Shown here one piece after another: positions 1 to 64,000 of a stretch of DNA of 64,000 bases (within the stretch, counting starts at the first letter, position 1; each line of letters opens with the position of its first letter). Location: the NCBI GenBank assembly GCA_034670405.1, contig JAXDDX010000001.1, positions 12,695,501-12,759,500 of the forward strand, in the 5' to 3' direction. The position numbers and the translations under genes were made by a program. Below the pieces are notes generated by a model, which was not told where the DNA came from, did no database searches, and saw only the letters and a list, made by a program, of their open reading frames with translations. The DNA is from Hoplostethus atlanticus. Taxonomy: Eukaryota > Chordata > Actinopteri > Trachichthyiformes > Trachichthyidae.

Positions 1-733
1 TGTCATTCAGTTACAACAGTAGAGTAAATGTATTGAAGAGTGGTTTTGATAACAGTTTTACACGGAAACCTCCCAAGATTTGTTCAAGAACATCGCAACA
101 CCTAGCCACAGTCCTTAGCCTTCTTACTGAATTGAATCTGACCAACGGATATGATATACTTTATTAAAGTAGATAGATAAAGTAAGGAGTGTTAGGAATT
201 TCTGAGGGCTCCCTTTAGCCTGATCTTTGACCGATTGACTAAAGGCATCCAGAGTCGAGGGAAGAGAAATACCCAAACACTTCCTTCCCTCCTAACCTCC
301 TTCCCTCATTTCGCTCCACTTCAAGGGAAAGCTGTTGTTTTTTGAACACGATAATTCTCATATTACTGCTGAACAGAGTTGGCAGACATTATGTAATAGG
401 AGGCAGAGTAGGGTAGAAGGACCCGGGAGAGGAGGAAGATGTAAGACGGGAGCTGGTTCCTGGTCACGACGCAGTTGGACGGGATCCATGCAGTGAAGGA
501 ACGGGCTTCCATAGAGGAGGCCCAACTCACGTTTAAAAGAACAGGGATCAAAAATAAGTCGGGCCCCTGTTTCTGTTATTTTGCTTATTCACAGAACACA
601 GGCGATGAGGAGTTGAAATTTGATCCATCCAACAACATGTAAACATGACCACAGAGACATAACACAGTTAATCATGTCATCTTCAGTACGTGTTGTAACT
701 GCCCTGTCAGTGACCCCTCTCTTCCTGATGCTG

Positions 734-777
<44 letters not shown>

Positions 778-943
778 GTTCAACAGTATAGTCCCTTCAA
801 ACTCCTGTTTAGATTTGGAGGAAACAGAAAGCTTATAATTATGCCTGCATGAAACAGTTACAGCTACTATCAGGGCAGGAGATTCCTTTGAGTTCCCATC
901 TCTGCTCTTCATCTGTATGAACCCCCCTCTCTCTCTCTTTCTC

Positions 944-978
<35 letters not shown>

Positions 979-1488
979 TCGTCATTTGCTTGTTTATGTT
1001 GGGCAAATGGTCATAATTGCAGCTATGACAGATGAAGACATATGTTTACATCTTCGCTGTCAGAGCTTGTTGCTTGGTTGTAAACGTTGGAGCACACAAG
1101 GGGTCTTATGTTCTTATTATCTTATGTTTGAAACTGCCCTGTCCTACGTCTGTCCCTCTGTGGTAGTAGTAGCAGTACTAGTGTTAAAATGAGTGTTAGT
1201 ATTGTTGTTGTTGTTGTCGTCAAAAGGTCTCAGTTGGTCACAGGTTCATGTCTGTTGCTATGCAAGGGGCCTCCAGGGGTCGGAGGTCAAGGGTCGCCGT
1301 GACAGAGCCCTAGGGTGAGGGTGGAGACACTAATAACTCTCATAATCACTATTTTTTTTTTTTCGTGTTCGTTTTGCAGCCTGTGTGTTAAGTTAAGTTG
1401 AAAAGTGCTATGTAAATAAAATTGTATTAGTAGTAGTAGTAGTAGTAATAAAACATCATTTCTACACACTCCATTAAAGACTTAAGGG

Positions 1489-1539
<51 letters not shown>

Positions 1540-1658
1540 TATACTATAGGCATAACAAACATACACAAACACAAGCAGATAAACACATAAACTCTTGTTT
1601 CAGTGCCAGCAGAAGATCACATAAACAGAGCTGATCTGAGACCAAACACCGTCATTAA
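1..1658. other. Non-coding upstream sequence
   Basis: No exon is recognised. It contains CT microsatellites at 733-775 and 929-978, a CT/CA compound repeat at 1491-1545, and a short TAG-type triplet run near 1430-1447. Confidence 0.6.
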
Positions 1659-2155
1659 CAAGTCAAGTCAAGTTTATTTGTCACATGTAGTAGATATAAA
1701 TAAAATAAAGATATAAAACAAAAAGAGTATATATGAAGTGTATAAGTACAGGCTGACAAATACTGCAGTTGTGTATAGTTGAAGGCAGTAATACACAGTA
1801 CATGCCAGATGTAAATATAGTATAAAGTATAGGTCCAGGATGAATGGCAGGGGTGTGTGGTAGAGTCTGTGAGGAGAGTCAGTGCAGGTTAGGGATGGAG
1901 TGGATGGACCGGGATGCCACCGGTCAGCTGTTCAGCAGTCTTAAGGCTTGAGGGTAGGAGCTGTCTCGGCGCATGTTGGTCCGAGAGCCGATGCTCCGGT
2001 ACCGTTTGCCCCGACGGTAGCAGAGCGAACAGTCTGTGGGCCGGGTGACTTTCAGGGCCTTCCTCTGACACCGCCTGCTATAGAGGTCCTGTATGGCAGG
2101 TAGCTCGGCCCCGGTGATGTACTCGGCCGTCCACACGAGGGCTGTGCTGTTGCCA
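1659..2155 (-). mobile_element. LINE 3' fragment, decayed, minus strand
   Basis: On the minus strand, 2136 down to 1924 encodes a reverse-transcriptase C-terminal tail of the kind common in teleost LINEs (AEYITGAELPAIQDLYSR, RRCQRKALK, GKRYRSIGSRT, PQALRLLNS). A second frame (2071-1889) carries part of the same block, so a frameshift is present. A 3' UTR-like stretch follows and ends in AATAAACTTGACTTGACTTG-type short repeats at 1659-1680, as at LINE 3' ends. The clade (Rex1/L2-like) is a guess. Confidence 0.6.
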
Positions 2156-3636
2156 TGTCGTCACATACAGTATATCAGGAAGGACAACAGTCACTCTGTT
2201 TACGCACCCACTCTTTCCTCTAGTTTTATTGTGCGTATTATGAATTAATCCGAGATACAACAAATAGCATTTCTTCCTTATATCGTAGCTTCATTGGTGT
2301 AATTACTTCCTATAATAAAGGATAATAAATGTGACAGACTAGTGTGTAATTAGAACTAGATTACAGGATGATCCAAATGTGATAATATAGGTCAGGATAT
2401 ATCGCTTTTGCTCATCACAGTCATGTTGCACATCTCTGCCCTCAGGCGACTGAGAGATGTGTCAAAGCATTTTACATAACTGCACAGGAAACTGGGAGGA
2501 GGCGTTTGTGGCTACTTAACTGTCCTGTTAGTTCAAGTATGACAAAGAATCTCCTGACAATGATCTCATTTCATTTTATCACTCACTTTTTTTTTTGGGG
2601 GATGCGTGATTGGTGTCTTGCCCGAGCCTGTGATTGAATCTATCTCCATCCTCATAGCATTCATTTGGTTTTTTTACACTAAATATTGGTTGTCCGCAGA
2701 GTCCCGCAGAAAATATCCCAATATATCTCGGGGGAAGCAAGACGACTGCGGCAACCTGCGGTAGTCAGATGAGCAGTTTACAGCTCCCTGATTCCCTCTA
2801 ATGCAAATCCGCAGCAAGATTAGCCTCCCTGTCTGTGTTGGACTGTGTTTTATGAGATAGACAGGCTGGTAGCTACCGTCAGTAACATCTTCATCCAAAA
2901 GTGGCATGAGTCACAGTCAAATCTGTGATTGTTATCTGTTGGGAACAGATAGGGAAGCTACTGCGGCCTGGTGAGCTACTGCAGGGTAAGGCACATGATC
3001 ACGTTCAGGTTTATCACAGTAGAGCAGTTTATTACTGTAGAATTAGTGACCGTAGAATGAGTCTGTTTGACCCAATTGGTTTGTTAAACCTCACTGTATC
3101 TCTTGGCTATGCACTCCAGTGAGGTGTATTAATCAGACTGAGCTGGCTACTAGCCATTCATAAAGATGTTAGCAGTAAGCCGTTTGGACCACTAGATGCC
3201 TCCCTTTTAACTACAGGAATGGTCCTCCATCATCTCATTGAGATAGACTGAGATTCATTTAATGATGATGATGATATGGTATTTACTTAACAGATTTTGA
3301 GTCACAGTTCTAGTAAATAGTATGTTAGTGTAAAACTCATGAAATGATATGAGTATATACAGTATACTTGTATGGACTATAACTGTACTTTGGCCTCCCT
3401 CTACTATCTGAAACTTCAAATGACTTCGACAAATGCAGTGTCAATGGCCGATGTGTAGCGAAACAAGACAAAATGGGGAAGTGAAGAACAGGTGATGTAA
3501 CAGTTTGATGTTTCAGTATGGCTGCTAGAGAGCCAGTCAGCTCAAGGCCACGGGATAGCAGCCTCTTTCCTGTATCATTAACCTTCTTCCATAGTCACTA
3601 TTTACACTATAATGACCTTGTGGCTGAAGGGAACAA

Positions 3637-3638
<2 letters not shown>
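2156..3638. other. Non-coding sequence, no gene seen
   Basis: Moderately AT-rich sequence without long frames, recognisable exons or strong repeats. Confidence 0.55.

Positions 3639-3700
<62 letters not shown>
3639..3700 (+). repeat. (GT)n microsatellite
   Basis: About 62 nt of perfect GT dinucleotide repeat. Confidence 0.97.
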
Positions 3701-3704
<4 letters not shown>

Positions 3705-3862
3705 GTGAGGTCATTTTAAATAGGGATGAGGAGAGAATAAGGAAGGGTGTAAGGAAAAGAGAGACGTTAATTTAGTTGATTGGATGGGGGATAGGCGAGG
3801 ATGTGTGGGAGAGATATATGGAAGTAGAGGAGAGGACTCCGAAGTGGGTCATAAATAGTGAG

Positions 3863-3865
<3 letters not shown>

Positions 3866-3899
<34 letters not shown>

Positions 3900-4135
3900 A
3901 TGTATGTTTGTGTTCCTCAGTATTTGTGTTGATGGTACAGAGGCTGTTTTTCTGCTGGTCAGTTCAGAGAGCTGACAGAGAAAAGCTACCATATGGCAGG
4001 ACAGGAGGGAGGGAAAGAGAGAGGTGGGTGGGTGGGGGGGGCAACAGAACGAAGAGGGAGAGACAGAAATGACAGGAGGTTAGGAGGAGAGAGAGAGAGA
4101 GAGAGAGACGGGGGGGTGTGGGAAATCGGTAGTAG
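3866..4135. repeat. GA-rich low-complexity region
   Basis: GA runs at 3867-3897 and 4089-4109 with purine-rich and G-rich sequence between them. Long frames here on both strands are artefacts of the repeat. Confidence 0.85.
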
Positions 4136-4402
4136 GAGGCAAGGCAAAGGCAAGAGCACGGGACGACAAAATGATGGAGAGCGGAAAAGAGTATAGAACT
4201 GGGCTGATGATGAGGTGTAGAGGCTACCGGGGGGGAGGAAGAGAGATCGAGATGAGTGAGAAACAGGGTGAGAGAGGTGGGTGGCAGAGCCTACAGCTTG
4301 GAAGCAGAGGAGGTGACAGTGGGGGGTGTTCACTGCTCAGTGATGTGTTATGATCCCCCCCCCTCCCCCATATACACACTCTGACACACACATATACGCT
4401 CA

Positions 4403-4593
4403 TTCCTCCCTCTCTCCCTCTCTCTCTCCCTCTCTCTCTCTCTCCCTCTCTCCCGCGCCCTCGCTCTCCCTCATTCTGGCTCTGTTGCCAAGGCTACCGA
4501 ACAGCCTCTTGCTGCATATACCTAGACGAGGCTGCTGCCTGTGGATCTCGCTCTCCTCCAGGATACAAACAAAAGAAAACCCATCAGACTTTT

Positions 4594-4653
<60 letters not shown>

Positions 4654-4710
4654 TTCATACATTCTCTCATTCCTAACCTCACTCTCATACACATACTCTG
4701 CCCCCCCTCG

Positions 4711-4745
<35 letters not shown>

Positions 4746-4790
4746 CGTCGGTCTGTCTCCTTCTCACATGCACACACACTCTTTCTCCCA
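4403..4790. repeat. CT-rich region with CT/CA compound microsatellites
   Basis: CT runs at 4403-4452, a CT then CA compound repeat at 4592-4653, and CT at 4711-4745. The region between 4453 and 4590 is unique sequence and holds an X-box-like palindrome. Confidence 0.85.
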
Positions 4791-4900
4791 GACACAGGAG
4801 CAGTAATAAAGGGATTGGCGTGGTTTGTGGTGTTTGGCTCCTGGTGCTGGCTCAGAGGGAGCGGAGCGGCAGATGGCGATGTGAGAACAGGCTCAGTCAG
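4790..4900 (+). other. Possible non-coding first exon of ptpn5
   Basis: A GC-rich stretch ends in the strong donor CAGTCAG|GTAAGA at 4900/4901. It lies about 5 kb upstream of the first coding exon and just after CT-rich tracts and an X-box-like palindrome at 4484. No long reading frame is expected. It is inferred only from the donor, base composition and position. Confidence 0.35.
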
Positions 4901-5710
4901 GTAAGAAGACTTATCCTAACCAGACTTGCGGCTCTGGACGGGTGACCGTTCTAGCCCTCCTCTCCTCCTCCTTCTGTTTTTCCCCTCTTTCCCGCCGTGG
5001 CTGTGCGACATGAGGTGAATATCAATTCCTCAGCACAGCCCCACGGTTCATGGCTGCTGCGCTCTCTCCTGACTGTAAAAAGGTAGGGAGCTGTCATGTT
5101 GTATGTATGTAGTATTTCAGGGTTTTCCTTTCCAGTTATTTATCAGAAGTCGTCACATGATAACCGGTTGATTCTGCCGTTAATTGCAGCATGTGTATTA
5201 CCTTCTCTTCTCGCAAAGCTGGCTTCCTGTGTGTTGTATCATGTCTGTGTGACAATGTGGGAGTTATCAGAGGGAGATGCAACAGTCCACCTCCCTGGGT
5301 GATTCATTACTAATCCAGCATCCAGCTCTGCACTGTGTGGTCGCTCCGGCTCACCGTAGCTATGTACGTGATATGAATGGTGTTTTTGTCTCAGTATGAA
5401 TGACTGCCATAGAACGCCGTTACTGTGTCGGTGTTTTGATGCAGCGCAATCACGTAACGCAATCCTTTGTCACCGGGAATCCAGATTTATCTTCAGTAGC
5501 CTGGAAATCAATTCGCTATGCAGCACATTTCAATTATTCATATAGCTTATCCTGAATTGTGTAGTCACTCATTCACATTTCTCTTTGAAATGCCCCGGAG
5601 CTGCCGCAAGAGATTATAGGACCGTATGTAAACAATAGAGCCAATTGATTGAGCCCGACTTTGCGACTCTAAGGTCACTGTGTGCTTATATATGTGTTAA
5701 TGAGAAAAAG

Positions 5711-5760
<50 letters not shown>

Positions 5761-7280
5761 GAGAGGCTGATGAAGCAGGTCTTGGCCCTCGTGACTTTGT
5801 CTCACGTTACCATCCCATCATCACTTTCAGTAAGAACTTCCTCTTACCTCGTCTTCCTGCCACATGAGCACTTAACCAAAACGCTCGGTACCTCACTATT
5901 CGCACGTCGCGTCTCACCTGGATAGTAGAAATGATGCTGCATCTGGAATGCTTCATTTTTATGTTGTTGATGATGATATTCTCCAGGAAGCCTGCCTGTG
6001 TCTGTCAGATAAAACAGGAAAAAGTGAAACAATTGTATTTTGAAAAATAGATTTGAACACTCAGGTTGTTGTTCTATACTGCCGCCATCATTTTAAAGAC
6101 TGAGAAGCTTGGTATGTCACGTAAATCCATTAAAACTTGTGCCAACTACATGAGACAAAATGTGCGATCATTTAACTTAACATTTTAATCCTCAAACTGA
6201 AAGCCTGTGGAGGGCTTGTTGGGTGTTTTGCCTGATGGTAGATGAAATACTATGCACACTCCACTCCAAGTGCATCCAAAGAAAGTAGACCCTCCAAATA
6301 AGGACTGATGCTGAATTAGCTGTCAGGTTCCACTTTCCCTTGAATCCACTGGCCCTGGTTTTTCAATCATCAGAGTTGAAAGGAAAAACACACCCTATTA
6401 CACTACTATTGACAATGTACCTTACATTTCCGGACTCATTTTGTTGTTTGGTGGTGTATTTTTCTTATTCTTGTAAATAACTAACCAAACGTAGACGACG
6501 TGACGTCATGTTGAAATATTTCCAGCACAGCTACAATTTGATAACAGAATCTTTTTAGCGATATAAAACATCAAAAGTAAATGTCAGGTTTTGGTGTCAG
6601 TCCCTCAGAATCAGGGCTTCTTTCTAGACCCAACAATTTGCACTGACATTCAACAATCATAGTAGGAGGAATCAATCGTAGAAGAGGAAGAGACACCAAT
6701 TTCTCCGCTTTTCTTCACAGTAGCCTCAACAGACCAGAATGCAATGTAGCCACAAGACATGTTGCGTTTCTCACTTTTTCTTGACTGGAAAAACTCTCGC
6801 TCTCTAGCCGTCACTGTCGCTATTCCTCTCCTCTCCTACACATACTGAATGCAACAAGTTCAGGCACTTTCTTTGACAGAGGCATTCTGGGAAATGTAGG
6901 AAATCACTATCACTATCACAACTTCTCAAGTAGAAGTTGCCATGGCGGGCTGAGGGAAAGTGAGTGCAACAAAAAAGTTAATTATAACACAAAAATCACA
7001 TTACAAGTCCTGGAATGCATTGAACATCACAGATGAACATCACAGATTGATGATATCTAGTAGATATCCAGATATCTACCAGTGTGGATTTTTGCTTTAA
7101 AATGAATTGTGGCTAATTGTCATTAGATGTGATTGAACTACCTACCTACTATAGACTTTGTATTCTTTTCAAGCTGGAACAATATATTTAAGTTGACGAG
7201 TTGAAGTTGAGTTGAAGTGATAACTGTTAAGTTTTTGACATTTACTGGGAAACAACTGTACCAGACACAGTTCAACACGC
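4901..7280. other. Probable ptpn5 intron, left part
   Basis: No coding exon is recognised. It holds a GT/GA compound repeat (5712-5759), a perfect CRE palindrome TGACGTCA (6501-6508) and a ZNF143-like element (6882-6899). Confidence 0.5.
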
Positions 7281-7557
7281 TAGCGTGACTGAAAAACAAA
7301 GGTATTTACCTGTAAGAGTCAACAAAGAGAGGCTGGATTTTTGGACAAATGTGAATACTGTCAGTGCTCTCTCAATACAGATGTGTGTTTGTATTTTTTA
7401 TGTAGTGTGTGTGTGTGTGTCCTCTACAGTATGTTCGTTGCCACAGTTACCAAAACGCCAACCTCACTGCTTCATCGCTTCAGACAACCTTCACACAAAA
7501 TAGAACTGCTTTCCTCACATTCAGCCATCCAGTTTCTTCTGTACAAGACATTCTATT

Positions 7558-7560
<3 letters not shown>

Positions 7561-7598
<38 letters not shown>

Positions 7599-7750
7599 AC
7601 GCATGCGAGTGTGTGTGTACATTGTATGTATGCGCGTTGCCATGGCTACTGGCCAGGCTGACTGGCGTCATCACTTCAAAACCACCTTCGCAGCTAGCAA
7701 AGAGAGATAGAAAAGGACTCAAAGCAGCTCCCCTCTGTTTGACACCTGCG

Positions 7751-7806
<56 letters not shown>
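7561..7806. repeat. GT and CA microsatellites flanking an X-box-like site
   Basis: (GT)n at 7561-7592 and (CA)n at 7752-7806. Frames across them encode only VC or HT repeats. Confidence 0.95.
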
Positions 7807-7810
<4 letters not shown>

Positions 7811-7897
7811 TAGCTTTTGCTACTGGTGTGGTCTCATATTCTGCTGAGCTTACCCCATTCATTCAACAGGGTCCAGTGGCACAAAAGGAGGTGAGGG

Positions 7898-8124
7898 GAA
7901 GCAAAGTAGGAGGAGGAAGAGAAGAGAAGAGAAGAGAAGAGAAGAGAAGAGAAGAGAAGAGGGGAGGAGAGGAGAAGAGAAGAGAAGAGAAGAGAGGAGA
8001 GGAGAGGAGAGGAGAGGAGAGAAGAGAAGAGAAGAGAAGAGAAGAGAAGAGGGGAGAAGAGAAGAGAAGAGAAGAGAAGAGAGGAGAGGAGAGGAGAGGA
8101 GAGGAGAGGAGAGGAGAGGAGAGA
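7898..8124. repeat. 227-nt uninterrupted purine tract (GAAGA/GGAGA pentamers)
   Basis: The + strand is purine-only from 7898 to 8124, built of GAAGA and GGAGA pentamers in alternating blocks. The first T is at 8125. Long frames on both strands here are repeat translations, not genes. Confidence 0.95.
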
Positions 8125-8978
8125 TGAGAGAGGAAAGGAGAGCAGAGTTCACCTCATGCATACTGATTGGACTAGGGCGATCTGAATGTATTTCTAGGAG
8201 TCTGGTTAGTATCTTTCTGGCCTCTGAGAGAGAGAGGAGGGATGGGGAGAGAATAGAAGCAATATTGACAGTTTACTGTGTCACCTTATATCATCATCTT
8301 CCACTCATGAAAGCACAGCTGGGAGCTGACAAGGGTGCTACTCTGATCCATCTTTAGATGAAACTGGATTACTAATCCCTTTCACAGCATGACCAGTTGA
8401 ATTTGAGTCACTACTGTATATTGGGATTGTTTTTGAATTATCTGTGACGATTGCTGCCATTTTTTCTCAAGAATTTTGAATTTCAAAGACATAATGAGAC
8501 ATAATGATTGTCTCCCGTCATTCAGAAACTGATTCTGCCTCACGATGGCCAACAACTGGTGGTTCCTACGGGATACAGGATTTAAACTGACCATGTGATG
8601 TGACTCCCTCCCGGTTCCCTGCGATCTATCATAGGTGAGTCATGTGACTGTAATGGAAGATATTTACCTCATAGATTTGCTGCTATACTAATAAGCCAAC
8701 TGGCGTATCATTTACACGTGCATTGTTAGTTGGTGCTCATTGATGAAAACTTGTTCTAAACTGCCTCATTACAATTTTAGACATAAGCAACACATTCAGA
8801 CAAAAGTGATAAGTGCGCAAACAGCACTTACACTTACAAAGGCCCACACATTCACACATCCCTACATACAATGTGCCAGTAATCAGCCAAATGTACGCAA
8901 CACCTTTATTAATGGTTGAAGGACAAAAGAGCAGGGCGGAAAGGGGCTTTGAATACACTGCTGACTGATATAGAGAAG

Positions 8979-8980
<2 letters not shown>

Positions 8981-9045
<65 letters not shown>

Positions 9046-9060
9046 TGTGTGTGTGTGTGT
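8981..9060 (+). repeat. (GT)n microsatellite, 80 nt
   Basis: GT repeat with one interruption (GGGTGT) near 9041. Confidence 0.97.
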
Positions 9061-9177
9061 TGTCGGTAGATGATTATGCTCAGGACGGATGAGAGGGATG
9101 AGAGCCACTCTGTTGCCAAGGCGACGGACAGGGCTGTAAACACACTACCCCTGACTCATCCTTCTACAATAGAGCCT

Positions 9178-9420
9178 CTCTCTCTCACTCTCTCTCTCTC
9201 CCTCTGTCAAACACACATACACACACACACACACACACACATAATAGAGTCCAATCTCAGTGAGACAAGAGGATCCGGAGATGAGAGCCACTCCAAGCCG
9301 CTTAGCTATACATCTGAATAGGCCTGTGGAATAAACTCAACCCTCTCTGTCATACACACACTCATTTAGAAACACACACACGCACACATGCACATCCACG
9401 CACACACACAAGCACACACA
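9178..9420. repeat. CT and CA microsatellite cluster
   Basis: CT-rich at 9178-9202, CA at 9210-9241, and imperfect CA-rich sequence at 9353-9420. Confidence 0.85.
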
Positions 9421-9977
9421 ACCAGCTAGCACACGTCACTGAATCAATATGTAGTTTTGCTGAGGCTACTGTATGCACGTATATCGATAAAACAACAAGA
9501 CAAAGAGCATGAGAGTTTGATTACTTAGCATGAAGATGCATTGTGATGGACACATGAAGTGAGAAACTTTTATTTTGTGATACAGTCAGAATAACTGTGG
9601 AGTCATTTTGCATGTTAACTATTGTTCAGAAATGCAGGGTGACAATTTTAAAAGCATGATAGTCCCTGTGTCCACCTGTGGCTGAGGAGTGCAAAGGTCT
9701 CATACATCATAAAACAAAAAAAGCCAAAGAAAGTGATATTGGCCATCCTCGTCTTTTCTTTTTCTTCTTTGTAGTGGGTTGAAGAAAAAAATGAAAGTGC
9801 ACCATGTTTTTTTGGAAAGTCGTTTTTAAAAAAAGGGGATTGCACAATCTTCCTCATTCAGTATTTTATTAGTGTTTCAGATAGTTGACAAAGCAAATTC
9901 ACAGAAAATAAGAAAGAGAAATAAGAAAACAACAACAGAATGAGCCAGGCTTCAAAGCCTTGTCTTCACGGAGGGAT

Positions 9978-10298
9978 ATGTCAACTGTCTTTAACACGGA
10001 GGGAACCTCATTTAACAGGGGGATCATGATCCGCCGGCTGAGCAGCTCCAACCGTTCCCACACTGAGGACTCCATCTTCCTGAGGCCCGATGAGGACCCA
10101 GTCTGGTTGGATGAGCCCACAAAGACTGAAAAACTAGGAGATGGAGCCCCTAAAACAGATGGGGCCCCAGAACGAGAGGGACCCCCGAGGGACCAGAACC
10201 CACATGGAGAAACAGAGGAAGTGTTTATGCATAAGGTGTACACACTGGTGATTGAGATCCACTGCTGGGCTGCCCTCTTTGTCCTCTCCCAGGTCACG
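9978..10298 (+). CDS. ptpn5: ptpn5 coding exon 1: N-terminus and first hydrophobic segment
   Basis: It encodes residues 1-107 and ends in the donor ACG|GTACGT, phase 0. The sequence upstream of 9978 is adenine-rich with no pyrimidine tract, so this looks like an exon that begins in 5' UTR. The frame stays open upstream to a TAA at 9909 but holds no earlier ATG. The N-terminus is acidic and polar ([16 protein letters not shown]), then proline and charge rich, and finishes in the start of a membrane segment ([14 protein letters not shown]). Confidence 0.8.
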
Positions 10299-13200
10299 GT
10301 ACGTGAACGAATGTCTGGTGGAACCCAAAAAAACATGTAAAAAGTTTGTAGTTAGGATGCTTAAATGGTTTGGGCTGCTCAGTGTAGCCTTTATGGTCCT
10401 CAGTGAATGGATGTACGATGTTGGAGATGCCTTGGTTTTCAGCTCAGCATGTAATGTAATTCACAATAGAGTAATTGTTACATTAGCGATGGAAATGACG
10501 CTTAGACACAGAATATTCTCTCTCAACTTGTCCTTTATTTTTACTTTTCTTGTCATATACCTTATTACAGTGTGGTATTGTCTAAAGTGCTTTAGTAAAC
10601 ATTGACAGTGTACTTTTGGTGGAAAATGAACATCTCTTCAATATTCCCTCCCTGTCCCTCTCTGTTTCTGTTGACTTCATTTTTGATTCATTCAAGAAAA
10701 AAAAGAACAGGTGCAACATTACCATCTGTAAAACGCTTTGTAAACGCGGCCGCGATTAAACTGCATGTGGTCAATTTATATGACAGGCCACTTTCTTTTC
10801 CTCTCTTTTCACCTGAGAGCAGCCACACCACTGCAGCACTAAAACACTATGTGCATATATGTGTGATATATGGAGAGATAAAGAAAGAGAGAGAGAGAGA
10901 GAGAGCTTTCAATATATTTGTATTTAATTATTGTATAAAAGAATTTGATTGATTTCCAATGAATGAAAGATGAAAGTTTGCCTCCTCTCTCCTCCCAGGG
11001 GTACTGGGTGTTTTTTGTGGTGGAAGGAAACGGGCCCCTCTCTTCCATCTATAAAGCCCTGCAGGTCATAGACTTCTACCTTGGCTTTGTCTTACCCTGC
11101 AACCCAATCTTTGGAATGGACGTAAGTATCAGTATTAGGTCTGACGCCAGACCTCTGGGCAGAGAGAGCACAAAGCCAGTCAGGAATAAACTTGAAGATG
11201 TGATGCATGAAAGAAAGAGCATGCAGTGTCGATCTGTCTCTGACCCTTTATCTCTGTCTGTCTGTCTCTCTCTCTCTGTACTGGCCAGTCCATGGTGTTG
11301 ATGATGGAGGTGGTGAACACCAAACAGCATAGCTGGATCGTCCATGGCACCGCGGCCATCGGCATGGCCATCTGTGTGATCATGGTAAAACGCTTGACGT
11401 ATTCCCGTCGTTTTTCATGCAAAACTCGTTTAAAAAATGTTTTGAGATATTCCTGCATGATTCTGAGGTGAGATTATAGCATCTGTGCTCTAGTCTTTCC
11501 CCTTTTAAGACTAATGTGACAGGAACAGGAACTGAACTGACCTACTTATTGTAATTTGCCGTGAAGGGAAGCAGTAGTCAAATGCTTGTAATGTAAAATG
11601 AGTTCAAATCATGGCAGTAGTAACCGAGTGACTTAGTGTGAAGCTACAGCCGGTGTGTCTGCACTATTGATCTTGAATTGTAACAGTCTGTAAATAAAGC
11701 TTGATTGATTAATTTATTTATTGATTGCTGTTTGGATGATTCATTCAATTCATTCAATTCATTCAATTCATTCATTCATTCATACTTGTCTCGTCCCAGG
11801 TAGTACACATGGTGTGTAAATGGCGTTATGGCAGCGGCTTGTGGTCGGCGGCGGCGATGTCAAGGGACCTCGGGGACAGGCGACAGTCTGTGAGCCGCCA
11901 GCCCTCCTTCACGCTGTCAGAGTGGACAGACGCCCAGGAGGACCTGCTGGACCTGGACCCAGTGCCCGAGACGCCAGTGTTTGACCTGGGCATCGACACC
12001 AGGACAGAGGGAGATGCCGCCACACTCACTGTCACACCAGTGGGGCTTCAGGAGCGGTTAGAGAGAGGAATTTTTTTTGAAAGAGCAAGAGAGTGAGAGA
12101 GAGAGAGAAATAGGGATGTGTCTGCATGTGAGAACAAACGGTATTCAGTATATATTTGTATTGATATTTGCCCGTGGATGATCGGTGCACAACATACGTC
12201 TACACCTACATGCATGCATACATCCATCTCTACATGCATTTGTCTGATCCCATATGTGTCATGCAGGAGGGGCTCCAACGTGTCCCTGACCTTGGACATG
12301 TGTACCCCGGGCTGTACGGAGCCCTACGGCTACGGAGCCCAGCTCTCTCCCAGAGACCAGTCTGCCCAGGAGTACCTCAGACAGGGAACACACACACTGA
12401 CCCCTGCCCTGCTACACAAACGGGCCATGGATGACCAGAGCCTGCAGGCCGAGTTCTATGTGAGCGGCGGCGCAACAGCAGCCTACCCACCTACACTCTT
12501 TCACACAGATTAACAGATAGACACGGGGATGAACGGACACAAAAGACATACAGAGACACACAGACACAGACATATACACACACACACACCCACACACACA
12601 CACAAACCCAGTGGAGCTATGCACACACCCGTAAGCTACTCCACTGTCTGTCAGTGGGCGAAGGAAGGATGGATAGAGGCATATTTTCATATCAAAATCC
12701 ACAGAGGATTCCAGTGTCTGCTGGGCGGAAAGATGTGCATTCAAGATCACACACAAGTTGTCTACACTCTTTCAATCACATGCAATCAGTAAATAAAACA
12801 TTTTTGTTTGTGTTGTTAAAAGTACAAAGCGTAATGAATCACTTTGTTATTCTCCACATTGCTGCATGGGATAATTGTTGCTGCATCAATTGTTCCCTGT
12901 CCATCGTCAGGAAACTCCCATGAACTTCGTGGACCCCAAGGAGTACAACTACCCAGGACTGGTGAGAAAGAACCGTTACAAAACCATCCTACCCAGTGAG
13001 TAGAGTTGCAGCATGGACTACAACAAACAGTTAACGAAATGAAATTAGCAATACGTCACATACATGCACATGGTATTATAAGTTTGTAAAAAGCACTTCT
13101 CATGCTGCTTTTTGTTTTAATTTCATATATTCATCTAATATTTTGCTCCGATCTATTTGGAGTCTGTCTCTGTCTGTGGCATTACGGGCGAGAATATCAT

Positions 13201-15018
13201 TTGCACACAGCACACAAAAAGACACAAAACATCCTTGTTCAAAGTGATAAATGTGATTATTGAGTGCTTATGCAGAGACTCCTCAGCACCTTCCCCTGGT
13301 GTTGTCTCTCTGAATTACAACCCGTCGGTCTCTCCCTGTCTGCCTCCAGACACACACAGCAGAGTGATCTTGAAGTCTCCAGATGAAGATGACTTCCTCA
13401 GTACCTACATCAATGCTAATTACCTAAAAGTAAGTGAAACTGTATGTATTCCTAAGCAAAAGGACAAAGGCTGTTACCTCCACTATCATGCTTTCCTTGC
13501 CTGCCCAGGCACGGTGATGTACTAAAAATGTATTGTACACTCTCCCACTCTCTTCTGGATCTGAAGTCTTCTCACAATTCTTAAAAGAAAACAATGAAAA
13601 CGATACATGTGACAGGACGGGTTGTGTGTGCAGGGCTACGGGGGCGAGGAGCGTGCGTACATTGCCACCCAGGGCCCCACCGTCAACACAGTGGGGGACT
13701 TCTGGAGGATGGTGTGGCAGGAGAGAAGTCCCATCATAGTCATGATCACCAACCTGGAGGAGAAGAACGAGGTCAGCATGGAGACGAGGAGGGGAGAGGG
13801 ATGTATGAATGGATGTATGGATGGATGAGTGGCTGGATGGATGGACGGGCAAACTAATATCCAGTGTGTGTGTGTGTCCATTGTGTCTTGTAGAAATGTG
13901 CAGAGTATTGGCCCGAGGCCACTGTGACCCATGAGGGCATCGAGATCACTGTTGTCACGGTAACCCAGGAGGATGACTACAGTCTGAGGGTGTTCACTCT
14001 GAAGGTGAGACTATAAAGACACATGCAGTTCACACATGAAGGGTGAATACAGTGCACCTTTCCTGAGCCACTTCAATCAACGAGCTGTTATCCCAAAGAG
14101 ATAATGTGGTGAGGAGGTCCAAATGAAAAGAGAGATCTTTCTGACATCAGTGTCGGACGATAACATTGTAGATATGCTCTTCCTTTCTTAAATGTGTTAT
14201 TAAAAGTGTCCGAGTGTCTGCTGAAAAAGTTTTTAGATGAGGCTGAACGTGTCCACAGAGCCACAGGGTGAGAGTAATATTAGACCATATGATGCAGAAA
14301 AACATCTGACAGTGTGGGACTTGCCACCACATAAGAACCATGATGATCCAAGCTTTCCTTTTCGCTAAAGTAAATGTTTTCAACACATTGAGGATTTGTG
14401 AGGATCCATACGGATTCAACACAGACGTGTGTGTTGCGTCATGGTTTACTCTGCACTTTGATGCTGCCATAGTCAGAACTTCCAGTTCCATTCATCGGCT
14501 CATGATGGGTTGCTTTCAATTTAATTTAGGGTCATGGTGGCATTGGCACTTAGCAAACCAAACACGATAATTCAGTAAATGCACCCCTCATCTGATTACT
14601 AAGCACTAAGGGATCATTATATAACTGTGCTCTGAGTTAAAAGCGTGTTGTTCATTCATCTCCTCTGGTTTGTATTGTCTTCCTGCAGGACTAATAGTCA
14701 TTCAAAAGACTGACTGAAATAAGATGACAGAAATAAGACTCAGGCAGCTGATGGGTTTGATTATGTACAGTATAGGCATTGAAAAAAAACTGGCTATATA
14801 AGCTCTTTTTCATAACCCTCACTCTTTTTTGCTGTCTCGCTCTGCATTGTTGTCGTAGCAACTAACACCAAGGTAACAATTTGGATATACATGCAGAGCA
14901 AGTGGTGGATCAAAAATAATTCTCAGTGTGTCTGTCTCTTGACATATGTGTGCATGTGTGAGTGTGTGTATGTGTTCACACCTATATTTCATGCCTGCAT
15001 GGCCATCTGTGTGACTGT

Positions 15019-15086
<68 letters not shown>

Positions 15087-16467
15087 CTGTTTATGTATCT
15101 GTATGTGTGCCAGTGTGGGGGAGAGGAGCGCAGTCTGCGGCAGTACTGGTACACCTCCTGGCCCGATCAGAAGACTCCAGACAAAGCTCCGCCCCTTCTG
15201 GAACTGGTACAGGAAGTGGAAAGGGCCAGAGAGGAAGCCCCACCCACCAGTGGCCCTGTAATAGTCCATTGCAGGTAAGATTCAAAGGAGTGGCAGACAT
15301 AGCCACTTACAATAGGATAAACTAACATGGGATCTAGTTAAAGGGCTTGCAATAAACCCATGGTAGTAAAAATACAAATACAATTCAGAAAATTGCCCAG
15401 TTTATTAACAGCGGGAAGCCCTTACACTGCTGTCTTCACTATAGAGCTAATAGTATAAGCCACTTGGAACTGCCAATCCTCCCCTGTGCGATTTCACCGG
15501 GGAGGATTTGCCATTAATGAAATGAGTGGGATCAATGCTAATCAATACACCAGTCAATGCTGTCCCTGCTTCTCCACCCCCTCCTCTTTCCCATCACCCC
15601 CATATTTCCTTTTCCTCCTCCTCCTCATCCTCCTCATCTTCCACCTTTTTTCCTGCAGTGCTGGAATTGGTCGGACAGGCTGTTTCATTGCCACCTCCAT
15701 CCTGTGTAAGCAGCTGAGGACCGAGGGTGTGGTCGACATCCTGAGAACCACCTGTCAGCTCCGTCTGGACAGGTGAGACAGCATCCTTTGCTCTTATCCA
15801 TAGTTTAGTCCTCTCTTTAGTGCTTAGTGTGTCAGTGTAAAATCTTTATTAGAATTCATCAAATAGTTCATCAAATTTCTCCCCAGCAGCTCGTGCAGCA
15901 TAAGCCAAGTATATTTTTCCTCACTGGCAATGCTCTGGTTGTGCGTGCAGCGCGTTGTCGTGAACGTTTACGCTCAATTGTATGCTTCTTTTGGAGATGT
16001 TAAAAGAGGCTAAGATGGATCTACGGGGGCTAACTCGTGTTTTGTGGTCCTACGAACTTCAGTGGAGTTTCAGCTGACATGGGGATGCATAATGACTGAG
16101 TTTTCCTTTTGAATGAGTCAGCTAGCTCTGGGCTAGTGCGTGGCATGACATTTAGCTGACATTCTTATCCAAAGCAAGTTGAACACTGAATGAACAGAAA
16201 GGGGGTTCAGTGTTTTGTTGTAGGATACTTTGACAAACTGCCAAAGCTCTAGCATGCCATTACTGTATACCATTATAAGAATGTGCAGCTGAGCTTCTCA
16301 TGTAAATACCGTACGCTTGTCTCTCTGTGTTCATGTGTGTGTGTGTGTGTCTGTCTGTGTGTGTCTGTCCCAGGGGTGGGATGATCCAGACGGGCGAGCA
16401 GTACCAGTTTGTGCACCACGTCCTCAGCCTGTATGAGAAGCAGCTGTCTCACACTGCTGAGGAGTAG
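9978..16467 (+). CDS. ptpn5: ptpn5 (STEP): membrane-anchored protein tyrosine phosphatase, 12 coding exons
   Basis: Joined coding exons are 9978-10298, 10999-11121, 11289-11384, 11800-12056, 12267-12459, 12911-12995, 13350-13429, 13634-13771, 13894-14004, 15114-15274, 15659-15772 and 16374-16467. All junctions are AG/GT, phases agree, and the sum is 590 codons plus TAG (mammalian STEP61 is a little shorter). Seen: two hydrophobic stretches (about residues 89-115 and 164-186), a kinase-interaction motif [11 protein letters not shown] (207-217), the block [13 protein letters not shown], the substrate loop KNRY (350-353), WPD loop (484-486) with acid Asp486, the signature HCSAGIGR with Cys521 and Arg527, and the Q-loop QTGEQ (565-569). 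Family knowledge: STEP dephosphorylates ERK, p38, Fyn and glutamate-receptor subunits in neurons, and PKA phosphorylates the KIM serine (Ser216 here). The N-terminal 107 residues differ from mammals. The start is uncertain: ATG 9978, or ATG 10026 (MIRRLSSS). PTPRR and PTPN7 are the relatives; the KIM, KIS and C-terminus favour PTPN5. Confidence 0.95.
10999..11121 (+). CDS. ptpn5: ptpn5 coding exon 2: end of first hydrophobic segment and lumenal loop
   Basis: The acceptor CTCCCAG precedes GGG TAC TGG and the donor is GAC|GTAAGT; 123 nt, phase 0 at both ends. It encodes [16 protein letters not shown] and continues to PIFGMD. The opening is hydrophobic and continues the first membrane segment. 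Sequence similarity to mammalian STEP is low here; assignment rests on phase, position and hydrophobicity. Confidence 0.75.
11289..11384 (+). CDS. ptpn5: ptpn5 coding exon 3: second hydrophobic segment
   Basis: The acceptor GGCCAG is preceded by a CT-rich tract, and the donor is ATG|GTAAAA; 96 nt, phase 0. It encodes most of a membrane helix ([17 protein letters not shown]) that continues into the next exon (VVHMV) and stops at a basic residue (CKWR). This matches the second membrane anchor of STEP61. Confidence 0.8.
11743..11784 (+). repeat. ATTCA/ATTC short tandem repeat
   Basis: Tandem ATTCA units grading into ATTC, ending about 15 nt upstream of the ptpn5 exon 4 acceptor. Confidence 0.85.
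11800..12056 (+). CDS. ptpn5: ptpn5 coding exon 4: kinase-interaction motif
   Basis: This exon carries the docking site [11 protein letters not shown] and the [13 protein letters not shown] block, both near-identical to mammalian STEP, and ends in LQER. The donor CG|GTTAGA is weak. If it were missed, translation would run into the intron and stop after about 13 more residues, before the phosphatase domain. An internal ATG (Met200, about 11857) just before the KIM could start a cytosolic form. Confidence 0.93.
12267..12459 (+). CDS. ptpn5: ptpn5 coding exon 5: kinase-specificity sequence and start of the PTP domain
   Basis: It begins [17 protein letters not shown] (the arginine is split with exon 4), the conserved STEP segment after the KIM, and runs through [11 protein letters not shown] to LQAEFY. 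The donor is TAT|GTGAGC. Confidence 0.93.
12911..12995 (+). CDS. ptpn5: ptpn5 coding exon 6: substrate-recognition loop
   Basis: It encodes [12 protein letters not shown] and [16 protein letters not shown] is the phosphotyrosine recognition loop of classical PTPs. It ends in phase 1 at CCCA|GTGAGT. Confidence 0.93.
13350..13429 (+). CDS. ptpn5: ptpn5 coding exon 7
   Basis: It encodes [20 protein letters not shown] and ends NANYLK. The 'YINANY' element is the conserved classical-PTP motif. The donor is AAA|GTAAGT. Confidence 0.93.
13634..13771 (+). CDS. ptpn5: ptpn5 coding exon 8
   Basis: It encodes [15 protein letters not shown] and continues through DFWRMVWQE and [13 protein letters not shown], the conserved core of the PTP fold. 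138 nt, phase 0 at both ends. Confidence 0.94.
13894..14004 (+). CDS. ptpn5: ptpn5 coding exon 9
   Basis: It encodes [18 protein letters not shown] and continues to SLRVFTLK. 111 nt, phase 0; the donor is AAG|GTGAGA. Confidence 0.94.
14005..15113 (+). other. ptpn5 intron 9, 1.1 kb
   Basis: No coding sequence. It holds an X-box-like palindrome at 14849-14862 and a 59-nt TG run at 15026-15084 next to the acceptor. Confidence 0.8.
15026..15084 (+). repeat. (TG)n repeat beside the exon 10 acceptor
   Basis: 59 nt of perfect TG repeat in the sense strand of the pre-mRNA, 29 nt from the exon. Confidence 0.97.
15114..15274 (+). CDS. ptpn5: ptpn5 coding exon 10: WPD loop
   Basis: It encodes [19 protein letters not shown] and ends in VIVHC, the first part of the catalytic signature; Asp486 is the general acid. 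The acceptor has no classic pyrimidine tract. A 59-nt TG run sits only about 30 nt upstream. Skipping this exon (161 nt) would shift the frame. Confidence 0.94.
15659..15772 (+). CDS. ptpn5: ptpn5 coding exon 11: phosphate-binding loop
   Basis: It completes [12 protein letters not shown] (the serine codon is split with exon 10) and continues to [17 protein letters not shown] long pyrimidine tract precedes the acceptor CCTGCAG. Confidence 0.95.
16374..16467 (+). CDS. ptpn5: ptpn5 last coding exon: Q-loop and C-terminus
   Basis: It encodes [19 protein letters not shown] and ends [11 protein letters not shown] followed by TAG at 16465-16467. This is the typical STEP C-terminus. Confidence 0.95.
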
Positions 16468-18995
16468 AGTGAGAGCCACAGCCAGACCCAGACCGAGACA
16501 CACCACTGTACACTGTACCGCCGCTGGTGGTATGCACCACTGTACCAAGCATCATCTCAGTCTCACCCTTTAACAAGTTCAACCCACATTAATCTCGACA
16601 TCCAAGACAGGCTCACTCAGACAGGACTGAATGGTTGACTTGAAATCCGTGCTTACTGTATGTCTTTGAGCATAACAAATCTAGGGAGGTGGGATTTGTG
16701 ATAGCCCCCAAAAAGATTATTTTCAAAATCTTTATCAGATATTATAGTGTCTTTGATCCACCCCACCCTGGAGAATCAATCAGGCACAGAAACAATCAAA
16801 GCCACCCCTCCTGTCATTTCACATGCACTGCTATGGTTTTTATCACATCACTGTACATGAGTCTCAATCGGCAAGGCCTCACTGAGTGGTTGGTCTGAAA
16901 TGGCCCACATGGGAACATACTGTACTTACACTTCACAACAGGTTATAGTGGAGCTGCAGCATGATCAGATTTCCTACAGTGGTTTCGGTTGGGGAGGAAT
17001 CGTAAGCTCTTTGTCCCAAGGTTTGTAGGATTACTAAGGGCCCTTTAAGTGCCAGCTTAATTTAAATCCACAGAAATAAACAAATACCAGCCTAACATTT
17101 AACACTATATAAAAAAAAAAAAATCGATTCCACACTGAGGGAAAAGTGAAATATAGATCACCCACCAACAACTGGCTTTTTCTCATTGACACAAATCTCC
17201 ATTTTAATGTAAAAAAAACAAAACAAAAAAAAAACAGCAGGCCTATTTCAACTTTTGATGCATTCAGGAGCCACCTCATCTTCAGGTTGCATGGTGCTAA
17301 GTGTTAAAGGCATGTACAATTTTATGGAACATAGGAATGTATAACGATTAGGTTATTGATTAATTACTTAACTAATTAGGAATTCTGTGCAGTCTACAGT
17401 ATTACAGTTTTACCATGCTGTCTGTGCAGTCCTCATGGCCCATGCTGATGTTTACAGTAAACAACTCCTGCATTAAGGCCACCTAGACTTACACGCAGAG
17501 GCGTCACAGAGCCAGCGAGACTGAAGGGGCATTTCTATTCTAGAAATAGAATCAGACCATCAGAAAAATCAGTGGCGAGCTCTGGAGAATCTATCTTACA
17601 TATGAGTTCAAAGTTTGCAACTAATACACTCCAAAGGGAAGCGTGTTGCAGAGGACAGAACCGCTGAAGGACCGTCTGAAGAAGGCTCCTGTACACTGTG
17701 TGTTGATGAAGGATAGAGAGGTAGAGTGAACAATACACTGCTCTCCAATTTAAGCTTCGATGAACTCGAGATTCTCGTAAATGTTCCATAACCAACATCA
17801 AGCCATCGTTGTCCCTCTCAGGGTCACTCGCTCTATGATGCCTCTGCTTCTAACAGTAGCCTGAACACATCCGTGAAGTGAGAAGCCCATGATTGTTGTA
17901 TAGATAGGCCAAGCCTAATCCGTATGAAGCACAATAGACCAACTAAGGTTGTCTCTCTGATGTTCAGCTGTAAAAGTTATTTTTTCTGTATTGTGTTTTC
18001 ACTGTGTTGAGTTTAATGGATTGCATGTGCTGTATGGGACTCCATAGGTCCACAATCAAAGCGACGTGATTGGTTGTCCTGCTTTTTGTTGTGTAAAGGG
18101 TTTAGCCTATTATATTGCTTGCTCTCGGCCAATGCTTTTGATACAGTTTGCTTTTGTGAAACCAACCAGAGATATTTTTAGAACATTTTGATACAATCCT
18201 TTCGAGTAGATGCCTTGTGTATATTTCCGTTTACACCACGATGGAATGTAGCTCATACTGTGGATCAAACCATTGGTTTATATTGCAAGATTTGACAGAA
18301 CAAAATGTGACAACTACCTAAGTTACCTTACAATACAGGAAAAAAATTGATTATGTTCAGTCTTCAGTATTATTACTTTATGCCTTTAGGCTTTGCTTTA
18401 ATATGCTTTGCTTTCTGTGTATGTTTTTATCATTTTCTTGGAGAATTTTACCTCAGACTGAGTTTTTACGCAGTCCCCTCTCTATTCCATCTGTGACTCT
18501 AGGCCACTCTCAGTTGACAACATGAGAAACAATTGCTATGTGTAAGGCAGCTAAAACAGTGAAGACGGTTTTGTATGTAACAAAAATATCATACTCAAAC
18601 AACTTTTATCTTGATTGAATGCATCAGGTCACTGTAGTGAACATTATCAGAGGATAGCTTTACCTGTGTGGGCTTAGACCAATTCATGAACATCAAAACA
18701 TCTAGCAAATTAAACTGCCACAATTACCTTGTAGAGGAAAATGGAACTGGGATCGAAAATGAATACGGTAAAATCTGTTGTCAAACTAATGACGTTGTCC
18801 TCTGATAATGTCCACTTGACTGAAAAGCTTCATTTTGAGTGCTTATTTTCTGTGCTGACCTGGTCAAAATGGGTATGATAAAATAGCCAAACAGTCAGAC
18901 ATACAACCAGCCAGCAACCAGTATTCCTCTCCTCTGCTACAGTATTGCTTTAAGTTGTGAGTTTTTGCATCCAAATAAAAGTAGATTTTCATGAA
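16468..18995 (+). other. ptpn5: ptpn5 3' untranslated region
   Basis: About 2.5 kb of AT-rich sequence free of microsatellites lies between the stop and the polyadenylation signal. Its low simple-repeat content contrasts with the flanking introns and fits a transcribed UTR. The exact 3' end is inferred. Confidence 0.65.
18974..18979 (+). terminator. polyadenylation signal of ptpn5
   Basis: AATAAA in the context CCAAATAAAAG, followed by T-rich sequence with GTTGCTGTCTTTTATTT at about 19000-19018 as a plausible downstream element. Confidence 0.6.
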
Positions 18996-19034
18996 TCTAT
19001 GTTGCTGTCTTTTATTTAGAAGTGAATAGTGTTA

Positions 19035-19152
<118 letters not shown>

Positions 19153-19261
19153 TTGTGTGTGTTTATGTGACCATACCTAGTCTAAGCCACAGCACCAGAA
19201 AAAATGATTAGAACGGAAAGTGGTTATAGCCCAATGAACCATATAGAGCTCTTATTTCCCA

Positions 19262-19737
19262 AATGTGCAGGCTCTACTGAGGACACAGATGAGACATGTA
19301 GTTTGTCCTGGGTTCGATTCCCGCCTGGGGCGCTGTTGAGTCTGGGGTGCCCAGGTGGGTTATCTCCCGGGCCTTTCTGTGTGGAGTTTGCATGTTCTCC
19401 CCGTGCTCACGTGGGTCTCCTCCTGTAAAAAGAACCCCATCTAAAAACATGCAATATCCTGTCCTGTCCCTGACGAAGACGGCGACGTACACCTGGAATT
19501 GGTCCCCGGGCGCTGGTGTTGGCGGCTGCCCACTGCTCCCTGGCTGTCCCTGGAGGAAGGTCGGCGGGGATGGGATAAAAGCAGTATTTCATTCAACTCG
19601 GACACTCTACCCTGCATGTGTGTGTGTGTTGTGTTTGGCGGCCACTTCCCCCCTGCATGTGTTGCGTGTGTTGGTGCATGTTTGTGCATGCACCACCGAT
19701 GTTGCGAATAAAGTCTAATCTTAATCTTAATCTTGTA
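19262..19737 (+). mobile_element. SINE-like element with B-box and ATCTTA tail
   Basis: A tRNA-type B-box (GGTTCGATTCC, about 19310) begins a body with the teleost SINE core phrase GTGTGGAGTTTGCATGTTCT and ends in AATAAAGTC and three AATCTT units (19714-19735). No clear A-box is seen, so the 5' end looks truncated. The family name is not certain. Confidence 0.6.
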
Positions 19738-21380
19738 GTGCACTTTAATACTTTAATATGTAAGAGAGATATTGATGAGACCTGAAGACCAAGACGTGTG
19801 TAGTGTCGCTCCTTCACTTTGTTATTTTATTTTGCAACACTTATGGCTCTTACAGACGTGTGTGTTGGCTTGGTGTTGCGCTGGAGATCTGAGATCCGAT
19901 TTTGCTGCTTCTACCTGCAAAAAAATAAACCTTGCACTACAGAATGCAGTTACCTATTGATACCACTAGGTGCCGGTATATACAACGTAATGCCTGTTCA
20001 CAGCCACAGTACCTTGTCTAGCTCAGGCACATTTTGATGGCAGGCGTAATGATGGGAACAAAAGACTATCAGGCTAACAAAAGAAAACTGATGGTACTGG
20101 CTTAATTTATAATTCTAATGTGCACCCATTTATTATTAGTTTTAGTTTTTATAGTTTTTAGTAGTTTTTATTCATTTGTTTTATTAGTCAATTTATGTAA
20201 ACCATATTTTAGCTTAGAGTAGATTTTTTGGTTCTATTTCCCTTACTTGTAATAAGGTATGCGACAATGTAATATTTCTTTAGCTTTATTTGTAGTGTTA
20301 GATTGTGTATTTTGACTTAAGATTCAAATGATGAATTTAGAATGATGAATTCTAGGTTTTGTGTGAAATTCAGCTGCACAAATCAATCATTATCTTTGAT
20401 AAATTATAATTTAAACCCATAGGCTTGTTCAGGCAGGCAATCATTCACAAATACTTTCTTGGAATATTTAAAAAAAAAAAAAAAAAAAATTGCATTTCTT
20501 GGTATTTTTGATCAATCTTATTATGCTATATGTCTTGCAGTAATGTAACATGATGTATATATTTTGCAATCTTAATGTACAATATAACAGTTGGACGTCT
20601 TTTGTGAATATGATCGATTTGTATTAATCTGGTGATGTTTGGTCTTATGGCTGTGGGTAAATTACGAGTGAAGTTATTTCCTTCTTTTGTTTCCTGTGTT
20701 TATTTCCTATGTTTATGTTATGTGTTTTATTGTATTTAATGTGGTTTTAATTGTTGTTCATTGTGTGTTTTTATATTGTGTCACCTTACAAAACACCAGT
20801 CTAATATTCCTACAGGCACTTCTAGTGTGTCTGTGGTACTCAATGAGTTTATAGCGACGTTATCGTACTTTATGGTTTTTTAATCTCCTATGTTATTACT
20901 ATAGGATTTTCTGTATAATTACTACCTATAGTAACGGTATATTTTTTTGTTTTGCTTTGATATTTGTATAATTTGCTCTTCATCTAAAATTGACCACTGC
21001 TGTTCTTTTTTGAACACTCTATGCAAACTCAATTTCCCTTAAATATATTTTGAACTTAGTGGTAGTGTTCAGGGATATAGCGGAGAGTAAACGCACCTAA
21101 ACTCAATTCACCCATGTTTTATTTACCAACTTTTTAAGCTGACGTAAATCTTATTGAGATAAATCATTTATAATATACATCATAGTAAGTAGTGTCAAAC
21201 TGGTGTAAGTCTTAGGGTCTTTTAGGGAAAAGGCGTTATGTTTTTCTGAAAATGCAATCGATTTTTTTCTCATATTGGTGGTTGCTTGGCATATGATAGT
21301 CACCTACTGGACGCCAACTAACCTCACCTTTTAATTCACCACTACAACACTGGTGCCAGTTCATTTCTCAGGGACGGCAG
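19738..21380. other. AT-rich intergenic spacer
   Basis: This lies between ptpn5 and the dusp8 promoter. A poly(A) run is present at about 20469-20489. There are no exons or long frames. Confidence 0.6.
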
Positions 21381-21560
21381 GAGAGCCAGAGCTGTGTGTG
21401 TATCAGTGCAGCCCCGCCGCGCACTGCGCTAATCATGTACGCGTCTCCTTTAAAAAGCCGGACTGTCCCTTTAATCCGCTGATCAGAACGCTGACGTCAT
21501 TCAACTCATGAGCCGCCGGCTCTGATTGGTTGGAGGTGACGTCAACCCCGAAGATTTTTT
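21380..21560 (+). promoter_or_regulatory. dusp8: Probable dusp8 promoter with two CREs and a CCAAT box
   Basis: A locally GC-rich stretch with CpGs sits in an AT-rich neighbourhood. It contains two perfect TGACGTCA palindromes (21492-21499 and 21537-21544) and a reversed CCAAT box, GATTGG (21524-21529), between them. No convincing TATA box lies downstream of the CREs. The assignment to dusp8 is by position and strand; CREs bind CREB/ATF factors. Confidence 0.6.
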
Positions 21561-21929
21561 TTTCTTTTTTTTCCCTCTCCCCTCTCCCTCCTGAACCATG
21601 ACCTCATCCTTAGTTCATGGAAGTGCTAAAGTGCACCTTCTGTATCCCCCCACCCCCGTTTTGCTAACAAATACCTAGCCTAGCAAATGTTAACCTATCC
21701 CTTCCCGACCACGTCACCTGGCCCGTTCAACCGCAGAAATAATTTGTATCACTGCACTTTAATGTCTCGTTTGTTCCTGGCGCTGTCACCCTCTGTCAGC
21801 TGCAGTGTCCCCTTGACCCGACAAGTAAACACTGACCGTCCCGCTCCCATGGAGAAAGCTGCCGCTGTCCCTTCACACATGGAGGCCAGCTGAGTAACAA
21901 GGCTACACCAAAGCCGTGCGGAGACAGAG
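21560..21929 (+). other. dusp8: Probable dusp8 non-coding first exon
   Basis: Sequence after the promoter ends in a strong donor, GACAGAG|GTGAGT, at 21929/21930. The transcription start is not visible. The frame at 21687-21893 begins with ATG and reads through CR- and SP-rich sequence to a stop; I take it as a chance or upstream frame, not a known protein. Confidence 0.5.
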
Positions 21930-23738
21930 GTGAGTGTGTGTGTGTATCGATTAGAATAGAAACTATGGTCGCTGCTGTCGAGAAAGCTAGCTCTGAAATG
22001 CGTTGCTCCCTTTACCCAGTTAGCTTACGTTAGCAGCGGCGGCTATCCGTGCCTGCATCCCCCGCTGCTGGTCTGTCAGTGCGCACACCACTATGCGCCC
22101 GCCTTATAATGGGATTTAAACCCGTCCAACCCGGAGTGATCGATTCCTTCTTTTTGACAAGCACCTCGTCTGCTCGTTTAGTATTGACTTGTTTTAAAGG
22201 TAGGTACAGTCTTGTGCATTTCTTTTCAATTTAATTCGCGCGCCGCTGCGTATAATCATAGCCTGTCCGATCAATGGTGTGTTCATTTTCGCATGCGGAG
22301 ATATCCACGCGTCACAACAACTTGACAGTACATATACACAGGAAAGGTTTCCAATTCAAACAATGTGCATTGAGCATTTCATTCTGATTTTACGGAAATT
22401 AAACAAACAGCCATTAAGAGCAATGAACACTGCCCGCATTATGTTCTATTCTTATTTCCAATCTAGGTCGGTTTATTATAGTGCGCTACGGCGCTCACCC
22501 TCCATCTCTCATATCTGCGGGGCATGAGGCATTGTTATTATCAGGCAGGCCATAATGTCCCATCTATTTCTTTGTGCGTCCTATCCCGTTTAGTGATCGA
22601 AATATTTGTGGTTATTGCAGTCTTCCAGAATGATTTTTTTCCCCACATTTATTGCATTTTATTTTTATGCAGCTTTTATGTTTTGTTATGAAGGCAAGAT
22701 ATTTGTTTCATTTGCATCGGTCTCTGTGTCGTGATCATTGTTATGATTGAGACTGGGGTAGGCCTAGTTTGTAAAGGCACCGTAAGCATTACCGCTCAGA
22801 TTGCAGCAACTAAACTGGGAGTGTAGGCTATTGACTAGACAACATCAAAAGGGTTTACACCTGGTTATGTTGTTTACATGTTAGTGATGGTGATGATAAT
22901 GATGATGATTTGGCTCCATAGCCAGTGTCCCCCCTACATATATTTACTTGGGATGACTCACCACAGTATCAGAGGCTAATCATGAATTGATTTTCCAAAA
23001 TGACATAATAACATATTAACAGCACCTCTTGCTCTTGAGGTTTTCCCCTGCTATTTATATCTTAGAAACCAGAGCCTGCCATCACCACATATTAACACTA
23101 ATATTGCTGCAGACCATTTTGTTATCTCAATCCAGCTATTTAAATGCATTTCAACCAAATACACATCCATCAATAGGCATTTATTCTAGGTGGATGTAGG
23201 TCAAAACAGGTCTAACACTGGGGTGAGATTCACACATTGAACACAAGAAGAAAAAGTGTTATGTTATCTCACTAGTAGTGCTGTAGAGAGTGAGGACTCC
23301 TTACTGGTTACCATGTTGTCTCACAAGTTTAAGATAGTGCCCTCCCCCTTCTCTCTCTGTATGTGTGCGCACATTTGTAGGTGTTTTCATGTCTGTGTGT
23401 GTTCCCGTCTGTGAGACTGTATATGGGTGTGTCAAAATTGTCAAAGTAAATTCTGCTCACAACTGATTCTGTGCAGGTTAATTTAAAAGAAAAATCTGCT
23501 ATTGAAGACACTATTAATAATCTTCCAAATAGCATTTTGAACATTACTATTACCCTTTGGTAGTAATTTGTCCAATATAATTTGGGGCCCTTATGTAATC
23601 TTCCTGCAACCCAAGTTTGGGTCCAGATCCAGACTTTGGAAAACACCATTCTTTTTTAGTTTTGGCATTGTGCTGGTTTTAGGCCTGAGTCTCTGGATGG
23701 GTGCATGCACATCTTTAAAGTGTTAATAGACAGCACAG

Positions 23739-23773
<35 letters not shown>

Positions 23774-24961
23774 GGACAGGTGGTATACTTTAGTCAATGA
23801 GCGGGATAATGGAACAGAGGAGAGGCCATGAGATGGCTCTGAAGTAATTGTTTATTGTCTACCAAACGATTCTCATGTCTCTCATTGTGTGAAACTGAGA
23901 GCCAGCCTTATATCAGTCTACTCGATGCTCTGGCCATGAATGACGTTATGCAGGGGGTTAATGAATAACCTGGATGATATTACCTCAGCTTTGGTTGTCC
24001 TCCAGTTGCTCTCTTTGAGTTTCCCTTTCTCCCTGCTGTGTGATATGGCATTATTGAGCTGGCCCATCATGCTTAGCTCATGGTTTTACGTGAAAGGCCT
24101 AGGGATGAGTTTCTCTGTGGATTATCCATTTTGTGAAGATAAAGTTACTTCCTCAACTTTGTGTTATTAACTTATTCCAGAGAACAAAGACTTAGCCCTG
24201 CTGTTTTTATCAGTCTTTTGTAAAAGTAAAGCCTGTTGGACCTGTAGATGATTTGCTTGTATTCTACTTGGCAAGCTTGCAGAGAATGGATATGTGGCTT
24301 TGGGATTTCCTTTTTACCTCCCCAGTCAGAAAACAGGATATTTCAGTGTCATCTTTCACCATGGTAACATTACCTACAGTATATGCAGCCTAGCCCAGAG
24401 CCTCAACTTCTCTCCACACTTTGTTTGAGCACTGCCAGTATAGTAGAAACATCCCGCAAAAGCAATTTGTCAGAGTGAACTGAAGGACGTCAAGCAGCCA
24501 AGCAATGTGTTGAACATGTCCAAGTAATTGCACCAGTTTTTCAAAGGTTTACATGACTTGACCTGGCTAGCCTGTTTTGTGAGAACAAGAAGGGCATGTG
24601 AAGTGTGAGCAGTGGGAAGTGAGGCCAAGTTATGATGTAAGCTCCGTATGAATGCTGTTGTGGTATCCGTGTACCGAGTTACATTATCTACAGTTATGCA
24701 GTTATCTAAAGTTATCTGTAGAATCTCGTCATTGGATAGTAAAGGTCAGCTCATATCAGCCGTACAGCTCCAGCTATAGGCCAGTGTATCCCTAGTCTGT
24801 TGACTGGTTTAGATGGCACTGCAGCAGTTAGTTTTATCTCTATCCCCTCTGGTATCCAGATCCAGCACCACCACCAGTAGCATCCCATCAGCCTCCCTGT
24901 GCCCCCTGATCGCCCCAACCGGGCTGTTTCTATGGCAACCACTGAATCTGCTCCAGACCTG

Positions 24962-24978
24962 TTCTCTCTCTCTCTCTC

Positions 24979-25012
<34 letters not shown>

Positions 25013-25101
25013 TCTCTCTCTCTCTCCTCTCTCTTTCTCTCTCTCTCTCCTTCTCTCGCTCTCTCTCCTTCTCTCGTTCTCTCTTCTCTCTCTCTCCTCT
25101 C
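24962..25101 (+). repeat. CT-rich imperfect microsatellite
   Basis: 140 nt of CT repeat with TTCTCT and CCT interruptions. The frame of about 180 codons that crosses it is leucine/serine repeat. Confidence 0.95.
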
Positions 25102-27645
25102 TGCTTGTTTTCCTCTGTTCTGAGAGAGCCTCACTCCTGATTGCTGCCTATTTTAGTTGGTTTGTTTTCCTCCTTATTGTTCCTTCCTGGATACAAGATG
25201 GAGGAAGAAAAAGGGTTGTGGTTATTATGCTGAGTAAGCATGCTGAGGTTTGGGTTCCCTCTCTACATCATCTCTCATCCCTTTTTTTTTGTCCCTGTCC
25301 CTACCTCACTTTCTCGCCCTCTCTTTGCATCCTTTCTTGTCCAGACAAACACAGTCCGCCGTGATAGAAAGCGTAGAAAGATGCAGAGCACCAGTCTCTC
25401 TCCTGCAACGCCACACATGTAAACCTGCACACTGCTCCCCTCCCCATCCTTATCCTCTGCACAAGATAAAGAAAGAATGATAGAGAGGGAAGGAGGGATA
25501 CAGCGAGAAAAAGAGAGAGGCAGGGAGGGTAGGAGGGTGGCAGAGCAGACTCTGTCGCCATTAGACATATGCAGCGTCAGATGTTGTGCTCAGCAGCAGA
25601 GAAAGAGAGAATTTCACACCCCTGGATGCTGTGAGCTGTTTGGCTGAAGGGTTCTACACCACGCAAGGTATGGTATAACAGGTTATAACGCTGCTAGTGT
25701 TAGAGGCATTGGTGTTGCAGTGGGACTTAGTACTTATCTTATTGCAGAGTGCCTGCTGGGAAAACTAGGGGACTGTGACTGTCAGTATGCCCAGTGCTGT
25801 CTAGCTGCAGGTCACAAGAGTGTGCTTTGCTGAAGGTATTACTACAGAAAGCTGCATTCAGTTATTGCTAAAGTCGATTAGATTGAGATATTTGTTTGTG
25901 CTGTTTTTTTTTTTTTTAAACCTACTTAGACAAATGAAAGCTGCATTAAATGTGCACAGTGTACTGTGTGTGTAGTGCATCCCTTCATTGACTTAGTATC
26001 CTATTTGATGTAACCTAGATTTTCATTGTTCTTGTGTCCTCTCAGGCCGATGCCTTCTGATACAGCAGGAGTTCCTCTATGATTACAGAGTAGGCAGTTG
26101 CCACAGTGCTCTCAATCTATCGAGATTTTCCTCCGTGTTCCTGCGATGCTGTGCTTGCATCAGGCAGGTTGCCAGGCAGCGATAGATAGATAGATATAGG
26201 CCATAGGTGAGGGAAGTTACCTAAGGGATCCTAAGAGGAATGGCACATTCCTGTCCACTGTGACGGTTGACCTGTGCTGTTTTAGATCTGGTAATCGTCC
26301 AGGTAAAAAGAATGTTATTGCTCATATCATGTTTACTGGACTTGTAGACCTTGTATGCATGCAGGTGTTTTTATAGGAACGTTTGTGATGCAGTACAAAG
26401 CCAGGAAATTACTGGTTGTCTGCTGACCTCTCTCGCTCTCGGTCACTCACTCTCTGTATCCATTGCTTTCTCTCTCTTTCTCTTCTCTATCAAGCGGTCT
26501 CTTTCTCGTCATCTCTTCCTCTCCGCTCCATCTTCACGCCTGCCTGTCCCCTCCCTAGCCTTGAGCTGGCTGAGTTGCTAGGCTGAGAGATCCTCGCTGA
26601 ATAACATCCTTCCCTCCCTCCCTCCCTCCCTCCTCCTGCCTCGTCCTGCGGAGGTGGTGTCAGAGCCGAGGTGAAAGGTTAGAGAGTAGCGCTGCCTGGA
26701 CTTCTTCCCAAGACGCTACTGACCAGAACACACTCTGTTTCTCCATCTCTTTTTCTCTCTCTGTCTCTCGTTATGTCTGTCTCTCTCTCTCTCTCTCTCT
26801 CTCCTCTCCTCTCCTCTCTCGCCTACTTCCTCACCAATGTTCTACTGTGCCAAATGTTTTGTTTTTCTCACTCACATAGACCGTTTTGTTCTGTCTTTTC
26901 CTTCTTCTCATAGCCTCCATGAAGTCTCATTATCACAACGAGATCTTTCTCTTTCTTTTCTGCTATTTCCCCTCCTTCGTCTTCCCCTCCTTCCACCCTC
27001 TCCTTTTCTTTGCTCCATGGAGTGGGCATACAAGAATGTCATGCTATAGCAAATGTGATGGATGATTAATATGATGGTGCATTTCTGCTGTCAAGGAATG
27101 CTTGGAGTACAAGGCTGTTGTTGGTCTTCTCGCTCTTATCCTTCTCCTAGATGAACAAATCTCTCTCTCGCTCCTCCTCACTATCTATTTCTACATCACC
27201 TGCTCCCATACTCTCCCTTTTCGACTGAGGTTTAAACCTCCATTTAGGCTTTGGGGTAAATGAGAGGAGGCCCATTTATTTTTCATGACACCACGTGCCT
27301 GCGGATGAATAAAACAACACAACTGCATTCACATTCTGACCTTCTCACTGGTCGCTTGGCACCTGGTTGACCGAGGAAGTGGTCGTCAACCCACCTTTTG
27401 CCTGTCATCTCAGATGGCACTATGGTTTTGTAATGGGTTTATGTGCACCCTGCCGTATGCACATGCGCACGTGTGTGTGTGTGTGTGTGTGCATGTGTGT
27501 GTTATGTTAAATGTATGGGTGCTGTGCTTGGTGTGAGAACGGAGCAGATCGGCGTGATTAGATAGTGATAGATAGCAGGAGAACGTTAATCAAGTTTACA
27601 GTTGAGTCTCGGTGGCACGCACACACTCACGCGCTCACTCGCATA

Positions 27646-27647
<2 letters not shown>

Positions 27648-27689
<42 letters not shown>

Positions 27690-27820
27690 ATGCCACACAG
27701 GCCATTCGTCTGTCCAGACCTGCTCTCTGAATTCCCCTAGCTTAATTTATCTCACGCCCTCAGTTTCCTGTTTCATGAGCTGCCACACAAGAGACCTTCC
27801 ATCAATAACAACCAGTATGT

Positions 27821-27872
<52 letters not shown>
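27648..27872 (+). repeat. Two (CA)n microsatellites
   Basis: CA at 27648-27687 and 27825-27872 with unique sequence between. Confidence 0.95.
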
Positions 27873-27873
<1 letters not shown>

Positions 27874-28492
27874 AGTTCTATTGTTGTGCATGTCTTGTGT
27901 TTGTCATTGGCTTTGTATTTGGATGTGTGATATTCCCCCAGATATCAGGACAGTTAAAGCCCAGCGGATGATCCAAGGCTTTTGAAGTCCTAAAATAACT
28001 GTTTTATACCCTTGTTTAGTATCACGGTTATTTTTACATGCAGGGTGCTCAAAGTCCGCCAATTAGTGAGGGACTATAAATGTACAAAAATACAGCGTAC
28101 ACTTGACTTTGGTGTTGAAATGTATTGTTTGTTATGTCATTGAAACCTTGAAGCAAGAGGGTTGGATTATTTTCATCCATTGCATTGGCACGATTGGACT
28201 GGAGTGCGAGGACGAGAGGTGATCATGCCCTTGATATCTGATCATCAGCTGTCAGGTCATCAGCATCTCAGCACTGACAATGGCACATTTGACTGTCACT
28301 GCTTGCCAATAATAGCAATGTAATAATGCCATGCTTTGTAATAAAAGGCTATATTTGCAGCAGTGGATTTAGGGAAGTTATCAGAAGCACAGAGTGTGAT
28401 AAAGCCTTTCTATTCTCACTGTTGGATCTAATTATCTATCTTTATTTTCTTTTTCTTCTTTTCCTCACTTCTTCATACTTTCTGCAGGCACC

Positions 28493-28537
28493 ATGGATCT
28501 CCCAACGCCTGCTCCAGTGGTAGCCGTCCTCCACTGA
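28493..28537 (+). CDS. Upstream ORF candidate in the dusp8 leader (14 codons)
   Basis: ATG in a perfect Kozak context (CACCATGG) followed by LPTPAPVVAVLH-type codons and TGA at 28535-28537. It lies in the mRNA only if the acceptor at 28486-28487 is used. No protein function is claimed. Confidence 0.25.
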   Translation: MDLPTPAPVVAVLH

Positions 28538-28654
28538 CCTCTCCTACTCCTCTTCCTCCTTCTCCTTTCCTATTCCCCCCTCTCCACTTATCCATCCCTG
28601 TCGCTTCTCACCCACCCTACCCCTCCCCCTTACTACCCTACATCTCTGACCCAG

Positions 28655-28919
28655 GGTGGCCTCGCAAGGACCCCTTGACATCATGGCCGGAGAGAAAGGG
28701 CCGAGTAAGCGGAGCGCCATGGACATCAAACGCCTGGCGGGCCTCATCCAGAGAGGAACGGGACGTTTGCTGGTGATTGACAGCAGGACGTTCTCTGAGT
28801 ACAACGCGTCCCACGTGCAAGGTGCGGTCAACGTTTGCTGCTCCAAGCTGGTGAAGAGGCGCCTGCAGCAGGACAAGGTGTCTGTCACTGAGCTGCTGCA
28901 GCCCAATGGCAAGGTTAAG
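28655..28919 (+). CDS. dusp8: dusp8 first coding exon: rhodanese half with KIM
   Basis: Coding begins at ATG 28683 (28 nt of leader if the acceptor at 28654 is used). It encodes [20 protein letters not shown], then [17 protein letters not shown] and [14 protein letters not shown]. It ends K|GTAGGT in phase 0. A second good acceptor lies upstream (TTCTGCAG, exon from 28488) and would add a 14-codon upstream frame to the leader. Confidence 0.93.
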
Positions 28920-31408
28920 GTAGGTTGAAGGCTCAGCAGACCTGACAGTTCATGGGTTTTGGGGGTCAATCAAGTTTATAAATTGAGTGATTTATGTGTT
29001 GAGTAAATGCCATCACCCACAAACCAACAAAACCCATTCAGCAACAGATTATGTGGCTTTAAAAATGCTTAGGTGTCAAGTGGACTTTTTAATCTGACAT
29101 GCAGAAAGGAAAACCTGGTAACTCTTCTTGCAAATGAGGGTGGCGAAAGAAAAGTTCCATTTATATAAGAGGCAAGTCAGCATGAAATTGTTAGTCTCTG
29201 CATACACAAGTAGCAGAATGAGCAAGGGACTGCAAAACACGGCGGATACAATACGACGGAGACGACTGTCACAAAATATCCTGTTGAGGAATTTCTTGCA
29301 TTCTGCCCAAACAGACAGAGACCCAGTAGGTCCACGGCTCAGGGGTCAAGGGTTAAAGTTTAGGGGTTACCCTATAAACTATAACTATGTATTCTGCATG
29401 TACGTGGCAGGACGTATGTGATGAGGAGGCTGTATAAAATGACTTAGTATGAAAGCCTAAGCCAGGCCAGCCATTGAATGACTATGACTATGAAATGCCA
29501 TCATCTCATATATACAGTAGTAGAGGCTACTGAACGAAAAGGGTATTTCCCTACGGGGATCAATAAAGTATCACATTATCGTCTTTATATTTATTACAGC
29601 ATATCTGAGGATCAGAACATTCCCGACATCCTGAGCCGTGTTCCAGTACGGTTTCAGTTTGGGCCTCTGAGCCAGTCCAGGCCTGCACCAGTTCAGCGGG
29701 TGCTATATTTGGCGGAGCGGGTGTACTGTAGGTTTATTGCTTATCAGTGGCCCTGAAATCGGATCCTCCCGTTTTCCATGACTTCTGCTCTGAATATGAC
29801 AGCCTTTTTTCCATGGCCTGTCCACCCATGGCATGCTAACTCCTGTATTTTTAGTCGCTGTGTGAAACTGAAGGAACTCTGAGAGGGGAAACCTAAGCAC
29901 GGGGGTGAAGTGTGTGTGGGGTTGTGTTTTGTGTGCATGTATCACCTAACCATTGGGACCCTTGTAACAACAAAGCTGTGGAAATGGCCTATAAAACTCT
30001 TCTTCCCAGCTGCACTAAAGTCCCGATCTGTCATATAGGCCGATGACTCATACCAGGATGACAGAAACATCGGGCGGGGCAGGGATTTTTTTTTTTGAAT
30101 GGTTTGAATGGCTGTTCAGAAAATGCTGCTGTTGTTTTTTTGTTTTTTTTACTTCCTTGTTGGCAGGAGCAGGCCGAGTGTCTGACCTGCCATGCATGTG
30201 TGCGTCTCATAGTCCTTCTCATTCTGCTTAGCCTACTTGTGGGAGTGATTTATCACCTGCTCCCTATTGGTAGATATCAGTCTGAGAGTTGTAGGTGGCT
30301 GACTGACTGACTCTTTCCATCTGGTAGGAGGTAGACAACTTTAATCACCAAAAGCACCCTGCCCACCAAATGGCAAATAATTATAGATTATTGCTGTATA
30401 TTATTGCTCAGCTGGTCCTGAGAATTAGAGTTAATGCTTGTAGGTGACTGACACTTTCCACACGGTCCGATGGTAAAATGGAGGAGAACTGTGGATTATT
30501 GTTAACTTCTGAAGCCAAGTGACCTTTATTTCAGCTAATAACATCTGCATAATTGGTACATTGGCTGAGAGTCCCCATGCGCCTGCTGTTTCTCACTGAC
30601 TCTCAATTATACCAATTACTTTTAATTCAGCTTTATTGGAAGGGCTTCTGGCAGTCAAGCCCAAATGCATTTCTTCTCACCCAAGCTTTTACCACTATTA
30701 ACTTGACAAGGATCTTGTGTAACACTATGAGCACTGGTTAATGTCTGCTAGACGGAGCTACACATACACTACATGGACAAAAGTATGCGCACACCCCTTC
30801 TAATGTATATAATGGAATAATGGTCTGGGGTTTTCCATGGTTCGGCCCCTCAGTTCCAGTGAAGGGAAATCTCAACGCTACAGCACACAATGACAATCTA
30901 GACTGTTCTGTGCTTCCAAATTTCCTTTCCTGTTTCAGCATGATGATGCCCCCGTGCACAAAGCGAGACCCATACAGAAATGGTTTGTCAAGATCGGTGT
31001 GGAAGAACTTGACTGGCCTGCACAGAGCCCCGACCTCAACCCGACTGCGAGCCAATCAGTGCCCAATCTCACTAAACTAGCGATTTAGTTTAGCTTCATT
31101 GATATTCTATGACCCACGCAGTTTGTGGATTTATACAGAAATAAACATGAACAAAAGTTGGACACGAGGGTCCCCAGAGCTCCTGAAGGTAGAGAGCTTT
31201 TGGATCTAGTCTGACTTTGATGTATGGCACCAAAGTATGGCTGCAAGATGCAGCTGAGAAACAGACGTGGGTCTGGGTCTGTGTTGGTGTGTTGGGTCTG
31301 TCTCTCTGTGGGGCCTAACGGTTGGCAGGTCTCACACTGTGGCACCCTATAGAGTCCTCCTGCTCTTTCACTGTGTCTCTACTCACACTATCTGGTGTTT
31401 TATCTCCC

Positions 31409-31455
<47 letters not shown>

Positions 31456-31572
31456 GTCTGTCTCTCTGTCTGTCTCTCTGCCTGTCTGCCTGTCTGTCTG
31501 TCTGTCTGTCTGTCTCTCTGTCTGTCTGTCTGTCTCTCTGTCTCTCTGTCTCTCTGTCTGTCTGTCTGTCTC

Positions 31573-31608
<36 letters not shown>

Positions 31609-34600
31609 CCCCCAGCCTCCCACCACCAATCCTTTCCTTCACTATCCCCATAATTCACTCCTTTTCCTCCTCTCTTCCGCTCCCTATCTGATGTTGCCCC
31701 ATGGTTGGCTTGTTGTTATTATCTACTCCCCACCCCACCCCCAGTAAAGAGGATAATGCTTGCGATTAATGCTAGGCTGGATAAAGCTGGAACTAGCCGG
31801 GTGAGAGAGGAGGGCCAGGCGGCCCCAGACTCTTTTGTTATTGGCTAAGCATGACATCATCCCTTTTGTGTGGCCACTGGCAGGCCGCGGGCTGGGCACG
31901 TGCAGACTGGCTGTGTGGTGTTAAAGCCGGCTCCCAGCTACCCCCTCCACACACACACCCCTCCATCCTCTCTACCCCCCACAGGGCTCTCGGCATCGCC
32001 AGGGGCTGCCTCAGCCAGCCAAGACAGCAAAGGACACCATTGTGGCTCTTTGTTGGGGAAGTGAATGTAGGAAGCGGGAGAGTGGCACTGAGGGTATTCA
32101 TGGGTGGGCTGCTGTCTCTGCATCCTCCCCGGCTGCCTCCCGCCTCACATCCCATTGAGAACTAATAGCGTGCATCCCCCAAGGCACACTCACCCTCTTT
32201 CATACCACCATCGCTTCAGTTGATTGAGCTGAATGAGCATCCATGACCAGTACAACAGCAATCAAAATGGTGTCCTCTTTCCTCACTCCTTCACATCCCA
32301 TCCCTTCATAACCCCTGTCTGCTTGATAGCACAGGCTCTCTAATAATGTAGGTCTCTCTAGTAATGTAGGTCTATGGGTGGGTGGACCTCTACTGGGGGT
32401 GGGATGGCACAGGTTTGGCAGGCAATGGGGCTTCCTAGTACATTTTCTGTCAGGCTCGAGGGCAGGTGGGTGGTTTCTTGGCTTAAGCCTGGCTAATCCC
32501 TGCTGCTATGAGCGTAGGAGGCAGCCATGCAGGCAGGCAGGCCTGACAGATGGACCAGAGGTTATCACTACCAGCAGCTAGCCTGGGGAAGCACCCTTCC
32601 CGTATGGAGGCCTCTTTAGATAGGACTGAGAGTAGTAGGGAGAATACAGGTGCAGCCTACTCAGACTGACTGACAGACAAGCAAGCAATAGACATGCAGA
32701 CAGGCAGACATTACTGTCACAGCTAGGCTATCGCAGGCTGAAATGTGCTCAAACGTTGAATGTTTATGACCACAAGTTCCTGGCAGAAGTCTTGGTTAGT
32801 TTTTACAGCACATTGGCAGGAAGACATTATTGTCAGGCTACCTCAGGACTTGTGGTGGAGGCCTCGGGTGCGCTAGAGGCATAGCTGTGGCTGCGATCTT
32901 AGGAGTCAACATTTTAAAGACCAGCTCATGATCGTGTTTTCCTAGTTGGGGAGTGATTTACTATTTATTTGTGTGTACTATTGTATATGTCCTAATAAGT
33001 TTGCTAATACTAAATGTACACTAAAACACTGACGCTTTGATTTAGTTGCTTTATTTTGTGTGCTTAGACAGTAAATTGTTTGTACTGTTATTGACATCAA
33101 AGTCCCACGGCTATAATTACACTGTCCAAGTATGTGTTCAAGTGTTGTGATATCAACATGTTAGTCATAAGGATGAACATTAGCCTGATGAGCATTGTCT
33201 GGTAGAGAGATGTAGTGAGGCGATGGGTCTCTGATCTTGTCTGTGATCTTAATTGGTTGGTTTGGCTGAGTGCCCTAGCTACCTAGCTGTGGGGGAGACT
33301 GCACGTGACCGACTAATCCATTTATTCAACGAGGGAGATCTCCCATCAATTCAACTGATGACACACCATATGCTGTGTCCATCTTCCTTGTGAAGGACGC
33401 TGCGGAATTTAATGGTACATCATGGGACATTGGGTGATTTTGAACACATTTCTGCCACTGTTCCTGGAATTGTGTAATGTAAAAAAAAAAAGAAATACCT
33501 CTGCCTGTAATTTGCACAGTGAAGAGATAAGGTCATTTGGTCACATCTTTGGAAACTCCCATGTAGTGAGCCACATTTGGTACAGAAGTTTCCAGTAACT
33601 GTAGCATCTCAAAATGAAGGACAACACATAAATGTTTCATGTGTCATCTTGACAGCAGCGAGACTGTTTGGGAACTTACTTGATGACTCACTGTGTGGAT
33701 TGTTTTGATTACCCAGAGGGCAAACTCAGGGAATTTTTATGTTTCATTCACATTTTTCTTACTGTTAAGTTCAAACAAAGATACTGTGGCTGAAGGTGGT
33801 TTTCTACAGAGCCGGATATCATTTGTTTTTTTCCAATGAGGTCATGGCATGAATCATTGTTTGTTTTAAAGATCCTACTGTTTGACATAGACACACACTC
33901 ATCCGAGCTAGCCTCTATGCTGTGCACATACAATACTGCACACTAAAGTAAGCAAAAAACATGTTATTTCATTGATGCACAATATCGAGAGCAACAGAAA
34001 GACTCAGATATATGATTTGTTGATAGGAAACTGGAGGTTCAGCATGCCTGTGCAACTTTTAAACAGGAGTTTTAAGGGTGTGCGTTTTAAACAAGGATGT
34101 AAAATCTGGCACCGATGGGCGAGGACAGGGTGGTGAAAGTCCCTGATGCCTGTGTGCATGTGCAGTGTGAGGTCATCGTTGGTCATTTGAGTGATTTGGT
34201 CACCTGATCCGGTCACACCCTCACACTGTGAATGTCACAGAGGACCTTTGCCCTGACGCATATGAGTCCTTATGAGCACACACTCCCACCAGGCCCCACA
34301 TAGGCTCTGCATTCACACACTCAAAGTCATACTTGTATGCACATACACACAAGCATGCAATTTCTCACACACAGACACACACCTACACAAACATACATGG
34401 ACGTGGCAGCTGTTAGTGTCATTCAGTGACATCATCTGGCCCTGTGGTGATCTCTTTATAGAGGGGAGCGGTATATATATCGCACCCTGTATGGTGGACA
34501 GATCCACTGCCAAGAGAATCCACTGTCTGTGGCAGCAGGCCCTCTATCTGTATGTAATGTACTGTATGTGTGTGCGCGCCTTGTAGCAGCTCTTCATTTA

Positions 34601-36400
34601 CAACCCGAGCTGAAAACTGTTAAAACGCTGTTAGCTGAAGAGAGTGCACGCTGCAGGACTTGTTTTCCATGCTGCTGAGGCAGTGGGACACCCCAGAGAG
34701 GACATGAAGAGGACCCGGAGAGCATTTCAGGAATCCGGGGCCATTTTTAGACCGTTTCTGCTGATGTTGTGTCACAGCCCAGTTCACACACAAATACACA
34801 TTCTGTCCCGCTCGGCATTGACCTTGTCATTGGTCTGTAGCGCCGTTGAGGTCAGGGGAAACCATGTTTCACTTTCTTACACAAGCTCATGCGGTCTGCC
34901 AGGGCTAGGTTTCGTAATCTCACAGATATCTTTTTTTCCAAACTACCGGTCATCTATGTTGCATGGTGACAGCTTTGTCTCAGACCTTGGTTTTTCTTTC
35001 ATATTTTATAACACAGGATCATTTATTAATTTATTAATTCATAATTAATTCTTCTCACTCTCTTTCTCTTTTTCTTGCTCTTTCTCTTTTCCTGCAAACC
35101 TAGCTCTCTCATACAGACACTTTATTTTTTCCTCATTTGTTTCCTTCCCATAAACTTGCATAAACACATTCACTCTTCCTCCTCCTTCTTCCCCTCTCTC
35201 GCGCTTTCTTGCCCTCTCTCTCTTTCCCTCTCTAGAGGAAAAGAGCCTCTAGCCCTGTGACCGCTCCTTGTTTGTGTCCTGCTGCGATGCCATCCTTCAG
35301 AGACAGCTAGAGTGTAGCTATTAGCATTCGGTCTGCCAGTGCCACCTTCTGTCCTTCTCAACACTCCTCTCCTTCTTATCCCCTTTCTGAATCTCTGATT
35401 CTCCATCTGCCTCTGCCTATCTTCCCTATCTCCTTCTGTCCCATCTCCTCGCTTCCCTACTACCCATCTCTTTGCACCCATCGCTCATCGCTCGCCGCTC
35501 TCCCCTTCCCAGTTTTCTCTACTTTCTCTCCATTGCCCCTCCTTTTTCCTCGTTCCCCCTCTCCCAGTGGCATTCCTTGTTTACCTGCAGTGTGCATGCG
35601 TCAGAGAGATGGAGCCAGTCCAGTCGTAGTAGTAGTGCTGCAGAGGGATGAGGGCTCCATACTACTGCTGCAGTCTGACAGTCAGCCCCACACTCCCCCA
35701 GGTCGTTGACCTCTAACAGTGCAGCAAGCACTATGCATGTCACATACTGAACAGCAGTGTAGCGCTGTCCTATCATCCATGCACACCCCATGCAGAATAC
35801 AAAGTATAGCTGATCTCACGATCAGTCAGTGCATACTGAACAGAAGGTATAGCTGGTACTGTACTACCATGCATACACTCCACATACTAAATATAGTGGC
35901 TACTACAGTCCTGTCCTCAGTGATCATTTTTAGAAGGGATGTAATTTCATCCTGTTCGCTGAAGTTATTCAATGCATCCGCCATGTTTACTACAGGCTTT
36001 ATGAAAAATGAAAACAAGAATTGGACTGTCCTGAAGTCAGTTCTGTTTATTTGAATTCAAACCTTTTAATGGTCATTAACATCACATCATAAACCATGCG
36101 ATAAACATCAAGAAAGTGCTAGTTAATAAGCCCAGAGAGTGAGTCAGTTGGTCTATACATGGGTGGGAAAATGCTTATCAATGCAGAATCCGTTTATAGA
36201 GGCACAAGAGGATCCATCATAAATTAATGAATCTAATTGTCGGGATAAATGAATCACCCTTTACGTTAATACGGCTTGTCCATCCTCCACGGTTCATTAT
36301 GGACTGGACTATTTTTACTGTAGCACCAGTTTGTTTATGTTTCGCCATACAAGTGCAACCTTTTGTGCCAGTCAACTGATAGAGAAGACTCAGTGTGCCA

Positions 36401-36445
<45 letters not shown>

Positions 36446-36762
36446 CGTGCATGTATATGCATACATGCACGCGCACACACACACACTTTTTGCCTGTGCT
36501 GTACGTGTGTGTACAGTTAGAGGCTTGTAATCCTCAGTCGTTGGTGTCAGCCTCCAGAATTAGATCTGATCCTATTAGAGTTATTAGCTTCCGTTACCCA
36601 AAGGTGGAGGAGAAGAAGCAGCGACTTAAAAAAAAAACTAGGAGAGGTAAACATGAGGGTGAGAAGGAAGGACAACGTATAAGCATGGGTACAGTGGGCT
36701 CGGTGAAGAATAATGGGAGTTGGTAGGACTAGAGGATAAAGGATAATATTTTATTTCTCTCG

Positions 36763-36795
<33 letters not shown>

Positions 36796-39505
36796 TTTTT
36801 TTACACTGCATTGCACCTCATAGCTGTGTTACACCCCTCTCACTCTCTCTCTCTCTATCACACACACACAAGCACCCACACACCCACACACACACACGCC
36901 GCCATCAGGTTCTCTCTACTACACAGTACTGTTTCAGCTGATTGTATCACCGGATATTTGGTGTGTAAACTTATATTGGACTAGACGGTATCTCACCTCA
37001 TTTCAGCTCAACATTAATATAACTATCGGATGCTCCTGGCACGTGTTCGGTGTTATGAGTGTGTCGGTGAAATGTCTTTTAAGATGAGAGTCGCACACAG
37101 TAGGGCAACGAGTTGGAAAGAGTTTGAGACTCAAACAGTTGGACTTGTGGTTTGTGACGTGCCTTAGTGTCTCCAAGTTTTATTACTTAAATGTTAATAT
37201 TGGTGTTAGATGCAGGCTAGTGTGGAGACAGAGATGGGATGGGTTGCGCCAGACCACAGCTATTCCTAACCAGGCTCCAGGGACTGACCTTGTCCTGGCT
37301 AAGTCACCTGCATGGCTGTCTGCCAAGCCGCTCTGCTACAGCTGCTATGTAAGCAGAAACATAATCAGACACACTAAACACGGTACCCCCCCCCCAGCAA
37401 CACACATACACACACACATATATAAAACACTGCAGCTTTTAGATATGTTTTACAGTAGAGGAGAAACACAGCAGCTGTGTATACCGTGGGCTATCATCAC
37501 CGGCTTGCTTTTCAGCATATAGAAAGAGAAGGAGGGGTTGGTGATGCACGAGTGCAGTTTTGCCCAGAAGCTAGATGCTATTCAAAGGCACATTTTAGAT
37601 GAGAACGTAAGGTGGGGGTATGTAGATATAAACAAAGAGATGAAATGGGTTAAAGAACACCAGGTTCTGCTCTCTTCCCCCCGCCCCCCACACCATCTCT
37701 TTTCTTTTTACTGTCATTCTGCTTCTCCTCCACCCTTTCTTCTTCTTTGTTTCTGTTTCATCTCTATGCATCTCGTCTCTGCCTCCATTTCATCCACCTC
37801 TTTCTCTTCTCCACTACTCCATTAACCCCCCCCCCCTCTTCCCCTCTCCCTCCCTGTCGCCCTGCTTCCTCCTCCCTCTCTCCTCTCCTGTCCAGTGGTG
37901 GTTCAATGATGCAGTGATTCATAGCTGCAGTAGGTGCTGCCTGATGGTCATGTGACCAAAGCCTGCCTGACAACATGGGGAACAACACTGCCTGGCTGGT
38001 GTGTGCAGGCACATGCACACGCTCACACTCTTGCGCAAACACACACACACACACACACATCCCATATGCACTCATTGTCACACTGGCGCATGCTCATATC
38101 TCTCCTTTTTCTCACAACGCATTGTGACAAGGCAAAAACAGCATCACACTGACGCATTGATGAACGCCCTCCTAAATGAATGTATCTGGATTATTTCATT
38201 TTATTTATAGTGTTTCCCTTCACAACAAACCGCCCTCGCAACAGTTTCTGCACACTAAATAATACAAGTTAAATGACGAATATTCAGGACAAATTCATCA
38301 TTCATAATCTTATGCCGAGCTTGATGACTTACCCTGGAATCACCTTTACTATATCATGCTTAGTGATTGGCAGTGATGCAGGCTTTGTGTATTGTCATAA
38401 GTCCTGGCAGCCTATATTTTAGATACCTTTCTCTTCCTTGTTGCTGGTTCCTGGTGTACTTCAAGACAGCAGCAGTGTTCTAGTGGTTGGAGAAATCAGA
38501 AGGTCGCGGGTTTGATCCCTGTGACAGCTGGTTTCCATTTCTAACAAAACCTCTTGTAGCAGGGCACTGAATACCCCCTATCTGGCCAAGAGGCGATACT
38601 TCTCAGAACACCTATATATATATATTACATGTACATTTAGTTTCCATGTATCTGTATGTCTCAAAGGGATGTGCAGACATGCCACAAATTCTTAATGCCA
38701 ATTTGATACTTCCTAATTCCAGGTAATAGCAACTAGTTCCTTGTTCCTCGTTCATTCCTTGTTGTTGGATGCTCAAAATTCTTTGATAATAACAATGATA
38801 ATCCAGTTGCCTCTCTTCCTTGTTGCTGTCATTTGTGCAGGTGGAGCTGGGCAGGAAGCAGGAAGTTGTGGTATACGACCAGAGCTCCAAAGAAGCGGGG
38901 CATCTGTCCAAAGACGGCTTTGTGCACATTCTCATGGGAAAGTTGGAAGGCACCTTCCACAGAGTCTCTCTGCTCACTGGTATGCACACTCTGGTTTGTT
39001 TGTTTGTTTGTTTGTGTGTGTGTTTGTGTTATGTGTTATCCTGACTGTGAACAGGTGCACCTCACCTCAAAGCCAGTGATTTGAGTGAAGCTGTGTGTAA
39101 TGGCACTGTGTGGTCAGCAGATGTCACTGATGAGCGTTACCCCGTTCCTGAATTGGTAACGCTAATCAGACTATCAAATATCTGACATCAGGTTCACACG
39201 TACGGTATATGTGGAGATAGGAAAGAGGGGAGGAAGTGTAAAGCCATGCTGGCTGTATACAAAGCCTCTCTGATGTCTTTTGATGTTTAAGCCTCACTGG
39301 AGTCTTTCTCTTACCCAACCCCACTGAAGTAAAGCTGAAGCTTAACTTCCAATCCTCCAGCCTTATTTACCACCGTTATTATCCTGTCATAGTAGCCACT
39401 AAGCACACTAAGACTTATAATTGAGCCCGAGTGAGACTGTTAATAGCCTCGTTGAGTTAATAACTTCTCAATAACTCTGACTGCAGCTTTTTAAGGGAGG
39501 AGGTA

Positions 39506-39539
<34 letters not shown>

Positions 39540-41757
39540 ACATTCAGAGGCTTAGGAATCTGTCCCAAATGTGTCAGTGCAGAAAGGAGAGTGTAATCTG
39601 CCTCAGTCAGGATTGGAAATGAGACTGCAGAGGCATGCTGCTCGGGCAAATCTCTGCTCACTCTCCTCCCTGCAACCCTTCTTATTCTTCTCCTCCTCTC
39701 GTTCTACTGGAAGATTAGCACTTTTCCATGAGTCATTCATAGATGCTACAAAGCACCCAGGCTCCGCAATTAGACAGAGTGACAGACGTACTGAGCACAC
39801 GCACACCCTGACACATACATGCATGCACACACGCACACACACACTCATGCACACATTCACAACCCTGATCAATATCACACACATTTTCTCTCCAGGATTT
39901 TCCATTTCAGCTTTTTTCATTAGGCTTCCTATCCTTAGTAATGAAAGACCCGCTGCCAACGATTCCCTCCTATCTCTCTACTCTATCCCTGTCTTTATCT
40001 GTCGCCTTAGCTTGCTCTCTCTATGTTTCTTTAGAAAAAAAAAGAGGAATCACACTTCTTCCATTTCTGTCCCCTCTTTTTCTGCTGTTTCCACGACAAC
40101 AGTGGCAGAGAATATTCCCCAGAAGGAGTCAGCCAATGGCATTGGTTGTTGTTTGGGTGGATGAATTATTGGGGTCAGTGGAGTACACAGCCAGTGTCTG
40201 TGCATACTTGATTGTGTGCATGTGTGTGTGTGTGTGTGTGTGTTCACGTGCGTATGCTTTGGCAGATAGAGGGCCTTGCGTGTATATGTCTGCGTGCTTG
40301 CATGCATGCACTAGTGCCTACATGATACAATTATATGAATGAGTGCTGCAATATCCGCCTGTGTGAAATAGAAGCTGAGCTGCAGGGTTTGCATGTGAAT
40401 CAAAGAGAGAGAGACAGTATGAGACAAAAAAAAAGGAAAAGATGGGTACGTAGCAGTGGTTCTCAACGTTGGGTCCGAGGCCCGCCAGGGGTCCTTGAGG
40501 GGGTTCCAGGGGGTCCCCAGCAAAATAAGGAATAGTTTAATTTCACTTTAATTAACTAGAATTAATCACATTTAGATGTATAGGAATGTCTATTCTCATC
40601 ATCTTTCTCTCTTTCTTTCTCTCTTTCTTTCTTTCTTTCTCTCTCTCTTTCTCTCTTTTCTCTCTCCCTGTCCAACCTGGTTTCGTTTGGCTTCACCCTC
40701 CCTGTCACTCCGCATGAATGCTTAAAGATTAGAGATGGTTTGAATTTATTAATAGGAAACCTCCTCTCTGACCCTCTTCTCCTCTCCTTCCCTCCTCCCT
40801 CCCTCCCTCCCTCCGTCTCTCTCTCTGCCCCTCTACTGAACTGCTGATTTATTATGCTATTAATTCTGGCAATGACTTCATATCTGACTGTCGACTTGTT
40901 GTTTTCAGCCTCACATACACAGACCACACACACACGCGCGCACTGCACACACTTGCCTGTAGCATTGCTCCAAGCCAAGTGAGGGTACTGTGGGTGGGAG
41001 TGGAAGGAGGGAGGCTCAGATAGAGAGATGAAAAGAAAAGAATCCATAAATGGGATGCACGGCGAGAATAAAAGAGTAATGACCAGGCGGGGTCTCGCTG
41101 TCTGGGGGGGAGGGCATTTGCTGCCTAAACTGTTATATATGCACAGGCTTGCTAAAGGGAGATAACACACACACACACACACACACATACAGGCAGGGTT
41201 TTTTACAATGTGGAAGAGCTGCTGCTACGTTTTGTCATTTTCAGGTTAAACCATCTTTGTCATTGTTGACTGCAGCTTCCTATAAATGCAGATAGAGACA
41301 CCGGCAGCTTGAATGACATGTTGCATAATGTAAGTGCGTGTACTTTGGGAACTTATTGATCCAAAACCAATCAGTGACTCGTCTTAGGTTTCTCTCCATT
41401 CACCAAACAATCAATTACTCTAACTCAAAAAAAGCACACCACTTCCTGAATGTGGATGATGTCATGGTGGAGGCCATGTCCCTATAGGGCCGTTGTTTTT
41501 GTGAATAACACGACTAATCCGGGTAGCAAATGACTCTTACCCTGTGTTTGAGTTTGAAACACATATTCACACAGGATGTGGTGGTGGCATTTGGAGAGGG
41601 TATGTGTGTATGTGTGTGTGTGCACGGGTCCGTGTATGCGCATATGTTTGCGTGATTATTTCAGCTGTGTGAACGTGTTTGTGAGAAACATGTCCCTCTG
41701 AGGACGGACATATTTTTACCACAGCGATGATCTCACTGAGTTGGAGCTGAGGTCGAG

Positions 41758-41793
<36 letters not shown>

Positions 41794-42205
41794 GTGCGTG
41801 TGTGCGTGTGTGTGTGTACAGAGGAGGAGAACATCAGTTGGTTGGAGCCAGCTGTGTCCCCAGAGGGATTGAAGTTTGCATGTTTCCCATCAGTCGACGA
41901 TACAGAGCCCAACCAAGGACAACACTAACTGCTGGTGTGTAGCTAGGTGGTATGCTAGCTGATGCCAACTGCTTAACCGTATGATGCATCACATCAGCTT
42001 TGATGCAGCCTAGCCAGGGTAAAAAAAAAATGTATACTGACCCTGCCTTGTTGGTCTTGTATTGGCATCAGAAGCCAGAGACAGAGAAAGATAGAAAGAG
42101 AGCAATGAAACAGGGTGACAAGAGGGAAGACAAAGTGTGGCATATACATGCTCAGCAGATGAAAAGAGAGAGAGTTGGATCAGGGTTTTGAGAGGAATGG
42201 GGGTA

Positions 42206-42238
<33 letters not shown>

Positions 42239-43880
42239 CATTTTATTCATAGCAGAATTTATATTAAAACTCAAAATGCTTTTAAAAAAAGACAATTTGA
42301 AGCAACAGGAAGAAAAAAAGAACAAAATGAACGAAATGGTGTGAAAATGAAGAAAACTGTAGAAAACAAGTGGTCGAAGGATAGGGCAGGTGTGTGCTTC
42401 ATGCATCCGATGTAAGTGTAAGTGTGTGCAGGTTGCAGATGTGTGATGCTCCTAATCTTCCCTAACACCATCTGCCAGTGTTTTTCTCGGGATTACTAAA
42501 GCGACACACCACTGGGTCAGAGAGGGACAGACGGCACAGAAAAAGGGGACACAAGGAAATGGCTAGAGATGCGGGATGAAGGCCCGTGCCGGATGTGTTT
42601 AGATGCCTAGATGTCTAGATGGTTCTTGACTGTAACCAACTTTACTTACACACTTACACAGTTGTCATTAATTGTAATTGTAACAGTGATCACCAAGCGG
42701 GCTGATATGTTGAAGCTTCTTTGTACCATAGCATTCATTGCAAGTCACTGTGAGCGTCAGCTACGTCTAAATGCCTAAATTCTAAAATGTGAATGGAATT
42801 TTTGTGTTCCCTGCCTCTTTTATTTAGGCAGGTAGGTTTTAAGATAGTTGAGCTAATCGCTAGATCTGTACATAGCTTTGACCTGCACCTGCAGGGTAGC
42901 AGCTAAACAGGCTTGGTTAGACTTGGTTTGAACAGAGTAGCATGCTAACCCGGAGTCCCACGCTGTCAGTCTGCCAGCCCAGCATGAAAGCACACAGGAG
43001 GAGACGAGGCGATGACACCATGATGAGAGGTATTAGCAGATGAAAGACGCCTCTCTCATTTTCTTCTCTTTTTCTTTCTCTTTCACTCACTCACACACGC
43101 ACACACGCAGACATGCACACACACACACACACACACAGAAGCTGCAGTGTACCCCGGGGCTTTAATGAGATCAGGTTAGGGTGTGACTGCACATACAGAG
43201 GTACAAAGGTCAATCCAGTTATGTGTCATTCTTCTGTGCGGTTATACAACGGGGCGGTGGCCTGTGCGTGCGTGTGCGTGTGCATGCATCAGAAAGAAGC
43301 TGAAGAGGTGAGGTAATCGTGGGAGGCCGACTATCACAATGCAGCCGTTCACAGAGACATTCCAATGAGCTACATAAGGAGGTCTCTTTGTGTGTGTGTG
43401 TGTGCGCGTGCATGTATGTCTGCATGCACATTTGCATGCATATGTGCATATGAAGTAGTGTGTGTATGAGGCAGTGTTTGTGTGCATGTGTGAGGAAAAA
43501 GACAAAACACAAGAAGGGAGATATTGAGGAGATGAGGTAATACACCTCATTTCATCCTGAGTGTGCGTGTGTGTGCATAAGTGCATAAGTGCGTGCACTC
43601 ACGCGTGTGTGTATGGATCCATTCACATCCTGTGTGTATGTGCAAGTGTGCAGTTGCCTGTGTGTGTGTATGTGTCTGTGTCTGTGTGTGTGTGTGGTCG
43701 TAGACGTCATTCAGTTAGACAGGCCGTTAAGCTGACCTGTGTTGTGTTCTCCAGCCTCCCCAGTAGAGAAAGACTTTCTTTATGGTTTCTTCTCCTTCTG
43801 GAGCACAGGAGGAAGTCTCCATATTCCATATCCTCCTAACCAGCCAGAGGGGAGCAACCTAGCCAGGATCGCAGCCATAA

Positions 43881-43934
<54 letters not shown>

Positions 43935-45491
43935 TGCAGAGTAGTTAAAATGCAGTTCTATGCATTTCAGTCGGGACACTTCATACAAGTGGAAGACTTA
44001 AATAAATTAATGATTGCTTTGGGATGAAATCAACGGCTTGAACTACCTCACACTGAACTCACTCAACACAAACATCTCCAGGATTTTTTTAAATTATTTA
44101 TACCACAAAAGATTCACTTGGCTAGAAAAGGTTTTCCTGGTTTTCATTGCCATAGCTGAGGTTTTATTGTCATGAAGTAGCAAAGTTTATCATTGGTGTT
44201 TACGACCCAACATGTTTTATGTGTGTTCTTTGAACAGTCATTTGATATGGACAGCCTCATGTGAAGGATGAGGTCATGTGTTTTGATTGGCCGTTCTGCG
44301 CCTCTGGCTGTGTTTTAATTGGCCACAGCGCGGGTCACGGAGTCACAGAGGTCGCAGTTTTGTCACGGTTGCATGCCTGAGGTCTCTCCGCTCGTCCATC
44401 CGCCATCTCTCTCGTTCCACCCTGTCCTTCATCCCCCCACCCTCCTCTCCCTCCTAACCTCTTAACCTGCCCTTTTTGTACCTCATCACCCCCTTCTCTC
44501 CCTCTGCTCTCTCTGTCTGACCCCTCTCCATTACGCCGTGGGGAGCTCCTACAGATCAATGATTTCATTGAGAAGGAGCCAGCGGTGCCATTAGGAGGTG
44601 AGCTCACCTTCCCCAGGGAGATAGGGTACATAATTCTCAATGACCTGGCCTTCCTCCCTCTCTCCATCCCTCCTTCCGTCTCCTTCCCCCTCTCACCCAC
44701 TAACTTCTGTCCTCCCCCCTCTTTCCCGTTTCCTTCACCCTCCTTCCCCCCCTCCACCTGGCCTCCCTCTGCCTCTTCTCTCCCCCTCTATCCAATTTCT
44801 CTCCCCCCTTCTCCTCCTCCTCCTCCGTCTCTCCTCTCCTCTGTTTCACGGTGCTGAGAACAGAGCTCTATTTTTAGGCCCAGACTCCTGCGGTCGTCAC
44901 ATCTGGCGCCAGTGGCCTCCGGTGCTCTCACCCTGGCCTGTACATATACAAACACACACACCACACACACACACACACACATACACACACACTTGCCCCA
45001 CCCCAGTCAGCGCCAAGGGAGCAGAAAGGTCAAAGAAAATGGCCTACAAGAATACCAATGACATCACCTCTCTACAGACTTAGAGAAGCCGTGGAGTTGC
45101 ACGGTGACACAATGCACTATTTTCTGCAAACACTCACTCTGCAGGTATGTAATGAGACACTTTCTTAAGCTCACACCTTGATGAGGTGTTAGGGTTAGGG
45201 TTAACCCATACACACGCTTGAGCACACACAAACACATCCACACAACCGAAAGCATGCATGCACGTACACAGGGATGCATGCGCACGCACACACACACACA
45301 CAGTAACAAGACCCAGAGGAGGTCTGTACCGAGTTGAGTTTTTATGTAACAATGTTCTGTTTTTGCCAGTGTTCTCACCCCCCCTCTGTCTCATCGGCCT
45401 CACATGATGAGCTTGATGTCATTTTCCCCTTTTTCCCCTCAAAACCGGAGAACAAAAACAGGCCAGCAGCGGTGTGTGTTGTGTGTGTGTG

Positions 45492-45546
<55 letters not shown>

Positions 45547-45693
45547 GTGTGCGCGCTGCTGCCAAATGTTTCCACCATGACGTGATCTCGCTGCTCTGCG
45601 TGCCTCCTCCTCTTCTTCCCCTCTCTTGCTCTTCCCCTTCTCCTCCATCACGAGTCCCATACTGGCTTGAAGGGGCCACACACACACACACTC

Positions 45694-45726
<33 letters not shown>

Positions 45727-47856
45727 CAGTGAAATGCAATCATAAGTATACGCTCTAGCATGCAAAGGGAAAGAATGTCATTTTCTCACAACCGCATGCA
45801 GAGGAACGACATGCAGCAACTCACAGTGGCATGGATAAAGGCTGCACCTCAAGACATCGACACACTGACACAGAATCACATGCATGACCTTTTATATGAT
45901 AAGCTAAGATGTGCTTTAAAGCAAAATGACTTCAATTTCTGCTGATTTGAAAAGGTGGATTGTCTTTATAAAGCCTAGGAGAAGCGTACTTCATAAGATA
46001 CCTGTGTTTGTTTAGGAATATGTTTGTTGGACAGAAATCTTAACATGATGTGTCTCGTCTGTCTTGTGAGCGAGGCACCTAGAGTGCATGACACATGAAG
46101 CAAGATAAAATGTAAACCATTAAGCATAGAGCTCAGATTCCCTGACGTACAGGCATGCACATTACCCTTTGCTCGCTCCAATTCCAAGACGCAGTTTTCA
46201 TTGCGTTATAATAAGTGAAGCTTGTGGAGAAGTCCTCTGGAACTGTCAATATACTGCAGTGCCCCAAATACTTTAACCGGCGTTGTTTGAAATGCTTTGT
46301 GTATACAATCCATTCACAGTGCATACCTTCTGGCTCCTGGTGCATTTGAAGTCTATCTAGAGGCATTTGGAACATCCCAACACAACCATGCAATGCATTC
46401 ATAGAGCATGAAACAAAAATAGTTTGTTTAAACTGTTACCTAGGCAGTGTCAACACATCAGGTCAACAGGAGCTGAAGTTGAACAGCATACTAACCCAGG
46501 CCAGTTTCCCTACTACGCCCCGATCAGAACCTCATAGCTGTTAGACCTCTCCACGGTTCTTGGCCGAGTGCTGGGTAGGTTTTCAGCTACACCGCTAGTT
46601 TACCACTGCAACATTTACACTGATGACTCTGACACACATGTGGAGTGGAAATTTCCAGAGGCAGAATGAGGCTAAAGGAGTAGCTAACAATTAGGCTCGT
46701 TTATCCTACCCAGGCCTGGCCTGCATCCACTGGATTCCATTCATGCTCGGCCTGCCCGCTGCCTCTCCTGTCATGGCGTCATTACATGGAACAATGGTAG
46801 ATTCCTGTTTACCACCATGCCTGTCTTTGATGCACTTTATCTTTGGCACGCTGCAGCTCCGCTTCCTTGTTTACCTATGTGGTTGCCATGTTGTTTTTCA
46901 GTTGCTTTAATCAGATTTGGACTGCACCTCGACCATGTGGATGAGGTTTTTATCTCTTGGCAGCCCTTTGTACGGTATTTCTGTCTGAGAAAGATTTTCA
47001 TTTGCAGTTTTCTAATTATTTTCCAAAAAAAGACAGGGTATTTTCTTTTCCAAGATCATTGGCAGAGGAACAAACTCGTTGCCTATATCAGGAGAGGGTG
47101 TTTAGATTCTCAGCGGTTTAACACTTTTCCTGGTATGTACACACGCATAACAGAGGTCTTATTACGGTAAATAGATGCTGACCACACACAAACTTCGGGC
47201 TGAGCCTCCGGGGCTGCTGCCGCTTCCTGATGGAGGCGGGAGATTTTCCATCGCCACAGCAACAGGCTAAATTTGGAGTTCCAGTCCAAGCCCAAGGCCC
47301 CTGATTGAGGAATGCAGCCGTTTGTCATCATTCCCTGTCCTCCTGATATCCCCCCTCCGCTTCCACACACACACACACACACTCACAGAGTCACACACAC
47401 GCACAAACACATGCACACTCATGTACCTAGATTAAGATTAAGGCAGCCTTGGATGCCACAAAGAATCCACTTCCCTCCTCTTGTGTAACCATTTCCTGTT
47501 TCAGAGATGTCAAAGTGACATCAGGGTTCCCCAGGGTGCAAGTGGGAGACGCCCAAGGAACCAGTGTTTGTACTGTATGTATGTGTAGATAAATGCGCGT
47601 GTGCATATTTGCGTCAGGAGCACGTGTATGAACAATTATACTCACCAATGTTATTTCACATACAAGAAACTTAGAGCTCCTGTGGAAAACGTTGTGAAGG
47701 CGTCGTTCCGGCACGGTCGAACGGCCTGCAGCCTCGGCCGCATACAGAGACAGCTTGCCCAGTTCCTCTCAGCCTCACGTCATTTTCTCTCTATTGTTCT
47801 CGGGGAGCTCGCCTAGTGATGTCATTGCGCCGTTGTGGATGTGAAACATACACACA

Positions 47857-47898
<42 letters not shown>

Positions 47899-48630
47899 CT
47901 CTAGGGCCCGTCATGGCAGGAAAGCACACCCTGACCACGGGTGCTGAGATAGCCTCTGTCAGCGTGTCCTGTACGCCCAAATCCAATCTCTAAAGCCTTA
48001 TTTCTATTACATGGCTCTCTGAGGGCACACAGCTGGCATGACGGGAGACTTAAAGTTTGCTGTAAAAAAAAAAGTGCTGTATTTGTAATATTTTGGACTT
48101 TTTTTTAAAGAAATTCCAAACTCTTTGCATGTTGTACATTTAAAAAAAAAACTAAAAAAAACCCTGTGTATAAGCTTTTCACTGAATTTAACTACAAAGA
48201 TCCCTGCTAGCCCTATTTTATTTCATTCCTATCTAGTTCAGGAATATGATAATTGTATTATTATACAAGCAGAAATATTATATTTCCGTTTCTGTTTGGA
48301 ACAGAATAATTTGAAAATAACTCCTCAAGCCCTGGTATGTGTTTATGAGTCTGCCGTCTCGAAATTTAAAAAAAGTGGGGAATCACATTTTTTACATATT
48401 TCACGCCTTTGACTGTGGTATGAGTCATGCTGAGAGTACTGATGAGATCATGGGAGTTGTGTAGAAGAGTATGTAGAGAAATAAGGCGAGACTAAGGTGC
48501 AAACGCATACCACACAGTGACAGGCACAGGCGGAGACCCCTAGCCTGGATAGACTACAGAGAAAGCCGTAGCGCTGTCTGGGCTAATGGAGAGAAAGGTA
48601 GACAAGAGGCTGGTAGAGAGAGACATGGAG

Positions 48631-48684
<54 letters not shown>

Positions 48685-49548
48685 CCACTAACCAACAGAG
48701 GACCAGATGGAGAGGCGTCCAGCTCTGTTCTGAGGACGGTGCGTCTGTCAGCTTGCTTGCTGTGCTGATAGGAGCTCATTAAAACTGAACTGATCCGCCG
48801 TCAGCCCTCTCTCTGGCGGAGCAGCACAGTCATTACACTGTTACCATGTGTCAGACTTTCCTACATGATTTGCCTATAGAAAGAAAGTGGAGGGGGGGGG
48901 GTCGGGGGGGGGGTTTCCAGTGTGTTATTGCCCTCAGTGCTGCAAGGGAACCCAGTGGATCCCATCTTACAAGATTAGCATTTAGAATGAAATAACCACC
49001 CGCTACGCTCAACTGAACCTCTGTAGACAAACTCACCTCCAGGGAAATCAGAGCAGGGCTAGGTGTTCTCTCTCTTTTTGCACACACACACACACACACC
49101 CAGCCTGTTCATCCCGGCAGACCGATATGCATCATTCCTGTACATATTCTCTCTCACACACACAGACACACACACACACACACACACCTTAAAAAAAAAC
49201 GAGCCGTCTCACTCTAAAATGAACATTGACTCAATATACTCACACCGAAGTAGTGAGTGCATACACAGGCTTCACATGCATGCATACTGTAAGCACATGC
49301 TTGTGGTGGCCAGCATTTCATATTGAGGCTTAACAGCCCCCTCTCCGTATAACATCCCTACACACACACACACACACACACACGCATGCATGCATGTGCA
49401 CATACAAGTACATACACATCATTGAACATCTCCTACTGTGATTTTTAAGTAGTTCATCTGGTTTATGTGGGCCCGTCTGGTCCTGAATGCCCCCCTTGGT
49501 GTGTTTGATAGCTTACCCTCCTCTCTCCTCTGTGTGTGTGTGTGTGTG

Positions 49549-49581
<33 letters not shown>

Positions 49582-49764
49582 ATAAACTAATGTCTGCCAG
49601 TGAGACAGATTTACTGGTACAGTAGCCCAGGGCGCTGAGCTCCTCCAGGGGGCTAAGTTGTTTGGAGGGCAGGGGGTCTGCAGTATGATTGATGCAAGCA
49701 AGGCACCCTCCAGGCTGCACAGATAGAGATGAAACCACCCCACACATGCACACCCTCACACTCA

Positions 49765-49808
<44 letters not shown>

Positions 49809-52800
49809 AAACACACACACACACAACCAAGCAGTGCATCAGCCCTGTCTTAATCGCACACACACCCTCCTCCCGCCTGCCCTCTATCGCCTACGTCTTT
49901 TCTCTCATTTTTCTTTGGTCTTCACCTTCTGACTCCTTCTCTTCTACGCTGTCATTCCCTCTCCGAGCTCTCTTTATCTCTCTTCCCACTCCCTCGACGC
50001 CACTATCTGTCCGAAAACAGGAGTTTAAAGGGGCAAAGAGGAAACCGTTAAAGGTAGGTGGAAATGCACAGCGACTAGGAGACAAGGACACACACAGTTA
50101 CATGCTTACCCCCCCTCTGTCTCTCTGCTGTCCCTCTCTCCCCTCGGCGACTACCTCACTGCCCTTCTCCCCTCTGCCCTATACCTCCTCTCCAGCGCCT
50201 CCCCCACCCCCCACCCCACCCCCGATCCCTCCATCCCTCCATCTCCTCTCTTTCCCCTGGTGACTACCTCACCCTCTAGGCATGGCAGCTGTGTTCTCCT
50301 GTAGGCATTACATCACTGCAAGAGCAGCCCTGTTACTGATCCCCTGACAACCAGCACTATCAACACACACACGCACACACACACATATATGCAGAGACGC
50401 ACGCAGACACACACTTACACGCCAGCACACTCACACACAGTTGTGTACATGCACATATGCTTGTGTTTACACATATTGAAGCAAATAACTGTCTACCTTA
50501 TCCCATAGCCCGTTGAGCAATATCCTCTCTGTCCTGCTCTCACCTTGTGCCATTCATCCCCCTCACACATGGTTGCAACCCACACACACACACACACACA
50601 CATGCGCGTGCACACAAACAGATTAACTCACACACACACTTACACACACATAAGTTAACACACACACACACACACAGCACCCTAACCTGCCCTATCCGGA
50701 GGGTGACGTCTTTTTCCCCTGATATCCTGACAGATGATCCTGTGGTGTAGGATGACACTCCTGTCGCTGCCTGTCTCACTGGGGAGAGAAAGGGTGGGGG
50801 GGGGGGTGTAAAATACATTAATTGCAAAAAAAAAATCTTAATATCATATAGGTACCTACTCGGAAGCTTTACACACAGAGTGAAATATTTGAATAGGTTT
50901 TTTAAGGGATAATACTTCTTTTATCAGCTTAGAATGAAGAGATTGAAGAAAAAGTCAATCTTACAGTGTATTAATCTGCTGTGTTTTCCTCAAACTATGG
51001 GTCAGAACCACACATGGGTCGCTTGCCTGCTCCTGCTGGATCCACACGTGACAAAAACAGCTAGAGGTCTTCTTGACCGCACATGTCCAGGGGTGTATGC
51101 CAAAGAAAGAGGCTATTTTTTTCAGTTGTGTCCCCCATCGTGCCTCATCAATCCAAACAACACCTCGTTATTTACGGTGACAGTAAATAAAGTGTTTCTT
51201 CCGTTAATCTACCCAACTGCTAACACACTTGACTCCCATCGAGCGACATTCGTTCTCTGCTAATGTTCTCACCATCACAACACACCTTGCGGCTTCCAGT
51301 CCAGAAACCCTGTGCCATGTTGTCCTGGTCTCCAAGGCCCTTTTGGCCTTTACACACATTCTCTCTCTCTCTCTCTTATACCACTATCTCATACTCATCT
51401 TCATTTCTCTCCCTGTCTGTTTTGGCTGGTCTCTATTTGTGTGTGTGAGTAAACTGTGCGTCGTCCCAGTAACAAGCCCTCTACCATAAAAGCCTGCTCT
51501 AAATGTAAGAGATGCGGGAGGGTGGGGGTGGTGGGGGTGTTGGGGGTGGCCGGAGTGACCATCCCACCTATTTCTGTCGCAGCAGGGCACACATGTACAG
51601 TCAATAAAAAGGCCCCGCTGTCATTTATAGCGTCTTGGCTGTAATCCTCTAATTAACACACCTACTATTCTGAGCCCTGTTACCCTGCTGAGGAGAAGGG
51701 GGGAGGAGGGGGAGGAGGAGGGAGGTGTAGAGAGAATGGCAGGCAGGGTGTTTACATTAGGAAACTCAAAGGAGTTTCACCATTAAAATGTTTGCAGCTA
51801 CTTTTCTTGTGTTGCCATTGGCTCCTGCGGCTGTGGTTTTGCAGGTGTTGGGATGTCTACTTCATGTGTTTCAAAGCTGGTGTCAGTTTATGGCTTTGAG
51901 CCACACAGACCGAACAACCAAAACGAGAGGTGTGGATTCACACCTTGGCGATGACTGGTGTGTTAGAGGTGCAGTGACCCCAGTTGACCACTATGGAGTG
52001 CCACACCTGTTCTTACCAGCTGGACCTGGCTGGATCGCCAACTGCTGATGAGGAAAGTAATCGCAGTTGCATTTGTGTCCACTCGTGTGTTGGTGTGTGT
52101 GTGTGTGTGTGTGTGTGCGTGCGTGCATTCGTTCATGCGCCTGGTTCGTCACCCTTTATGAAACAAACGTCTGCGTTTTTTACAGTGCTCATCATCACCA
52201 AGTGACCTATTTCCTCACGCTCCCTCTCCGTGACTCGCGGTTGAGCGGCGGGTGACGTAAGGCTGTTCTCACCAGAGTGTGATCATTCAGGGGTCTGCAG
52301 CAATGAGATGAGGTCAGTCAGTCACCATGCAGCTGGCCCCCCCTAACTAGACGTCCTGTATCAGCTCGTATGCCTTTTTTTTCTGACCTGGGCTGCATTC
52401 TTTTACTGAAGCTCATCTGACCTCCTGCTTTGAAAAGCGTATGACGTGCTGTAGTGTGTCAACCTTACATTGGACAGACGATCAGCTGGCCTGCTAGCTC
52501 GTGGCTGGTATGTTTATTTTAGTCCGTGCTACTCCTCACTCGCAAGAATTTGAATGATATGAAAATGGCAGGCAAAGAGAGCTGCCGTGTTTGCACTCGC
52601 GCTCTTAAAGCTCCACTCTCTATTGGTTATATGTTATTATTAGCTCACCGCTTTGGGAGCTTGAACAACATACCCATTGTGTAGAATCCTCAATATGACT
52701 TCTGCAAAAATAGACAACCCAAAGTGAGTGTGAGTATTATGTTCGTGAGGCTAGTTTTGGGTTTTAAAATGTATTTCTGTACTTGGACACAGACTAGTTC

Positions 52801-55800
52801 AGATTCGGTCTCCTCCAGCGGCTGTGTTAAGTCCTGTGCTGCTTTGTTTCCGTAGCTGGACTTGTGGCCTACATGTTTCTCATTCCATAGTAAAGTACCA
52901 GGAGTCTGTGGCCTGTCAGATGGATGATGGCTGCCGACCACTGGCTTGTTTGGTGTTTTCGTCACCTCCTGTCCTCTCTTCCTCTCTCCGCTCCGTTCTT
53001 TTTTTTTGTCTGCTCCTCCCTTTTCCTCTCCTTCGCTTTCCCTTTATCCGCTCTTCTTCCTCTCCTCTCCCGTCATCTTCTCTCTCTCTCTCTCTCTCTC
53101 TCTCCCCCGCCGTTTCTCTCCTCTCCGATCAGCTCCTCTCGTCCTCTCCTCTCTCTCTCTGTCCATTCTCATGCTTGACGACTAGAACATAGTGTCCAAA
53201 CACAGGCGCGTAAGACAAGAGCCAGCACAGGAAATGTGGTGAAGTCACACACATTCCCCCACCTTCGGAGACAAATCAGCTTTTAACACACTGACAGTCT
53301 TAACCCCCCCAGCGGTGTGCGTAGAAGCTACATTTAAGGCATGCGATCCAATGTAACAGTCTTATGTGTGTTAATGGAAGATGTAAAATAAATAGTTTGA
53401 AAAGAAAGAATTAACACAGATAACAGTCATCTTAACATGAACATAAAAGACCGATAGATGATTCTCCCATGCTGCATCTCATGTATATGTTAGGCATACT
53501 TTGAAGCACTATTAAGTTAATAACATCCTTTGTGTTTCGAAGCACGTCATGCACGCCGACACAGACCTATTTTCTTTGCTCTCCATACTCCACAACACAG
53601 AGACCATTCAGTTTTGCAACAGAGTGTATGTATCTGCTGAACAGCCCGATAGCTGTGTCTCAGCCTCCGTCTTTCCCTGATAGAGGCCTGCTCTGCAGCT
53701 AGGCCCCTGAGGTGGCCACATATTTGTTGGGTGAGTAAGGAATGTGGTTACATGCCTTAGACATTAGCTATGACGGAGAGCTGGCTCCACACGAGAGGGA
53801 GGGTGCAAGGGAGGTAGCGGAGGCGGAGAGAGGAGGAGGAGGGGGGAAGGGGAGGAGAGAGGGGGGGTGGGGGAGGGAGGGAGGGAGGGAGGGAGGGAGG
53901 GCAGAGTCTGAGCTCACGGCAAGTGAGCTCATTCACCCCCAGAGCGAGAGGAGAGAGTGCAGCTCCGTCATCCTCTTTACAGAGAGAGAGAGAGAGAGGG
54001 AGAGAGAGAGAAGGGAGGGGGAGGAGTGTAAGCCAGCGACTGAGCGAATGAGAGAGGAGGAGAGCGGAGCAGCACAACAATAGTGGGCTGCTCTTCTGGC
54101 TGTGGGCTCACACACACAGAGTGAGAGCACAGAGAGACACAGACGCTCGGTAGCACAGCTGCAGGCAGAATACAGCTGGCGTATAGATACAGGCATTAGA
54201 GGTGCTTTGGGTTTTTCTGCTCTCGCTCTCTGGTGACCGCTCTTTACAAAACCACACATTTTAAACATTCACCCTACAGCATTTTAGGGATTTTTGTAGC
54301 CGTTGTATTCTTATGGGATTTTGGCCATAGGTGGACTTCCTTATGGACTTTTTGAGGAGCATGTCCACAGACATTTTGGAGTAGTGGTGCCTTTTTTTTT
54401 GTACAGGGGTCCATTCTCTGAGGGTCATTGCCTGGACACTGGAACAGCTGACTTGAGGAGAGTGGACTTGGGCACCACCAGAAGGAGTTTTAAACTCAGA
54501 GTTTGGGCATACCTCAGATAGCCCTCTAAGGAAAACACTTCTGAACAACTGTTTGTTTGTTCTTACATTTTTTTTGCGGGGGGGGATTGATCGCTCAGTC
54601 CGCGGTGTGGACTGAAGGAGCCCCCGAACATTTGAGTCTGTGTGCATTTGTGCGTGCGTGTGAGTGCGTTTTTCTGGGGGATGCCTCTGGATGTGGTGAT
54701 CACCCCAGCGGAGGACTGTTTTTGGCCGGACCTTCAGGACACAGACATGAGGCTGAAGATCAGGGTCCGCCGGATGAAGGAGGGCAGAGAGCTACGAGGT
54801 GTGTACCTACCTGGGGATAGAGAAGGAGATGGGGGGGGTGTAAGGGTATGAGAATATCCCTCTTTGGCACTTTACATGTGGAGGATGTAGGCCTTTGTGT
54901 ACGGAGGTTTACAGGGCTATCGTACCTGGTGAAGATGCAGAGAACGTGGGAAACGGGTTTACAGGGATTTGGAGGAAATGCATGTAAATGCATGGAAGTA
55001 AGCATGCTGAGGATCTGGCTGTGGGCTACACAGCTGCTCAGTCGGCTAACGCAGGTTGAGAAGATGTGTAGGAGGGGGAAAGCCCCTGGCAACGCTTGAT
55101 GTAGTACAAAGGCACAGTGGATTCCCAGGTATCACAATATTGCAGAGATATGTGATTTTTTTTTTTTAGGGATGTGATTTACTGGTACAACAGCATGAGA
55201 GAAGACATTGTGGAGATCCAGCACGCTAATGGTTTTCCCACTTTTTTGTTTGCGGAGTTAATGAGTTTAGAGAAACAGAATAGGAAGAAGGGGATTAAGA
55301 GGATGACATCATGAAGAACAGAAGCGATAAAAAAGAGGGGAAAGGGGGAAAAAGAGAGCTCTGACCCGCGGTATGACATAGTGCTCACGCTCTCTCAGCC
55401 TGTGGTCATTCAGATGTAAAACTATCACAAAGACTCTTTCTCTCTTTCTTCTCCTCTGCTCTTGGCTTTCTCTCTATCTCTCTTTTCTCTCTCTCTCTCT
55501 CTGCAGAATAGTGTCTTGTGGAGATTATGCTATCAATATGTGTGCTCTGTGCAGTGTGCACTGCAGGTGTTTAACAAAACACCCTTCACACAGAGAGATG
55601 AGGCAACGCAGAGCAATGGTATTGTGCATTTTTAACCGTTGAAAAACCTTATTCTGCACGAACACACACATGCACTGAATGTACAAAATACGAGGAACAC
55701 CTTCCCAACATTGCGTTGAAGCCCCTTTTGCACAATCCACATCACAGTTGTCTCAAAGCTTAAAAGTCCTTTTCTAATTCTACTACTCTTTATCCATATC

Positions 55801-56943
55801 ACCTCCTTCATCATTGCAATAGATTTAATAAGATTCAATAAGGGATAATTGCTTTCACTTTGATTCATCTCGTCAGTCAACTTCATGAAAAGTGTGTAGT
55901 ATTTTATAGTCAGTGTATAAACTGCACACAGTGTATAAATACACATTTTACCACTCCAAAATATGTGTTTGCGTATGAAACATAAAATGCATGTTAGTGT
56001 TTTACCTGGGCTCTTTGTGTGTATAGGTGTGAGGATATGAGAATGCATGTGTGTAAATGTAGACCCTGGATGCATAGAGGGCATATCAGAGAGCTGGTTC
56101 AAAGCAGTTTCCACAACACCTGCCGCTGTTCACACAGCCAGGCTGTACCGCTCAAAGTGTCATACTCATTAGCTCAGAGACAAAGAAAGTAGAAAGAAAT
56201 CACACATCTGCCGTCAGCAGGTGAAAATAGAGGAGTCGTGTCTGGCACCGGTTATTCTGAGGCAGTTTGCGACAGGCCCTGTGGGAGAGCAACATTACTG
56301 ACTGCTCCAGACTTCAAGCACTTCACGGCAACACATTTGTGCGTAATTATACATACGTTTGCACATAGGTAAAATGTATGATTGCAGTCTAGTTTGCGCT
56401 GGCTGTCCTGGCATAAACGACACTAATAAAGCATACCTCTGAAACAGCAGTGGGTCAAAATGACAGAGGTACAGCGAACAGAGCTAGTTACACATCAGCC
56501 AAGATGATATGTAATCATACAGCCGTTCCCAGCCGTCATCAACCTGCCATCCTGCGTGGAAAGCGATGACCTCATCCTACTAGCTCATCTATTGCCTATG
56601 GATCTAGATATTTCTGACAGACGTGGCTATCAACACACACACCCCCCCCCCCTTCAAACACACACTCCCCTTTCTCCTGCTGCAGCACAGCCTTTGTGGA
56701 GCTGAGTGGGACATGTGTGCAATGATGTCATGTTGTGGGGAGGTTGAGGGGGGGGGGGGCACATTGAGATGCTAATGTCCCCCTCAGAGCAGAGGGGACA
56801 GCTGGAGGGGCACAGAGGATGGCGTCATGTCTTCCCCATCTGAACCACAGAGGAGAACGAGCAAGGGGACGGATGGATGGATGGAGAGAAAGATGGAGGA
56901 TGGGGAGGGGTGTAGGGCAGTCATTCAGGCAGATCCCCCCGGG

Positions 56944-56981
<38 letters not shown>

Positions 56982-58223
56982 TGTGTGTGTGCACGGTTGC
57001 CTCATGTGTGTCCCCCCTCCATTAAGAGAGATGAGTTAAACAGGGCAACTGGAAGCCACACAGAGATTGAAACACACTCACACACACAGGGGGGTTGGGG
57101 GGTGTTGGGGGGGGGGTTGGCTAGTATTGACGAGGCAGTCAATTGTACCAACAGCAGTGATGTAACAGCAGATCTCCCCCATATAACAGCCAGGCGCTGT
57201 GTGTCTGTGTCTGTCCAGGTCAATACCTCTGGGGTCCCAGCTCCATTCTTCTTCCACCCTTCTGCACCAATTAACCCTGCAGCAAGGTCCGCTAATCAGA
57301 GCAGCTCTAGAGGCAGGATTTGATCTTGTGTAACTTTATAAATAGTCGTTTTTTCCTCCTCACTAATCTGTAAATAAATGAGATATATTTGTTTTTGGGA
57401 GAAGATAAGACCCTGCACCTTTTTTTTTAAAATGCATTGATCTGTGGACATCAGCCTACTTGAACGAAGAGAGTATTGAGCAGCGAGAGCATTCAGCACC
57501 AGCGAACAAGAGCAGGGGGGGTGGGGGGAGTTGAGTGCTCTGGCTCTGACAGGGCGAGGGGGGAAAAAAAAAAAAGCGGTTGCATAAGTGATGAAGTGGG
57601 GAGAGGAAAACGGAAAAAGGAAGTCAGCGCTGGCTGGAGTTGCCGATGGCGACACAGTGCCCTCTTTCCCGGTTGTGTGTACTTGTTGTGTGTTACTCGT
57701 ACGTTTTCGCGTCGGTGCGTGTTCACAGTTGGGTTAGTCACATCCTGTCGTCCTGGTGCCATTCCCAAAAGTACAAAATGTAGGACGTAGTGAGGTACAG
57801 CTGGTAATTAGTGGCCCAAAATAAAAGTTTGAATAATATTGCCTTGTAATAAAAGATCATCACTTCAGCATGTGACTCAAAATGGCTCTCCTCACAGAAG
57901 CCTTTGTCTCCATTCCACAGAGAAAGCGTCTGTATACATTTTCTATAATTAAATTGTGGTCTACGATTCAGCCTGGGACCCAGATGAGGTACATTTGGGC
58001 TTCTTAGGAAATGTTGGACTGGATTTTGTAACCAGGAGGGGTTTTTTTTTTTTTTTTTTTCTTTCTATCTCTAAGATGTACCTATTGGTCATCATACTGG
58101 TATGAAGATGAAGTCAGCTGTCCCAGTTGACTTTCTGATGTCATCTTCATAGACAGCTGGGCTGGTGTGTGTGTGTGTGTGTGTGTCACAGGGTATTTTC
58201 AGTGATATAAGTATGAGTGTACA

Positions 58224-58256
<33 letters not shown>

Positions 58257-58373
58257 GTTCGTGTCCTTAGATTGTAATTGATGGATGTGTCATTGTTTTC
58301 TTTTGGAGAAAGTGAGGACATGTCTCCGTTTTATTTGGTGCTTACTGTTGTGTTAGTATGTTCACGTAGCCTT

Positions 58374-58424
<51 letters not shown>

Positions 58425-60042
58425 TGTGTGTCTGTGTGTGTGTTTGCATGCCTGAAAGGTTTTACTCCACCTTGACAACCCACAGGGGGGGACACAATGA
58501 GCCAACGGTCAGCCACATCATCCCTCTCCGTGTTGTCATAGCAACCTTAACTAGAGGGGGGGTGGGGGGTCAGGTGACTAGGTGACAATAACGTGCTATC
58601 TCCTTTAACCATTAACACTGGCCCCGCTGTAAAACCTTGGACAGAAAGGAGGTGTTTGCAATTGTGTTGACGCAATGTCACTGTAATGTAATAGCTCTCA
58701 ATAGACCAGGCAGGCAGGCACTCAGTCCTGATCTCTTATCTCTGACTTCAGTCCCTCTGTATGCCAGTAACCCCTTACTCACTCTGTGGCTGGCCAGTTT
58801 CCTTTGCTGTTCTTTTTTAACACGAGATGAGGTCGACTCCAGTAATCAGGACTGTATTTACTTAATAATGACCGGAGGGAGGTCAAAGGCATACCATACA
58901 GCGTTATGTATAGGTTTCATTTCCCTACATACACACAAACACACTTTCTCTCTTAAGATGCAGAGCGACACACACACTGCGTCTCCACTGTGGAACGTCC
59001 TGTCTTGTGTCCTTCTAACAACTCTCTAACAATGACCATTCATAGAAAGGGAAATGGTCTCTGTGTGACGTGAGGCTTTTCCTGTTGATTTAACAGTCTC
59101 CAGGAACATACTACTTCCTCACATGCACAGATAAATGCCTTTGACTGTGGCTATATGTGGCACCATTTCTTTTTCTGTGTGTCTTTGTGTGTGCGTGCGC
59201 TCACCAATAGCTTGGGAACACTGAAACCAGGAAGAACCCCCTTCAAAGAACTACCTGGAAGAGAGCCTTCCTTCCTCTCTCCCTCTGCTTTATCAATTAG
59301 TGATGTGTGAGAGAGAGTCCATGCTAGCGCCGCCCATACAATTGTCAAAAAGGGGGCAGGGGTTGAAATTGTACAGGTGCCAATATGGTCAAAGGCCAAA
59401 TTGCTAGGTACAAATCTACACTATAGAGCCGAGTCCTACCAGCATATCTCTCCTCCTTCACGTTTGGCTTTCTTCTTTCGTTCTCGCTAACCCCCCCCCT
59501 GCTCGTATCTGTCCATCTATCCTCCCCTATGTGTGCGCTATGCCTGCCGGCTTCATGTGGAGGGCTGATGTCATTGCTTCACCGGTTGCCATTAATAGCT
59601 GGAAACAGACAGGCCTTCTTCACTCTGCTCTTAAAGGGGCAGTACACCCAGAATAGCACTAGGTCAAGAGGATACACCGCCTTGTATTCTCACTCCGTCT
59701 CTCACCGATCCTAATGCAGTACGGCAGACTGATCCTGGGTCGGACCAGGGTTAGTCAAAGACGTGGTGTTTGCAGTAGTTGGAAATATCGTGGCAGCATT
59801 TCTCGTGTTATTCTCTGAGCGCTCACGTGAGCAGTTTATTCTTTATTCTTTACTCTAGATCTCATATCCGCAGAGTGCACAATACGTGCTGCTGACACCG
59901 TGTGCTCTGTGTGTGTGTTGGCCGGCAGTTGGTACATGAGCAGTACAGCAGGGTGTGTGTTACAATGGAAGGCTATGTCCTGCCTGCACTATGCTGTGTG
60001 TGCTACTTTAGAACAGTGATGTCATGTCTCTCTCACTCTCAC

Positions 60043-60100
<58 letters not shown>

Positions 60101-60351
60101 AGATTGGGTCAGGCGGGGCTGAACCTAGATTAGGTTCTAATCCCTTTGCTGGGGCTCAGGGTTTCCTTGAAGCACTCCCTTCTCCTCTCCTCCCTCCTTC
60201 CCTCGCTCCTCAGCGAGGTCATTACCCCCCCCACCCCCCCACCCCCGCCTCCCTCTGTTGCCCCCACCCTGTAGTTATACAACCGCGGTAATGCAGAGTA
60301 ATGATGAGTGTGGGTGTTTGTGTATGTGTGTGCAGGAGAGGGAGAGAGTAG

Positions 60352-60402
<51 letters not shown>

Positions 60403-63400
60403 CAGACAGAGGAGTATAGAAAGTAAAAGTGAATAGTGAGCATATGTTTACTGTAAGATTATGTGATTATGTCCTCAATGGTTTGTGTGTTTCTACAGGA
60501 CACAATTTATGGGGGGGGGTGTGTGTGTGTCTGTGCATGTGCATATGTGTGTGTGTGTGTGTGTGTGTGTGCGTGCGTGTGCGTGCGTGCGTGCGTGTGT
60601 GTGCGGTGCGGTTGTCAGGGGGATGTTACTGGGCCTCTGTCCTGGCCCTGCACCTGTGGCCTCTCTCATTCCCCCAGCCTGACGCAATGCACTGCTACAG
60701 GACATGAGCTCATGCAGGAAACAGAGCCACACACACACACACACATGCCAAAATCGGAGCCGCCTGCCTCTTAAAGGGCCAGACGCACACACATTCCTCG
60801 CCGCCAAGCAGCTAACCCGACTCACACACAGAAGCACAGAGAGCCTCATTCTGCTCCTGTTACACTAAGCTGGGGTCCAGACGTTGTAGCCCAGATCCTC
60901 CGCTGAAAGTCTCTGGAGTGTCTGTCTGCTTTGGTAATGGTGGTGCAATGGGTTTTTTTTTTCAGTGCTCTTGATGAGTTCTCACATTGCAGTAGAGTCT
61001 TTGCATAGGTCCCAATGTGTTATGTGGTTGCTCTATGGAAAACCAACTGGTGTAACTCTCTCTCTCTTTTCTCTCCTTTCTCTGTAGGAGGTTTTGCTGC
61101 TTTCTCCTCCTGCTTCCCTGGCCTGTGTGAGGGGAAGCCTGTGGTGCCTCTACCTATGAGCTTGTCCCAGCCCTGCTTGCCTGTGGCTAATGTAGGACCC
61201 ACCCGCATCTTGCCACACCTCTACCTGGGCTCACAGAAAGATGTCCTCAACAAGGTGACAACAGTCTCTAATGTATAAGAATATATACTTTGGCCACTTC
61301 TTTCACGTCCGTTCTTCACGCGCTGTTTAAGGTTGCCATTGAAAACGAATGGAAATGAGTGACTCTTTATTGTTACCTGGCAACCAAACATGTCCTTAAC
61401 GTCCTCCTTTTATCTCCCGCTTTGTAGGATCTGATGGCTCAGAATGGCATCACGTACGTGCTGAATGCCAGCAACACCTGCCCTAAGCCAGACTTTATCA
61501 GCGAGAGCCACTTCATGCGAATCCCTGTCAACGATAACTACTGCGAAAAACTGCTTCCCTGGCTGGACAAAACCAATGAGTTCATTGGTAAGAGGAAAAA
61601 ACTTAAGTAGGAAGATATAATGTGTTACGCATAACCGCCAATGAGGAAGGAAAAAAAAAGAATTAATCTCAAGTTATGTGTTAAGAATTCAATACGACAC
61701 TATCCAGACTTTGTTACAGTTGGTAAATGCTCACATGCAGGGTAACAATAGGGACGGGTACAACACATCCGTTTAAATGACCCCCTGCACTCTTCCAGGA
61801 AATGGTAGTGCGCTTTCAATGGGCGTTGATTGTCTCCAGAGATTTGCTGCTAAAGACCGAGCCCTGTCCGGGGTGGTGTGGTGTGGTGTTGTGTATATTT
61901 GTGTACGCTTGTGTGTATTCATTCCTGTTTGTTTCTCCCCACAGACAAAGCTAAGGTGTCAAACTGCAGAGTCATTGTGCACTGCCTGGCTGGAATCTCG
62001 CGCTCAGCAACCATCGCCATTGCATACATCATGAAGACAATGGGCTTGTCATCAGATGACGCCTACAGGTACACATTCACCCCCATCTGCCACCAGCTGA
62101 GCTTAGGTGTCAGACCCAGTTAAAAGGCAACTCACTGTTGAAAGAAATGCTAGACGATTCTCTCAAACCCCCCAGTCGTGAGAAGTGGAATTGTTAGATG
62201 GCTGCCAGAGAAGGCAGTAGGCACAATAGGCTTTGCTTTGCCTTGTCTGGAAAACACTGCCACTGGATCATGTGTTGTGTAGCAGTGAAAGAGTTCACAC
62301 CCAAGGCCTAGTTCATCTTGGGTAATTCTGATCTTAGAAAGTCTGATGTGTTTCCAGGCATGTCTATGAAGTTCAAACCCATGCTCTACCTTAGGCCATA
62401 GATAGTAGTCACCCTATTTTCCAGAGTTTTCTTAAAATTGGCATTGTAGAACTAATGTTTTCTCACTTTGTTCCCTCCTAACAGGTTTGTGAAGGACCGG
62501 AGACCTTCAATATCCCCCAACTTCAACTTCCTGGGTCAGCTGCTGGAGTTTGAGAAGGGCCTGCGATTACTCCAAGCTTTGACCTCTGGCTCTGATGATA
62601 AGAGTTCAGAGGGGAAAGCTCAACAACAGATCTCAGAAGTTAATGGGGTCAGCATGGGGTTTGAGGTAAACGGTCACCACAGTAACCATGAGTCATCCGT
62701 GGCAGAGCCACAGATCCCTCCAGTACCCAAGTTGCCGTCACCTACCTCTCTCCAGCAGGGCTTCAATGGCCTCCACCTCTCTGCAGAGAGGATCATGGAC
62801 ACTAACCGGCTCAAACGTTCCTTCTCCCTGGACATCAAGTCAGTCTACTCCTCCAGCAGCCCCCACTCTCCACGCCTCGCACCCACACACTCTGAAGATG
62901 TCCCCAAGCTCTTCAAGCTTGATAGCCCAGGAACAAGTTCCTCCAACGGTGTCTGCCCCCAGTTTTCCCCCGCCCTAGACAGCCCTGGCTCCTTGGATTC
63001 ACCCTTCCCCTCACCAGGCAGTGGGGGCAGCATCGGAGGTTTGGGGCACGGAGGAAGTGAGGGCGTCGTTCGGTCTGGTGGTTCTTCCTCATCCAGACCC
63101 AGGAGGAAAGCCAAGCACAGCTCTGGCTCTGGCCCTGGCTGCAGCCCCAACAGTTCCCCAGTCCACTCCCACCCATACCAACCCCCCCAGTCCCTCAGCC
63201 TGTCGCTGGGCCACAAGAGCCCCAGCCCGGACGAGAACCTGAAAGGCTCCCTGCTCCTGTCCTTACCCTCTCTGCCCTCTCTGGGGTCTGGGGCCATGTG
63301 GACCAAACACAGAGACACTGTGCAGGCCACCACACCTGTCACCCCTGTCACCCCCACTGCAGACGCCCCATGGCACTTCGGAGCAGAGGAGGGCGTCGAG

Positions 63401-63775
63401 GGAAAGATGGAGCTGGGAGGAGGAGGAGACCGAGGGAGAGACGAGTCGTCGGTGAGGTTCGGGAGCAGCTCGGCATACGTGGCGTTCGGGTGCAGCGAGG
63501 GTGTGCGACTACGAGACAAATCCCAGAGGGAGAAGCCCTTAGCGCCTCAGACACAGAGAGACCATCGGGACTCGACGTCGTCATCCGCGGTGAGCGTGTC
63601 CAACAGCACAGTTGCAAACAGCAGCGGGCCCGTGTCAGAGAAGCAGTTCAAGAGGCGCAGTTGTCAGATGGAGTTTGAGGACGGCATCTCCGAGACGCGG
63701 TCCCGAGAAGAGCTAGGGAAGATCGGGAAGCAGTCTAGCTTCTCTGGGAGCATGGAGATCATCGAGGTATCCTGA
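28683..63775 (+). CDS. dusp8: dusp8: dual-specificity MAP-kinase phosphatase, 6 coding exons
   Basis: Joined exons are 28683-28919, 38841-38979, 61088-61254, 61428-61587, 61945-62068 and 62485-63775, giving 705 codons plus TGA with all phases agreeing. The human protein is roughly 80 residues shorter. Order: N-terminal rhodanese-like domain (about 10-125) with the basic MAPK-docking motif KLVKRRLQQ (Lys58, Arg59, Arg60); linker [16 protein letters not shown]; catalytic domain from about 150 with Asp217 (VNDNYCEK) and signature [10 protein letters not shown] (Cys248, Arg254); then a long Ser/Pro-rich tail with conserved islands [11 protein letters not shown] (about 385-395) and [11 protein letters not shown] (about 663-673) and the terminus SMEIIEVS. 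Family knowledge: DUSP8 (M3/6, hVH5) inactivates JNK and p38 by removing phosphate from Thr and Tyr. The close relative DUSP16 is less likely because the tail islands and terminus match DUSP8. The a/b teleost paralogue is not determined. Start: ATCATGG at 28683 has A at -3 and G at +4. Confidence 0.96.
29541..29580 (+). mobile_element. Retroelement 3' tail remnant
   Basis: GGTATTTCCCTACGGGGATC followed by AATAAAGTATC resembles the widely shared 3' end of teleost non-LTR elements. Too short to assign to a family. Confidence 0.4.
30765..31075 (+). mobile_element. Tc1-like DNA transposon, internally deleted remnant
   Basis: It starts with the terminal-repeat-like TACACTACATGGACAAAAG. From 30820 it reads the Tc1 transposase block [10 protein letters not shown], then after a frameshift [25 protein letters not shown] and PAQSPDLNP up to about 31035. 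The N-terminal DNA-binding domain and the final acidic catalytic residue are missing, so it is dead. No matching right terminal repeat was recognised. Confidence 0.75.
31410..31607 (+). repeat. (CTGT)n tetranucleotide array
   Basis: 198 nt of CTGT/CTCT units. Frames on both strands through it read LSVCLSVC or DRQTDRQT and are not genes. Confidence 0.97.
36403..36442 (+). repeat. (GT)n microsatellite
   Basis: About 40 nt of GT repeat; a CA repeat follows at 36766-36793. Confidence 0.95.
38471..38605 (+). mobile_element. tRNA-derived SINE fragment
   Basis: A-box-like TAGTGGTTGGAGAA at about 38481 and B-box-like GGGTTTGATCCC at 38508-38519 are followed by AGCAGGGCACTGAATACCCC, the form of the common fish SINE phrase ending GGCACTTAACCCC. 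The spacing fits a tRNA-related head. Confidence 0.55.
38841..38979 (+). CDS. dusp8: dusp8 second coding exon: rest of rhodanese domain
   Basis: Acceptor TTTGTGCAG, then [19 protein letters not shown] and [15 protein letters not shown]. It ends in phase 1 at ACTG|GTATGC. The VVVYDQS block is typical of the DUSP8/16 rhodanese domain. Confidence 0.94.
40454..40530 (+). mobile_element. hAT-like MITE fragment
   Basis: It starts CAGTGGTTCTCAACGTTGGG, the terminal-repeat motif of Charlie-type hAT elements, then GGGGTCC-rich sequence. The other end is not recognised. Confidence 0.45.
41759..41816 (+). repeat. (GT)n microsatellite with GC interruptions
   Basis: GT repeat broken by GTGCGTGT units. 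Confidence 0.9.
42207..42237 (+). repeat. (AAT)n microsatellite
   Basis: About ten AAT units. Confidence 0.95.
43879..43930 (+). repeat. (CA)n microsatellite
   Basis: About 50 nt of CA repeat. Confidence 0.95.
45474..45550 (+). repeat. (GT)n microsatellite
   Basis: GT repeat with two GTTGTG interruptions; a (TA)n run lies at 45700-45726. Confidence 0.95.
47853..47896 (+). repeat. (CA)n microsatellite
   Basis: About 44 nt of CA repeat. Confidence 0.95.
48634..48682 (+). repeat. (GT)n microsatellite
   Basis: About 49 nt of perfect GT repeat. Confidence 0.95.
49528..49825. repeat. Facing (GT)n and (CA)n microsatellites
   Basis: GT at 49528-49581 and CA at 49769-49825 form a long inverted repeat with about 190 nt of unique sequence between. 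Confidence 0.9.
51516..51546 (+). other. G-quadruplex-forming motif
   Basis: Runs of three to five G (GGGAGGGTGGGGG, then GTGGGGG and GTTGGGGG) with loops of one to three bases. Confidence 0.6.
53074..53104 (+). repeat. CT microsatellite
   Basis: It sits in a CT-rich stretch (52975-53160). Three overlapping frames here are repeat translations. Confidence 0.9.
53870..54013 (+). repeat. GGGA and GA repeats
   Basis: GGGA units at 53870-53900 and GA at 53981-54013, just upstream of the candidate internal promoter/exon. Confidence 0.9.
53920..54680 (+). promoter_or_regulatory. Candidate internal promoter and 5' leader in the dusp8 intron
   Basis: About 600 nt of repeat-poor unique sequence follows the GA repeats and leads into the candidate coding exon at 54681. 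It contains several upstream ATGs and stops. No TATA box is clear. This is inference from composition and position. Confidence 0.35.
54681..54798 (+). CDS. Candidate alternative first coding exon (39 codons, phase 1)
   Basis: The ATG is at 54681 with G at -3, and an in-frame TGA lies at 54633-54635. The frame reads [17 protein letters not shown] and ends in a basic segment, [16 protein letters not shown]. Third positions are GC-rich and the sequence is not repetitive. The donor CGAG|GTGTGT at 54798 leaves phase 1. That equals the phase entering dusp8 exon 61088 and predicts a 619-codon product: these 39 residues, then [10 protein letters not shown] and the DUSP8 catalytic domain and tail. I do not recognise the peptide. 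It could instead start a downstream gene such as mob2, which neighbours DUSP8 in mammals. Confidence 0.5.
54799..56940. other. Intron sequence, no gene seen
   Basis: AT-richer than the surroundings and nearly free of microsatellites between 55500 and 56600. No exon recognised. Confidence 0.5.
56945..56992 (+). repeat. (GT)n microsatellite
   Basis: GT repeat with one GTGGTG break. Confidence 0.95.
57089..57120 (+). other. G-quadruplex-forming motif
   Basis: G tracts of six, six and ten separated by TT and TGTT. Confidence 0.65.
58379..58442 (+). repeat. (GT)n microsatellite
   Basis: GT repeat with TCTG interruptions; smaller GT runs lie at 58162-58187 and 58227-58252. Confidence 0.95.
59631..59656 (+). 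mobile_element. TTAA-type MITE end, weak
   Basis: TTAAAGGGGCAGTACACCCA resembles the terminal motif of common teleost MITEs with TTAA targets. Only one end is visible. Confidence 0.25.
60045..60604 (+). repeat. Three (GT)n microsatellites
   Basis: GT at 60045-60097, 60354-60399 and 60546-60604, the last with GCGTGC interruptions. Confidence 0.95.
61088..61254 (+). CDS. dusp8: dusp8 third coding exon: linker and start of catalytic domain
   Basis: It completes a split glycine and encodes [17 protein letters not shown] and, further on, [17 protein letters not shown]. Enters in phase 1 and leaves in phase 0 at AAG|GTGACA. The LYLGS block opens the dual-specificity phosphatase fold. Confidence 0.96.
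61428..61587 (+). CDS. dusp8: dusp8 fourth coding exon: general acid loop
   Basis: It encodes [18 protein letters not shown] and continues to [20 protein letters not shown]. Asp217 in VNDN is the predicted catalytic acid. Ends in phase 1. Confidence 0.96.
61945..62068 (+). CDS. dusp8: dusp8 fifth coding exon: phosphatase signature
   Basis: It encodes [20 protein letters not shown] and [18 protein letters not shown]. Cys248 and Arg254 lie in HCX5R. The AYIMK block is typical of the DUSP8/16 subgroup. Confidence 0.96.
62485..63775 (+). CDS. dusp8: dusp8 last coding exon: end of catalytic domain and long tail
   Basis: It encodes [18 protein letters not shown], closing the catalytic fold, then a tail of about 405 residues rich in Ser, Pro and Gly. 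Conserved islands are [11 protein letters not shown] and [11 protein letters not shown], and the end is [12 protein letters not shown] with TGA at 63773-63775. An antisense frame at 62845-63519 is a shadow of the codon bias. Confidence 0.96.
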
Positions 63776-64000
63776 CAGACAATAGAACGGATCAGAGCTG
63801 GCCCTTGGGGGCAAAAATGGACCTGGTTAGAGGGAGTAGAAGAGGACAAGTGAGGGGGGACAGGAGAGTATTTGCTGTGCTCCCCACACAGACAGTGTTA
63901 AAGACTCCAACTGAGAGAAGGACAAACAGATAGATACACAAACAGAGAGAGATAATGTGAATTGGTTAGCGTGCACACCTGGACTAGTGCTGTATAGCCC
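63776..64000 (+). other. dusp8: dusp8 3' UTR, cut by the window edge
   Basis: No AATAAA is seen before the edge, so the transcript should continue past 64000. Confidence 0.75.

Follow-up and report, generated by a model that had tools for sequence, protein, structure and literature searches.

The dusp8 gene carried by the window analyzed here, a stretch of 64,000 nucleotides from Hoplostethus atlanticus, raises the question of whether vertebrate DUSP8 is made in two forms from two promoters. An original prediction had placed, at positions 53920-54798, an internal promoter and a new first exon that would lead to a DUSP8 deprived of its MAPK-docking domain. A related arrangement has been described in chicken, where intron three of DUSP8 contains a region marked by DNase accessibility (DNase-seq), H3K4me3 and H3K27ac, and where CRISPRa activation of this region raised the short DUSP8 transcript XM_004941446.5 in CRISPRa/RNA-seq experiments (PMC12536144). 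XP_004941503.2, the short chicken protein, is read in the DUSP8 frame and has no rhodanese domain, and the authors proposed that intron three holds an alternative promoter, termed 'GW1' (PMC12536144). They reported more of the short than of the long transcript in muscle, located the top GWAS signal of their study for muscle inosine and IMP in the promoter region of the short isoform, and noted that what such a DUSP8 does in chickens had not been explored; in one place the text counts the short accession as a long isoform, apparently by mistake (PMC12536144). Going by titles and the starts of abstracts, this is the only report of a DUSP8 isoform lacking the KIM or rhodanese domain among the matches listed, two other chicken or poultry papers also mentioning DUSP8 (PMC12794477, PMC10525433).

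In the fish window, six coding exons of dusp8 on the plus strand can be read together from 28683 to 63775 and encode a long isoform of 705 residues. The first coding exon (28683-28919) contains the rhodanese region with the KLVKRR docking motif, and the second one (38841-38979) ends the rhodanese region with a phase 1 donor. They are followed, after a 22-kb intron, by an exon entering in phase 1 (61088-61254), a phosphatase-domain exon (61428-61587), the exon containing the HCLAGISR active site (61945-62068) and the last coding exon with the stop (62485-63775). The clearest CpG-rich stretch of the window lies at 21.0-22.75 kb (21001-22750), with an observed to expected CpG ratio (o/e) of up to 1.17 in 500-base windows, and is a likely position for the standard promoter of dusp8 together with a non-coding first exon. 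Assuming that one non-coding exon precedes 28683, the intron between 38979 and 61088, which follows the rhodanese exons and hosts the candidate exon, would be the same intron (three) as that of the chicken promoter.

Upstream of dusp8 and on the same plus strand, a classical tyrosine phosphatase gene lies in the region 9912-15773. Among five stretches scanned against Pfam, three matched Y_phosphatase (13139-13519, below the curated cut-off, 13613-13825 and 15459-15773), while 9912-10337 and 11740-12090 had no match. A stretch near 12.27 kb is reminiscent of the KIM-type PTPN5/PTPRR/PTPN7 family, and because of this resemblance the upstream gene and dusp8 may be two MAPK-directed phosphatase genes in tandem.

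The candidate alternative first coding exon (54681-54798, plus strand) opens with an ATG at 54681 and runs for 39 codons plus 1 base, ending in phase 1 in front of a GT donor (GAG|GTGTGT, 54799-54800). An in-frame TGA is located upstream at 54633, and 29 of the 39 codons have G or C at the third position; the stretch around the frame is 58% GC and the encoded peptide is not low-complexity. Scored with a donor matrix, the site at 54799 is the sole one above 3 bits in 54300-55300, and it is among the 35 of 4435 plus-strand GT sites of the window that score at least as high (54799 counted in). Joined to 61088, the frame stays open across the other downstream exons until the usual stop codon and yields a product of 619 residues with a single terminal stop (54681-54798 followed by 61088-61254, 61428-61587, 61945-62068 and 62485-63775). 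All these structural claims of the original prediction, namely the frame with its upstream stop, its GC-rich third positions, its phase 1 donor and the in-phase join, were thus found again; the figure of 619 codons also stood, although it describes the whole short product and not, as had been worded, the part after the join. On the minus strand opposite the candidate exon, 176 codons lie open from stop to stop (54264-54791), probably by chance.

How much do these features tell about function? A frame with a strong donor in phase 1 appeared in 38 of 100 intron-sized sequences simulated with a first-order Markov model and in 337 of 600 with a second-order model. The combination of frame, donor and phase match is common by chance and, since more than half of the second-order simulated introns hold it, the in-phase join alone is weak evidence. 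This is one argument in favor of an alternative which we regard as unlikely but still to be taken seriously, namely that 54681-54798 is not a translated first exon but a chance coding-like ORF next to a good GT, in a part of the intron that is rich in GC and GA and may be an enhancer or a non-coding RNA. The intron itself contains a second phase 1 frame with a strong donor, at 42390, which was rejected as an alternative first exon on its codon score of -0.76.

Codon content is the stronger evidence, and that of the candidate is like that of a real exon. Using a per-codon score from a table contrasting dusp8 with the surrounding intron, the 54681 frame reaches 0.215, as compared with -0.28 and -0.02 for the other two frames, and falls within the range of 23 windows of real dusp8 exons (0.10-0.59). 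When codon content was added to the chance test, none of the 600 simulated introns matched the candidate (0 of 495 hits, the best at -0.03 versus 0.215), in a test whose Markov null is blind to local GC, whose thresholds were set from the candidate itself and whose codon table comes from one gene, dusp8. Within the window, counting both strands and all phases, an ATG frame of 39 codons or more is coupled to such a donor 17 times, and only two of these pairs reach 0.215, the candidate and the true first coding exon of dusp8 (28683); a 94-codon frame antisense to the last dusp8 exon, with a donor at 63014, nearly matches at 0.19. These results, along with the sequence complexity of the peptide and the published chicken promoter in apparently the same intron (PMC12536144), argue against a chance ORF. 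When the donor requirement is dropped, by contrast, the candidate's score is equaled or exceeded by 12 of the 475 open windows that start with ATG elsewhere than in dusp8, which counts for a chance ORF. We assign three of these to likely exons of the phosphatase gene lying upstream and a fourth to the strand opposite them, a placement relying on the two stretches (9912-10337 and 11740-12090) for which Pfam gave no family, and the other eight, seven of which are on the minus strand, are not tied to that gene.

The chance reading also draws on the putative 5'UTR and promoter stretch (53920-54680, plus strand), which is partly GA-rich, low in CpG and devoid of a TATA box. The CpG o/e is 0.31-0.41 in 500-base windows starting at 53501-54251 (ranks 116-184 of 254) and 0.57 in the window holding the candidate exon (54501-55000, rank 37 of 254, counted from 0). 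A CpG-island promoter is not supported, with a ratio that is low just upstream and reaches only this value over the exon. In 53500-54680, neither TATA, MEF2 nor CArG patterns had a match, and initiator matches were not in excess (17 versus 21.3 expected). Among the 14 promoter and enhancer patterns counted over this interval, only the CAGCTG E-box was clearly in excess, with sites at 54156, 54173 and 54445 (3 versus 0.68 expected); the overlapping CASSTG pattern had 3 matches versus 1.59, CAGGTG none and MCAT 1 versus 0.44, and of the remaining 10 patterns nine were without a match, the initiator being below expectation. Two of the E-boxes are 17 bp apart (54156-54178), upstream of the candidate start; this is a post hoc lead only, and the pair is worth a look because the chicken short isoform is expressed in muscle. 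The 5' boundary claimed at 53920 found no support: nothing was found marking a start site, and a transcript starting at 53920 would run through four ATGs before reaching the one at 54681. No Rfam family reached the gathering threshold in 38000-64000. Collectively, promoter signals in the sequence are poor. The idea of an internal promoter for a DUSP8 without rhodanese and KIM stands in part: the analogy with chicken intron three (PMC12536144) and the real-exon-like codons speak for it, whereas the lack of a TATA box and the low upstream CpG speak against it.

Two further readings keep the exon and assign it to another transcript. In one of them, which we hold to be rather improbable, 54681-54798 would be the leader exon of a different gene, for instance mob2, located beyond dusp8 and transcribed across it, with the dusp8 exons skipped in splicing. 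Alternative first exons of MOB2 join a shared exon in phase 1, which counts for this reading. Human MOB2 has moreover been drawn, in a 2015 review, as a 295-kb gene with DUSP8 nested inside (PMC4394429), but its coding region was later cut from 295 kb to 17 kb (PMC8282625). In addition, comparing a human MOB2 protein with the window gave matches at chance level only (E 3.5 or more), none of them a convincing mob2 exon, and the chicken transcript arising from this intron keeps the DUSP8 frame (PMC12536144). In the other reading, an upstream acceptor would make 54681-54798 part of an internal cassette or poison exon. Seven acceptor-like sites in 53500-54760 (for example at 54407 and 53983) and the in-frame stop at 54633 are compatible with it; such sites are nevertheless common, the same criterion picking out 89 across intron 3, and an ATG that follows an in-frame stop and opens a frame with the codon usage of real exons would better fit a first exon, so that an internal exon appears very improbable.

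On balance, we favor with reasonable but far from full confidence the reading that dusp8 has an alternative first exon whose coding portion is 54681-54798, in a short isoform driven by an internal promoter. In the proposed mechanism, a promoter located just upstream of 54681, in the intron between the rhodanese and phosphatase exons, would start a transcript whose 5'UTR leads into the ATG at 54681, and the candidate exon would be spliced in phase from 54799 to 61088; we infer here both the promoter and its transcript, and dusp8 rather than another gene as the splice partner. In the predicted product, 39 new residues would stand in place of the rhodanese/KIM domain, ahead of an unchanged phosphatase domain and long C-terminal tail. 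The claimed loss of the rhodanese region and KLVKRR is borne out by the exon structure, KLVKRR being encoded by exon 28683-28919, outside the short product. HCLAGISR is retained and, as anticipated, so are Cys248 and Arg254, which in the short form become Cys162 and, by counting, Arg168.

The new N-terminus had been proposed to provide a replacement docking or localization signal. It is acidic over residues 1-22 (-6) and basic over residues 23-40 (+6), and neither a forward D-site nor a KIM-like match was present in the peptide. Its one reverse-D match recurs in 1293 of 5000 shuffles of the same peptide and an NLS-like match in 965 of 5000. This part of the original prediction did not hold, and a replacement docking motif was rejected as being no more than expected by chance in peptide shuffles. 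Because docking-like matches occur only at the shuffle level, the plain prediction for the short product is an undocked DUSP8: with the rhodanese/KIM domain gone, it should lose the main means of recruiting MAPKs and, without KIM-mediated contact to JNK/p38, would act in the manner of an atypical DUSP. Similarity searches with the peptide gave one chance-level match in the PDB (E 0.38), a below-cutoff Pfam match when the next exon was included (E 0.31), one weak plasmid match from Dietzia (E 0.1), taken as chance, and none in literature text. A back-translated 11-residue pattern had no exact match in viral or prokaryote contigs. By their descriptions, the sequence collections compared with the peptide do not consist of vertebrate genomes, and these negative results are silent on conservation.

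The central idea has already been published for chicken; the novelty would be to find the arrangement in this genome as well, and it would then be an old one. More tentatively, birds and this fish may share an old intronic DUSP8 promoter. Vertebrate DUSP8 may then long have been a two-product gene, with one phosphatase that docks on JNK/p38 and another, atypical and undocked, whose N-terminus would be conserved in its own right and whose expression may be driven in muscle, as hinted by the two neighboring CAGCTG E-boxes. Were this so, the short isoform would not be peculiar to birds but a long-standing second product of the gene, and knock-outs or antibodies directed against the rhodanese exons would miss the short DUSP8.

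Among known systems, MKP genes yielding products with altered N-terminal docking regions include DUSP4 and DUSP6, isoforms of which lose N-terminal sequence; these are, however, different genes with different transcript mechanisms. Typical MKPs are defined by a KIM within a rhodanese domain, and the predicted short product, without 28683-28919 and 38841-38979 and with no KIM-like motif in its new N-terminus, falls outside this definition. It would resemble atypical DUSPs (DUSP3, DUSP14, DUSP23 and others), which likewise have a phosphatase domain without KIM. In a review, the KIM is described as recruiting MAPKs, while three of the 20 KIM-less DUSPs are known to dephosphorylate MAPKs directly, so that a few atypical DUSPs act on MAPKs without it (PMC13147768). 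Atypical DUSPs are nevertheless encoded by separate genes, whereas the short product would come from a typical MKP gene as one of its isoforms, with the long C-terminal tail of DUSP8 still in place.

The closest parallel is the chicken short DUSP8, of which the candidate is probably the counterpart. If spliced to 61088, the fish product would, like the chicken one, keep the DUSP8 frame and the phosphatase domain with rhodanese and KIM gone, from what is presumed to be the same intron. The chicken isoform has transcript, chromatin and CRISPRa evidence, whereas the candidate described here is known from its sequence, and the likeness between them lies in the presumed intron position and the predicted product architecture.
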